Assembly: GCF_011839805.1 (NCBI RefSeq)
Contig: NZ_VWPY01000033.1
Coordinates: 1 to 47,358 of the forward strand
Length of the DNA stretch: 47,358 nucleotides
Direction: 5' to 3'
Source of the DNA: Kineococcus rubinsiae
GTDB lineage: Bacteria > Actinomycetota > Actinomycetes > Actinomycetales > Kineococcaceae
The notes under the pieces were generated by a model that was not told where the DNA came from, did not search any database, and saw nothing but the letters and a program-made list of their open reading frames with translations. A program made the position numbers and the translations under genes. Positions 1 to 47,358 of the stretch are shown one piece after another. Within the stretch, counting starts at the first letter, position 1, and each line of letters begins with the position of its first letter.

Positions 1-1068
1 CCCGAGCGCTCCGCGGCTCCTCCGGTCGAGCCGCAGGCCCCGCCGCCCGCCGCACCCCGGCCGCCGCGCCCCGCCGGGGGACGCCGCCCCGGGGGCCCTC
101 GCCGCCGGCGCCGGCTCACCGCCCTGGTCCTGCTGCTCGTCGTCTGCCTCGTGGCCTACCCGCTGGCGCTGGGCTGGAAGGGCTGGTCCTCGGTCGGGCA
201 CGTCGCGGCCGCCTCGACCGGCGCGCGCCCCGCGGACACCCCGGGCACGACCTACCTCATCGTCGGCAGCGACTCGCGCGCCGGGATGTCGGAGGAGGAG
301 CTCAGCGCCCTGTCCGCCGGCGGCACCGACGGCATGGGCCAGCGCACCGACACGATCATGCTGATGCACGTGCCGGCCGGCGGCGGGCCCGTCGCCCTCA
401 TCAGCGTGCCGCGCGACAGCTACGTCCCCATCCCCGGTCACGGGCGCAGCAAGATCAACGCCGCGTTCTCCCTGGGCGGCCCGGAGCTGCTCACGCAGAC
501 CCTCGAGGACGTCTCGGGCCTGCGCATCGACCACTACGTCGAGACGGGCTTCGGGGGCTTCGCGAAGATCGTCGACGCGGTCGGCGGGGTCGAGATGTGC
601 CCCGCGGTGGCCGTCGACGACGTGCGCGCCGGGCTGGACATCCCCGCGGGCTGCCAGCAGATGGACGGGGCCACGGCGCTGGGCTACGCCCGCTACCGCT
701 ACACCGACCCGCTGGGCGACCTGGGACGCGCGAACCGCCAGCGGGCCCTGCTCGCGGCCATCACGCAGCGCGCCGCGAGCCCCGCGACGCTGCTCAACCC
801 GTTCAAGGCCTTCCCGCTGGCGTCCTCGGGCGGCTCGGCCATCACCGTCGACGACGGCAGCAGCCCGCTCGCCCTGGTCACCTTCGCGCGCGGCATGCGC
901 GCCGCGTCGGGCAGCGACGGCATCTCGATGACGGTGCCGATCAGCAACCCGGCGCTGCCCACGTCCTCCGGCACCGCCGTGAAGTGGGACAGCACCAAGG
1001 CCCTGCAGATGTTCGCCGACCTCAAGGCCGACGACACGGCCGCGCTGCGGGCGCTGCTGCCGGCCTGA
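1..1068 (+). CDS. LytR-CpsA-Psr (LCP) family cell-wall glycopolymer transferase, 5' end cut by window
   Basis: The frame is open from base 1, so the gene starts upstream; a GTG at 151 lies inside the membrane segment and is not the real start. The visible part begins with a Pro/Arg-rich cytoplasmic stretch, then one transmembrane segment (about nt 115-174), then an extracellular LCP domain. Typical LCP landmarks are present: TDTIML, SVPRDSY followed by KINAAF, and DLGRANRQRALL with the Arg/Asp residues that hold the polyprenyl-pyrophosphate substrate. Family members attach teichoic-acid-like or arabinogalactan polymers to peptidoglycan on the outer face of the membrane. It is convergent with the MarR-like gene, 6 bp away. 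The family call is secure; the exact polymer cannot be read from sequence. Confidence 0.92.
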   Translation, partial: PERSAAPPVEPQAPPPAAPRPPRPAGGRRPGGPRRRRRLTALVLLLVVCLVAYPLALGWKGWSSVGHVAAASTGARPADTPGTTYLIVGSDSRAGMSEEELSALSAGGTDGMGQRTDTIMLMHVPAGGGPVALISVPRDSYVPIPGHGRSKINAAFSLGGPELLTQTLEDVSGLRIDHYVETGFGGFAKIVDAVGGVEMCPAVAVDDVRAGLDIPAGCQQMDGATALGYARYRYTDPLGDLGRANRQRALLAAITQRAASPATLLNPFKAFPLASSGGSAITVDDGSSPLALVTFARGMRAASGSDGISMTVPISNPALPTSSGTAVKWDSTKALQMFADLKADDTAALRALLPA

Positions 1069-1074
1069 GGCCGC

Positions 1075-1830
1075 TCAGCTCCCGATCGCCCGCGGGCCCA
1101 CCGCGGGCAGCGTGACCGGCGCCCCCGGCAGGGCGACGCCCTCCGCCGACAGCGGCACCGTCAGGGCGTCCACGAGGACCTCCAGGGCCCGCGTGACCTC
1201 CCGCGCCCGCTCGGGCCCGATGAGCTGCAGCACCGCGTCGGTGCTGCGCAGCGTCATCGCCTCGATGTGCTCCAGCACGGCCCGGCCCGCGTCGGTGAGC
1301 TCGACGTGGCGGTCGCCCGGCCGCGGCGGGGCCGGCTGGACGTAGCCGTCGTCGCAGAGCTGGTCCAGCGTCGACTGCACGCTCGCGGTGTCGGCCCCGA
1401 CCTGCCGGCCGATCGCGCGGGGGTGGCGGTGACCGGCGGCGACCGCCTGCAGCACGAAGATCGCCAGCCGGCGCAGCCCGGTCGCGGACTCGATCGATCC
1501 CAGCAGCGGCTCGGCGACGGCCTGCAGCCGCCCGATGCGCAGGAGCAGGGCGTCGGCCGCGGCCAGGTCGTGGGGCGGGGTGTCGACGAGCCCGCGCAGC
1601 ACGGCGTCGCCCGCCGCGAGCTGGTGGCGCCCCTCGCCGGGGGCGACGACGGCCGGCGGCCGGTCCAGGGCCGCCTCGCGGGGCCGGTCGACGACGGCCT
1701 CACGGGCGGTGGCGCCGTCGCGGGGGGCGTCGAGGACGACGTCGAGGGTCTCGTCGAACGCGGGGTCGACGGTGGCGTCGACGGTCGGGCCGGCGTCGAG
1801 GCGGGGGTCGTGCGGGAAGGGGTGGGGCAC
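1075..1830 (-). CDS. MarR-like winged-helix regulator with long N-terminal extension
   Basis: Residues from about 88 onward read as a MarR-type fold: a helical dimer segment, a winged helix (ATGLRRLAIFVLQAVAAG through DTASVQSTLDQLCDDGYV), and the wing PRPGDRHVELTDAGRAVLEHI typical of MarR. The first ~85 residues are low-complexity (Asp, Pro, Ala, Arg rich) and not part of the family. The start chosen is GTG 1828-1830, with a GGAG about 8 nt upstream; a GTG at 1600-1602 would give a 175-aa protein without the extension and is a real alternative. It lies downstream of purK-purE on the same strand after 130 bp. The ligand and targets are unknown. Confidence 0.72.
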   Translation of the reverse strand: MPHPFPHDPRLDAGPTVDATVDPAFDETLDVVLDAPRDGATAREAVVDRPREAALDRPPAVVAPGEGRHQLAAGDAVLRGLVDTPPHDLAAADALLLRIGRLQAVAEPLLGSIESATGLRRLAIFVLQAVAAGHRHPRAIGRQVGADTASVQSTLDQLCDDGYVQPAPPRPGDRHVELTDAGRAVLEHIEAMTLRSTDAVLQLIGPERAREVTRALEVLVDALTVPLSAEGVALPGAPVTLPAVGPRAIGS

Positions 1831-1917
1831 CGGGCGCTCCGAGGGGTCTGGTCGGTGGCGTGCGGGGGTCGGCGGTGGAGGCGGACGGGCGGTCCAGGGT
1901 CAACGGTCGGCACCGGC

Positions 1918-1936
1918 CGGGAGTTCTCGGCTCCCG
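1918..1936 (-). terminator. Possible hairpin terminator after purE
   Basis: CGGGAG (1918-1923) and CTCCCG (1931-1936) form a 6-bp stem with a 7-nt loop, 25 bp past the purE stop on the minus strand. There is no T-tract, so it is only a candidate. Confidence 0.3.
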
Positions 1937-1960
1937 CCCGGCACCGTCGCCGGGGGCGGC

Positions 1961-2491
1961 TCAGCCGCCGAAGCCCACCCCGGGCCGGCGGGTGCGGGCG
2001 CGCAGCTTCTCGCCCTTGGCGAGCGCGCTGTCTCGCAGGGACGCCTGGAAGTCGACCATCCGCTCCTGCAGCGCCGGGTCGGACGCGGCCAGGATGCGCA
2101 CCGCGAGCAGCCCCGCGTTGCGCGCCCCCGCCACGGACACCGTGGCGACGGGGACACCCGAGGGCATCTGCACGATGGACAGCAGCGAGTCCATGCCGTC
2201 GAGGTGGCGCAGGGGGACGGGCACGCCGATGACGGGCAGCGGCGTGAGGCTCGCGAGCATCCCGGGCAGGTGGGCGGCGCCGCCCGCACCGGCGATGACG
2301 ACCTTCAGCCCGCGTCCGGCCGCCGCGGTGCCCCACGCGACCATGTCCTGCGGCATGCGGTGCGCGGAGACGACGTCGGCCTCGTAGGGCACGCCGAACT
2401 CCTCCAGCGCCTTCGCGGCCTCCTCCATGACGGGCCAGTCGGAGTCGGAGCCCATGACGACGCCCACGACCGGTGCTGCGCTGCTGCTCAC
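1961..2491 (-). CDS. purE: N5-carboxyaminoimidazole ribonucleotide mutase PurE
   Basis: This 176-aa protein is the class I PurE that moves the carboxyl group of N5-CAIR to C4, giving CAIR, in de novo purine synthesis. Visible signatures are GSDSDW at residues 14-19, SAHRMP at 42-47 with the catalytic His44, and [11 protein letters not shown] at 67-77, all in their usual places; length is normal. The GTG start (2489-2491) overlaps the purK stop by 4 bp (GTGA), so the two are translationally coupled and work in sequence. It is an octameric cytosolic enzyme in the family. Confidence 0.97.
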
Positions 2492-3714
2492 TCGTCGATC
2501 TCCCCTGCGATGAAGGCGGCCGCGTGCCGGGCCCGGTCGCGGACGGTGTCCAGGTCGTCGCCGTAGACGGTGACGTGTCCCAGCTTGCGCCCCGGGCGCT
2601 GCTCCTTGCCGTACAGGTGCACCTTGACGCCGGGGTCGTGGGCCATGACGTGCAGGTAGGAGCGGTACAGGTCCGCGTGGCGGGGCTCCACCTCGCGCGG
2701 GCCGAGCACGTTGACCATGACGGTCCAGGGCGCGCGGGGCGCCGGGGAGCCGAGCGGCAGGTCCAGCACCGCGCGCAGGTGCTGCTCGAACTGGCTGGTC
2801 ACCGACCCCTCGATGCTCCAGTGGCCGGAGTTGTGCGGGCGCATCGCGAGCTCGTTGACGAGCACCTCGCGGCGGCCGTCGCGCTCGACCTCGAACAGCT
2901 CGACGGCCAGCACGCCCGTGACGCCGAGCCCGCCGGCGATGTCGAGGGCGATCCGGGAGGCCTGCGCGGCGAGGTCGGGGTCGAGGTCCGGCGCGGGCGC
3001 CACCACCTCGCGGCAGACGCCGCCGGCCTGGACCGTCTCCACGACCGGCCACGACGCGGCCTGCCCGGAGGGGCTGCGGGCCACGAGCGCCGCGAGCTCG
3101 CGGACGAAGGGGACGTGCTCCTCGGCGAGCAGGGGCCCGCGCTCGGCCCAGTCCTCGAACCAGCCGGTCGCGGTGGCCAGCCCGGCCGGGTCCAGCTGCG
3201 GGTCGGCGACGACGAGGACGCCCTTGCCGTCGTAGCCGCCGCGCGGGGTCTTGAGCACGACGGGCCAGCCGGCCTCGGCGGCGAAGGCGCGCAGCTCCTC
3301 GACGCCCGCGACGGCCGCGAAGCGCGGGCAGGGGACGCCCAGCGCCGTGAGCCGCTCGCGCATGACGAGCTTGTCCTGCGCGTGCAGCAGCGCGTCGGCG
3401 GAGGGCTGCACGGACGTGAGCTCGGCCATGGCGCGCAACCCGGCGGGCGGCACGTGCTCGTGGTCGAAGGTGACGGCGTCGCAGTCCGCGGCGAAGGCGC
3501 GCAGCGCGTCGAGGTCGTCCGCGGCACCGACCGGGGCGGGCGAGATCACCTGCGCCGCGCTGACGTCGGGGCCCTCGGCGAGCACGCGCAGCCGCAGGCC
3601 GAGCGCGACGGCCGCGGGCTGCATCATGCGCGCCAGCTGCCCCCCGCCCACGACGCCGACGACGGGGAAGCCACCGGGCCGCGCGTAGGGGGCCGGGTCG
3701 GGGGTGTGGGTCAC
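2488..3714 (-). CDS. purK: N5-carboxyaminoimidazole ribonucleotide synthase PurK
   Basis: This 408-aa ATP-grasp enzyme carboxylates AIR with ATP and bicarbonate to N5-CAIR, the substrate of PurE encoded just downstream. The N-terminus carries [12 protein letters not shown] (about residues 20-31), the PurK nucleotide-fold signature. The middle has the ATP-grasp strand [14 protein letters not shown], and further on come [16 protein letters not shown] and the [10 protein letters not shown]-like segment typical of PurK. The start is placed at GTG 3712-3714, directly before the conserved fold; the frame stays open upstream for 44 more codons, but those encode only a Pro/Gly/Arg-rich stretch. The order purK-purE next to a GtrA gene is common in actinobacteria. 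Confidence 0.96.
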
Positions 3715-3894
3715 GTCTGCCGAGGGTAGGGCACCGTGCGGACCCGCTCCGGACACCGGCCGGCGGGTCCCCGGTCCGCCCCGGGAGGCGCCCGGCGGCA
3801 CCGCACGGACGTGCTGCGGGCGCCGTCCTGCGGGAGGATCGGGCACGGGCGGCGCGGAGGACGTGCCGCCTCACCCATGGAAGGGGAACTGCCT

Positions 3895-4005
3895 GTGCTC
3901 ACCGTGATCGCGTGTGTCGTCCTGGTCACCGTCGGCATCGTCGGAGCGATGAAGATGGAGAACCGCCTCGAGCCGTCGAAGGAGAGGACGCGCTCGGAGC
4001 GGTGA
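3895..4005 (+). CDS. Small single-span membrane protein, unknown function
   Basis: A 36-codon frame starts at GTG 3895 with a good ribosome-binding site (GGAAGGGGAA, about 5 nt upstream). The product has one hydrophobic segment ([18 protein letters not shown]) followed by a charged tail ([17 protein letters not shown]). An in-frame ATG at 3877 would add six residues, but the strong Shine-Dalgarno falls between the two. It is divergent from purK and co-directional with the GtrA gene 138 bp downstream. I recognise no family, and it could be chance; the TM-plus-basic-tail design and the RBS are the arguments for it. Confidence 0.5.
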
Positions 4006-4143
4006 GCCGTCGGCGGCCTCCCAGCTCCGTCGGTCACACTCGGCGGGCGCGCCCCGAGGCATCCGGGGCGCCCCCCGCGCCGAACCAGCGGTGGCCGCCG
4101 GCCCCCGCCGGGACGCACGACGAGAGACGGAGCAGCGCAGACC

Positions 4144-4728
4144 GTGGCACCTGAAGGAGCAGCAGCACCCCGCGAGGGACTCGTGCGCCGCCTGCGCGCG
4201 ACCTACGAGGTCCTGGCCCGCGAGGCCGCCAAGTTCGGCATCGTCGGTGGCGTCGCGTTCGTCGTGAACACGGGCACGTTCAACCTGCTCCGCTTCGCCG
4301 GCCCCGACCACGTCGGCGTCCTGCACGGCAAGCCGCTGACCGCGAACGTCATCGGGGTCGTCGTCTCCACGGTCGTCGCCTGGCTCGGCAACCGGCTCTG
4401 GACGTTCCGCCACCGCCGCCGGGCGTCCGCGCCCCGCGAGCTGCTGCTGTTCGCCGTGATGAACGCCGCCGGGCTCGCGATCTCCCTCGCCTGCCTCGGC
4501 TTCACCTACTACGTGCTCGACCTGCGCGGGGCCGTGGCCACCAACGTCTCGGCGAACGTCGTCGGCCTCGTGCTGGGCACCCTGTTCCGCTGGTGGGCCT
4601 ACCGGCGCTTCGTCTTCACGACCGAGCTGGCCGAGGAGGGCTGGGACGTGCCGCCCGCCTCACGCGCGCCGCAGGTGGACGACGTCCGCGGCGGACAGGC
4701 TCGTCCGGGCTCCCCCGCCGCCCGCTGA
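4144..4728 (+). CDS. GtrA-like four-span membrane protein
   Basis: The 194-aa product has the GtrA/DPMS layout of four membrane helices: about residues 30-50 (FGIVGGVAFVVNTGTFNLL), 73-95, 100-125 and 137-160, with the conserved FGIVGG and NRLWTFRHRR and a final FRWWAYRRFVF motif. Family members help translocate polyprenyl-linked sugars for cell-surface glycans. The GTG start at 4144 follows an ACGGAGC element. The last 23 codons overlap the 3' end of the convergent birA by 69 bp. The neighbourhood purK/purE-GtrA-birA is syntenic with Rv3275c-Rv3279c. The sugar cargo is unknown. Confidence 0.9.
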   Translation: MAPEGAAAPREGLVRRLRATYEVLAREAAKFGIVGGVAFVVNTGTFNLLRFAGPDHVGVLHGKPLTANVIGVVVSTVVAWLGNRLWTFRHRRRASAPRELLLFAVMNAAGLAISLACLGFTYYVLDLRGAVATNVSANVVGLVLGTLFRWWAYRRFVFTTELAEEGWDVPPASRAPQVDDVRGGQARPGSPAAR

Positions 4729-5595
4729 GGTCCCCCCACCCGCGGGTCCGTCCCCGTCGGGGCGCAGCACCAGCCGGCCGTCCGCGTCGACGTCCTCGGC
4801 CAGCCCCTCCAGCGTCCGCCCGTCGGGCAGGTGGGCCCGCACCTGCGCGCCGAGGGTCGCGCACACCGCGCGGTAGGCCGCCGCGGTGCCCGCGGCCTCC
4901 GGGTCGCCGCCGGCCGCGGTGAAGTCGTCCAGGCGCTGCCGCAGCGCGCGCAGGTAGCGGCGCAGGACGGTGTCGCGGTCGGTGCTCGTGGCCCCCGCGA
5001 GCGCCAGCGACGTCGGGGGCGCCGACGGCCCCGGCCCGCCCGGCACCCCGGCCGCGGGCGGCAGCTCGTCGGCGCGCTGGCTGACGTTGATCCCCGCGCC
5101 GAGCACGACCACGTCGTCGCGGGCCTCCACGAGGACCCCGGCGACCTTCCCGACACCGGCGACCTTCCCGGCACCGTCGCCCGGCGTGCCGTCCGGCGGC
5201 CCGTCGACGAGCCCGACGAGCACGTCGTTGGGCCACTTCAGCCCCACCTGGACGCCGAGGCCCTCGAGCGCGTCGGCCACGGCGAGGCCCGTGAGCAGGG
5301 GCAGCCAGGACCACCGCTCGCGGGGCACGGCCGGGCGCACGAGCACCGAGACGGCGAGCGACGCGCGCGGCGGCGCCTCCCAGACCCGGCCCAGCCGGCC
5401 GCGGCCGCCGCTCTGGTGGTCGGCCACGAGGACGGTGCCGTCGGCCGGGCCGCTGCGGCCCAGCAGGTCCGCGTTCGTCGAGCCCGTGGTGGCCACGACG
5501 TCGAGGGCGGCCCAGCCGCCGTCGCCGAGCAGGGCGCGGCGCAGGGGCGTGGCCCGCAGCGGGGGCCGTCCGAGGTCGGTCCAGGCGGTGCTCAC
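4660..5595 (-). CDS. birA: Biotin--[acetyl-CoA-carboxylase] ligase BirA
   Basis: This 311-aa class I ligase has no N-terminal DNA-binding domain. It makes biotinyl-AMP and transfers biotin to the carrier lysine of acyl-CoA carboxylases; the likely acceptor is the BCCP domain encoded at 9317-11251. Signatures: TTGSTN (residues 36-41), GRGRLGR (64-70) which closes over biotinyl-AMP, KWPNDV (120-125) and GAGINVSQ (167-174). A C-terminal SH3-like cap domain follows. Residues around 141-153 contain a repeated KVAGV caused by an 18-bp tandem duplication (see 5139-5174). The GTG start 5593-5595 directly precedes the fold. The 3' end overlaps the convergent GtrA gene. Confidence 0.95.
   Translation of the reverse strand: MSTAWTDLGRPPLRATPLRRALLGDGGWAALDVVATTGSTNADLLGRSGPADGTVLVADHQSGGRGRLGRVWEAPPRASLAVSVLVRPAVPRERWSWLPLLTGLAVADALEGLGVQVGLKWPNDVLVGLVDGPPDGTPGDGAGKVAGVGKVAGVLVEARDDVVVLGAGINVSQRADELPPAAGVPGGPGPSAPPTSLALAGATSTDRDTVLRRYLRALRQRLDDFTAAGGDPEAAGTAAAYRAVCATLGAQVRAHLPDGRTLEGLAEDVDADGRLVLRPDGDGPAGGGTSAGGGGARTSLSAADVVHLRRA
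5139..5174. repeat. 18-bp tandem duplication inside birA
   Basis: Two adjacent 18-bp units (5139-5156 and 5157-5174) differ at one base (CGGCGACCTTCCCGACAC versus ...GGCAC). Because the unit is a multiple of three, BirA gains six residues and reads GKVAGVGKVAGV where the family has a single KVAG(I/V)L strand. Confidence 0.9.
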
Positions 5596-5697
5596 CCCGG
5601 CACGCTACGTCGCCACCCCGGCGACGGCGCAGGGGCGGCCCCGGCCCGGTCCGGCTCGTCCGCGGACCCCGGCTTGTCGACGGCCCGGTCCCTGTGG

Positions 5698-5721
5698 TGA
5701 GGTGAGGCTCCCCTCACCTCA
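5698..5721. promoter_or_regulatory. IdeR/DtxR-like iron box
   Basis: A near-perfect 24-bp inverted repeat (arms TGAGGTGAGG and CCTCACCTCA) precedes the iron-siderophore lipoprotein gene. Its first 19 bases match 14 of 19 positions of the IdeR/DtxR consensus TTAGGTTAGGCTAACCTAA. Its last base is also the first base of the AGGAG ribosome-binding site (5721-5725), so a bound repressor would cover the transcription start and leader. A TTGTCG at 5674-5679 may be the -35; no clear -10 is seen. Confidence 0.7.
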
Positions 5722-5731
5722 GGAGTCGTCC

Positions 5732-6754
5732 GTGCCCGCTCGCCCGTCCCGCCGCTCCCTGCTCCTCGGCGTCCCCGCCGTCGCCGCCGTCCTGGCCGCG
5801 TGCGGCGACGGTGGCACGTCGTCCACCGGCGCAGCCTCGCCGTCGGGCTCGTCGGCGGCGGGCACCTTCCCCGTGACCGTCGAGCACGCCCTCGGGACCG
5901 TGACGATCGACAGCGCGCCCCAGCGCATCGTCACCGTCGGCTGGGGGTCGCAGGACGTGCTGTGGGCGCTGGGGATCCAGCCGGTGGCCGTGCCGCAGGT
6001 GACCTACGGCGGGCTGCCCGACGGGACCTACCCCTGGTGGGAGGGCCACTTCGACGCGGCGACGACGGCGTTCCTGCCGAGCCCCGACTCGGGCGAGCTG
6101 CCCTTCGAGCTCATCGCCGAGAAGGCGCCCGACCTGATCCTCGCCGTCTACTCCGGCATCACGGCCGAGGACTACGCGACGCTGTCGAAGATCGCGAAGA
6201 CCGTCGCCTACCCGGACGCGCCGTGGAAGACGTCCTGGCAGGACCAGACCGTCCTCGTGGGCCGCGCCGTCGGCCGCGAGGCCGACGCCCGTGCCCTGGT
6301 CGAGACCGCTCAGGCCGACCTGACGTCGCGGGCCGCGGCCGCCCCGGCCCTGCAGGGCAAGACGTTCAGCTACGTCTACGGCGAGGAGAAGGGCCTGTCG
6401 GTCTACCTGCCGGGCGACTCCCGCGTCGACATGCTGCACGACCTCGGGATGGTCGACTCCCCCGGCGTGAAGACCCTGGCCGGGACGACGTCGGAGTTCT
6501 ACACCGAGCTCGCCAAGGAGCGCAGCCTCGACGTCGCGGCCGACGTGGTCGTCGGCTACGGCGGGCTCACGGCCGCCCAGTTCAGCGCCGACCCCGTCTA
6601 CGCGACGATCCCCGCGGTCGCCGCCGGCGCCGTCGCGTGGCTGGAGGACCAGACGCTCGTCTCGGCGACCTCGGCCACCGTGCTGAACCTGCCGTGGCAG
6701 CTGGACCGGCTCGTGCCGCTGCTGTCCGCCGCCGCGGAGAAGTCGCCCGCGTAG
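5732..6754 (+). CDS. Iron-siderophore ABC transporter substrate-binding lipoprotein
   Basis: The 340-aa protein starts at GTG 5732, set by AGGAG 7 nt upstream. It begins with a twin-arginine signal (Arg7-Arg8) and a lipobox LAAC with the lipidated Cys at residue 24, so it is an exported, membrane-anchored lipoprotein. The mature part is a Fe3+-siderophore/B12 type III binding fold: VTVEHALGTVTIDSAPQRIVTVG, PFELIAEKAPDLILA, and a C-terminal PVYATIPAV segment. It would capture ferric siderophore and hand it to an inner-membrane FecCD-type permease, but no permease or ATPase gene is next to it, so it must share one encoded elsewhere. The upstream IdeR-like box predicts iron repression. The ligand is not determinable. 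Confidence 0.88.
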   Translation: MPARPSRRSLLLGVPAVAAVLAACGDGGTSSTGAASPSGSSAAGTFPVTVEHALGTVTIDSAPQRIVTVGWGSQDVLWALGIQPVAVPQVTYGGLPDGTYPWWEGHFDAATTAFLPSPDSGELPFELIAEKAPDLILAVYSGITAEDYATLSKIAKTVAYPDAPWKTSWQDQTVLVGRAVGREADARALVETAQADLTSRAAAAPALQGKTFSYVYGEEKGLSVYLPGDSRVDMLHDLGMVDSPGVKTLAGTTSEFYTELAKERSLDVAADVVVGYGGLTAAQFSADPVYATIPAVAAGAVAWLEDQTLVSATSATVLNLPWQLDRLVPLLSAAAEKSPA

Positions 6755-6780
6755 TCCCCTCCCGCGGCGCGGCCAGGCCC

Positions 6781-6786
6781 TAGGGT
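6781..6786 (+). promoter_or_regulatory. Leaderless -10 (TAGGGT) of the DUF885 gene
   Basis: TAGGGT ends 7 nt before the GTG start at 6794 and there is no Shine-Dalgarno, as expected for a transcript that begins at the start codon. Confidence 0.6.
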
Positions 6787-6793
6787 CGGCGCG

Positions 6794-8497
6794 GTGACGA
6801 CCGACTCCACGACGGCCGGCTCCGCGCCGCGCCGCCCCACCGCCCTCGACGCCGTCGCCGAGGAGCACCTGGCCGGGACCCTGCGGCTGCAGCCGGCGCT
6901 CGCCCTGTCCCTCGGGGTGGCCGACGTCGCCCCGGGCCTCGGGGACCGCTCCCCCGCGGGGCTCGCGGACGTCGCCGACCTCGCCCGCGCCACCCTGCGG
7001 GCGGTCGAGGCCACCCCCGTCGCCGACGACGTCGACCGGGTGACCGCGGCGGCCCTGCGCGACCGGCTGGGCCTCGAGGTCGCCCTGCACGACGCCGGCG
7101 AGACCGTGGGTGACCTCAACGTCATCGCCAGCCCGCTGCAGGACGTCCGGATGGTCTTCGACCTCCTGCCGACCCGCACCGAGGCCGACTGGGCCGACGC
7201 GGCCGCGCGCCTGGCCGCCGTCCCCGCCGCGATCGAGGGCTACGTGGAGAGCCTGCGCACCGCCGCCGCCGCGGGCCGGGTCGCGCCCCGCCGGCAGGTG
7301 CGGGCGTGCGCCGCGGAGGCCCTCTCGCACGGCGCCGCGGACGGCATCTTCGCCGCCTACGCGCAGTCCGCGCGCACCGCGGACGGCCCGCTGCCCGCCG
7401 CGCTCGCGGGCGACGTCGCCCGGGGTGCCGAGGCGGCCGGCGAGGCCTACGGCCGCCTGGCCGAGGTGCTGGCCCGCGAGCTCCTGCCCGCCGCGCCCGA
7501 GGCCGACGCCTGCGGCCCCGACCGCTACGCGCTGTGGTCGCAGTACCAGCTCGGCGCGCGCGTCGACCTCGCCGAGACCTACGCGTGGGGCCTGGAGGAG
7601 GTCGCGCGGGTGCGCGCGGAGATGGCGGCCGTGGCCCGCGAGATCACCGGCAGCCCCGACGTCGCGCAGGCCGCCGCCGCCCTGGACGCCGACCCCGCCG
7701 TGACGATCGCGGGCGCGGAGGCGTTCCGCGACTGGATGCAGGAGCGCTCGGACGCGACCGTCGAGGCCCTGGCCGGCGTCCACTTCGACATCCCGGAGCA
7801 GGTGCGGCGGCTGGAGTGCCGGATCGCCCCCACCACCTCCGGCGGCATCTACTACACGGGCCCCAGCGAGGACTTCTCCCGCCCGGGGCAGATGTGGTGG
7901 GCCGTCCCGCCGGGGCAGACGACTTTCAGCACCTGGCGCGAGGCGACGACCGTGCACCACGAGGGCGTGCCGGGCCACCACCTGCAGATCGGCCAGACCG
8001 CCGTGCGCAGCGACGTCCTCAACCGCTGGCGGCGCTCGCTGGCCTCGTGGGTGTCGGGTCACGGCGAGGGCTGGGCCCTGTACGCGGAGCGGCTCATGGC
8101 CGACCTCGGTCACCTGCACGGCCCCGGCGAGCTGCTGGGCATGCTCGACGCGCAGCTGCTGCGCGCGGGCCGGGTCGTGATCGACGTCGGGGTGCACTGC
8201 GGGATGCCCGCCCCGGCCGAGGTCAGCGGCGGCGACTGGGACCACGACAAGGCCTGGCGGTACCTGACGTCGGTCTCCGGCAACGACGAGGGCGTCCTGC
8301 GCTTCGAGCTCGACCGCTACCTCGGCTGGCCGGGGCAGGCCCCCTCGTACAAGGTCGGCGAGCGCCTGTGGTCGTCGGTGCGCGAGGAGGTCCGGGCCCG
8401 CGAGGGCGCCGCCTTCGACCTCGCGGCCTTCCACCGGCGCGCGCTCGACCTCGGCTCCGTCGGCCTCGACGTCCTGCGCACCGCGCTGCTGCCCTGA
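6794..8497 (+). CDS. DUF885 family protein (zinc-metallopeptidase-like)
   Basis: This 567-aa, mostly helical protein has the DUF885 signature VHHEGVPGHHLQ (HHEGVPGHH at residues 388-396). It resembles an expanded HExxH zinc site, and related bacterial proteins are annotated as peptidases, though few have a proven substrate. Other family blocks include GGIYYTGPSEDFSRPG, SGHGEGWALYAERLM and the C-terminal PGQAPSYKVGERLW. There is no signal peptide, so it is probably cytosolic. The GTG start at 6794 is fixed by the leaderless promoter just upstream. A long hairpin immediately follows the stop codon. Confidence 0.9.
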   Translation: MTTDSTTAGSAPRRPTALDAVAEEHLAGTLRLQPALALSLGVADVAPGLGDRSPAGLADVADLARATLRAVEATPVADDVDRVTAAALRDRLGLEVALHDAGETVGDLNVIASPLQDVRMVFDLLPTRTEADWADAAARLAAVPAAIEGYVESLRTAAAAGRVAPRRQVRACAAEALSHGAADGIFAAYAQSARTADGPLPAALAGDVARGAEAAGEAYGRLAEVLARELLPAAPEADACGPDRYALWSQYQLGARVDLAETYAWGLEEVARVRAEMAAVAREITGSPDVAQAAAALDADPAVTIAGAEAFRDWMQERSDATVEALAGVHFDIPEQVRRLECRIAPTTSGGIYYTGPSEDFSRPGQMWWAVPPGQTTFSTWREATTVHHEGVPGHHLQIGQTAVRSDVLNRWRRSLASWVSGHGEGWALYAERLMADLGHLHGPGELLGMLDAQLLRAGRVVIDVGVHCGMPAPAEVSGGDWDHDKAWRYLTSVSGNDEGVLRFELDRYLGWPGQAPSYKVGERLWSSVREEVRAREGAAFDLAAFHRRALDLGSVGLDVLRTALLP

Positions 8498-8498
8498 T

Positions 8499-8541
8499 CC
8501 CTCTGTGATCTTGCAGGTGATCCCTGCATGATCACGGAGGG
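8499..8541. repeat. Long palindromic hairpin between DUF885 gene and maf
   Basis: Bases 8499-8517 pair with 8523-8541: 19 positions with one T-T mismatch (8511/8529) and one G-T wobble (8504/8536), around a 5-nt loop. The core (GTGATCTTGCAGG / CCTGCATGATCAC) is strikingly AT-rich for this genome. The element starts 2 nt after the DUF885 stop and ends 21 nt before maf. It may terminate transcription, but it lacks a T-tract, and its form also fits a dispersed palindromic (REP-like) element. Confidence 0.75.
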
Positions 8542-8562
8542 GGCGGGTGGGAGGATGCCGCC

Positions 8563-9201
8563 GTGCCCACGTTCGTCCTCGCCTCCGCCTCCCCCGCCCG
8601 CCTCGCGACGCTGCGCGCCGTCGGGCTCGCCCCCGAGGTCGTCGTCTCCGACGTCGACGAGCCCGCGGTCGTCGCGCACTACGGCGTGACCGACGGCGAG
8701 GACGTCGCCCTGGTGCTCGCCAAGGCCAAGGCCGAGGACGTCGCGGCCCGCGACGAGATCGGCGACGACGCGCTGGTCCTGGGCTGCGACTCGGTGCTGG
8801 AGATCGACACCCCGGACGGGCGGCGCGTGCACGGCAAGCCCGCCGACGCCGCGGAGGCCGTGGCGCGCTGGAAGCTGATGCGCGGGCGCAGCGGCGTCCT
8901 GCACACGGGCCACTGGCTGGTCGACGCCCGCGACGGCGGCTCGGGCGCCACGCTCGGCGGCGTCGCCTCGGTGACCGTGCACTTCGCCGACGTCAGCGAC
9001 GCCGAGGTCGACGCCTACGTCGCGACCGGCGAGCCGCTGCGCGTGGCGGGCGCGTTCACCCTCGACGGGCTGGGCGGCGCCTTCGTCCGCGGTGTCGAGG
9101 GCGACCCCCACGCCGTCGTCGGCGTCTCGCTGCCGCTGCTGCGCGACCTGCTGGGCGAGGCCGGCGTGGCGTGGACCGACGTCTGGCCCGCGCGGCCCTG
9201 A
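8563..9201 (+). CDS. maf: Maf family nucleoside triphosphate pyrophosphatase
   Basis: The 212-aa product hydrolyses non-canonical or modified NTPs to NMP and pyrophosphate and is linked to septum control in some bacteria. The family signature ASASPAR sits at residues 7-13; [21 protein letters not shown] carries the catalytic Asp; LHTGHWLV and [18 protein letters not shown] are the other conserved blocks. The GTG start at 8563 lacks a Shine-Dalgarno, so the message may be leaderless. maf lies between birA and the biotin carboxylase gene, as in mycobacteria (Rv3279c-Rv3285). Confidence 0.95.
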
Positions 9202-9249
9202 GCGGCGGTCCGCACCCGGCGGCAGTCGGTGGAGTCCAGGCCCGGGCAG

Positions 9250-9255
9250 TAGGGT
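9250..9255 (+). promoter_or_regulatory. Candidate -10 (TAGGGT) of accA3
   Basis: TAGGGT lies 61 nt before the ATG of the carboxylase gene, giving a leader of about 55 nt, unlike the leaderless genes nearby. The -35 region is poor. Confidence 0.4.
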
Positions 9256-9316
9256 CAGCCGTCGCGCCCCAGCCCCCGGACGGCGCGATCCCGCCCGCAG
9301 ACCCCGGAGACGCCGC

Positions 9317-11251
9317 ATGACCTCCCCCGACCCGATGCTCACCGGGACCGCCGCCGACTCCGCAGCGACCCACGACGCACCGGTGACGGGGCCCGTCACC
9401 AAGGTCCTGGTGGCCAACCGCGGCGAGATCGCCGTCCGCATCGTCCGGGCGGCCCGCGACTCCGGCATCGCCTCGGTGGCGGTCTACTCCGACTCCGACC
9501 GCGACGCGCTGCACGTGCGGATGGCGGACGAGGCGTTCGCCCTGGGCGGGGAGAGCGCCAAGGAGACCTACCTCGACGCGCAGAAGGTCATCGACGTCGC
9601 GCTGCGCGCCGGGGCCGACGCCGTCCACCCCGGCTACGGCTTCCTGAGCGAGAACGCGGGCTTCGCGCGCGCCGTGATCGCCGCGGGCCTCACCTGGGTC
9701 GGGCCGCCGCCCGCCGCCATCGAGTCCCTCGGCGACAAGGTCTCCGCGCGCCACCTCGCGGCCCGCGCCGGCGCCCCCCTCGTGGCGGGCACGGCCGACC
9801 CGGTGCCCGACGCGGACGCCGTCGTCGCCTTCGCCGACGAGCACGGCCTCCCGATCGCCATCAAGGCCGCCTTCGGCGGCGGCGGGCGCGGCCTGAAGGT
9901 CGCCCGCCACCGCGAGGAGATCCCCGAGCTGTTCGCCTCCGCGGTGCGCGAGGCCGAGGCCGCGTTCGGCCGCGGCGAGTGCTTCGTCGAGCGCTACCTC
10001 GACCGTCCGCGCCACGTCGAGACGCAGGTCCTCGCCGACGCCCACGGCGGCGCCGTCGTCGTCTCCACGCGCGACTGCTCCCTGCAGCGGCGCCACCAGA
10101 AGCTCGTCGAGGAGGCGCCCGCGCCGTTCCTCACGCCCGAGCAGGACGCCGAGCTGCGCCGCGCCTCCCTCGCGATCGTCGCCGAGGCCGGCTACGTCGG
10201 TGCGGGCACGGTCGAGTTCCTCGTCGCCACCGACGGCACGCTCGCGTTCCTCGAGGTCAACACGCGGCTGCAGGTCGAGCACCCCGTGACCGAGGAGATC
10301 AGCGGCCTCGACCTCGTCGTGGAGCAGTTCCGCATCGCCCGCGGCGAGCCGCTGGGCTACGACCACGTGAGCACCCGCGGGCACGCCATCGAGTTCCGCA
10401 TCAACGGCGAGGACCCGCGCGCGAACTTCCTGCCGCGCGCCGGCCGCCTCACGCGCTTCTCGCTGCCGTCCGGCCCGGGCGTCCGCGTGGACACGGGCAT
10501 CGACCCGCGTGCCGCCGCGGGCGACGGCGTCGAGATCTCGCAGAACTTCGACTCCCTGCTGGCCAAGCTGATCGTCACGGGCCGCAACCGCGAGCACGCG
10601 CTGCGCCGCGCGGCCCGCGCGCTCGGGGAGTTCCAGGTCGAGGGCGTGCCGACGGTGCTGGACTTCCACCGCGCCGTCGTCCGGCACCCGGACTTCGCGC
10701 CCGTCGCGGGCGACGACGCCACGCACTTCGACGTGCACACCCGCTGGATCGAGACCGACTTCGACGCGACGGGGCTCCCCGCCGCCGGCGCCCTCGAGGT
10801 CACCGAAGGCCCTGCGGCGCACCGCGAGACGATCGTCGTGGAGGTCGCGGGCAAGCGCGTGGAGGTGTCGCTGCCGGTCGAGACGCTGAACGCGCAGCTG
10901 ACGCGCGTCGGGCACGAGCTCTCCCGCGCCGGGGTCGCGACCGGTGCGGCCGTGGCCCGCGCCTACCGCAGCACGACGCACCGCGGTGGCCGCGGCGGGC
11001 GGGGCAAGGCCAAGGCCGTCGGGTCGAGCGCGAACCCGAACGCGCTGCTGACGCCCATGCAGGGCACCATCGTCAAGATCGAGGTCGCCGAGGGCGACCA
11101 CGTGGAGGAGGGCGACCTCGTCGCGGTGCTGGAGGCGATGAAGATGGAGCAGCCGCTGACGGCGCACCGCTCCGGCACGATCTCCGGCCTCACCGCGCAG
11201 CAGGGCGACACCACGACGACCGGCAGCGTCCTCTGCGAGATCGTCGACTGA
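9317..11251 (+). CDS. accA3: Acetyl-/propionyl-CoA carboxylase alpha chain (biotin carboxylase plus BCCP)
   Basis: This 644-aa protein joins a biotin carboxylase (about residues 33-490: [57 protein letters not shown]) to a C-terminal biotinyl domain with LEAMKMEQ; the biotinylated lysine is Lys609. It carboxylates its own biotin with ATP and bicarbonate; a separate AccD-type subunit then passes the CO2 to acetyl- or propionyl-CoA for fatty-acid synthesis. The start is ATG 9317 with GGAGA 7 nt upstream; the frame stays open upstream but adds no conserved sequence. No accD or epsilon subunit lies in this window, unlike the mycobacterial locus. BirA (4660-5595) presumably biotinylates it. Confidence 0.95.
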
Positions 11252-11283
11252 GCGCTGCCCGTCCGGCGCGTCCGGGGCGGGCG

Positions 11284-11925
11284 CTACTCGTCGAGGGCGT
11301 CGGGTGAGCTGAGCGCGGCCCGCGGGGCGTGCCAGCCGCGCAGGATGCCGCCGATGCGCAGGGCCGCGCAGGCCGCCGCGCCGAGCAGCGACCAGGCGAG
11401 GGTGTCGGCGCCGAACTCGTCGCCCAGCACGGCCACGGACGCGCCGACCAGCGCGGGGACGGCGTAGAGCCCGCCGGTGAGGATGCTCGGGACCCGGCGC
11501 ACGAGCACGTCACGCAGGGTGCCGCCGCCCACGGCGGTCAGGCCGCCGAGCAGGATGGCCTGCCCCCCACCGAGTCCGGACTCCAGCGCCGTCTGCGCGC
11601 CCGTGATGCAGAACAGCGACAGCCCGGCGGTGTCGAAGATGAGGATGGGCCGCGACAGCCGGCTCAGCAGGCGGTGCCCCCAGAACGCGGCGAGCGCGCC
11701 GGCCGTCGCCGTCGTCAGGTAGTACCAGGTCCGCAGCGACGCGGGCGGCAGCTCGCCCAGCAGGACGTCGCGCAGCAGACCGCCGCCGATGGCCGTGACG
11801 ATGCCCAGGGTGACGACCCCGAAGAGGTCCAGGTGCGCCGAGCGCATGGCCGTGAGCGCCCCGTCGAGGGCGAAGGCGAAGACCCCGACGAGTTCCAGCG
11901 CGAGCAGCACGTCGAGGAGGTCCAC
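11284..11925 (-). CDS. TRIC/UPF0126 family seven-span membrane protein
   Basis: The 213-aa product has two tandem three-helix repeats plus a final helix, each repeat holding the family signature: GGGLLRDVLLGELPP in the first and GGGTLRDVLVRRVPSIL in the second. Prokaryotic TRIC homologues form trimeric monovalent-cation channels; the GGG kink and basic residue line the pore. The start is taken at GTG 11923-11925 directly before the first helix (VDLLDVLLALELVGVFAFALDG without extra residues); upstream codons add only a short Arg-rich stretch. It is convergent with accA3 (32 bp). Confidence 0.92.
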   Translation of the reverse strand: MDLLDVLLALELVGVFAFALDGALTAMRSAHLDLFGVVTLGIVTAIGGGLLRDVLLGELPPASLRTWYYLTTATAGALAAFWGHRLLSRLSRPILIFDTAGLSLFCITGAQTALESGLGGGQAILLGGLTAVGGGTLRDVLVRRVPSILTGGLYAVPALVGASVAVLGDEFGADTLAWSLLGAAACAALRIGGILRGWHAPRAALSSPDALDE

Positions 11926-11989
11926 GCGTCCAGCGTGACAGGCCGCGCGGGCCCGCCCCGCCACGCCCGCCGGGGCGGTGCGGGGTCCG

Positions 11990-13429
11990 TCAGTCGGACA
12001 TGACGTGCAGCTGCCGCGCGGCCTCGGCGACCGAGCCGGACAGCGACGGGTAGACCGTGAAGGCGTGCGCGACGTCGTCGACGTTGAGCCGCTTCTCCAC
12101 CGCCAGCGTGACCGGGTAGATGAGCTCGCTGGCCCGGGGGGCCACGACGACCCCGCCGATGACGGTGCCGGACCCGGTGCGGCAGAACAGCTTCACGAAC
12201 CCGTCGTGGATGCCGAGCATCTTGGCGCGCGCGTTCGTGGCCAGCGGCAGCTTGACGATGTCGCCCTGCGCCTCACCGGAGTCGATCTGCGCCTGCGTCC
12301 AGCCGACGGTGGCGATCTCGGGCGAGGTGAACACCGTGGAGCTCACCGACCGCAGCGCGAGCGGGCGCACGGCCTCCCCCAGCGCGTGCCACATGGCGAT
12401 CCGGCCCTGCATGGCCGCGACCGAGGCCAGCGGGAACACCCCCGTGCAGTCCCCCGCCGCGTAGACGCCGCGGGCGGAGGTGCGCGACATCTTGTCGACC
12501 TCGATGTGCCCGGAGTCGGTGGTCCAGACGCCGGCCTCGGCGAGACCGAGGTCCTCGGTGTTCGGCAGGGCCCCGACGGCGACGAGGCAGTGCGAGCCCT
12601 CCACCGTGCGGCCGTCGGCGAGCGTCACCGTCACCGAGTCGCCGTGGCGCACCACGGACTCGGCGCGCGAGCGGGACATGACCGTCATGCCGCGACGGTG
12701 GAACACCTCCTCCAGCACCTCGGCCGCGTCGGCGTCCTCCCCGGGCAGGACCCGGTCGCGGGAGGACACGAGCGTCACGTGCGCGCCGAGCGCGTCGTAG
12801 GCGTTGGCGAACTCGGCGCCCGTGACGCCGGAGCCGACGACGATGAGGTGCTCCGGCAGCTCCTCGAGGTCGTAGACCTGCTTCCAGGTGAGGATCCGCT
12901 CGCCGTCGGGCTGGGCGTCGGGCAGCGTGCGGGGGCGGGCGCCCACGCTGATGAGCAGGACGTCGGCCTCGACGCGCTCCCCGGCGTCGTCGCCGTCGAC
13001 GACCTCGATGGCCTCGGTGCCGTCCAGGCGCGCGCGGCCGGACAGGACGGTCACGCCCTCCTTCTCCAGCCGGGCGCGGATGTCGTGGGACTGCGCGGAG
13101 GCGAGCGCCTTGACGCGCTGGTTGACGCGGCCGATGTCGACGGTCACGGACCCCTCGGCCTCGTGGTCGTCGGTCCCGCCGCCGGGGAAGCGCACGCCCA
13201 GCTCGGTCGCCCCGGACACCGTGGCCATGATCTCGGCCGTGGCGATGAGGGTCTTCGAGGGCACGACGTCGGTGAGCACGGTGGAGCCGCCCAGGCCGTG
13301 GCTCTCCACGACCGTGACGTGGGCGCCGAGCTGCGCGGCGACCAGCGCCGCCTCGTAGCCGCCGGGGCCACCGCCGAGGATCGCGACGCGCTGCTGGTTG
13401 CCGAGCGAGGACGAGGAGAAGGGGCTCAC
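11990..13429 (-). CDS. lpdA: LpdA-type flavoprotein NAD(P)H dehydrogenase (quinone), non-disulfide
   Basis: The 479-aa protein has the two-dinucleotide-binding fold of lipoamide dehydrogenases: FAD motif LGGGPGGYEAAL (residues 18-29), a second GSGVTGAEF for NAD(P), and GVYAAGDCTG. The redox-active CxxxxC is missing: Thr50 and Val55 occupy the cysteine positions before PSK (57-59), and the C-terminal His-Glu pair is not seen. This is the pattern of M. tuberculosis LpdA (Rv3303c), which reduces quinones rather than disulfides and contributes to oxidative-stress tolerance. It should therefore not be read as the E3 subunit of pyruvate dehydrogenase. It is divergent from the GGCT-like gene, with a repeat array between them. 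Confidence 0.9.
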   Translation of the reverse strand: MSPFSSSSLGNQQRVAILGGGPGGYEAALVAAQLGAHVTVVESHGLGGSTVLTDVVPSKTLIATAEIMATVSGATELGVRFPGGGTDDHEAEGSVTVDIGRVNQRVKALASAQSHDIRARLEKEGVTVLSGRARLDGTEAIEVVDGDDAGERVEADVLLISVGARPRTLPDAQPDGERILTWKQVYDLEELPEHLIVVGSGVTGAEFANAYDALGAHVTLVSSRDRVLPGEDADAAEVLEEVFHRRGMTVMSRSRAESVVRHGDSVTVTLADGRTVEGSHCLVAVGALPNTEDLGLAEAGVWTTDSGHIEVDKMSRTSARGVYAAGDCTGVFPLASVAAMQGRIAMWHALGEAVRPLALRSVSSTVFTSPEIATVGWTQAQIDSGEAQGDIVKLPLATNARAKMLGIHDGFVKLFCRTGSGTVIGGVVVAPRASELIYPVTLAVEKRLNVDDVAHAFTVYPSLSGSVAEAARQLHVMSD

Positions 13430-13459
13430 GCCCCCATGGTCGCGCAGCGCGGCGTCCTG

Positions 13460-13538
13460 GTCACCCCCGACCCGTCACCGTTCCCCGGCTCGTCACCCCC
13501 CGGCCGTCACCCCGACCGGTCACCCCCGACCGGTCACC
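13460..13538. repeat. Six GTCACC direct repeats
   Basis: GTCACC occurs at 13460, 13474, 13492, 13506, 13519 and 13533, with spacings of 14, 18, 14, 13 and 14 bp, several inside longer GACCGGTCACCCC copies. The array fills the region between the divergent lpdA and GGCT-like genes. Confidence 0.8.
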
Positions 13539-13556
13539 CCGGACGGCCCCAGGGCC

Positions 13557-13562
13557 TACGCT
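13557..13562 (+). promoter_or_regulatory. Leaderless -10 (TACGCT) of the GGCT-like gene
   Basis: TACGCT ends 8 nt before GTG 13571 and no Shine-Dalgarno is present. It sits just past the GTCACC array. Confidence 0.5.
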
Positions 13563-13570
13563 CATGCCCC

Positions 13571-14023
13571 GTGCCCGCCTACGCCGCGTACGCGACCAAC
13601 CTCGACCCCGAGAAGATGTCGCAGAAGGCCCCCCACTCACCCCTGCGCTCGACGGGCTGGCTGACGGACTGGCGCCTGACCTTCGGTGGCGAGGACCGCA
13701 GCTTCCAGGGCCCCATCGCCACCGTCGTCGAGGCGCCGGGCGAGCAGGTCTACGTCGCCCTGTACGACCTCACGGAGGCCGACGAGGCCCGCCTCGACGC
13801 GGCCGAGGGCATGCAGATGGGCCTGTTCCGCAAGATCCGCGTGCGCGTGCAGACCCTCGACGGCGACGTCGTCGCCTGGACGTACGCCCTCGACGACTAC
13901 GAGGGCGGGCTACCCACGGCCCGCTACCTGGGCGGGCTCGCGGACGCCGCCGAGGCGGGCGGCGCGCCCCACGACTACGTGCTCGCGATGCGCGCGCGGC
14001 CCTGCCGCTCCAACGACGCCTGA
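13571..14023 (+). CDS. Gamma-glutamylcyclotransferase-like protein
   Basis: This 150-aa protein carries the GGCT/AIG2 beta-barrel signature: an N-terminal YAAYATNLDPEKM (family Y-GSNL), the segment LDAAEG with Glu79 at the catalytic position (human GGCT has LDEQEG), and a closing LPTARYLGGLADAAEAGGAPHDYVLAM like the family's P-S-x-x-Y...GL..dYi tail. Family enzymes release 5-oxoproline from gamma-glutamyl dipeptides. The substrate in actinomycetes, which use mycothiol rather than glutathione, is uncertain. The GTG start matches the leaderless promoter and the conserved N-terminus. It is 51 bp from the PNP gene. Confidence 0.85.
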   Translation: MPAYAAYATNLDPEKMSQKAPHSPLRSTGWLTDWRLTFGGEDRSFQGPIATVVEAPGEQVYVALYDLTEADEARLDAAEGMQMGLFRKIRVRVQTLDGDVVAWTYALDDYEGGLPTARYLGGLADAAEAGGAPHDYVLAMRARPCRSNDA

Positions 14024-14062
14024 GACACCCGACCACCCCGGCGCCGCGGACGGCGGCCGATC

Positions 14063-14068
14063 TACAGT
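14063..14068 (+). promoter_or_regulatory. Leaderless -10 (TACAGT) of the PNP gene
   Basis: TACAGT ends 6 nt before GTG 14075; no ribosome-binding site is seen. Confidence 0.55.
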
Positions 14069-14074
14069 GACGCC

Positions 14075-14914
14075 GTGACCGACGACGCCACGCAGGACCT
14101 CTTCCGCTCGACGGACCCCTTCGCGCTGGCGGCCACGGCCGCCGCCCGCATCGCCGAGCTGACGGGCGTCGAGCGCCACGACGTCGCGCTCGTGCTCGGG
14201 TCTGGCTGGGCCGGGGCCGGTGCGGAGATCGGCGAGGTCGTCGCCGAGGTCCCCGCCACCGACGTCCCCGGGTTCTCCGCCCCCGCCGTCGTCGGGCACA
14301 CCGGGTCGATCACGTCGCTGCGGGTCGAGGTCGCCGGCGGCGAGGCGCTGCACGCGATCGTCCTGCCGCGCACCCACGTCTACGAGGGCCGCGGCGTCCG
14401 CGCCGTCGCCCACGGCGTCCGCACGGCCGCGGCGGCGGGCTGCCGCACCATCGTGCTGACCAACGGCTGCGGCGGCCTCGACCCGGTCATCCCCGCCGGC
14501 TCCCCCGTGCTCATCGCCGACCACCTGAACTTCACGGGCACCTCGCCCCTGGAGGGCGCCACCTTCGTCGACATGACGGACCTGTACTCCGCGCGCCTGC
14601 GGGGCCTCGCGCGGGGCATCGACCCGGACCTGCCCGAGGGCGTCTACTGCCAGTTCCGCGGCCCGCAGTACGAGACCCCCGCCGAGGTGCGCATGGCCGG
14701 GATCCTCGGCGGCGACCTCGTGGGCATGTCGACGGCGCTGGAGGCCGTCGCGGCCCGCCACGTGGGCCTCGAGGTCCTCGGGCTGTCGCTCGTGACCAAC
14801 CTCGCCGCCGGGGTCTCCGACGAGCCGCTCTCGCACGCCGAGGTCCTGGAGGCCGGCCGCGAGGCCGCCCCCCGCTGCGCGCGCCTGCTGGCCGGGATCG
14901 TCCCGCTGCTCTGA
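14075..14914 (+). CDS. Purine nucleoside phosphorylase (trimeric, PNP family 2)
   Basis: The 279-aa enzyme cleaves inosine and guanosine with phosphate to base plus ribose-1-phosphate in purine salvage. Landmarks are the phosphate-binding LGSGWAG near residue 40, RTHVYEG, VLTNGCGGLDP, YCQFRGPQYETPAEVRM with the purine-binding Glu, VGMSTALEAVAARH, and LVTNLAAG with the Asn that selects 6-oxopurines. These place it in the trimeric class (punA in Bacillus, called deoD in M. tuberculosis, Rv3307). In mycobacteria it also lies near a phosphohexomutase gene, as here. It is followed by a GC hairpin. Confidence 0.94.
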   Translation: MTDDATQDLFRSTDPFALAATAAARIAELTGVERHDVALVLGSGWAGAGAEIGEVVAEVPATDVPGFSAPAVVGHTGSITSLRVEVAGGEALHAIVLPRTHVYEGRGVRAVAHGVRTAAAAGCRTIVLTNGCGGLDPVIPAGSPVLIADHLNFTGTSPLEGATFVDMTDLYSARLRGLARGIDPDLPEGVYCQFRGPQYETPAEVRMAGILGGDLVGMSTALEAVAARHVGLEVLGLSLVTNLAAGVSDEPLSHAEVLEAGREAAPRCARLLAGIVPLL

Positions 14915-14920
14915 GCACGC

Positions 14921-14943
14921 CGCCGCCGCCTCGGGCGGCGGCG
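14921..14943. terminator. Bidirectional GC hairpin
   Basis: CGCCGCCGCC (14921-14930) pairs with GGCGGCGGCG (14934-14943) around a 3-nt loop, between the convergent PNP and LLM genes. No T-tract follows on either strand. Confidence 0.55.
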
Positions 14944-14947
14944 CGGA

Positions 14948-15778
14948 TCAGGCGTGCGCGGCGAGCACGAGGTCCAGCGCGGCCGCGGGAACGCCGCGGC
15001 CGTCGCTGCGCGGCCAGTGCACGGACACCTCGTCGTAGCCGGCCGCCTCGAGCCCCGCGGTGAACGCCGCGTAGGCGTCCGCGTCGGCGAAGGGCGCGTG
15101 GTCGTCGAGGCCGACCTGCGCGATGCGCCGCAGCTGCCTGCCGGGCGCGTGCTCGGCGAGGGCCGCGTCCATCGCGGCGCCGAGCTCGGCGTAGTCGGAG
15201 TAGGTGACCCACCCCTGCCCGAGCCGGGCCGCGAGCCGCAGGGCCCGCGGCCCCACCGCCGCGACGGTGATCGGCACCCGCGGCCGCTGGACGCAGCCGG
15301 GGATGGTGCGGGCGTCGACGGCCGCGTAGTGCTCGCCGCGGTGGTCGGTGACCGGCTCCTCGAGCAGCCGCGCGAGCAGCGTCGTCCACTCCACGAACCG
15401 CTCGCTGCGCCGGCGCGGCGTCAGCGCCGGTTCCCCGAGCACGCTCGCGTCGGCCGCCGGGGTCCCCGCGCCGACCCCGAGCTCGAAGCGCCCGGCGCAG
15501 ACGTGGTCCAGCGTCATGACCTCCTTGGCGAAGGGTACGGGGTGCCGGAAGTTCGGCGACGCCACCTGCGTGCCGAGCCGGATCCGCGACGTGCTCGCCC
15601 CAGCCGCCGCGAGCAGCGGCACGGCGCCGAACCACGGCCCGTCTCGCATGTCCCGCCACGAGAGGTGGTCGTAGGTCCAGGCCGTGCGCACCCCGGAGCC
15701 CTCGGCGTCGCGGACCTGCGCGACGAAGTCGGCCGGGGCCACGTCGGGCAGCACGATGACGGACAGGTCGAGGCTCAC
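14948..15778 (-). CDS. LLM-class (luciferase-like) flavin/F420-dependent oxidoreductase
   Basis: The 276-aa protein has the bacterial-luciferase TIM-barrel fold: AWTYDHLSWRDM, RIRLGTQVASPNFRHPVPFAKEVMTLDHVCAGRFELGVGAG as the central block, and a C-terminal VTVAAVGPRALRLAARLGQGW. Such enzymes use F420H2 or FMNH2; which one, and the substrate, cannot be read. The start is GTG 15776-15778 directly before the first beta strand. It is 23 bp downstream of the DrrB-like gene on the opposite reading order (same strand, 3' to the exporter), so it may be co-transcribed with the exporter. Confidence 0.85.
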   Translation of the reverse strand: MSLDLSVIVLPDVAPADFVAQVRDAEGSGVRTAWTYDHLSWRDMRDGPWFGAVPLLAAAGASTSRIRLGTQVASPNFRHPVPFAKEVMTLDHVCAGRFELGVGAGTPAADASVLGEPALTPRRRSERFVEWTTLLARLLEEPVTDHRGEHYAAVDARTIPGCVQRPRVPITVAAVGPRALRLAARLGQGWVTYSDYAELGAAMDAALAEHAPGRQLRRIAQVGLDDHAPFADADAYAAFTAGLEAAGYDEVSVHWPRSDGRGVPAAALDLVLAAHA

Positions 15779-15801
15779 GCCGCCGACTCTAGGGCGGCGG
15801 C

Positions 15802-16602
15802 TCAGCGAGCCGCGGCCCGCTTGTACTGCCGCGTCGCGAGCGGCACGAAGACCAGCAGGATGACGGCGATCCACAGCAGCGTGTAGGGCACCGCGTGCTG
15901 CAGGGGCCAGCTGCCCGCCGGGTAGCCGGGCGGCAGGTTGCCGAACTGCTCGCGCGCCGCCCGCACGAGGGAGGACACGGGGTTCCACTCGGCGATCGTC
16001 CGCAGCACGGCCGGGAAGTTCTGCGTCGGCGCGAACGTGTCGGCGACGAAGGTGATCGGGAAGATGGTGATGAACGTGAGGTTGTTGAACGCCTCGGGCG
16101 TGCGCACGATCAGCCCGAGCAGCGCCATGATCCAGGACACGGCGTAGGCGAACAGCAGGAGCAGCACGAAGCCGACGGCCGCGTCGAGGAACGACGTGCG
16201 GATCCGCCAGCCGACGACCAGGCCGGTCGAGACCATGATGATGACGACCAGCACGTTGGTGATGACGTCGGACGCCGTGCGCCCCACCAGGACCGCGGAC
16301 TGCGCCATGGGCAGCGAGCGGAACCGGTCGATGATCCCCTTCTGCATGTCGTCGGCCAGGCCGGAGCCCGTGATGGTCGCCCCGAAGATGACGGTCTGGG
16401 CGAAGATGCCCGGCACCAGGAACTCCTTGTAGTCCACCCCGGGCACGGCGATGGACCCGCCGAACACGTAGGCGAACAGCAGGATGAACATGATGGGCGA
16501 GATGAGCGTGCCGACGAGGAGGTCGGGGATCCGCTTGATCTTGATGATGTTCCGCTTGGCGATGACCGAGCTGTCGGCCAGCACCATCCCGATCGAGCTC
16601 AC
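15802..16602 (-). CDS. ABC-2 type (DrrB-like) exporter permease
   Basis: The 266-aa product has six predicted membrane helices (for example LLVGTLISPIMFILLFAYVFGG, VITNVLVVIIMVSTGLVVG, AVGFVLLLLFAYAVSWIMALLGLIV, YTLLWIAVILLVFVPL) and the ABC-2 motif DMQKGIIDRFRSLPMAQSAVLVGR. It pairs with the ATPase upstream; their genes overlap by 4 bp (GTGA). The family pumps hydrophobic compounds such as anthracyclines or lipids outward. The cargo is unknown. Confidence 0.92.
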   Translation of the reverse strand: MSSIGMVLADSSVIAKRNIIKIKRIPDLLVGTLISPIMFILLFAYVFGGSIAVPGVDYKEFLVPGIFAQTVIFGATITGSGLADDMQKGIIDRFRSLPMAQSAVLVGRTASDVITNVLVVIIMVSTGLVVGWRIRTSFLDAAVGFVLLLLFAYAVSWIMALLGLIVRTPEAFNNLTFITIFPITFVADTFAPTQNFPAVLRTIAEWNPVSSLVRAAREQFGNLPPGYPAGSWPLQHAVPYTLLWIAVILLVFVPLATRQYKRAAAR

Positions 16603-17603
16603 GCGTGGGCCTCCTGCGTCCTCGTGGCGTCCCTGTCGTCGTCGGCGTCCGCGCCGGCGACCTCCTCGGCCGGGCGGCCGGTCAGGGTGAGGAAGACGTC
16701 GTCCATGGTGGGCCGGCGCAGCCCCGCGTCGAGCGGGACGATGCCCGCCGCCGCGAGCCGGCTCAGCGCCTCGACGAGGTCGGCCGTCCCGCCGCTGACC
16801 GACGCGGTGACGCGCCGGGCGCGCTGCTGGACGACGACGTCGCGCCCGACGAGGTCGCGCAGGACCCGCTCGGCCTCGCGCAGCTCGCGGTCGCTCGCGA
16901 GGACCACCTCGATGCGCTGGCCGCCCACCTGGGTCTTCAGCTCGTCGGCCGTGCCGCGCGCGATGACCCGGCCGTGGTCGATGACGATGATGTCGTCGGC
17001 CAGGCGCTCGGCCTCCTCCAGGTACTGGGTGGTCAGCAGCAGGGTGGTGCCCCGCCCGACCATCGCCGACAGCAGCTCCCACATGTCGTTGCGGCTGCGC
17101 GGGTCGAGGCCCGTGGTCGGCTCGTCGAGGAACAGGACCGGCGGGTCCGCCACCAGGGCGCCGGCGAGGTCGAGGCGGCGGCGCATGCCGCCGGAGTAGG
17201 TCTTCGCGACCCGGTCGGCGGCGTCGGTGAGCGCGAACTGCTCCAGGAGCTCGCGCGCCCGCTCCCGGGACTTCTTCCGGCCCAGGTGGTACAGCCGCCC
17301 CACCATGTCGAGGTTCTCGAACCCCGTGAGGTTCTCGTCGACCGCGGCGTACTGCCCCGACAGCCCGATGCGCCGGCGGACCTCGCGCGGGTCGGCCACC
17401 ACGTCCACGCCCGCGACGGTGGCCGTGCCCCCGTCGGGCACGAGCAGCGTGGTGAGCATCCGCACCGTCGTCGTCTTGCCCGCCCCGTTCGGTCCCAGCA
17501 GCGCCAGGACCGTCCCCTCCGGGACCTCGAGGTCGACGCCCGCGACCGCCGTCACGTCGCCGTAGCGCTTGACCAGCCCTCGTGCCACCACAGCGTCTGC
17601 CAT
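16599..17603 (-). CDS. DrrA-like ABC exporter ATPase
   Basis: The 334-aa ATPase has Walker A GPNGAGKTT (37-45), signature SGGMRRR (137-143), Walker B VLFLDE (156-161), and the DrrA-type C-terminal extension with PTMDDVFLTLTGR. It powers export through the overlapping permease gene. The start at ATG 17601-17603 is preceded by AGGA and by TACTGT (17611-17616, minus strand), 7 nt away; an upstream in-frame GTG at 17631-17633 would add ten residues. Confidence 0.93.
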   Translation of the reverse strand: MADAVVARGLVKRYGDVTAVAGVDLEVPEGTVLALLGPNGAGKTTTVRMLTTLLVPDGGTATVAGVDVVADPREVRRRIGLSGQYAAVDENLTGFENLDMVGRLYHLGRKKSRERARELLEQFALTDAADRVAKTYSGGMRRRLDLAGALVADPPVLFLDEPTTGLDPRSRNDMWELLSAMVGRGTTLLLTTQYLEEAERLADDIIVIDHGRVIARGTADELKTQVGGQRIEVVLASDRELREAERVLRDLVGRDVVVQQRARRVTASVSGGTADLVEALSRLAAAGIVPLDAGLRRPTMDDVFLTLTGRPAEEVAGADADDDRDATRTQEAHA

Positions 17604-17735
17604 GGTCCTGACAGTAGGTGCCCCCACCGACACGTCGCCTCCCTGTTCCCGTCGTCCGTCGAGGGGGTGGACCGGCGGGTGGCGCGGAAGTCATCGGTGC
17701 GGCGGCGCGCGGTCGGCGACGGTGGTCGGCGGGCC

Positions 17736-18776
17736 TCAGCCGGTGCTGCGCAGCACGCCCATCATGGCCAGCTCGTCGTCGAGGAGGTCGCCGGTGCGCA
17801 CGCACGCCGCCAGCCCCGCGCGCAGGCCGTCGGCGTCCAGGCCCGCGCCGACGAGCACGAGCTCGGTGCGGTGCGGGCGCCCCGCCGGCCACGCGGTCCG
17901 CTCGAAGCGCACGGCCGCACCCACCGCGTGTAGGACGAAGCGCTGCTCGTGCCCGCGCACCGCGAAGCGCACGAAGCCCTTGACGCGGAACACCCCCGAG
18001 GGCCGGGCGTCGAGGAACGCGACGAACGCCCGGGGGTCCAGCGGCTCGTCGGACGTGAACGCGACGCTGTCGTAGAGGGCGTGCAGGTGCTCGCCGTGCG
18101 ACCCGTCCGCGGCCCCGTCCTCCGCTGCTCCGTCCGCGTCGTCGACCACCTCGCCCAGCGCGAGCTGGCGCTGCCGCGGCGGCGGCCGGTCGAACAGCAG
18201 CCGCGCGTCGAGCTCGCCGCGGGCCGCGGGGACCACGGGCGCCCACGGGTTCAGCTGCCGGCAGCGGGCGACGAGCGCCTCGACGGCCGCGGGCCCGACC
18301 AGGTCGGTCTTCGTGACGAGCACGACGTCGGCCATGCCGACGTGGTCGGCGAGGACCGGGTGGCGCCGCAGGGTCGCGTCGAACTCGACCGCGTCGACCG
18401 CCACGACCAGCCCGCCGTAGGTCACGCCGGGCACCGCCGAGGTGAGCACCTGGCGGACCATGGCCCCGGGCTCCGCCACGCCGCTGGCCTCGATGACGAT
18501 CGCGTCGAGCGGCTCCCCCGGGCGGCGGGTGAGGGCCGTGAGCAGCTCGTCGACGCTGCCGTCCTCGGTGCTGCAGCAGAGGCAGCCGTTCTCCAGGGAC
18601 ACCGTGCTGTCCGCCCAGCCCGCGACGAGGAGCGCGTCGATGCCGACGGCCCCGAAGTCGTTGACGACGACGCCGAGGCGCACGTCGGTGGCCGAGCGCA
18701 GCAGCTGGTTCAACACGGTCGTCTTGCCCGCGCCGAGGAACCCCGCGAGCACGACCACCGGCACCTGCGCGACCAC
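17736..18776 (-). CDS. CobW/COG0523 family metal-chaperone GTPase
   Basis: The 346-aa G3E-class GTPase has the P-loop GFLGAGKTT (12-20), the metal-binding CxCC motif (Cys65, Cys67, Cys68 in ENGCLCCS), the TKTD guanine-specificity motif, and a C-terminal CobW domain ending in FRVKGFVRFAVRG. A variable Asp/His-containing stretch lies near the middle (HGEHLHALYD). COG0523 proteins deliver Zn, Co or Fe to client proteins. Without a visible Zur box or client gene the metal is open. GTG 18774-18776 follows GGAGGAG at a good distance. Confidence 0.9.
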   Translation of the reverse strand: MVAQVPVVVLAGFLGAGKTTVLNQLLRSATDVRLGVVVNDFGAVGIDALLVAGWADSTVSLENGCLCCSTEDGSVDELLTALTRRPGEPLDAIVIEASGVAEPGAMVRQVLTSAVPGVTYGGLVVAVDAVEFDATLRRHPVLADHVGMADVVLVTKTDLVGPAAVEALVARCRQLNPWAPVVPAARGELDARLLFDRPPPRQRQLALGEVVDDADGAAEDGAADGSHGEHLHALYDSVAFTSDEPLDPRAFVAFLDARPSGVFRVKGFVRFAVRGHEQRFVLHAVGAAVRFERTAWPAGRPHRTELVLVGAGLDADGLRAGLAACVRTGDLLDDELAMMGVLRSTG

Positions 18777-18878
18777 GACCGCTCCTCCCCCGCTGCCCGC
18801 GCAGCACCCGCCCAGGGTCCACCACGGCCCAGGGTCCCCCGCGGCGGGGCGGCACCCCCGCGCGGGGCCCGCCCGCCC

Positions 18879-18884
18879 TAGGCT
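18879..18884 (+). promoter_or_regulatory. Leaderless -10 (TAGGCT) of the phosphohexomutase gene
   Basis: TAGGCT ends 6 nt before GTG 18891; no Shine-Dalgarno is present. Confidence 0.55.
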
Positions 18885-18890
18885 CGCGCG

Positions 18891-20621
18891 GTGAGCACGC
18901 CCGCCCTGACCGAGGACCTGCGGCGCCGGGCGGAGGCCTGGCTGACCGACGATCCGGACGACACCGACCGCGCCGAGCTGTCGGCCCTGCTGGGGGCCGC
19001 AGCCGCCGGGGACGCCGCGGCCGCGGCCGACCTCGCCGGCCGGTTCTCCGGCGCCCTGGAGTTCGGCACCGCGGGGCTGCGCGGCGCCGTCGGGGCCGGG
19101 GAGCACCGGATGAACCGCGCGGTCGTGCAGCGCGCGGCGGCGGGGCTCGGGGCCTGGCTCACGGCCCGCCTCGACCGGCCCCGCGTCGTCGTGGGCCTCG
19201 ACGCCCGGCACCGCTCGCGGGAGTTCGCCGACGACTCGGCCGCGGTGCTCACGGCCGCGGGCTGCGAGGTCCTGCTGCTGCCCGGTCCGCTGCCCACGCC
19301 GGTGCTGGCGTTCGCGGTGCGCCACCTGGGCGCCGACGCGGGCGTCATGGTCACGGCGAGCCACAACCCCAAGCAGGACAACGGGTACAAGGTCTACCTC
19401 GGGGGCCGGGCGAGCGACGACGACGGCCGTGGCGTGCAGATCGTCCCGCCCGTGGACGCGGAGATCGCCGCGGAGATCGCCGCGGTCGGGGCGCTGCGGG
19501 ACCTGCCGCGCGCCGACGGCGGCTGGCGCGTGCTCGGCGAGGACGTCGTGGCCGACTACCTGACCGCCGTCACGACCGCGCTCGCTGACGGCGGTGGCGG
19601 TGGTGCTGGTGGGGCGACCGCCGGCCGCGGCCCGCGCGTGGTCGTCACCGCCCTGCACGGCGTCGGCGGCCCCGTCCTCGTCGAGGCGCTGCGGCGCAGC
19701 GGGTTCGAGGACGTGCACGTCGTGGCGGAGCAGTTCGAGCCCGACCCGGAGTTCCCGACCGTGGCGTTCCCGAACCCCGAGGAACCCGGCGCGCTGGACC
19801 GGGCGCTGGCCCTGGCCGCCGACGTCGGCGCCGACCTCGTGCTCGCCGTCGACCCGGACGCGGACCGCTGCTGCGCCGCGGTGCCCGGCTCCGAGGGCTG
19901 GCGCGTCCTGACGGGCGACGAGCTCGGCGCGGTGCTGGGCGACCGGCTGGCGCAGGACGGCGCCGTCCTGGCCTGCTCGATCGTCAGCTCGCAGCTCCTC
20001 GCCGCCGTCGCGCGGGCCCGCGGGGCGCGGTTCTCCCCCGCCCTCACGGGGTTCAAGTGGATCGCCCGCGTCCCGGGCCTGACGTTCGGCTACGAGGAGG
20101 CGCTCGGCTACTGCGTCGCCCCGGACGTCGTGCGCGACAAGGACGGCGTCTCCGCGTCCGTGCTCGTGGCCGGGGTCGTCCGCGACGGGCTGCGCACCGG
20201 CCGGACGCTGCTGGACCTGCTGGACGACCTGGCCCGCCGCCACGGCGTGCACGCCACGGGCCCCGTCTCGCTGCGCGTGGCCGACCTCGCCCTCATCCCC
20301 GCGGCGATGGGGCGCCTGCGGGCGGACCCCCCGCGGACCCTCGGCGGCTCGGCCGTGACCGGCGTCGACGACCTCACCGACGGCGGTGACGGCCTGCCGC
20401 CCACCGACGGGCTGCGCTTCCGCACGGCGGGCGGCGCGCGGGTCGTGGTGCGGCCCAGCGGGACCGAGCCGAAGCTCAAGTGCTACTGCGAGGTGGTCGT
20501 GCCCGTCGCGGCGGACGTCGACGGGCCCGGCCTCACCGCCGCGCGCGCCGAGGCGTCGGCCCGGCTGGACGCGCTGCGCGCCGACGTCGCCGCCGCGACC
20601 GGCCTGCAGGGCCCGCGGTGA
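18891..20621 (+). CDS. Alpha-D-phosphohexomutase (phosphoglucomutase/phosphomannomutase)
   Basis: The 576-aa enzyme interconverts hexose 1- and 6-phosphates. All four family sites are present: phosphoserine loop VTASHNPK (Ser157), metal loop DPDADR (321-326), sugar loop GYEEALGY, and phosphate loop RPSGTEPKLK. Its length and the ELEFGTAGLRG-like N-terminal motif (LEFGTAGLRGAVG) match the long PgcA/PmmB group (M. tuberculosis PmmB, Rv3308) rather than short PMM/PGMs. The stop overlaps the start of the following amidohydrolase gene by 4 bp. Confidence 0.94.
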   Translation: MSTPALTEDLRRRAEAWLTDDPDDTDRAELSALLGAAAAGDAAAAADLAGRFSGALEFGTAGLRGAVGAGEHRMNRAVVQRAAAGLGAWLTARLDRPRVVVGLDARHRSREFADDSAAVLTAAGCEVLLLPGPLPTPVLAFAVRHLGADAGVMVTASHNPKQDNGYKVYLGGRASDDDGRGVQIVPPVDAEIAAEIAAVGALRDLPRADGGWRVLGEDVVADYLTAVTTALADGGGGGAGGATAGRGPRVVVTALHGVGGPVLVEALRRSGFEDVHVVAEQFEPDPEFPTVAFPNPEEPGALDRALALAADVGADLVLAVDPDADRCCAAVPGSEGWRVLTGDELGAVLGDRLAQDGAVLACSIVSSQLLAAVARARGARFSPALTGFKWIARVPGLTFGYEEALGYCVAPDVVRDKDGVSASVLVAGVVRDGLRTGRTLLDLLDDLARRHGVHATGPVSLRVADLALIPAAMGRLRADPPRTLGGSAVTGVDDLTDGGDGLPPTDGLRFRTAGGARVVVRPSGTEPKLKCYCEVVVPVAADVDGPGLTAARAEASARLDALRADVAAATGLQGPR

Positions 20622-22129
20622 CGGAAGCTCCCGACGTCCTGCTGCGCGACGTCGTCCTGGACGGCGCGCACCGCGACGTCCTGCTGTCCGGCGGCCGGGT
20701 CGCGGCCGTCGGCGACCGGCTGTCCGCGGGCACCGTCGCCGGGGGCGTGGTGGTCGACGCCGGGGGCGCGGTGCTGCGGCCGGGGCTGCGCGACGAGCAC
20801 GTCCACCTGACGCAGTGGGCCACGGCGCGGCGCCGGGTCGACGTCAGCGCGGCGGGTTCCGCGCGGCACGTCGCGGAGCTCCTCGCGCAGGCGGCACCCG
20901 CCGTGGACGGGCTGCTGGTCGGCCACGGGTTCCGCGACGCCCTGTGGGCCGAGCCGCCCCACCGCGAGCTCCTCGACGCGGCGCTGCCCGGCCGCCCCGT
21001 CGTGGTCGTCAGCCAGGACCTGCACACGGTGTGGGTCAACTCCGCTGCGGCGCAGCGCTTCGGGGTCACCGAGCCGAGCGGGGTCCTGGTCGAGGGCCCC
21101 GCGATGGACCTCATCGCCGCCGCGGGCGACGTGGAGGCCGACGTGCTCGACGGCTGGGTCCTGGCCGCGACCGACGCCGCCGCGGCTCGCGGCGTCACCG
21201 GTGTCGTCGACCTCGAGTACGCCCCGCCCGGCGACTGGGTGCGCCGCACCGCGACCCGCCCGCCCGGGGTGCGGGTGCGGGTCGGGATCTGGCCGGAGTT
21301 CCTGCCGGGCGTCGTCGAGGCGGGCCTGCGCAGCGGTGACCCGCTGCCCGGGCTCCTCGACCCGCTGACGCGCGACCGGCTGAGGACCGGGCCGCTGAAG
21401 CTCTTCGTCGACGGCTCCCTCGGCACCCGCACGGCGTTCTGCCACGACCCCTACCCGGACGTCGAGGGACCATCGGCAGCGGGTGCGGCGCCGCGGCACG
21501 GCCTGCTGCGCCTCAGTCCGCAGGAGCTCCGGCAGCAGCTGCGACGCGCGCACGACGCGGGCCTGGACCTCGCGGTCCACGCCATCGGCGACGCCGCGGT
21601 GACGGTGGCGCTGGACGCCTTCGAGGCCGAGGGGGTGGGTGGCCGGATCGAGCACGCCCAGCAGGTGGGCCCGGCCGACGTGCCCCGCTTCGCCGCGCTG
21701 GGCGTCGTCGCGAGCGTCCAGCCCCGCCACGCGGTCGACGACCGCGACGCGTGCGACGTGCACTGGGCCGCGGGCGTGGACCGCGCGTTCCCCTACGCCG
21801 CGCTGCTCGCCGCGGGCGCCGAGGTCGTCCTGGGTTCCGACGCCCCCGTCGCCCCGCTGGACCCGTGGGACGCCGTGGCGAGCGCCGTGCACCGCTCCCT
21901 CGACGCCCGCCCCGCCTGGCACCCCGAGCAGCACCTGTCCCTCGACGACGCGCTGGCCGCGGCGTCCGGCGGGCGCCGCGGCGTGCGGGTCGGCGAGGTC
22001 GCCGACCTCGTCCTGCTCGCCCGGGACCCCGCCGCGGTGCTCGCCGACGGGGGCCCGGACGCGCTGCGCCGCAGCGAGGTCCTGGCGACGCTGGTGGGCG
22101 GCGCGTTCACGCACCGCGCCGGCGTCTGA
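20618..22129 (+). CDS. YtcJ-like metal-dependent amidohydrolase
   Basis: The 503-aa protein belongs to the amidohydrolase superfamily. It has the metal-binding HxH in LRDEHVHLTQWA, a later VHAIGDAAVTVALDAFE with HAQQVGP, and VVLGSDAPVAPLDPWDAV with the catalytic Asp. The order follows the YtcJ/exoenzyme-regulatory AepA-like group, whose substrates are mostly unknown. The GTG start (20618-20620) overlaps the mutase stop (GTGA), so the two are translated together, although a biochemical link is not evident. Confidence 0.88.
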   Translation: MTEAPDVLLRDVVLDGAHRDVLLSGGRVAAVGDRLSAGTVAGGVVVDAGGAVLRPGLRDEHVHLTQWATARRRVDVSAAGSARHVAELLAQAAPAVDGLLVGHGFRDALWAEPPHRELLDAALPGRPVVVVSQDLHTVWVNSAAAQRFGVTEPSGVLVEGPAMDLIAAAGDVEADVLDGWVLAATDAAAARGVTGVVDLEYAPPGDWVRRTATRPPGVRVRVGIWPEFLPGVVEAGLRSGDPLPGLLDPLTRDRLRTGPLKLFVDGSLGTRTAFCHDPYPDVEGPSAAGAAPRHGLLRLSPQELRQQLRRAHDAGLDLAVHAIGDAAVTVALDAFEAEGVGGRIEHAQQVGPADVPRFAALGVVASVQPRHAVDDRDACDVHWAAGVDRAFPYAALLAAGAEVVLGSDAPVAPLDPWDAVASAVHRSLDARPAWHPEQHLSLDDALAAASGGRRGVRVGEVADLVLLARDPAAVLADGGPDALRRSEVLATLVGGAFTHRAGV

Positions 22130-22135
22130 GGGGGT

Positions 22136-23575
22136 TCAGCCGGCCAGCACCGGGTGCGCGCGGTGGAACCCCGTCACCTGCTGGAAGGCGTGCGCCGCCT
22201 GCAGCAGCAGCGGTTCGCCGAGGTCCGTCGCGACGAACTGGAACCCGATCGGGGTGCCCCGGTCGGTGAAGCCGCAGGGCAGGGTGATCGTCGGGTTCCC
22301 CGCGACGTTGAAGGGGCTGGTGGGCTTGGTGATCGCCTCCAGCAGCGGCTTGTCGGTCGCGAGGGAGGTGATCTGCGCGGTGGTCGGCGAGGCGACGCCG
22401 ACCGCGGGCACGACCACCAGGTCGACGTCGCGGAAGAACCGGCGCAGGCGGCCGGTGAAGTCGCGCCGCCGCTGCAGGATCCGCTGGTAGTCGATGCCCG
22501 AGCGGGACCGCCCGACCTCGATGAGGTGGGTCAGCGCGGTGCCGTACTCACCGGCGCGCGCGGGGTAGGTCGCCTCGTGGGCCAGCGCCGTCTCGATGCC
22601 GCAGTGCGCCTCCCAGTCGGCGACCACCCCGGACACGTCGGGCAGCCGGACGTCGCTGACGGTCCAGCCCAGCCCGCGCAGGACGGCCACGACGGCGTCG
22701 AGCGCCTCCCGCGTGGGAGCGTCGAAGGTGCTGCTGAACGAGGGGTCGATGCCCACCCGCGGGAGCACGGGGGTCCCGAGGTCGCCCAGGTAGTCCGGGA
22801 CCGGCGCGTCGAGGGCCGTCGGGTCCAGCGGGTCGCGGCCGGCGATCGCGGCGAGCAGGGCGGCGCAGTCGGCGGCGCTGCGGGCCATGGGCCCGACGTG
22901 GTCCAGGCTGGCGGCGAGCTCGAAGACGCCGTGGCGGCTGACCCGTCCCCAGGTGGGCTTGAGGCCCGTCAGCCCGTTCGCGGCCGAGGGCAGGCGGATC
23001 GACCCGCCGGTGTCGGAACCCAGCGAGCCGAAGCACAGCCCGGCCGCCGTCGCGACGCCGGACCCGCTCGAGGAGGAACCCGCCCACGTGTCCGGGTCCC
23101 AGGGGTTCAGCGGGGTGGGGAGGTCGGGGTGGTGGTCGGTGTAGGCGCCCTCGGTCATCCGCAGCTTGCCGAGGACGACGGCGCCGGCTTCCCGCAGGCG
23201 CCGGACGACCGTCGAGTCCGTGTCGGGGACGACGTCGGCGCGCACGACCGTCCCGGCGGCGGACGGGACCCCGGCCACGTCGCACAGGTCCTTGACCGCG
23301 ACGGGGATGCCGTGCAGCGGACCGCGGTAGACGCCGCGGTCGAGTTCCCGCTCGGCCGCGAGGGCGGCGGCCGAGGCCGCCTCCTCGAGCACGACGGCGT
23401 AGCTGTTCAGGGTCCCGTCGTGGCGGCGGATGCGGTCGAGCATCGAGCGGGTGAGCTCGACCGGGGAGACCCGGCGGGTGCGGACCAGTTCCGCGACGTC
23501 GGTGAACGGGGCGAAGGACAGGTCGTCGAGGGCGTCGGGGGACGCGGACGCGTCGGGGGACGTGTTCAGGCTCAC
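22136..23575 (-). CDS. Amidase-signature family hydrolase
   Basis: The 479-aa enzyme has the Ser-cisSer-Lys triad: Lys95 (VAVKDLCDVAG), cis-Ser168 (AGSSSSGSG) and nucleophile Ser192 ([11 protein letters not shown]). It hydrolyses a carboxylic amide to acid and ammonia; the substrate is unknown. No GatB/GatC partner is adjacent, so it is not the tRNA amidotransferase. AGGAGGT just upstream supports GTG 23573-23575. It is divergent from the LuxR gene and ends 6 bp from the amidohydrolase stop. It belongs to the same superfamily as the amidase at 35685-37097 but is clearly a different type, with a different N-terminus and no small partner. Confidence 0.92.
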   Translation of the reverse strand: MSLNTSPDASASPDALDDLSFAPFTDVAELVRTRRVSPVELTRSMLDRIRRHDGTLNSYAVVLEEAASAAALAAERELDRGVYRGPLHGIPVAVKDLCDVAGVPSAAGTVVRADVVPDTDSTVVRRLREAGAVVLGKLRMTEGAYTDHHPDLPTPLNPWDPDTWAGSSSSGSGVATAAGLCFGSLGSDTGGSIRLPSAANGLTGLKPTWGRVSRHGVFELAASLDHVGPMARSAADCAALLAAIAGRDPLDPTALDAPVPDYLGDLGTPVLPRVGIDPSFSSTFDAPTREALDAVVAVLRGLGWTVSDVRLPDVSGVVADWEAHCGIETALAHEATYPARAGEYGTALTHLIEVGRSRSGIDYQRILQRRRDFTGRLRRFFRDVDLVVVPAVGVASPTTAQITSLATDKPLLEAITKPTSPFNVAGNPTITLPCGFTDRGTPIGFQFVATDLGEPLLLQAAHAFQQVTGFHRAHPVLAG

Positions 23576-23611
23576 GGTGGGGACCTCCTGGGCTCGGTGG
23601 GTGCTGCGTGG

Positions 23612-23637
23612 TGGATCGGTGCGCTGGATCGGTGCGC
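23612..23637. repeat. 13-bp tandem repeat upstream of the amidase
   Basis: TGGATCGGTGCGC occurs twice in tandem (23612-23624, 23625-23637) followed by a decayed third copy (TGGTGCGGTGC). It lies in the amidase-luxR divergent region. Confidence 0.8.
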
Positions 23638-23750
23638 TGGTGCGGTGCTCTGTCGTGGTGGCGGGGGCGGCGGGTTTCCCCCCCGTGTCGTCGCTGTCAA
23701 CTTCTCGTGACGGCCCTCCCGCAGGGGGTCACGGCGGACCGGGACCGACC

Positions 23751-23756
23751 TAGGGT
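23751..23756 (+). promoter_or_regulatory. Leaderless -10 (TAGGGT) of the LuxR-type gene
   Basis: TAGGGT ends 6 nt before ATG 23763; no ribosome-binding site. Confidence 0.6.
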
Positions 23757-23762
23757 TCGGTC

Positions 23763-24749
23763 ATGGACTGGCAGACGGCCGCGAGCGCGGCGGGTCGGAT
23801 CGCGGGTGCCGCCGCGCAGGACGCGCCGCAGGGGTTGCGGGCCCTGGAGACCCTCGAGGAGCTGCGCGGGCTGATCCCCTTCCTGGGCGCGTCGCTGAGC
23901 GCCTGGGACGAGCAGCGGGGCGAGCACGTCGTGGTGGCGGAGGCCGGCTACCGCGACGAGACCCTGGGCGCCCTGAACGGCCAGTCCTACCTCGACGACC
24001 CGACCTGGCACGTCACCTACGGACGACGCGTCCCGGTCCCCTGGCGCGACATGCCGTTCGCCCCGGAGGAGTCGCCGATCATCCGCGACAGCCTCCTGCC
24101 CTGCGGCTACCGGGAGGGGATGACGGCCCCCTTCTTCCGCTCCGACGGCGGGTACTCGGGGATGCTCACGCTCAACACGGACTCCGTGTCCGAACCCTCC
24201 GAGGCGGCGCTGGAGATGCTCCGCCTGCTCTCCCCCCGGTTGTCCGACGTGGTGGACGGGGCGCCCGCGGCGAGCACCCCGTCCGGCCCCGGCCCCGGCC
24301 AGCACCGCCTCGCGGTCTCCGCCGGTGGTCTCTGCACCCCGCTCGACGACGACCGCGTCCCCCCGCCCGAACTCGTCGAGACGATCCGCGGCTGCCTGCG
24401 CGCCGGCCCCGGTGCGGCGAGCTTCCTCGTCTGGGAACGCGGCGAACGGCTGCCGTGGCACGTCGCCGTCGAGACGGCGGCCGAGGCGGGACTCGCCGGC
24501 ATCGTCACCTGCACGCGCAGTTCCGTCCCCGAGCGGCTCTCCCGCCGCGAGCTGGAGGTCCTCGCGGGACTCGTCGTCGGTCTGTCGAACCAGGAGATCG
24601 CGGACGCGCTGCGAGCGAGCCGCCGCACGATCTCGACGCACGTCGAGCACATCCTCGCCAAGCTCGGGGTGCGCAGCCGCACCGAGGCGGCCACCCGCGC
24701 GGCGCGCGAGGGGCTGCACCTGCCCGGGGCCCTGCTCACCGCCACCTGA
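23763..24749 (+). CDS. LuxR-type regulator with N-terminal sensor domain
   Basis: The 328-aa protein ends in a LuxR helix-turn-helix (about residues 258-320: LSRRELEVLAGLVVGLSNQEIADALRAS through HVEHILAKLGVRSR), with the usual Glu, Gly and Val positions conserved. The first ~160 residues resemble a GAF-like sensor (SLSAWDEQRGEH, GMLTLNTDS) with no phospho-acceptor receiver domain, so it is probably a ligand- or redox-sensing regulator rather than a response regulator. It is divergent from the amidase at 22136-23575, a likely target, and convergent with ureD (5 bp), so it may also serve the urease module. Confidence 0.87.
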   Translation: MDWQTAASAAGRIAGAAAQDAPQGLRALETLEELRGLIPFLGASLSAWDEQRGEHVVVAEAGYRDETLGALNGQSYLDDPTWHVTYGRRVPVPWRDMPFAPEESPIIRDSLLPCGYREGMTAPFFRSDGGYSGMLTLNTDSVSEPSEAALEMLRLLSPRLSDVVDGAPAASTPSGPGPGQHRLAVSAGGLCTPLDDDRVPPPELVETIRGCLRAGPGAASFLVWERGERLPWHVAVETAAEAGLAGIVTCTRSSVPERLSRRELEVLAGLVVGLSNQEIADALRASRRTISTHVEHILAKLGVRSRTEAATRAAREGLHLPGALLTAT

Positions 24750-24754
24750 GGAGC

Positions 24755-25648
24755 TCACGGCAGCAGCACCTCCTCGGCCCACGCCACGGCCGCGTCGACC
24801 GCACCGCGCAGCGCCGAGCCGTCCCGGGCGCAGATCCGCACCGCGACCCCGGCGCCGCCGGGCAGTCCGCTCACCGCCGCGACGGCGGGCGCCCCCGTCG
24901 AGACGTCGCCCGGGTGCGGGAACCCCTCCGCCCACCCGGTGGCCCGGCCCGGGGCGAGGACGTGCACGACCGAGAACGCCGGCCACCGGTGCAGGCTGGC
25001 GGGAACCCCGTCGAGGTGCGTGCGCTCGACGACCACGGGCTCGGCGTCCGGTGCGGTGGCGACCTCGAGCAGCGACCCGAGCACGGGGGCGGGCGCCCCG
25101 CGGTCCAGGCAGGAGGGGTGCAGCACGGTCGCGTCGACGGTCACCGCGGTCGCCCCCGGCTCGAGGAGGACCGTGACGTCCTGCTCCAGCCGGGCCCGCG
25201 GCAGGAGGATCCGCACCCCCGGCCGGTGCAGCAGCCCACCACCGCGGCGCACCCGCAGGGTGGTCGACTCCGCGGCCGGCCCGCGGCCCGCGACCCCGTG
25301 CACGAGAACGGCTCCCTGCCCGAGGACCCGGGGCCGGACGCCCTCGCCGACCACGACCCGCTGGCGGCGCACGTCACCGGGGTGCGTCCCGCCCCCGGCC
25401 TGCTGGACGACCAGGCAGCCCGCGCGCGGGCCCCGGGCCGGGCCCCCGGCGGCGCTCTCCCCCGCCACCGGGTCGACGAACAGCCGGCCGACGACGAACG
25501 GCCACCGGCAGCGGCGCCCGAGGAGGCGGACGCGTCCCCCGGCCGCGGCGAACTCCAGGTCGAGGTCGAGGTCGGGGCCGGCGTCGGGTCCCGGGTTCCG
25601 CACGTCCTCGCGGACGCGCGGGCGGACGGGCAGGTCGAGGACGCTCAC
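24755..25648 (-). CDS. ureD: Urease accessory protein UreD
   Basis: The 297-aa product is a divergent UreD (UreH), the scaffold that binds apo-urease with UreF and UreG during nickel insertion. Recognisable parts are [14 protein letters not shown] near the start, the beta-rich centre ([12 protein letters not shown]) and the C-terminal [34 protein letters not shown]. It is the last gene of the eleven-gene operon and overlaps ureG by 4 bp (GTGA at 25645-25648). UreD is the least conserved urease protein, and the position in the operon supports the call. Confidence 0.85.
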
Positions 25649-26271
25649 GCGAACAGCACCTCGCGGTCCAGCAGGTCGACGACCGCCTCGACGCCGACCC
25701 CCGCGCGCAGGTCCGTGCAGAGGACCGGGCGGCCGTCGCGCACCTCCGCCGCCTCCCGCAGCATCCTCGGCAGGTCGGCGCCGACGTGCGGCGCCAGGTC
25801 GACCTTGTTGACGACGAGCAGGTCGGCGCGCACGACGCCCGGCCCGCGCTTGCGGGGGATGTCGTCGCCACCGGCCACGTCGATGACGAACATCCAGTAG
25901 TCCACGAGGTCGCGCGAGAACGTCGAGGCCAGGTTGTCCCCGCCGCTCTCCAGCAGGACGACCTCGGTGCCCGGGTGCTCGCGCTCGAGGCGGTCCGCCG
26001 CGGCGAGGTTCAGCGACGGGTCCTCGCGGATGACGGTGTGCGGGCAGCCGCCCGCCTCCACCGCGAGCACCCGCGCGGGGTCGATGAGGCCCGAGCGGCG
26101 CACCCGCTCGGCGTCCTCGGTCGTGACGAGGTCGTTGGTGATGACCGAGACGCTGCGCCCGCGCGTCGCGAACACCGCGAGCAGCCGTTCGACCAGGGCG
26201 GTCTTGCCGCTGCCGACGGGCCCGCCGATCCCGATGCGGGCCGCGGGCCGGAACTCGTTCGCCTCGGTCAT
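25645..26271 (-). CDS. ureG: Urease nickel-insertion GTPase UreG
   Basis: The 208-aa SIMIBI GTPase has P-loop GGPVGSGKT (16-24), [13 protein letters not shown], the nickel-binding Cys76-Pro-His78 motif in [34 protein letters not shown] and the [13 protein letters not shown] guanine motif. It couples GTP hydrolysis to nickel delivery into the UreC active site. The N-terminus lacks the His-rich tail seen in some UreG proteins. The ATG (26269-26271) overlaps the ureC stop by 4 bp. Confidence 0.97.
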
Positions 26272-27974
26272 CGCAGCAGGTACCTCCGGTTCAGGGGGAC
26301 CCGGCGCGCCGGCGGCGCGTCGAGCAGGACGCCGTCGGCGCGGACCTCGTAGGTCCGCGGGTCGACCTCGACGTGCGGGAGGGCGTCGTTGCGCACCATG
26401 TCGGCCTTGCGCAGCCCCCGGACGGAGTCGATCCGGACGACCCGCTTGCGCAGGCCGAGCCGTTCCGCGACCCCGTCGTCGACCGCCAGTGAGGACATGA
26501 GCGTCACCCCGAGCTCCGCGGGCGCCCGGCCGTACGCGCCCCAGTTCGGCCGCTGCAGCACGGGTTCGGAGCTGGAGATGCTGCCGTTCGCGTCGCCGAG
26601 GGCGGCCCACGCGACGAAGCCCGCCTTCAGGACCATCGCCGGCTTCACGCCGAAGGAGGCCCGCGGCCACAGCACCAGGTCGGCGAGGCGGCCGACCTGC
26701 ACCGAGCCGAGCAGGTCCCCGGCGCCGACGGAGATCGCGGGGTTCACCGTGTACTTGGCGACGTAGCGCTTGACGCGCTCGTTGTCCGCGCGCTGCGTCG
26801 TCTCCTCGGGCAGCCGCCCGGTGCGCTCCTTCATGACGGACGCCAGCTGCCAGCAGTTCGCGATGTTCTCCGCCACGCGGCCCATGCCCTGGGTGTCGCT
26901 GCCGAAGATGGAGATCGCTCCGCTGTCGTGCAGGAAGTCCTCGGCGACCATCGTGCCGGGCCGGATGCGGGCCTCGGCGAACGCCACGTCCTCGGGCGAC
27001 TCGGGGTCCATGAGGTGGGCGACCATCGTCATCGGCACCCCCTCCTCCAGGCCGGCCGCGGTGAACGGGTTCGTGGGGTTCGTCGAGGCCGGGATGACGT
27101 TGGGCAGTCCCACGCACCGGATGACGTCCGGGGCGTGGCCGCCGCCCGCACCCTCGACGTGGTACATGTGGATCGTCCGGTCGCCGATCACGTCGAGCGT
27201 GCGCTCGGCGAAGCCGAACTCGTTGATGGAGTCGGTGTGCAGGTGCACGGCGAAGTCGTGCGCGTCCGCGGCCCGCAGCGTCGCGTCGATCACCGCGGGG
27301 CTCGCCCCGAAGTCCTCGTGGATCTTCACGGCGCCCGCGCCGGCGCGGACGGACTCGACGACCGCGTCGGGGGACGACGCGCCCCGGCCGAAGGCGACGA
27401 CGTTGACGGGCAGGTCGTCGGCGGCCTGGAGGAACAGGCCGAGGTTCCGGGTGCCGCCGGAACCCACCTCGAACGCCGGCCCGGGACTGCCGCCGATCAG
27501 CGTCGTGGTGCCCGTGGCGAGGGCGTGGTCGGCCTGCTGCGGCGAGATCAGGTGCGCGTGCGTCTCGATGCCGCCCGCGGTCACGACCATGCCGTGCGCG
27601 GGGATCGGCGTCGTCATGTGCCCGACGACGAGGTCCGGGTGCACCCCCGGCATGACGTCCGGGTTCCCGGCCTTGCCGATCCCGACGATGCGCCCGTCGC
27701 GGATGCCGATGTCCGCCTTGACGATGCCCAGCACCGCGTCGACGATCGTCGCCCCGGTGATCACGTGGTCGAGGGCGCCCGACGACGAGGTCGTCGTGGG
27801 CCGGTACCCCTCGCCGTCGCGGACGGTCTTCCCGGCCCCGGCGAGGAGCTCGTAGCCGGGCACGGTGAGGTCCCGCTCGATCTCGACGAGGAGGTCGGTG
27901 TCGCCCAGGCGCACGAGGTCACCCGTCGTGGGGCCGTGGTTGCGGGCGTGGCGGGCGCGGTCGACGGCGGTCAC
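26268..27974 (-). CDS. ureC: Urease alpha subunit UreC, divergent (flap Cys replaced by Ala)
   Basis: The 568-aa protein is a urease catalytic subunit that would hydrolyse urea to ammonia and carbamate at a dinuclear nickel site. Ligands are complete: His139 and His141 (THAH), carbamylated Lys217 and His219 (KIHEDFG), His246, His272 ([13 protein letters not shown]), catalytic His320, Arg336 and Asp360. From 217 to 360 the numbering equals that of Klebsiella UreC. The flap Cys319 of canonical ureases is Ala319 here (MVAHLMD against MVCHHLD), and the block after the first HxH, normally GGGTGPAAG...CTPGPW, is rewritten ([14 protein letters not shown]). This is therefore a diverged branch, possibly with altered substrate use. 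It overlaps both ureAB and ureG by 4 bp. Confidence 0.93.
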
Positions 27975-28702
27975 GCGTCGCCCTGCCGGCCGGCTCCGAC
28001 GGGCGCACCCGGGCCACCGCGGACCCCGAGGAAACCCTGCTCGGCGGCGCGGCGCTCGGCGTCCTCGAGGGCCCCGGGGGCGTCGAGGGGCCCGTCGACG
28101 AGTCCCGCGAACCCGAACACCACGCGGTCCCCGGCCACCGGCACGAGGGCGACCTCGACGGGGATGCCGGGTTCGAAGCGCACCCCGCCGCCCGCGGGCA
28201 CGTCGAGGGTGCGGCCCCAGGCCGCGCGCCGGTCGAAGTCGAGCGCCGGGTTCACCTCGAAGAAGTGCGTCTGGCTGCGGACCTGCACGTCTCGGTCCCC
28301 GGTGTTCAGCACGCTCACGCGGACCCGCTCCACCCCGCCGAACAGCTCCACGGGTTCCGCGCCGACGAACACCTCACCCGGGACGAGCGCACCCTCGGTC
28401 CCCGGGATCGGGTCGAAGACGGCGACGAGCTTGGTCCCCTCGGCGAAGGGCGCGTCGACCATGACGACGCGGACCATCTCGGCCACCCCGGGTTCGACCT
28501 GGTCGGCGCGCAGCAGGCGGCCCGCGCCGTCGCGCACGTCGGGGTAGTCCGCGCCGCGGCGGGCCGCGAGCATCACCTCGTCGGTCAGGTACGCGACGGC
28601 CTCGGGGTGGCTCAGCGGGATCCCCTCGCGGAGGTTGCGGCGGGCGAACTCGGCGGCGAGGAACACCGTCAGGCGTTCCAGCTCGGTGGGCAGGAGGTTC
28701 AC
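27971..28702 (-). CDS. ureAB: Fused urease gamma-beta subunit (UreA-UreB)
   Basis: The 243-aa protein joins the gamma subunit (residues ~1-100: LLPTELERLTVFLAAEFARR, PEAVAYLTDEVMLAARRG) to the beta subunit (about 105-215: LVPGEVFVGAEPVELFGGVERVRVSVLNTGDRDVQVRSQTHFFEVNPALDFDR). Similar fusions occur in Helicobacter UreA and some actinomycetes. A Gly/Ala-rich tail of about 25 residues ends the protein. It forms the trimer-of-heterodimers shell with UreC. The GTG start at 28700-28702 follows a 33-bp gap after ureF, and the stop overlaps ureC. Confidence 0.95.
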   Translation of the reverse strand: MNLLPTELERLTVFLAAEFARRNLREGIPLSHPEAVAYLTDEVMLAARRGADYPDVRDGAGRLLRADQVEPGVAEMVRVVMVDAPFAEGTKLVAVFDPIPGTEGALVPGEVFVGAEPVELFGGVERVRVSVLNTGDRDVQVRSQTHFFEVNPALDFDRRAAWGRTLDVPAGGGVRFEPGIPVEVALVPVAGDRVVFGFAGLVDGPLDAPGALEDAERRAAEQGFLGVRGGPGAPVGAGRQGDA

Positions 28703-28735
28703 GGGGTCCTTCCGGTGGCACGGGAGCGGGGGGAC

Positions 28736-29410
28736 TCAGGTGGCGAAGAGGTGCCCGTCCCGGTGCGGGCGCTCGGCCAGCACGTCGACGAGGGGCGTGC
28801 AGGTGCTGGGGTGCGGCGGGGGTTCGAGGCGCAGCAGCTGCTCGGCCTCCGCGACGGCGCGGGCGACGACCCGCTGGGCGCCGAGGTGCCCGACGAGCCC
28901 GAGCCGGAGCGCGGCCGACGCGGTCTGGGAGACGACGTTCCAGCAGGTGACCGTCTCCACCTGGGCGAGGTCGAGCCCCCGGCCGAGGAGGCACACGGCC
29001 TGGGCCGCGACGAGGTGGCCCGGGGACCGGCCCGCGAGGACCGCCTCCCGCAGCGCCGCGGCCGGTGCGCTGCCGAGGGCGTCGAAGGTGCCCAGCAGCG
29101 CGAGCCCCGCCTGGCGCGATCCCCGGCGCAGCACGTCGACGACGGAGCTCCGCTCGACCAGGGCGTCGAGGGCCAGCGCCTGCCGCGGGCCGGGGTCGGC
29201 GGCGTAGCGGCGCAGGAGGACCCGGTCGAAGGTGTGCCAGCGGTGCCTCAGCTGCTCGGCCAGGAACACGCCGACGCCGTGCTCGTCGAGGACGTGACCC
29301 GCGGCCCGCGCCGCCTCCAGCCCGGAGGAGAAGGCGAAGCCCCCGGTGGGGAACGAGGAGTCGGCGAGGGCGAGGACGTGCAGGGCGCCCGCCGGCGGCC
29401 CCTCACCCAC
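28736..29410 (-). CDS. ureF: Urease accessory protein UreF
   Basis: The 224-aa all-helical protein has the UreF start block LHVLALADSSFPTGGFAFSSGLEAA and the later AAQAVCLLGRGLDLAQVETVTCWNVVSQTASAALRLG. It acts with UreD as the platform that controls UreG GTP hydrolysis during nickel insertion. It lies 6 bp after ureE and 33 bp before ureAB. GTG 29408-29410 is the only sensible start. Confidence 0.93.
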   Translation of the reverse strand: MGEGPPAGALHVLALADSSFPTGGFAFSSGLEAARAAGHVLDEHGVGVFLAEQLRHRWHTFDRVLLRRYAADPGPRQALALDALVERSSVVDVLRRGSRQAGLALLGTFDALGSAPAAALREAVLAGRSPGHLVAAQAVCLLGRGLDLAQVETVTCWNVVSQTASAALRLGLVGHLGAQRVVARAVAEAEQLLRLEPPPHPSTCTPLVDVLAERPHRDGHLFAT

Positions 29411-29416
29411 GGCGCC

Positions 29417-29920
29417 TCACCCACCGGCCCTCGCGATCGCGCCCGAGTCCAGCAGGTCCGCGACGCGGTCGAGGTAGTCCTGCTCCGGCGCCTGCAGCAC
29501 GACCTCGAGGACCCCGTCGTCCATCCGGCAGACCCAGTGCAGGTGACCGGCGAGGAACCCCAGCCGCATGGCCGCGGCGGCGCCCTCGGCGCGCAGGCGC
29601 AGGCGGGGCGCGGAGCGCGCCCGGACGACCACGACGCGCTGCGGCCCGTCGCCGGCGACCGCGAGGACGCTGCCGTCGCCGAGCGCACTGCCCCGGTCCA
29701 GGGCCACGGCGTAGGTGGTCCCGCGCGCGGACGTCAGCCGCAGGCGACGGCGCGGGAGGTCCCCCTCCTCGATGTCGACCTCGTCCACGCCGTCGCGGTG
29801 GCGCAGCTCGTGCAGCCGCTCCGCCAGGCCGGGGTCGTCCTCGTGACCGAGGACCTCCGTGAGCGCCACGACCGCCTCCTGCGCGGTGGGACCCACGTCG
29901 GTGCTCACGCCGCTGCTCAC
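29417..29920 (-). CDS. ureE: Urease nickel metallochaperone UreE
   Basis: The 167-aa protein has the two-domain UreE plan: an N-terminal peptide-binding-like beta domain (EGDLPRRRLRLTSARGTTYAVALDRGSALGDGSVL) and a C-terminal metal domain with LGFLAGHLHWVCRMDDGVLEV, where His126 and His128 fall in the GN-HWP metal site of the family. No His-rich tail is present, so it would be a low-capacity nickel carrier. The start GTG 29918-29920 overlaps the transporter ATPase stop by 4 bp (GTGA), which physically ties the urease genes to the ABC importer genes; GTG 29906-29908 is an alternative. Confidence 0.88.
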   Translation of the reverse strand: MSSGVSTDVGPTAQEAVVALTEVLGHEDDPGLAERLHELRHRDGVDEVDIEEGDLPRRRLRLTSARGTTYAVALDRGSALGDGSVLAVAGDGPQRVVVVRARSAPRLRLRAEGAAAAMRLGFLAGHLHWVCRMDDGVLEVVLQAPEQDYLDRVADLLDSGAIARAGG

Positions 29921-30747
29921 GGCCGGCCCGCGAGCGTCGGCTCCAGGACGGCGTCCAGCAGCAGCTGCGTCGTCTCCGTCTGCGGGTCGCTGAGGAGCTG
30001 GTCGACGGGGCCGCTCTCGACCAGCCGGCCGCGTTCGAGGACGCCCGCGTGGTCGCACATGTGCTCGACGAGGGCGAGGTTGTGCGTCACGAGGAGCAGG
30101 GTCAGGCCCCGCTCCGCCTGCAGGTCCTTGAGCAGGTTGAGCACCTGCGCCTGCACGGAGACGTCGAGCGCCGCGGTCGGCTCGTCGAGCACGACGAAGT
30201 CCGGGTCGGTGATGAGGGCGCGGGCGATCCCGAGCCGCTGGCGCTGACCGCCGGAGAACTCGTGGATGTAGCGGTCCAGGTGCGCCGCCTCCATCCCCAC
30301 CCGCTCCACGAGGTCGACCACGCGGCCGTGGACCTCGCGGTCGGGCACGAGGCCGAAGCGGCGCAGCCCGAACCCGATCTGGTCACCGACCGTGCGCCGG
30401 GGGTTGAACGCGGACCCGTTGTCCTGGAACACCATCCGCATCCGGCTGCGCAGCGCCTGCACGGCCCGGGGCCGCGCCTTGACGATCTCGGTGCCGTCGA
30501 AGTCGACGGACCCGCCGCTGGCGGTCTCCAGCCCCAGGACCATGCGGCCGGTCGTCGTCTTGCCCGACCCCGACTCCCCGATGAGGCCCCACGTCTGCCC
30601 GCGGCGGACGTCGAGGGACACCCCGTCCACCGCGACGACCTCGTGGCCGCCGGAACCGCGGAAGACCTTCCGCAGGTCGCGCACGACCAGCAGGTCCTCG
30701 TACCGGGACCGCTTGCCGCTGCGGGACTTCTCGATCGCCACGCTCAC
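29917..30747 (-). CDS. Opp/Dpp/Nik-type ABC importer ATPase (DppF-like)
   Basis: The 276-aa ATPase has GESGSGKTTTGRM (Walker A), FSGGQRQRLGIARAL (signature) and FVVLDEPTAALD (Walker B), with the QDNGSAFNPRRTVGDQI Q-loop typical of peptide/nickel importers. It is the second ATPase of the pair. The start GTG 30745-30747 overlaps the preceding ATPase stop by 4 bp; in-frame sequence further upstream lies inside that gene. Confidence 0.93.
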   Translation of the reverse strand: MSVAIEKSRSGKRSRYEDLLVVRDLRKVFRGSGGHEVVAVDGVSLDVRRGQTWGLIGESGSGKTTTGRMVLGLETASGGSVDFDGTEIVKARPRAVQALRSRMRMVFQDNGSAFNPRRTVGDQIGFGLRRFGLVPDREVHGRVVDLVERVGMEAAHLDRYIHEFSGGQRQRLGIARALITDPDFVVLDEPTAALDVSVQAQVLNLLKDLQAERGLTLLLVTHNLALVEHMCDHAGVLERGRLVESGPVDQLLSDPQTETTQLLLDAVLEPTLAGRP

Positions 30748-31619
30748 CCCTCCACTGCCGTCAGGACCTCGGTGAACTCCGGCAGCCTGCGCTGCTGCCG
30801 CGGGACCGCCCGCTCGTCGGCCCCCAGCCGCAGCCGCGGCACGGCCTTGACCAGCGCCTGCGTGTACGGGTGCTCGGGGGCGGTGAGGACGCGTTCCGTC
30901 GTCCCCGCCTCCAGCACCCGCCCGCGGCGCATCACGGTCACCGTCCGGCACAGGTGCGAGACGACCCCGAAGTCGTGGGTGACGACGAGGATCGCGGTGC
31001 CCAGCTCGGCGTTCAGGGACAGCAGCAGGTCGAGGATCTGCTTCTGCACCGTCGCGTCGAGCGCCGTCGTGGGTTCGTCCGCCAGCAGCAGCTCGGGCCG
31101 GCAGGCCAGCGCGAGCGCGATGACCACGCGCTGGCGCTGACCACCGCTCAGCTCGTGCGGGTAGGCCCGCAGGCGCCGCTCGGCGTCCGGCAGCGCGACG
31201 AGCTGCAGCGACTCCAGGGCCCGCGCCCGCGCCGTCCGGCGGTCGAGCCGCTGGTGGCGCCGCAGGACCTCCACCAGCTGGGCCCCGATCGTGAAGGAGG
31301 GGTCGAGGGCGCTGAGGGCGTTCTGCGACACCAGCCCGATGTGCCTGCCGCGCAGGGCGCGCAGCTCCGCCGGCGACTTCTGCAGCAGGTCCTCGCCGCG
31401 GAAGAGGATCCGTCCGCTGGTGATCCTCGCGCGCCGCGTGCCGAGCAGCCCGAGGACGGCCAGCGACGTCACGCTCTTGCCGGAGCCCGACTCCCCCACG
31501 AGGCCGAGGATCCCGGACTCGGGGACGGACATGTCGGCGTGCGAGACCGCGTGCACGACGCCGCCGTCGGTGTGGAACTCGACGCTCAGGTCCTGCACGT
31601 CGAGGAGCGGTGCGGTCAC
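30744..31619 (-). CDS. Opp/Dpp/Nik-type ABC importer ATPase (DppD-like)
   Basis: The 291-aa ATPase has Walker A GESGSGKSV, signature LSGGQRQRVVIALAL, Walker B LLLADEPTTALD and the C-terminal EHPYTQALVKAVPRL typical of OppD/DppD. GTG 31617-31619 is preferred because GGGAGGA lies about 7 nt upstream. An ATG at 31665-31667, overlapping the permease stop by one base, would add 16 low-complexity residues (MARPVPVPVPV). It energises import together with the DppF-like ATPase. Confidence 0.9.
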   Translation of the reverse strand: MTAPLLDVQDLSVEFHTDGGVVHAVSHADMSVPESGILGLVGESGSGKSVTSLAVLGLLGTRRARITSGRILFRGEDLLQKSPAELRALRGRHIGLVSQNALSALDPSFTIGAQLVEVLRRHQRLDRRTARARALESLQLVALPDAERRLRAYPHELSGGQRQRVVIALALACRPELLLADEPTTALDATVQKQILDLLLSLNAELGTAILVVTHDFGVVSHLCRTVTVMRRGRVLEAGTTERVLTAPEHPYTQALVKAVPRLRLGADERAVPRQQRRLPEFTEVLTAVEG

Positions 31620-31666
31620 GGCAGGGTCCTCCCTCACGGGAACGGGGACGGGGACGGGGCGCGCCA

Positions 31667-32617
31667 TCAGGTGGTCTGCTTGCGCGGGTCGAGGGCGTCG
31701 CGCAGGCCGTCGCCGATGAGGTTGAACGACAGCGCCACGACGAGGATCACCAGGCCGGGGATGGTCGCGACGTGGAACTTGCCCTCGAGCAGGACGGACG
31801 CCCCGTCGGAGGTCATGATCCCCCAGTCGGGCGTCGGCGGGATGACGCCGACGCCGAGGAAGCTGAGCCCCGCGGCGACGACGATCATGAGGCCGCACAG
31901 CGTGGTCGCGTAGACGAGCAGCGCCGAGACGACGTTCGGCACCAGTTCGCGCAGCAGCAGGTCGCGCGTGGTGGCGCCGGAGGCCCGCGCGGCCTCGACG
32001 TACTCCTTGCCGACCTCCTGCACGGTCGTCGTGTACGCGACGCGCGCCATGTAGGGGATGAGGGTGATGCCGATGGCCAGCATCACGTTGCCGAGGCCCG
32101 CGCCCAGGACGGCGGCCAGCGCGATGGCGAGCAGCACGAGCGGGAAGGCGAACAGCACGTCGAGCAGCCGCATGATCAGGTCGCCGAGGTGGCCGCGCGT
32201 GTAGCCCGCGACCAGGCCGGCCAGCAGCGCGATCGGGAAGACCACCAGCACGGGCACGACCGCCACCGCGAGGGAGTTCCGCCCGCCCCACAGCAGGCGG
32301 GAGAGGACGTCGCGGCCCTGCCCGTCCAGCCCCAGGGGGTGGCCGGGCGTCCCGATGCCCTGCAGCCGCAGGCTCGCGTCCCCGGCCGTCGGGCTGAACG
32401 GGGCGAGCAGCGGCGCGAACAGCGAGGCGAGCACCACCAGCAGCAGCACGGCGAGCGCGACGACGGCGACCCGGTCGCGGGCGAACGCCCGCACGGCGAG
32501 GCGCGTGCGCGAGGGACGCGCGGGCGGCTGGCCGCGGCGCGGCCGCGGGACCCGGGCCACCTCCGGCGCGGTCGGGGCCGTGGCGGGCAAGCCCGTCGGG
32601 GCCTCGGTCTCGTTCAC
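31667..32617 (-). CDS. Opp/Dpp/Nik-type ABC importer permease (DppC-like)
   Basis: The 316-aa membrane protein has a cytoplasmic N-tail (about 45 residues), a first helix (VAVVALAVLLLVVLASLFAPLL), the HPLGLDGQGRDVLSRLLWGGRNSL motif of DppC permeases, five more helices, and the EAA loop EYVEAARASGATTRDLLLRELVPN that docks the ATPase. GTG overlaps the dppB-like stop by 4 bp. Confidence 0.94.
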   Translation of the reverse strand: MNETEAPTGLPATAPTAPEVARVPRPRRGQPPARPSRTRLAVRAFARDRVAVVALAVLLLVVLASLFAPLLAPFSPTAGDASLRLQGIGTPGHPLGLDGQGRDVLSRLLWGGRNSLAVAVVPVLVVFPIALLAGLVAGYTRGHLGDLIMRLLDVLFAFPLVLLAIALAAVLGAGLGNVMLAIGITLIPYMARVAYTTTVQEVGKEYVEAARASGATTRDLLLRELVPNVVSALLVYATTLCGLMIVVAAGLSFLGVGVIPPTPDWGIMTSDGASVLLEGKFHVATIPGLVILVVALSFNLIGDGLRDALDPRKQTT

Positions 32618-33570
32618 GCGCGCACCGCCCGTCGGCTGCGCGGGTCCAGCACGCCGACCGCGGCGTCCGCGAGGAGGTTCACGAGCACGAACGCCACCGC
32701 GACGAACAGGACGCCCGCCTGCACGACGGGCAGGTCGCGCTGGGTGATCGAGGTGTAGAGCTGCTGCCCGAGACCCGGCCAGCCGAAGACGACCTCCACG
32801 AAGATCACCCCACCGAGCAGGTACCCGACCTGCAGTCCGACGATGTTGACGATGGGCGGCAGGGCGTTGCGCAGCCCGTGCCGCCAGAGGATCGAGGCCT
32901 CCGACAGGCCGGAGGCCCGCAGCGTCCGGATGTAGTCCTGCTGGAGCACGTCGACGAAGACGCTGCGCGACATGCGCGCGATGACCGCGAGCGGGACGAG
33001 CGCCGCGGTGAAGGCCGGCAGCACGAGGTGGGCGAGGAGGTCCTCGAACCCGCCCGGGTTCCTCGAGTTGTACATGCCCGACGTGGGCAGCAGGTCCAGC
33101 GACAGGCCGAGCACGCCGACCAGGACGAGACCGAACCAGTAGACGGGGACGCAGGCCCCCGCCAGGGCGACGAACATCGAGATCCGGTCGAAGAGCCCGT
33201 ACTGGTGGCGGGCCGCGAGGATGCCGAGCGGGATGCCGACGACGAGGCAGACCAGGAGCGCCGCCCCGGTCAGGACCAGCGTGTTCTCCAGCCGCGGGAG
33301 CAGGAGCTGGGAGACGTCCTGGTTGACGGTGAGGGACCGCCCGAAGTCACCGCGCAGCAGGCCCCCGAGGTAGTCGAGGAACTGCACGGCCAGCGGCTTG
33401 TCCAGCCCCAGCTGGGCGCGGACGGCGGCGAGCGACTCCTGCGTGGCCCCGGCGCCGAGCACCGCCCGCGCCGGGTCGCCCGGCACCAGCTGCAGCAGCA
33501 GGAAGACGATGAGGCTGACCCCGAGGAGCACCAGCACGGTCGAGCCGAGCCGGCGCAGCACGGCGATCAC
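32614..33570 (-). CDS. Opp/Dpp/Nik-type ABC importer permease (DppB-like)
   Basis: The 318-aa permease starts with a helix (STVLVLLGVSLIVFLLLQL) followed by the VPGDPARAVLG motif of DppB/NikB. It has the EAA loop DYIRTLRASGLSEASILWRHGLRNALPP and about six membrane helices in all. GTG 33568-33570 overlaps the stop of the binding-protein gene, and GGAGG lies just upstream in the end of that gene. Confidence 0.94.
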   Translation of the reverse strand: MIAVLRRLGSTVLVLLGVSLIVFLLLQLVPGDPARAVLGAGATQESLAAVRAQLGLDKPLAVQFLDYLGGLLRGDFGRSLTVNQDVSQLLLPRLENTLVLTGAALLVCLVVGIPLGILAARHQYGLFDRISMFVALAGACVPVYWFGLVLVGVLGLSLDLLPTSGMYNSRNPGGFEDLLAHLVLPAFTAALVPLAVIARMSRSVFVDVLQQDYIRTLRASGLSEASILWRHGLRNALPPIVNIVGLQVGYLLGGVIFVEVVFGWPGLGQQLYTSITQRDLPVVQAGVLFVAVAFVLVNLLADAAVGVLDPRSRRAVRA

Positions 33571-35207
33571 ACGTCCTCCAGGCTCACGGAGCGCAGGTCG
33601 TACCACTCCTCGCTGGCCGAGACGAAGCCCTTGACGTAGGAGGCCAGGACGTAGGGCGCCTTGTCGTTGACGATGGGGGCGAGGGCGGCGTCGTCGGTGA
33701 CGATGTCGTTGGCCTGGCGCCAGAGGTCGTTGGCCGTCTCCTCGTCGGTGGCCTGGATGGCCGAGGACATGACGGCGTCCAGCTCGGGGTTGCTGTAGTA
33801 GCCGACGTTCGGGCCGTTCGGCGCCTGCAGCGTGCTCGAGGTGACGATGTAGAGCCAGTAGGGCGTCGTCATGCCCCAGGAGATCTGCATCATGCCGACG
33901 CCCTCCTGGGCCCCCTTCGCCCAGGTGCTGAGGTAGGAGATCCACTCCTGGGTCTCGATCTTCACCTTGATGCCGACCTCGGCGAGGTTCTGCTGGATGT
34001 ACTCCGCCATGGGCGCCGGGACGATCTGCCCCGAGCCGTCCACCGACGTCGTCAGGGTCGTCTCGAAGCCCCCGCTGAGCCCGGCCGCGGCCAGGAGGTC
34101 CTTCGCGCGGGCGACGTTGCGGCTGTACTCCGCGGTCCGCTCGACGTAGGCCGCGTTGGCCGGGGCCTGGACGTCGTAGGCGGGGTTCACGGTGCCGGCG
34201 AGGAGGTTCTTCGCCATCCCCTCGCGGTCGATCGCGAGGTTGATGGCCTGGCGGACCTCCTTGATGCCGGTGTAGCGGTCCTTCATGTTGAACGAGAGGT
34301 ACCAGACGTGCGGCGGGATCCCCTCGGAGAGCTGGAAGCCGGCCGAGACGAGGCTCGCGACGCTGTCGGGGCTGGGCACCGAGATCATGTCGACGTCGCC
34401 GCTGCGCAGGGCGGCCACCCGGGCGGAGGCGTCGGGGATCGGGCGGAACACCACGCCGTCGAGCGCGGGCTTGGTGCCCCAGTAGGTGTCGTTGCGCAGC
34501 AGGCTGATGCGCTCGCCGCGGATGCGCTCGTCGAAGGTGAAGGGCCCCGTGCCGACGGGGTGGTCGGCGACGTCCTCGCCGAACTCCTGCAGCGCCTTGG
34601 GGCTCATGATGGCGGTGGACCCGTTGCCGCCCTGGGCGAGCATGCGCAGGAACGGCGAGAACGGCTGGCTCATGGTGACGACGACCGTCGCGGGGTCGGG
34701 GGCCTGCACGTCGGTGACGAAGGTCCAGATGAAGTTGGTCTGCCCGGCCGCCTTCGCGTTGTACTGCGGCGAGGTCTCGTCCCACATGCGCCGGATGTTG
34801 TACTCGACCGCCGCCGCGTCCAGGGCCGTGCCGTCGTGGAAGGTGACGCCCTGGCGGACGTGGAAGGTGTAGACCTTCCCGTCCTCCGACACGTCCCACG
34901 ACTCGGCCAGGCCCGGGGTCAGCTCCGGCACCGCCGCCTCGCTGGAGGGCGTCGTCAGGTCCTCGTCGACGAGCGCCTCGAAGATCTGGCGGTTGATCCG
35001 CCAGGTGACCCAGCCGCCGGCGACCTGGGGGTCGAGGACGTCGGCCTCCGACTCGATGCCGATGACCAGCGTCTGGCTGCCGCCACCGCCGCCCTCACCG
35101 CCGCCGCCGCTCCCGCTGCCTCCGCCGCAGGCGGTCGGGACGAACATCGCGGCCAGGCCGGCGGTGACCACACCGCGCCGGCCTACGCGCATCTCGCTCT
35201 TGGGCAC
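33567..35207 (-). CDS. Family 5 extracellular solute-binding lipoprotein (Opp/Nik type), first gene of the urease operon
   Basis: The 546-aa protein has a twin-arginine signal (Arg10-Arg11, GRRGVVTAG) and a lipoprotein cysteine near residue 27, then a Gly/Ser linker. The SBP_bac_5 fold follows (TLVIGIESEADVLDPQVAGGW, YTFHVRQGVTFHDGTALDAAAVEYN, NLAIDREGMAKNLLAG). Family ligands include peptides, nickel complexes and other small polar solutes. It is not a urea-type (Urt/LivJ) binding protein. GAGGAG 7 nt upstream supports GTG 35205-35207. It heads an operon of overlapping genes running to ureD, so its ligand should be either nickel for the urease or a nitrogenous substrate of the module. Confidence 0.92.
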   Translation of the reverse strand: MPKSEMRVGRRGVVTAGLAAMFVPTACGGGSGSGGGGEGGGGGSQTLVIGIESEADVLDPQVAGGWVTWRINRQIFEALVDEDLTTPSSEAAVPELTPGLAESWDVSEDGKVYTFHVRQGVTFHDGTALDAAAVEYNIRRMWDETSPQYNAKAAGQTNFIWTFVTDVQAPDPATVVVTMSQPFSPFLRMLAQGGNGSTAIMSPKALQEFGEDVADHPVGTGPFTFDERIRGERISLLRNDTYWGTKPALDGVVFRPIPDASARVAALRSGDVDMISVPSPDSVASLVSAGFQLSEGIPPHVWYLSFNMKDRYTGIKEVRQAINLAIDREGMAKNLLAGTVNPAYDVQAPANAAYVERTAEYSRNVARAKDLLAAAGLSGGFETTLTTSVDGSGQIVPAPMAEYIQQNLAEVGIKVKIETQEWISYLSTWAKGAQEGVGMMQISWGMTTPYWLYIVTSSTLQAPNGPNVGYYSNPELDAVMSSAIQATDEETANDLWRQANDIVTDDAALAPIVNDKAPYVLASYVKGFVSASEEWYDLRSVSLEDV

Positions 35208-35293
35208 AGCAACTCCTCGTCAGCGCATCGGGACCCCCGGGGGAAGGTGGTGGTCCGACGCCGCTGGCGGTCCCTCCGGGGTGGTTGCCGGGA

Positions 35294-35323
35294 ACAGTAG
35301 GCAGCGTGGCGCGGGCGCGGCAA
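35294..35323 (-). promoter_or_regulatory. Promoter of the transporter-urease operon
   Basis: On the minus strand TTGCCG (35318-35323) and TACTGT (35294-35299) are separated by 18 nt. The -35 overlaps the first palindrome (35323-35340) by one base. The transcript would have a leader of about 80 nt before GTG 35207. Confidence 0.6.
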
Positions 35324-35340
35324 TACGTCGCCGTACGTAT
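35323..35340. promoter_or_regulatory. Palindromic operator copy 1
   Basis: ATACGTCGCCGTACGTAT has perfect outer arms (ATACGT/ACGTAT). It matches copy 2 at 14 of 18 positions. Its promoter-proximal edge is 23 nt from the -10 of the transporter-urease promoter. Confidence 0.75.
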
Positions 35341-35409
35341 GCCGGGGCCGCGGCGACTGCCTCGAAAGCGATTGTTGCGCAGACGTTTCCGGTGCGTGAC
35401 GAACGCCGC

Positions 35410-35427
35410 GTACGTCGCTCGACGTAT
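35410..35427. promoter_or_regulatory. Palindromic operator copy 2
   Basis: GTACGTCGCTCGACGTAT contains the perfect inverted repeat TACGTCG-CT-CGACGTA (35411-35426). Its promoter-proximal edge is 23 nt from the -10 (35451) of the amidase operon, the same spacing as copy 1. The two copies start 87 bp apart. Confidence 0.78.
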
Positions 35428-35450
35428 GTCGGCGAGCCGGTTCCCGTGGG

Positions 35451-35456
35451 TAGCGT
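35451..35456 (+). promoter_or_regulatory. -10 (TAGCGT) of the GatC-like/amidase operon
   Basis: TAGCGT is 36 nt upstream of ATG 35493. No acceptable -35 hexamer lies 16-19 nt further up, where palindrome copy 2 ends, which suggests dependence on an activator. Confidence 0.5.
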
Positions 35457-35492
35457 CCGGGCACCGCCCCCTCGATCAGACGGAGAAGCAGG

Positions 35493-35681
35493 ATGAGCAG
35501 ATCCCTGGACGCCGCCGCTCTCGGCGCGCTGGCCACCCTGACCCAGCTCGACATGCCGGTCGAGCGCGCCGTCGCCGCCCTCGCGTCCTACAACGACGCG
35601 CTCGTGACCCTGGCCCCGCTGGGCGAGGTCCACCTCGGTGAGACGCCGCCGGCCGCCGCCTTCAACGCAAGCTGGGAGTGA
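35493..35681 (+). CDS. GatC/AtzG-like small amidase partner
   Basis: This 62-aa protein ends 3 bp before the amidase gene. Its pattern (ALATLTQLDMPVERAVAALASYNDALVTLAPLG, then a short linker and PPAAAFNASWE) resembles the small helical GatC/AtzG proteins: a helix that packs on the amidase and a C-terminal strap ending in an acidic/aromatic tail. AtzG, found beside the 1-carboxybiuret hydrolase AtzE, is the closest known parallel. GGAG about 8 nt upstream supports ATG 35493. The fold assignment rests on size, pattern and context rather than on strong sequence identity. Confidence 0.68.
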   Translation: MSRSLDAAALGALATLTQLDMPVERAVAALASYNDALVTLAPLGEVHLGETPPAAAFNASWE

Positions 35682-35684
35682 TCC

Positions 35685-37097
35685 GTGGAACCGTACGAGC
35701 TGAGCCTGTCCGACGCCGCCGCCGCCATCGCGGCGACGGAGCTGTCCCCCGTCGAGCTCACGGACTCCGTGCTCGGTCGCATCGAGGCCGTCGAGGGCGA
35801 CCTGAACGCCTTCGTCACCGTCACGGCCGACCTGGCCCGGGCCTCGGCCGCCGCGGCGGCCGAGGAGATCGCGCACGGCGGTCACCGCGGCCCCCTGCAC
35901 GGGATCCCGATCGCCCTGAAGGACCTCTACGACACCGCGGGCGTCCTCACGACGTCCAGCTCCGCGGTCCGGGCGACGTACGTCCCCGAGCGCGACAGCG
36001 CCGTGGCGGAGCGGTTCGCCGCCGCCGGCGCCGTGCTCGTCGGCAAGACCCACACCCACGAGTTCGCCTACGGGGCGACGACCCCGACCACGCGCAACCC
36101 CTGGGACACGACCCGCGTGCCGGGCGGGTCCAGCGGCGGCTCCGGGGCGGCCGTGGCGGCGGGTGAGTGCATGGTCGGCATGGGCAGCGACACCGGGGGC
36201 TCGATCCGCATCCCCGCGTCGGTGTGCGGGGTCGTCGGCCTCAAGCCCACCTACGGCCGGGTCTCCCGGCGCGGGGTGGCGTCGCTGTCGTGGAGCCTCG
36301 ACCACGTCGGGCCGCTCACCCGCACCGTGCGCGACGCCGCCCTGACGCTGAACGCCCTCGCGGGCTACGACCGGGCCGACCCGGGGTCGGTCGACCGCCC
36401 GGTCCCGGACTTCACCGCCCTCATCGGCCGCGACCTGACCGGGATGCGGGTGGGCGTGCCCACCACCTACTTCACCGAGCGCCTGCAGGACGACGTCCGC
36501 GCCTCGGTCGCGGCGTCGGTGGCCCGGCTGGAGGCCCTCGGCGCGACGCTGGTCGAGGTCGAGGTCCCGATGGCCTCGCAGATGGCCGCCGTGGAGTGGG
36601 GCCTCATGCTGCCGGAGGCCTCGGCCTACCACCAGGAGGCCCTGCGGGCGACGCCCGAGCTCTTCACGGCCGAGACCCGGGGCCTGCTCGACATCGGGGA
36701 GCTGGTCCTCGCGACCGACTACATCAAGGCGCAGCGGGTGCGCGGTCTGGTGCAGGCCGCCTGGGCGGAGATGTTCACCTCGATCGACGTGCTCGCCGCG
36801 CCCACGCTGACGTGCACCGCCACCCTGGCCGGCCAGGACGCGGTCACCTGGCCCGACGGCAGCACGGAGAGCCCGACGGGCACGTACGTGCGCTTCTCCC
36901 AGCCGGCCAACGTCACGGGCCTGCCGTCGATCACCGTGCCCACCGGGGTGGACGCCGGCGGGCTGCCGATCGGGATGCAGATCGTGGGCCGGCCGTTCGA
37001 GGAGGACGTCGTCATCGGGGTGGCGGCCGCCTACGAGGCCGACTCGGGGCTCGGCGGCCAGCTCGCACCGCTGCGCCGCGAGCTCGCCACGGCCTGA
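35685..37097 (+). CDS. GatA/AtzE-like amidase
   Basis: The 470-aa enzyme has the amidase triad at GatA-like positions: Lys79 ([11 protein letters not shown]), cis-Ser149 ([10 protein letters not shown]) and Ser173 ([11 protein letters not shown]). Length and order match AtzE and GatA. There is no gatB nearby and the small upstream gene is AtzG-like, so a catabolic amidase is more likely than Glu-tRNA amidotransferase. GGGAG 6 nt upstream supports GTG 35685. The operon is divergent from the importer-urease operon and shares its palindromic operators, so the amidase probably acts on the imported compound, releasing ammonia or a urea-type product. Confidence 0.88.
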
Positions 37098-37101
37098 ACG
37101 C

Positions 37102-37139
37102 AGGAGGTGGTGCGCGCCCGCGGGCGCGCACCACCTCCT
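37102..37139. terminator. Perfect 38-nt palindrome, bidirectional terminator
   Basis: AGGAGGTGGTGCGCGCCCG (37102-37120) is followed at once by its exact reverse complement (37121-37139). It lies 4 bp after the amidase stop and 39 bp from the convergent monooxygenase stop. It would fold into a 17-bp stem with a 4-nt loop from either strand; no T-tract follows. Confidence 0.8.
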
Positions 37140-37178
37140 CGCCCCGGGGCCGTCAGCCCCGTCGCCCGCGGACCCGCC

Positions 37179-38570
37179 TCAGGCGGTCGCCGGGGCCGGT
37201 GCGGGCACGGCCGCGTCGTCGGAGAACGCGCCGCGGTAGCGGGCGGCGGGGTGCCGCTCGTTGATCCGCGCCTGGCCGAACAGCTTCTGCCGCAGCGGGC
37301 CCTCGGCGTACTCGCGCTGGGCGAGCCCGCGGTCGCGCAGGACGGGCAGCACGTGGTCGGCGAACTCGGCGAAGGAGCCGGGGATGACCCAGTTCACGAC
37401 GTTGACGCCGTCGACGCCCGCGGCCTGCCACTCCTCGAGGCGGTCGGCGATCTGCTCGGGCGTCCCGACGATCCGGCTGCTCGTGGCGCGCTGGCGCGCC
37501 AGGTCGGCGACGCGGGGCTCGCGGTCGGTGATGTGCTTGCGCATCCACTCCGTGAAGCCCTTGGCGTTGTTGGCGTCCACGTCGCGCAGCAGCGTCTCCG
37601 GCGGGTAGACCCGGCCGGTGCGGTCGACGACGGCGGAGTGCGCCAGGTAGCCGTCGACGCTGATCCACTCGTCGTGCTCGGCGGCCTTCGCCTGCGCCTC
37701 CGCCTCGGTCGAGCCGATGACGAAGCTGAGGCCCTGGAAGAACTTGAGGTCGTCGTCGCGGCGGCCGAAGTTCCGCGCCAGCGCCCGGGTCTCGGCGATC
37801 TGCTCGGCCGCGAGCTTCGGCGACGGCGAGACGATGAACACCGCCTCGGCGTGGCGGGCGGCGAACGTCCGCCCCGACACCGAGGACCCGGCCTGGAACA
37901 GCAGCGGCGTGCGCTGCGGCGAGGGCGAGGGCAGGTGCGGGCCCTCGACGCGGTAGCGCTCCCCGACGTGGTTGATCTTGTGGACCTTGGCGGGGTCGGA
38001 GTAGCGGCTGCCGGCGCGGTCCTTGAGGACGGCGCCCTCGTCCCACGAGCCCTCCCACAGCTTGTAGGCGACGTCGACGTACTCCTCCGCCCACCGGTAG
38101 CGCTCGGCGTGGTCCGTCAGGCCGGGCAGCCCGAAGTTGCGGGCGCCGTTGTCCTGCATGCCCGTGACGACGTTCCAGGCGACGCGGCCGCGGGAGATGT
38201 GGTCGAGGGTGGAGATCTGCCGCGCGAACGTGAACGGGTGCGCCTGCACGATGTTCGACGTCGTCGCCAGCCCGAGGTGCTCGGTGCTGACGGCCAGGGC
38301 GCTCAGCAGCACCGTCGGGTCGTTGCTGGGGATCTGCAGGCCCTCGCGCAGGTAGACGTCGAAGTCGGCGTCCGCGTCGCCGTAGAGGCCGCTGACGTCG
38401 GCGAAGAACATCGCGTCGAACTTCGCGGCCTCCAGCAGCTTCGCGAGGTCGACCCACGTCGAGACGTCGGTGAACTCGGTCTGGTGCGCGTCCGGCCGCC
38501 GCCACTGCCCGTGCTGGATGTGGGAGGTGGTGTTCATGACGAACGCGTTGAAGTGCAGCGGGCGGGTCAT
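37179..38570 (-). CDS. NtaA/SnaA/DszA-family FMNH2-dependent monooxygenase
   Basis: The 463-aa luciferase-fold enzyme opens with LHFNAFVMNTTSHIQHGQWR, typical of the NtaA/SnaA/DszA/SoxA group. It continues with FFADVSGLYGD, HPFTFARQISTLDHISRGRVAWNVVTG, RTPLLFQAGSSVSGRTFAARHAEAVFI and the C-terminal GTPEQIADRLEEWQAAGVDGVN. Members oxidise chelators (NTA, EDTA) or organosulfur compounds (dibenzothiophene sulfone, sulfonates) with FMNH2 supplied by a separate reductase. It is the last gene of an operon under SAM-riboswitch and Cys-leader control, which favours C-S cleavage for sulfur supply. The ATG overlaps the ATPase stop by 4 bp. No flavin reductase gene is nearby. Confidence 0.9.
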   Translation of the reverse strand: MTRPLHFNAFVMNTTSHIQHGQWRRPDAHQTEFTDVSTWVDLAKLLEAAKFDAMFFADVSGLYGDADADFDVYLREGLQIPSNDPTVLLSALAVSTEHLGLATTSNIVQAHPFTFARQISTLDHISRGRVAWNVVTGMQDNGARNFGLPGLTDHAERYRWAEEYVDVAYKLWEGSWDEGAVLKDRAGSRYSDPAKVHKINHVGERYRVEGPHLPSPSPQRTPLLFQAGSSVSGRTFAARHAEAVFIVSPSPKLAAEQIAETRALARNFGRRDDDLKFFQGLSFVIGSTEAEAQAKAAEHDEWISVDGYLAHSAVVDRTGRVYPPETLLRDVDANNAKGFTEWMRKHITDREPRVADLARQRATSSRIVGTPEQIADRLEEWQAAGVDGVNVVNWVIPGSFAEFADHVLPVLRDRGLAQREYAEGPLRQKLFGQARINERHPAARYRGAFSDDAAVPAPAPATA

Positions 38571-40333
38571 CGGGTCTCCCCCGTGGTGCTGTTGCCGGTG
38601 GTGGGGCGGGCGTCGGCGAGGCGGGGCAGCGAGCCCACGAGCTCCTGCGTGTACGCCTCCTGCGGGCGCCGGAACACGTCGTCCGCGGTGCCCCGCTCGA
38701 CGACGCGGCCGTCCTTCATGACGAGGACCTCGTCGCTGACGTGGTGGATCACGCCGAGGTCGTGGGAGATGAACAGGTAGCTGAGGCCCAGGCGCTCCTG
38801 CAGGTCGGCCAGGAGGTCGAGCACCTGCGCCTGCACGGACACGTCGAGCGCCGAGACCGCCTCGTCGAGCACGAGGATGCTGGGTTCGGACCCCAGCGCC
38901 CGGGCGATGGCGACGCGCTGGCGCTGCCCGCCCGACAGCCGCAGCGGCGAGCGCGGCAGCACCTCCTCGCCGAGACCGACCTGCTCGAGCAGCTCCCGGA
39001 CGCGGGCCGCGCGGCCGGTGTGCCCGGCGGGCAGGCTGTCGAGCAGGATCCGCTCGACGTCCCAGCGGGGGTCGAAGGAGCTCAGCGGGTCCTGCTGCAC
39101 CACGGCGATCGAGGACCGCCGGGCGCGGCGGCGCGTCTCGGGCACCGTGGACCACGCCTCGCCGAGCAGCGTCACGTCGCCCTCGTCGGGGGCCGTGAGG
39201 GCGAGGGCGAGGCGTGCCGTGGTGCTCTTGCCCGACCCGGACTCCCCCACGATCCCCAGCGTCCGCCCGCGGTGCAGGGAGAACGAGACCCCGTCGACGG
39301 CCGTGCGGCGCAGCCCGCCCGCGGTCGCGAACCGCTTGACGAGACCGCGGGCCTCCAGCAGGGGTTCCGGGGCCGGTTCGTGCCGGCGCGGCGCGGGGAC
39401 CGGCGCGGCGTCCGCGCCCGGGGCGGGCGGTACCAGCCGCGTCCCCTTGGTGTGCTCGCCGGGGACGGCCGCGATGAGCGCCTTCGTGTACTCGTGCTGC
39501 GGGTCGGTGAGGACCTGCTGCGCGGTGCCGCGCTCGACGACCTCGCCGCCGCGCATCACGAGGACGAGGTCGGCCAGGCGGGCGACCACGGACAGGTCGT
39601 GGCTGATGAGCAGGATCGAGACCCCGCGGTCCTTGGTCTGCGCCAGCAGGTCGAGGACCTGCGCCTGCACCGTGACGTCCAGCGCCGTCGTGGGTTCGTC
39701 GGCGATGACCACGTCCGGGTCCAGGGCCAGCGCGGAGGCGATGAGGGCGCGCTGCCGCAGGCCCCCGGAGAGCTCCCCGGAGCGCTGTCCCGCGCGCAGC
39801 TGCGGCGACGGGACGCCCACGGAGGTGAGCAGGTCCACGACCTTGCGGGCGCGGGAGCGTCGCGAACCCCAGCCGTGCAGGCGCAGCGCCTCGTCGATCT
39901 CCGCGCCGACGGGCCGCAGCGGGTCGAGGGAGACCAGCGCGTCCTGCAGGACGAACCCGATGCCGGCACCGCGCACGCGCCGCCACTCCCGCTCGCTGAA
40001 CTCCGCGACGTCGCGGCCCTCGAACTGCAGCCGCTCCGCCGTGACGGTGGAACCGGCCCCGGTCAGGCCGACCAGGGTCCGCGCCGTGACGCTCTTGCCG
40101 GACCCGGACTCCCCGACGATCGCGACGCACTGGCCGGGGAACAGGTCGAAGCTCAGGCCGGAGACGACCCGGCGGTGCGTGCCCGCGCGGGTGAACCCGA
40201 CGTCGAGGCCCGCGACGCTGAACCGCGGTCGTGCCTTCTCGACGGCGAGGGTGTCCGCCGGAGACGCCTCCCGTCCGGGGCGGGTGGTGGTGGTCGGTCC
40301 GGCGTCCGCGAGGACGTCCTCGGTGCGGCTCAT
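38567..40333 (-). CDS. Fused double ATPase of Opp-type importer (DppD-DppF)
   Basis: The 588-aa protein carries two ABC ATPase domains in one chain. The first (about residues 40-300) has GESGSGKSVTARTL, LSGGLRQRALIASAL and VVIADEPTTALD; the second (about 345-580) has GESGSGKSTTARLAL, LSGGQRQRVAIARAL and ILVLDEAVSALD. A Pro/Ala-rich linker joins them. It replaces the separate DppD and DppF proteins of the other importer. ATG 40331-40333 overlaps the permease stop by 4 bp. Confidence 0.94.
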   Translation of the reverse strand: MSRTEDVLADAGPTTTTRPGREASPADTLAVEKARPRFSVAGLDVGFTRAGTHRRVVSGLSFDLFPGQCVAIVGESGSGKSVTARTLVGLTGAGSTVTAERLQFEGRDVAEFSEREWRRVRGAGIGFVLQDALVSLDPLRPVGAEIDEALRLHGWGSRRSRARKVVDLLTSVGVPSPQLRAGQRSGELSGGLRQRALIASALALDPDVVIADEPTTALDVTVQAQVLDLLAQTKDRGVSILLISHDLSVVARLADLVLVMRGGEVVERGTAQQVLTDPQHEYTKALIAAVPGEHTKGTRLVPPAPGADAAPVPAPRRHEPAPEPLLEARGLVKRFATAGGLRRTAVDGVSFSLHRGRTLGIVGESGSGKSTTARLALALTAPDEGDVTLLGEAWSTVPETRRRARRSSIAVVQQDPLSSFDPRWDVERILLDSLPAGHTGRAARVRELLEQVGLGEEVLPRSPLRLSGGQRQRVAIARALGSEPSILVLDEAVSALDVSVQAQVLDLLADLQERLGLSYLFISHDLGVIHHVSDEVLVMKDGRVVERGTADDVFRRPQEAYTQELVGSLPRLADARPTTGNSTTGETR

Positions 40334-41184
40334 CGGTCGTTCCTCTCCAGGGAGGCCTGCAGGTGCTTGCCGAGGGTGGTCGCGGTCAGCGCGAGGACCA
40401 CGATCACCAGGCCCGGGACGATCGTCAGCCACCAGGCGTGGGTGAGGTAGAGCCGTCCCGCGTCGAGCAGGGCGCCCCACTCCGACGACGGCGGGGCGAC
40501 GCCCAGGCCGAGGAAGGAGAGGCTGGAGGCCCAGACGATGGACTGCCCGACCGAGAGCGCGAACACCGCGACGAGCGGCCGCACGGCGTTCGGCAGGACG
40601 TGCTGGCGCAGGATGCGGGTGCGGGAGTGCCCGAGGGTCACGGCCGCCTCGACGTAGGGCGAGCTCTTCGTCGCGAGGATCTGCCCGCGGATCATCCGGG
40701 CGTAGCCGGGGGCGGTGCCGACGCCCACGGCGACGGCCTCGGTCAGCGCCGACTGCCCCAGCAGGGCGACCAGCAGCAGCGCGAGCAGCAGGCTGGGGAA
40801 GGAGAACAGCACCTCCACGACCCGGTCGACGACGCTCGCGACGGGGCGCGCGGCCAGCGCCGCGAGCCCGCCGAGCAGGAGGGCCAGGGCGAGGCTCACG
40901 AGGCTGGCCCCGAAGCCGATCGCCAGCGCCGGCGCGGTGCCGTGCACGATCCGGCTGTAGAGGTCGCGCCCGGCCTCGTCGGTGCCGAGCAGGTGGTGCG
41001 GACCGGGCGCGGCGAGCGCGGAGTCCAGGTGCAGCTCCAGCGGGTCGCCCGGCGCGAGCAGGCCCGGCCACAGCGCCGACACCGCGAACCACGCGGTGAG
41101 GAGCAGGGCGACGTGCAGGCCCCAGGGGCGGGCCGCGCGGGTGCGGAACCGGGGCAGGGCGGGGGCGGAGGTCGTGGTCGTCAT
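40330..41184 (-). CDS. Opp-type ABC importer permease (DppC-like)
   Basis: The 284-aa permease has the DppC-type HLLGTDEAGRDLYSRIVHG motif, about six helices (for example VEVLFSFPSLLLALLLVALLG, WLTIVPGLVIVVLALTATTLG), and the EAA loop PYVEAAVTLGHSRTRILRQHVLPN. ATG 41182-41184 overlaps the dppB-like stop by 4 bp. Confidence 0.94.
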   Translation of the reverse strand: MTTTTSAPALPRFRTRAARPWGLHVALLLTAWFAVSALWPGLLAPGDPLELHLDSALAAPGPHHLLGTDEAGRDLYSRIVHGTAPALAIGFGASLVSLALALLLGGLAALAARPVASVVDRVVEVLFSFPSLLLALLLVALLGQSALTEAVAVGVGTAPGYARMIRGQILATKSSPYVEAAVTLGHSRTRILRQHVLPNAVRPLVAVFALSVGQSIVWASSLSFLGLGVAPPSSEWGALLDAGRLYLTHAWWLTIVPGLVIVVLALTATTLGKHLQASLERNDR

Positions 41185-42194
41185 GACGCCTTCAGCCGGG
41201 GGTCGAGGAGGTGGTGGACGAGGTCGACGACGAGGTTCGCGACGACGTAGAGGGCGGCGACGAGCACGACCACCCCGGTGACGATGGGCAGGTCCTGGGA
41301 GTTCACGGCCGTCACGAGGACGGAGCCGATCCCCCGCCGGGTGAACACCGACTCCACGACGACGACGCCGGAGATGGTCGCGCCGAGCGCCCAGCCGGAC
41401 AGCGTCACGGCCGGCAGGGCCGAGTGGCGCAGGACGTGGCGCAGCCGGACGCCGAGGTCGCCCTGGCCGCGCATGCGGGCCGAGACGACGAACGGCTGCT
41501 CCAGGGCCCGCTCGAACTCCGTGCGGGTGGCCTGCCCCATGAACCCGGCCAGCGGGACGGCCAGGGTCAGCGCGGGCAGCACGAGCCCGACGGGCCCGCC
41601 GTCGCTGATGACGGGGAACCACCCGAGCCGCTGGGCGAACAGCAGCAGCAGCAGGATGCCGAGCCAGTAGTGCGGCAGGGCCGCGGTGACCGTGTCGAGC
41701 GCCGCGCCGAGCCCGGACGTGCGGGGCCCGCGGCCGGCGGTCAGGGTCACCCACACCACCATGACGACCCACGCGAGGGCGATGGCTGTGAGCGTCAGGA
41801 CGATCGTGGAACCGACCTGCTCCCCGAGGATCTGCGTCACCGGGCGGTACTGCTGGTAGGAGCGGCCGAGGTCGCCGTGCAGCAGGCCGCGCAGGTAGTC
41901 GAGGTACTGCACGAGCACGGGGTGCTGCAGCCCGTACTGCGCGTTGACGGCGGCGAGCTCCTCCGCGGTCCGCTCGATGGGCTGCCCCGCACGGGTGTTG
42001 AAGATGATCGTCGCGCGGTCGCCGGGCAGGGCGACCTGGGCGAGGAACGCGACGGTCGCCGCGCCCCACAGGACGACCACGGCCCCGGCCACGCGGGCGA
42101 GGACGCGGCGGGCGGTGCGGCCCGCGGACCGCGACGGCGGGGCCTGGGTCAGGCCCGCGTCGAGCGCGGGGTCAGTCGACGAAGTGAGCGTCAT
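41181..42194 (-). CDS. Opp-type ABC importer permease (DppB-like)
   Basis: The 337-aa permease has a first helix near residues 30-55, the DppB-like LPGDRATIIFNTRAGQP segment, and the coupling loop PFVVSARMRGQGDLGVRLRHVLRHSALP. About six helices are predicted. ATG 42192-42194 starts 23 bp inside the end of the binding-protein gene, an unusually long overlap for this operon. Confidence 0.93.
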   Translation of the reverse strand: MTLTSSTDPALDAGLTQAPPSRSAGRTARRVLARVAGAVVVLWGAATVAFLAQVALPGDRATIIFNTRAGQPIERTAEELAAVNAQYGLQHPVLVQYLDYLRGLLHGDLGRSYQQYRPVTQILGEQVGSTIVLTLTAIALAWVVMVVWVTLTAGRGPRTSGLGAALDTVTAALPHYWLGILLLLLFAQRLGWFPVISDGGPVGLVLPALTLAVPLAGFMGQATRTEFERALEQPFVVSARMRGQGDLGVRLRHVLRHSALPAVTLSGWALGATISGVVVVESVFTRRGIGSVLVTAVNSQDLPIVTGVVVLVAALYVVANLVVDLVHHLLDPRLKAS

Positions 42195-43866
42195 GGAAGA
42201 CCGGCCCTCCCTGGGCGTTCTCCTGCCACACGCCCTTCAGGCGCGGGGACACGGCGAGCGTGCTCAGCCGGTCGAACAGGCCGATGGACAGTGCGTGGTC
42301 GGCGATGTACTCCTGCGCCCGGCCGTAGAGCGCGTTCTGCGCGTCCACGTCCGCGGTCGAGTTCGCCTGCAGGATGAGGTCCTCGAGGACCGGGTCGTTG
42401 TAGAACGCCGCGTTGCTGTAGTTCGGGGTGGCCTCGAGGTTCTGCCGCCAGTTGACGTAGAGGATCCCCGCGGTGACCGAGGTCCAGTACCCGGCGGCGA
42501 TGTCGCGCTCCGCCGGCTTGCTGTACGCCCCGCCGAAGAACCCGCTCGGCGGGACCGGGATGAGGTCCACCTCGAACCCCGCGGCCCGGGCCTCCTGCTG
42601 CACGCCCTGGAGGATGGCGGCGCCGTCGGCGTCGATGATCGTGCCGGAGTTGTAGGGCAGCCGGACCGTGAGGCGCTTCCCGTCCTTCGTCCGGTACCCC
42701 TCCTCGTCCACCGCGTCCCAGCCCGCGGCCTCCAGCAGGGCGATCGCCTTCGGCAGGTCGTGGTCGTAGGTGTCGGCGGCCGCCTGGCTGTACCCGGGGG
42801 TGCTCCGGCTGACCGCGCCGTTGCCCTCGTAGGGGATGACCCCCTGGCCGATCGTCTCGACCAGCTTGCGGCGGTCCAGGCTGTAGGCGAACGCCTTGCG
42901 GACGGACTCGTCCGTGAACGGGCCCGCGACGGTGTTGAAGGACAGCTGCTGCGGACGGCCCTTGGTGACGTGCTTCAGCTCCTGGAACCCGTCGGCCCCG
43001 ACCGCGGCGTAGTCGACGGCGGGGACGTCGTAGATGGCGTCGGTCTCGCCGGCGCGCAGCGACGCGACGCGGGTCGTGGGGTTGGAGACGAACCGCCAGT
43101 CGATGCGGTCGACGTAGGCGGGGCCCGCGTGCTGGGAGTTCGCCGGCCACGAGGTGTAGTCCGGGTTCTTCAGGAGCACGATCTCCTGACCGCGGTCCCA
43201 GTGGTCGACCGTGAAGGCGCCGCTGCCGATGGGCGCCTCGCAGTTCTCCTGGGCGCTTCGGGTCTCCAGCGCGTGCTGGGACTGGATGCCGAAGTAGCCC
43301 TGCGCCAGCGTGACGTCCAGGCGCGGGTAGGGCCGCGACAGGTGCAGCTGCAGCGTGTGGTCGTCGAGGGCCGTCGCGGACTCGTAGTACCCGCCGAGCC
43401 AGACCTGGGCGGTGCTGTTGCCGCCGTTCATCCAGTAGTCGACGTTGTAGGCGACCGCCGCGGCCGTCAGCGGCGTGCCGTCGGTGAACTCCACCCCGCG
43501 CTTGAGGTCGAACGTCCAGGTCAGGCCGTCGGCGGAGGTCTGCCAGGACTGCGCCAGCCACGGGACGGCGCGGCCGTCGGTGTCCAGCGACGTGAGGTCG
43601 TCGAGGACCTGCGTGGACAGGTAGGCCTGCTCGATCCACCCGCCGAAGACGCAGGCGGGTTCCTGCTGGTGGCCGTAGACGATGGTCCCGCCGGTCAGCG
43701 GCTTCGCGTCGGCGGCGGGCTGGACGGCGCGGCCGCCGCTGCCGGCGCACCCGGCGAGCAGGACGGTCAGGGCGGCCGTGGCCGCGAGCGCTCGGGGGGT
43801 CCGGCGGGGGCGGCGGCCGGGGCGGGGCCGGCCGTCCGAGGGGGTGCGGGGAGGTCGGGAGGGCAT
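42172..43866 (-). CDS. Family 5 extracellular solute-binding lipoprotein (organosulfur operon)
   Basis: The 564-aa lipoprotein has a long Arg/Pro-rich N-region, a hydrophobic stretch and lipobox LAGC with Cys40. The mature SBP_bac_5 domain begins GGTIVYGHQQEPACVFGGW and includes WTFDLKRGVEFTDGTPLTAAAVAYNVDYWM and RKAFAYSLDRRKLVETIGQG. It is the first structural gene after the riboswitch and leader peptide and probably binds the organosulfur ligand. AGGAG is 10 nt from the ATG at 43864-43866. The ligand cannot be named from sequence. The 115 bp between this start and the leader peptide stop hold C-rich sequence without a clear gene. Confidence 0.92.
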   Translation of the reverse strand: MPSRPPRTPSDGRPRPGRRPRRTPRALAATAALTVLLAGCAGSGGRAVQPAADAKPLTGGTIVYGHQQEPACVFGGWIEQAYLSTQVLDDLTSLDTDGRAVPWLAQSWQTSADGLTWTFDLKRGVEFTDGTPLTAAAVAYNVDYWMNGGNSTAQVWLGGYYESATALDDHTLQLHLSRPYPRLDVTLAQGYFGIQSQHALETRSAQENCEAPIGSGAFTVDHWDRGQEIVLLKNPDYTSWPANSQHAGPAYVDRIDWRFVSNPTTRVASLRAGETDAIYDVPAVDYAAVGADGFQELKHVTKGRPQQLSFNTVAGPFTDESVRKAFAYSLDRRKLVETIGQGVIPYEGNGAVSRSTPGYSQAAADTYDHDLPKAIALLEAAGWDAVDEEGYRTKDGKRLTVRLPYNSGTIIDADGAAILQGVQQEARAAGFEVDLIPVPPSGFFGGAYSKPAERDIAAGYWTSVTAGILYVNWRQNLEATPNYSNAAFYNDPVLEDLILQANSTADVDAQNALYGRAQEYIADHALSIGLFDRLSTLAVSPRLKGVWQENAQGGPVFHDAHFVD

Positions 43867-43981
43867 GCGGGAGGGACTCCTGGCGGCGGGCGTGCGGCGG
43901 GCGGAGGAGGGCGTGCGGGAGTGACCCGGGAGTTCCGGGGGAGCGGGTGGTGCGGTGTTGCTCGGTGCCGGTGGGTGCGCG

Positions 43982-44074
43982 TCAGCGCGGACAGACCGCG
44001 CTGTCGGTGCGCTGCAGGTCGATGTGGCGACGCGCGGTCAGCACCGTCCCCTGCGGGATGGGTGGTTCCGTCAT
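43982..44074 (-). CDS. Leader peptide, actinobacterial sulfur-operon type
   Basis: A 30-codon frame (ATG 44072-44074, AGGAG 6 nt upstream) ends in ARRHIDLQRTDSAVCPR, with Cys28 third from the end. Short peptides with RRHxDLxRxxSAxC are known upstream of sulfur-assimilation operons in actinobacteria, and related Cys-rich leader ORFs in mycobacteria act as cysteine-responsive attenuators. Slow translation at the Cys codon when Cys-tRNA is scarce would change folding of the 115-nt spacer before the binding-protein gene. Longer in-frame starts exist but would run into the riboswitch. Confidence 0.82.
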   Translation of the reverse strand: MTEPPIPQGTVLTARRHIDLQRTDSAVCPR

Positions 44075-44092
44075 GGGGAACTCCTGGTTCGA

Positions 44093-44211
44093 GGCTCCGC
44101 AGAGCCGCACTTGCCGGACGCCTCGTCCGGCCGGGTCGTCACCTGGGGCACCCCGCCGCGGGGGAGGGTTGCCGGACAGCGAGCCAGGGCTTCGCGCTGT
44201 CACTCATGACC
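44093..44211 (-). ncRNA. SAM-IV-type riboswitch
   Basis: Read on the minus strand, the RNA starts GGTCATGAGTGACAGCG and contains GAAGCCCTGGCTCGCTGTC, CCGGCAACCCTCC, GGCGGGGTGCCCC and GGTGACGACC in order, the core of SAM-IV aptamers. P1 pairs 44208-44211 with 44134-44137; P2 pairs 44195-44201 with 44175-44181. An outer hairpin CCGGAC/GTCCGG (44114-44119/44125-44130) is followed by GCAAG and a last hairpin GGCTC/GAGCC (44093-44097/44102-44106) that abuts the leader-peptide ribosome-binding site. S-adenosylmethionine binding should lower expression of the downstream sulfur operon. Confidence 0.85.
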
Positions 44212-44219
44212 TGTGAATG

Positions 44220-44249
44220 AAACTAGGGGGGTTCCGCGGGAGGTGTCAA
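44220..44249 (-). promoter_or_regulatory. Promoter of the riboswitch operon
   Basis: A perfect -35 TTGACA (44244-44249, minus strand) and -10 TAGTTT (44220-44225) are 18 nt apart. This is the best sigma-A/HrdB-like promoter in the window and would start transcription near 44213, right at the 5' end of the aptamer. Confidence 0.8.
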
Positions 44250-44278
44250 CCGGTGGCCGGTCATCCCCCGCGGAACCC
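44229..44278 (-). terminator. Nested hairpin terminator of the PHP gene
   Basis: Bases 44229-44240 pair with 44267-44278 (12 bp). The loop contains a second hairpin ACCGG/CCGGT (44249-44253/44257-44261). On the minus strand it is followed by CCTAGTTTCATT, a weak T-rich stretch. It lies 33 nt past the PHP gene stop and holds the TTGACA of the next promoter in its loop. Confidence 0.65.
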
Positions 44279-44311
44279 GTCAGTCGCGGCACCCCCGTGC
44301 GGGGGGGCTCC

Positions 44312-45853
44312 TCACTCGACGTCGACGAACACCGGGTTCGTGTAGCACCAGAGGTCGTCCCACGGGTCGGAGTCCCCGACGCGGTCGACGCGCGGGTGCC
44401 CGTCGGCGTCGGCGTGGCGGCCGTCGCTGCCGCGGAACCGCACGTACAGCGGGTCGGCGACCCCGCGCAGGGTGGTCGTGAACCGCTGGCGGCCCGTGGC
44501 GCGCGGCGACACCTCGAAGCTCTCCACGACGCGCGTCCCGGGCGCGGAGAACAGGTCCCGGTCGGTGTCGGCCACCCGGCCCGTGACCGTGCCGACGATG
44601 ACGTCCCAGCGCGCGGAGCGCGGGACCTCGCCGCCGCCGTTGGGGGCCGTGGCCGGGTCGATCAGCAGTTCCACCTCGACGTCCCCGCCGCGGCGCACGG
44701 TCGTGCGGGCGCCGAACGTCACGCCGGGGCCCTCCCCGCCGGCGCGCACGCGGCCCTCGACGGCGCGCACCAGGCCGCCGTGCACGACGAACACCCGGCC
44801 GTTGCGCAGACCCGCCATGACCGAGCGGTAGTCGCGGTGGTCGGCGCCCACGACGGTGCGGCTGTAGAACCCCGGCGCGAAGTCGACGTAGCCGTGCTGG
44901 ACGCGGCCGGTGTCGACAGGCTGCCCGCGGTGGCCGTGCTCGAGGTAGTGCTCGCGGCTGGGGTTCCCCACCCGCCAGGTGTCCCCGGTGTCGAAGTGGT
45001 TGTCGGAGTTCGCGGTCACCCACCACGGCAGGCCCTCCGCCAGCAGCGAGTCCCACACCCCGCCCATGCGGGCGGTTCCGGCGTCGAAACCCCCCCACGT
45101 CCGGTACTGGTCGCGGTCGTAGCCCGGGAACGACAGGGGCCCGGGGCTCTCGTCGTACTGGCCCCTCCCCCGCGCGCGGCTGCGCGGTGCGGCGAGGGCG
45201 GCGGCCTGGTGGCCCGGCGCGCCCTCCCAGCCGACGAACACCCCGGGCGCGGCGTCGCGCCAGCCGCGGACCTTCGACGGGGAGACGCGGCCGGTGCGCA
45301 TGGGGTGGTTGGACAGCACGAGCGCCTCGTCGACCGTGCCCCGGCGCAGCTCCTCCACGAGCCACGCGAGCGCGTCGAGGCCGAGCTGCTCGGCCGCCGG
45401 ACCCGCCTCGTAGGAGTGGTGGATCAGCCGGGGGCCGGTGGGGTTCTGCACGGCCGCGACGACGTCGCCGTCGAAGCGGCGCTCGAACGCCTGCAGCAGC
45501 TCGGGGGTGCGCTCGTGGTTCGGCGCGATGACCGTCGCGTGCTCCGCGCCGGGGATGTTCCACTCCATGCCCTGGAACACCAGGACGGGGTGGTCCTCGC
45601 GGGCCTGCGCGATGAGCGGCGTCTGCAGCGCCACCGACTGCTTGGCGTGGTCGGGACCGCCGTGGTCGGTGAGGACCATCCAGTCCAGACCGCACTCGGC
45701 GCCGCGGCGCACCTGGTCGTCGACGGAGTACATGGCGTCGCGGGAGAACATCGTGTGGATGTGGTGGTCCCCCGCGTACCAGGCGAACTCGCGGGCGTCC
45801 CCGTCGCTGCTCACGGGGTCGACGAACGGCGCGGACTGACCCTCGGAGTGCAC
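44312..45853 (-). CDS. PHP-domain (CehA/McbA-like) metallohydrolase
   Basis: The 513-aa protein has the PHP phosphoesterase metal motifs: HxH at residues 31-33 (GDHHIHTMFSRD), LTDHGGPDHA, FQGMEWNIPG, LSNHPMRTG and TANSDNHFDTGD. A C-terminal beta-rich domain of about 170 residues follows. CehA/McbA relatives hydrolyse carbamates or phosphoesters; this one's substrate is unknown. There is no signal peptide. GTG 45851-45853 is preceded at 7 nt by CAGGCT, similar to the leaderless -10 elements nearby; GTG 45812-45814 is an alternative. It is divergent from the ALDH-like gene. Confidence 0.85.
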   Translation of the reverse strand: MHSEGQSAPFVDPVSSDGDAREFAWYAGDHHIHTMFSRDAMYSVDDQVRRGAECGLDWMVLTDHGGPDHAKQSVALQTPLIAQAREDHPVLVFQGMEWNIPGAEHATVIAPNHERTPELLQAFERRFDGDVVAAVQNPTGPRLIHHSYEAGPAAEQLGLDALAWLVEELRRGTVDEALVLSNHPMRTGRVSPSKVRGWRDAAPGVFVGWEGAPGHQAAALAAPRSRARGRGQYDESPGPLSFPGYDRDQYRTWGGFDAGTARMGGVWDSLLAEGLPWWVTANSDNHFDTGDTWRVGNPSREHYLEHGHRGQPVDTGRVQHGYVDFAPGFYSRTVVGADHRDYRSVMAGLRNGRVFVVHGGLVRAVEGRVRAGGEGPGVTFGARTTVRRGGDVEVELLIDPATAPNGGGEVPRSARWDVIVGTVTGRVADTDRDLFSAPGTRVVESFEVSPRATGRQRFTTTLRGVADPLYVRFRGSDGRHADADGHPRVDRVGDSDPWDDLWCYTNPVFVDVE

Positions 45854-45906
45854 GGGCCACAGCCTGCCAGGACTGCGGGACCGCCCGCCCGCTGGCCCGT
45901 CCCGAC

Positions 45907-45912
45907 TAGACT
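45907..45912 (+). promoter_or_regulatory. Leaderless -10 (TAGACT) of the ALDH-like gene
   Basis: TAGACT ends 8 nt before GTG 45921; no Shine-Dalgarno is seen. Confidence 0.55.
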
Positions 45913-45920
45913 CGCTCGCT

Positions 45921-47264
45921 GTGACCATGCCGCTACCGGAGCCGGAGAGCGTCGCGCCGCGCGCCCGCCGCGCGCCCCGGCGGCGGCTCGAGGACGCGCG
46001 CGTCGCCGAGCTCCCCCCGCGGTGCCGGGCCACCCCCGCGGACGGTGGCGGCACCCCCGGGGGCGAGGCGTCCGGGCCGCTGCTGGACGTGCCCGACCCC
46101 ACGACGGGCAGCGTCCTGACCCGGGTGGTCGACACCGGCCCGGTCGAGGCCGCCGCCGTGCTCGGCCGCTGCGCCGCGAGCGCCCGGGAGGGCTGGGCCT
46201 GGCTCAGCGGGGAGGACCGCGCGCGCCACCTCTACGCGCTCGCCGACGCGCTGGAACCGGCCGCGCGCCCCCTGGCCGTCACGACCGCGCTGGTCGCGGG
46301 CCGCCCCGTGCGCGACGGCCTGGACGTCGACGGGCCCGCCCTGCTGGACGCCGCCTTCTCGGCCGCCGGGTGGGCGGACAAGCTCGCCGCGGTGGGGGTG
46401 CGCCCGCGCCCGGGCGGCGTGGTCGTCGTCGTCGCCACGTGGCGGACGCCCGCGGCCCGGCTCGCCGCCGCGGTCGTCACCGCCCTGGCCGTGGGCTCCG
46501 GCGTCCTGCTGCGCGCTCGGCCCGCGGCGGCCCCGCTCGCCCTGCGGCTGGCCCGGGCCTGCGAGGAGGCGGGCCTGCCCGCGGGCCTCGTCGGCGTGGT
46601 CCCCGGCGAGGACCCGGACGCCGACGCCGCGCTCTGGGACGCGAGCGACCTCGTCGCCGTCGTCGCGGACGGCCCGGCCGCCGACCTGCGGGAGCTGGCG
46701 CTCGACCTCGCCGACCGGGGCACTCCGCTGCTCGCGCAGCCCGACCCGGCCGGGGTCGACGTCGTCCTGGCGGGCGCCGACCTCGACGCCGCGTGCGCCG
46801 CGGTGCTGCGGGCCGTCGCGGGCGGGGCCTGGCGGCGACCGGGGGGTTCCCGGGTCCTCGTCGCCGAGACCCTCGCCGCCGGTGTACTGGCCCGCCTCAC
46901 CGAGGGCGCCGCGTCCCTGCGGGTGGGGCACCCGCTGAACCGGGCGACCGACGTCGGGCCGTGCCCGTCGGCGGAGGCGGCCCGCGCGGCCGCGAGCGCC
47001 CGCACCCGTCCCGCCGCCGTGCCGGCCGACCTGCCCGAGGGCGGCTGGTGGGCCCTGCCGGGCGTCCTGGTCGCGGGGCCGCGCACGCCGGCGCCCCCGC
47101 CCGGCCCCCTGGTCGGCGTCCGGACGCTGAAGACCGAGGCCGAGGTGCCCGCCCTGCTGGTGGGCGCGGGTGAGGTCACCGTGTGGGGCGGCCGCCACGG
47201 CCCGGGCCCGCACCGGGCGCCCGGCTCCGCGGGCCTCGACCTGCTGCGGGCGCTCGGTGGCTGA
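45921..47264 (+). CDS. Degenerate aldehyde-dehydrogenase-like protein
   Basis: The 447-aa protein keeps the ALDH order (DPTTGSVLTRVVDTGPVEAAAVLGRC, SAREGWAWLSGEDRARHLYALADAL, then a Rossmann block), but the catalytic parts are gone. PWN is TWR (Asn lost), the ELGG block reads LAQPDPAGVDVVLAGADLDAA (general-base Glu lost), and the segment normally GQ-C-xxxxR reads GAWRRPGGSRVLV (nucleophile Cys lost). The reading frame is intact and codon use normal, so it is probably a functional non-catalytic protein, perhaps a partner of an active ALDH. The GTG start matches the leaderless promoter. Its stop overlaps a possible next start. Confidence 0.75.
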   Translation: MTMPLPEPESVAPRARRAPRRRLEDARVAELPPRCRATPADGGGTPGGEASGPLLDVPDPTTGSVLTRVVDTGPVEAAAVLGRCAASAREGWAWLSGEDRARHLYALADALEPAARPLAVTTALVAGRPVRDGLDVDGPALLDAAFSAAGWADKLAAVGVRPRPGGVVVVVATWRTPAARLAAAVVTALAVGSGVLLRARPAAAPLALRLARACEEAGLPAGLVGVVPGEDPDADAALWDASDLVAVVADGPAADLRELALDLADRGTPLLAQPDPAGVDVVLAGADLDAACAAVLRAVAGGAWRRPGGSRVLVAETLAAGVLARLTEGAASLRVGHPLNRATDVGPCPSAEAARAAASARTRPAAVPADLPEGGWWALPGVLVAGPRTPAPPPGPLVGVRTLKTEAEVPALLVGAGEVTVWGGRHGPGPHRAPGSAGLDLLRALGG

Positions 47265-47358
47265 GCCCGGCGGCCGTCCCGCCCTGCGGCCGCGGGTGCG
47301 CCGCGGTGGCGACGACGTGAGCGCGGGCGTCGCGGGGGCCGCCCGCGCGGCTGCCGCG
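47257..47358 (+). CDS. Possible 5' end of the next gene, cut by window
   Basis: GTG 47257-47259 lies just before the ALDH-like stop (47262-47264) in another frame and stays open for 34 codons to the window edge (VAEPGGRPALRPRVRRGGDD and on). Overlapping starts of this kind are common here, but 34 Arg/Ala/Gly-rich codons are not enough to name a product. Confidence 0.35.
   Translation, partial: MAEPGGRPALRPRVRRGGDDVSAGVAGAARAAAA

Follow-up and report, generated by a model that had tools for sequence, protein, structure and literature searches.

In the window, a 47,358-nucleotide Kineococcus rubinsiae contig (NZ_VWPY01000033.1), an Opp/Dpp-type ABC importer, AS amidases and a divergent urease are encoded in one block, and we lean slightly towards reading this block as a single catabolic regulon in which a compound is imported, deamidated by AS enzymes and finally hydrolysed by a member of the urease family with altered specificity. 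The importer would bring in an amide-bearing compound; a substituted urea such as a ureide or an acylurea is the likeliest class. Cytoplasmic AS amidases, one of them probably dependent on a small AtzG-like partner, would then free ammonia and leave a urea-like remnant, to be hydrolysed by a urease-family enzyme matured by its own UreDEFG; we infer nickel as its metal and this order of the steps. Since the loop that holds the NH2 of urea is replaced, this UreC probably prefers something other than plain urea. Two palindromes are candidate operators, the probable sites of action of a LuxR-type regulator. The gene set, its conservation, the shared palindrome, the change in the pocket and the link to amide hydrolases come from sequence comparison.

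Gene order, conservation and a shared palindrome

The sequence-only reading had described a thirteen-gene module at 24755–37097, suggested to serve uptake, amidase cleavage and final hydrolysis. ORF calls and profile searches found all thirteen genes in place, eleven on the minus and two on the plus strand, but moved the boundary: a further amidase and a LuxR-type gene adjoin, and the module spans 22136–37097. That interpretation is partly supported; it had overlooked the added amidase, the LuxR-type gene and the palindrome common to the window and its relatives. The features are:

22136–23575, minus: AS amidase 2 (62% match in the importer operon of genome G862)
23763–24749, plus: LuxR-type regulator (GerE HTH, weak autoinducer-binding-domain match)
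24755–25648, minus: ureD, accessory (Pfam UreD, 61 bits)
25645–26271, minus: ureG, accessory GTPase (NCBIfam TIGR00101, 232.9 bits, above cut-off 204.2, on the longer ORF 25645–27117)
26268–27974, minus: ureC, divergent urease alpha subunit (profile matches and alignments)
27444–27494, minus: remodelled substrate loop, UreC residues 161–177, in place of GGGTGPxxGTxATTxTPG
27018–27020, minus: UreC Ala319 codon, canonical Cys319 (alignment)
26886–26888, minus: UreC Gly363 codon, canonical Ala363 (alignment)
27971–28702, minus: ureAB, fused gamma and beta subunits (Pfam Urease_gamma and Urease_beta)
28736–29410, minus: ureF, accessory (Pfam UreF, 64.5 bits)
29417–29920, minus: ureE, accessory (Pfam UreE_N, 29.9 bits, on the longer ORF 29417–30058)
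29917–30747, minus: importer ATPase 2, Opp/Dpp type (Pfam ABC_tran, on the longer ORF 29917–30951)
30744–31667, minus: importer ATPase 1 with oligo_HPY tail (Pfam ABC_tran and oligo_HPY, on the longer ORF 30744–32291)
31667–32617, minus: permease C (Pfam OppC_N)
32614–33570, minus: permease B (Pfam, on the longer ORF 32614–34899)
33567–35207, minus: substrate-binding protein (SBP), dipeptide/GsiB/NikA superfamily (profile and structure-relative matches)
35324–35339, no strand: candidate operator, palindrome TACGTCGCCGTACGTA (pattern scan)
35411–35426, no strand: candidate operator, palindrome TACGTCGCTCGACGTA (pattern scan)
35493–35681, plus: 62-aa GatC/AtzG-like protein (position and sequence pattern shared with four relatives)
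35685–37097, plus: AtzE-like AS amidase 1 (profile matches, motif, orthologs)

The tight packing with repeated 4-bp overlaps noted before is real: with gene starts as called from the ORFs, seven of the ten minus-strand junctions, the ATPase–ureE junction among them, are 4-bp overlaps and one is a 1-bp overlap, the sole gaps being those of 6 and 33 bp that flank ureF. The divergent pair is likewise present, the 62-aa AtzG-like gene and amidase 1 both lying on the plus strand.

The thirteen-gene set occurs in five actinobacterial genomes (that of the window, R. kyotonense, M. wolinskyi, G792 and G862), divided in G862 into two divergent operons. The proposed co-occurrence of the SBP, the urease genes and the AtzG-like protein therefore extends to four relatives. 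Three of the 394 class genomes sampled, the window's own included, have an SBP ortholog at 72% or above, and those with a UreC ortholog at 74% or above are the same three.

The palindrome TACGT-N6-ACGTA stands twice in the divergent promoter of the window and, with at most one mismatch, ahead of the importer operon in all four relatives; in G862 it also lies, under the same limit, 36 bp before ureE of the separate urease operon. Because the pattern was derived from the window, independent evidence comes from the four relatives: five sites in five of their promoter stretches, against 0.042 expected (summed over shuffles). The one-mismatch limit was our choice, and three of the five sites need it. 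The sole further match in the eight relative loci scanned was at 8161 of L081, near a gene junction within the operon. Within the window's genome the exact palindrome is confined to this locus, and across whole genomes exact matches were no commoner than those of a reversed control pattern; the evidence lies in the placement of the sites, not in the number of matches. In the window, the interval separating amidase 2 from luxR yielded no site. The window's LuxR-type protein is 33% identical to the one whose gene lies amid the two G862 operons.

The importer and the amidases

As had been claimed, the importer is unlike UrtABCDE: it is of Opp/Dpp type, and its SBP matched GsiB/NikA/DppA models in an NCBIfam profile search, with no UrtA model among the matches, on which grounds we rejected a UrtABCDE importer for the window. 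UrtABCDE with urease does resemble the window in keeping importer and urease in one block, and Liv/Urt-type importers adjoin other members of the clade to which the window UreC belongs. Across clade loci the importer is of the Opp or the Liv/Urt family, and neither was seen beside the operon at L060 or at the Binatia-type loci L061–L063.

Opp-family nickel importers adjoin urease operons in other bacteria, and nickel importers fall within the SBP superfamily of the window protein, which scored 191.8 and 151.3 bits against NikA models. Delivery of nickel or a nickel complex to the urease is, however, very improbable as the function of this importer. The NikA cut-offs (393 and 600) lie far above those scores, and the nearest solved relatives are 5u4o (197 bits) and YliB (195 bits) rather than 1zlq-type NikA (about 105) or NikA 4oer (124.6). 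In each of the four relatives, moreover, the importer genes are followed by co-oriented amidase genes, and at L181 a 40% relative of the SBP lies amid AS amidases, no urease gene being recognised there. NikA-type import was rejected on these scores and this context. Related importer–amidase operons without a recognised urease gene occur elsewhere too, and amidase orthologs at 56–57% were found in two genomes without a UreC of this clade; both points weigh against our favoured reading.

Amidase 1 has the Ser-cisSer-Lys triad of AS amidases. The 62-aa protein matched no Pfam or NCBIfam model; its counterpart, recognised by position and the common pattern GET.PA..F.A.W[DE], lies just upstream of the orthologous amidase in the four relatives, as it does in the window. 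No ortholog of amidase 2 was seen in R. kyotonense, M. wolinskyi or G792, which have a different extra amidase.

Known systems offer partial parallels. The oxalurate amidohydrolase hpxY has hpxX as its partner. This AtzE-related amidase acts on a ureido compound and can be likened to the window amidase; the excerpt of PMC12625717 names no urease beside it. An AtzG-like small protein by an AtzE-like AS amidase is also the arrangement of atzDGEHF in Pseudomonas sp. ADP and of wider atzG-atzE-atzH clusters, some of which include ABC transporters (excerpt of PMC6219798). Unlike atzDGEHF, the window has a urease-family enzyme, and its amidase 1 falls under both AtzE cut-offs (355.7 against 461; 345.5 against 425.75); neither AtzD nor AtzF was named among the scanned part of the window genes. 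An AS-type N-carbamoylputrescine amidohydrolase (excerpt of PMC12283126) is a precedent for substituted ureas as substrates of AS enzymes, which bears on the idea and not on these genes.

The substrate pocket of UreC

The window UreC lies inside a well-supported clade (100/99), and its claimed divergence is borne out in the substrate pocket. In the alignment, the loop GTxATTxTPG with Ala167, which binds urea in canonical ureases, is absent and a shorter GPxF[D/E] stands instead. In the inner clade A167 is replaced by Phe and T168 by Asp/Glu, each in 17 of 17 rows, and A363 by Gly in all 30 rows of the inner and outer clade. Ala319, which the sequence-only reading had stressed, is present in the window UreC but varies within the clade (L059 and the Bradyrhizobium loci keep Cys), and was ruled out as a marker; by alignment, the clade is marked by the replaced loop and Gly363. 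One control row, L102, canonical by its loop, also has Ala319. The inner clade has lost 33 canonical alignment columns; many are away from the pocket (among them 42, 44, 54, 117, 511, 555 and 559), which weighs against altered specificity.

The window shares with canonical nickel urease operons (ureABCDEFG) the same subunits and maturation proteins. By alignment, all metal ligands (H134, H136, K217, H246, H272, D360) are kept, as are the urea-contacting Gly277 and His219, and the catalytic His219 and His320, with Asp221 and Arg336, are invariant across an 18-row alignment, the roles of these metal and catalytic residues being taken in part from the excerpt of PMC7433671. The window differs in the replaced urea loop, Gly363, Ala319, and the amidases and Opp importer that would share a regulon with the urease genes. 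According to the same excerpt, the carbonyls of Ala170 and Ala366 hold urea in S. pasteurii urease (PMC7433671); the contacts at 167 and 363 being backbone carbonyls, a changed side chain need not abolish urea binding.

It is possible, though we consider it unlikely, that the clade UreC is a true but drifted urease, the amidases freeing urea from a ureide or attacking other amides in the same nitrogen regulon. The retained metal and catalytic set and the dedicated accessory genes would fit, as would the score of the window UreC above the urease alpha equivalog cut-off (NCBIfam TIGR01792; 700.9 against 680), urea-ABC-like SBPs at several larger-clade loci (the outer-clade L064 exceeding the UrtA cut-off, 511.5 against 492.75) and AmiR-type regulators at outer-clade loci. 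The fixation of the loop pattern in the inner clade is, however, unlike drift, and 14 of 19 carriers of the clade UreC already hold a canonical urease. In the other five none was found among the loci read, so the clade UreC may serve as urease there. Among 11 genomes of the genus, only the window's own has the clade UreC, which is thus accessory in the genus.

Amide hydrolases beside the clade UreC

An amide hydrolase lies within 10 kb at 21 of 22 inner-clade loci and at none of 54 urease loci classed canonical by their loop. The hydrolase queries were taken from clade neighbourhoods, so that the FmdA, asparaginase-like and DMFA2 queries match themselves at the loci they came from; the count for AS enzymes alone, 18 of 22, is the fairer figure, although the AS queries also come from clade loci. 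The 22 loci are not independent (they include several Bradyrhizobium, two near-identical Rhizobium records and three near-identical Binatia-type MAGs); collapsed by genus, the count is 10 of 11, against the 54 uncollapsed controls. One of the three MAGs is labelled Desulfurellaceae. The inner locus L060, with full flanks, has no amide hydrolase, and the amidases of L061 and L062 lie on the strand opposite the operon. Amide hydrolases were found at 6 of 12 outer-clade loci and at neither own-genome paralog (L006, L007). Flanks shorter than 8 kb excluded one of 23 inner loci (L059) and five of 59 canonical loci (L068, L095, L119, L123, L127). The excluded L068 does show a CN hydrolase.

The hydrolase family differs between lineages: AS, DMFA2-type, or FmdA with an asparaginase-like enzyme. 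That the companions (FmdA/AmdA, AmiE, nitrilase-like CN hydrolases, DMFA2-type) are all of amide-hydrolase families would also suit a urease-like enzyme that itself hydrolyses a small, for example formamide-like, amide, alongside other amidases acting on one imported amide family. We regard this as improbable: with Gly277 and His219 kept, the pocket gives no pointer to an amide over a substituted urea.

The chances are about even that a large, partly plasmid-borne clade of the urease family has changed substrate: its inner members, with their Phe and Asp/Glu loop, would hydrolyse an amide or a substituted urea such as an acylurea, and its lineages would have been re-paired with unrelated amide hydrolases and importers. 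Urease is the textbook one-substrate nickel enzyme, and its fold would, if this is true, gain a second substrate class. Were the substrate different, urease would be overcounted wherever ureC is tallied, in annotation, in ureolysis surveys and in models of the nitrogen cycle, and the block would represent a new organic-nitrogen pathway with the palindrome as a genetic handle. Among the matches listed in our literature search, in which subscription journals are thinly covered, no paper describes this gene arrangement or a urease clade whose substrate loop has been replaced. On our comparison, plain urea may not be the substrate of some enzymes now called 'ureases'; plasmid-encoded proteins of the larger clade are annotated as 'urease subunit alpha'.

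Conservation of the proposed import-and-deamidation module

The module is real and conserved, and its footprint in the sequence is that of a co-regulated unit. All thirteen genes claimed by the sequence-only reading were found in the window (75% GC) in the order that it gave, and the tight packing it described is borne out by 4-bp overlaps at 7 of 10 operon junctions, including that between the last ATPase gene and ureE. Two further genes adjoin the set:

22136-23575, amidase-signature (AS) amidase
23763-24749, LuxR-type regulator

Beside the module we also observed an NtaA/DmoA-type FMN monooxygenase gene with a second Opp-type importer (37179-43866), and flanking genes for an Amidohydro_3 protein (20618-22129) and a PHP-domain protein, weakly CehA/McbA-like (44312-45853).

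The same reading had proposed looking for the neighbourhood in relatives, and the module indeed recurs in M. wolinskyi, R. kyotonense and two further genomes, G792 and G862. In M. wolinskyi and R. kyotonense the genes lie on a single strand, in the order SBP-permease-permease-ATPase-ATPase-amidase-AtzG-amidase-ureE-F-AB-C-G-D (SBP, the importer's substrate-binding protein), with 71-76% identity to the window for SBP and 74-76% for UreC (tblastn pieces); the G792 block is the same. G862 has two divergent operons, ureE-F-AB-C-G-D and importer-amidase-AtzG-amidase-amidase, separated by a LuxR-type gene whose product is 33% identical to that of the window. The third G862 amidase is 62% identical to the window amidase at 22136-23575, which has no ortholog in the stretches read from R. 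kyotonense, M. wolinskyi and G792; each of these three has an amidase absent from the corresponding place in the window. Of the relatives scanned for such regulators (G862, G792 and M. wolinskyi), the latter two also have a LuxR-type gene upstream of SBP.

In a sample of 394 genomes from the class, proteins reaching at least 74% identity for UreC and at least 72% for SBP occur in the same three carriers, K. rubinsiae included. The remaining nine UreC matches listed are at 53-54% and have the canonical loop, and the sole other SBP match is at 42%. Assuming independent genomes, the chance of this co-occurrence in the two other carriers is 1.3e-5. Window-type UreC was found in 3 of 251 Mycobacteriaceae genomes drawn and, within the genus, in K. 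rubinsiae only (1 of 11).

A candidate regulatory palindrome

The 285-bp divergent promoter of the window contains the palindrome TACGT-N6-ACGTA twice, spaced by 87 bp. With at most one mismatch it lies upstream of SBP in all four relatives, and a second such site in G862 is 36 bp ahead of the ureE start codon, giving 5 sites in the 5 stretches of the relatives versus 0.042 expected. Genome-wide, exact palindromes at the module locus account for 2 of 2 in K. rubinsiae, 1 of 1 in M. wolinskyi and 1 of 2 in G792; there is none in the whole genomes of R. kyotonense and G862. Because a reversed control pattern is as frequent as the exact palindrome or more so, the evidence lies in the location of the sites. 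The shared candidate palindrome argues that importer, amidases and urease would form one regulon even where they are split, and we infer that the LuxR-type protein binds it.

UreC clade, substrate pocket and neighbouring hydrolases

A tree of 65 UreC proteins assigns the window protein to a 17-member inner clade (100/99), nested in a larger clade of 30 (100/99) that is separate from canonical UreC; the long-branched K. rubinsiae paralogs of contigs C65 and C78 are on the canonical side. The inner clade retains H134, H136, K217, H246, H272 and D360, plus H219 and H320, and has lost 33 of the 249 columns that canonical UreC conserves. The inner-clade loop motif is GPxF[D/E][V/I] in 16 of the 17 sequences, with L168 having GPNFDT instead; the alignment around this shortened loop is uncertain by a residue or two. 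A167 is replaced by F and T168 by D/E (17/17 each), and A363 by G in both inner (17/17) and outer (13/13) clades; W222, flap positions 308, 312, 314 and 321, and many positions elsewhere are also lost. In S. pasteurii urease two carbonyls, those of Ala170 and Ala366, hold the urea NH2 group (PMC7433671); these residues correspond to 167 and 363 here (numbering offset 3). A UreC that is canonical in both loop and flap is additionally present in 14 of 19 larger-clade carrier genomes or records, and likewise in K. rubinsiae. M. wolinskyi has a third UreC (L148), with an outer-clade loop, GPVTVGITSSG.

Among loci with enough flank, an amide hydrolase lies within 10 kb at 21 of 22 inner-clade loci versus 0 of 54 canonical ones (Fisher 7.6e-18; 6e-11 when collapsed by genus to 10/11, both overstated since the loci are related and the queries were taken from the clade). 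AS amidases alone account for 18 of 22 versus 0 of 54, and occur in actinobacteria, Bradyrhizobium, Pleomorphomonas, a Burkholderiales MAG and Binatia-type MAGs; a Nocardioidaceae MAG has a DMFA2-type protein, and two Rhizobium plasmids have FmdA and an asparaginase-domain protein. The importer is Opp-type in the five actinobacteria with the module and in Rhizobium, and Liv/Urt-type in Bradyrhizobium, Pleomorphomonas and the Burkholderiales and Nocardioidaceae MAGs; none was seen beside the operon in the Binatia-type loci and locus L060. A CN hydrolase gene is present at 6 of 12 outer-clade loci; that of L064 is AmiE above cut-off (680.5 versus 427).

Several neighbourhoods showed other features. 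Five plasmid-borne outer-clade loci (L169, L171, L172, L179, L180) have ANTAR/AmiR-like regulators and Liv/Urt importers; two are typed conjugative, three have a nitrilase-family gene, and the Ancylobacter one has a Tn3 transposase close by. Arginase-family and GroEL-like genes precede the outer-clade ureABC of L091 (6644-9280). L050, labelled Frankia sp. RB7, is Bradyrhizobium-like in UreC and gene order, and this contig is likely mislabelled or a contaminant.

Proposed importer cargo, and other ureC-like genes

A 40% SBP relative occurs in an Opp importer operon with several AS amidases (L181, 295-13302), and amidase orthologs occur in two more such operons from other genomes, again with several AS amidases (L223, 1-12683; L224, 1030-13788). 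Small GatC-like ORFs accompany the amidases at all three loci. In L223 a small GatC-like-looking ORF precedes each of three amidases, one being a 27-bit match to the window's small protein and the rest judged by eye. No urease gene is among the recognised genes of these three operons. The importer-amidase pairing can thus exist apart from urease, favouring an amide or ureide as the cargo and counting against nickel. The likeliest mechanism is import, AS deamidation and then a predicted hydrolysis by the urease-family enzyme, which may act on urea or on another compound.

K. rubinsiae has further ureC-like genes. The fourth, on contig C65 (L006, 6669-13621), lies amid genes for a four-carbon-acid-kinase-like protein and a xylose-isomerase-like TIM barrel, as well as Gfo/Idh-like and LacI-like genes assigned from the start of their sequence only. 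On contig C78 (L007, 9248-12841) a urease-like ureAB-ureC pair and an agmatine deiminase gene are arranged divergently, and the stretch gave no ureG match; in four congeners (L206, L207, L208, L209) ureAB-ureC and the agmatine deiminase gene lie within ~4 kb. None of the 11 genomes of the genus passes the AguB cut-off, all matching below it (10 at ~245-254 bits versus 410). The C78 urease-like enzyme may hydrolyse N-carbamoylputrescine.
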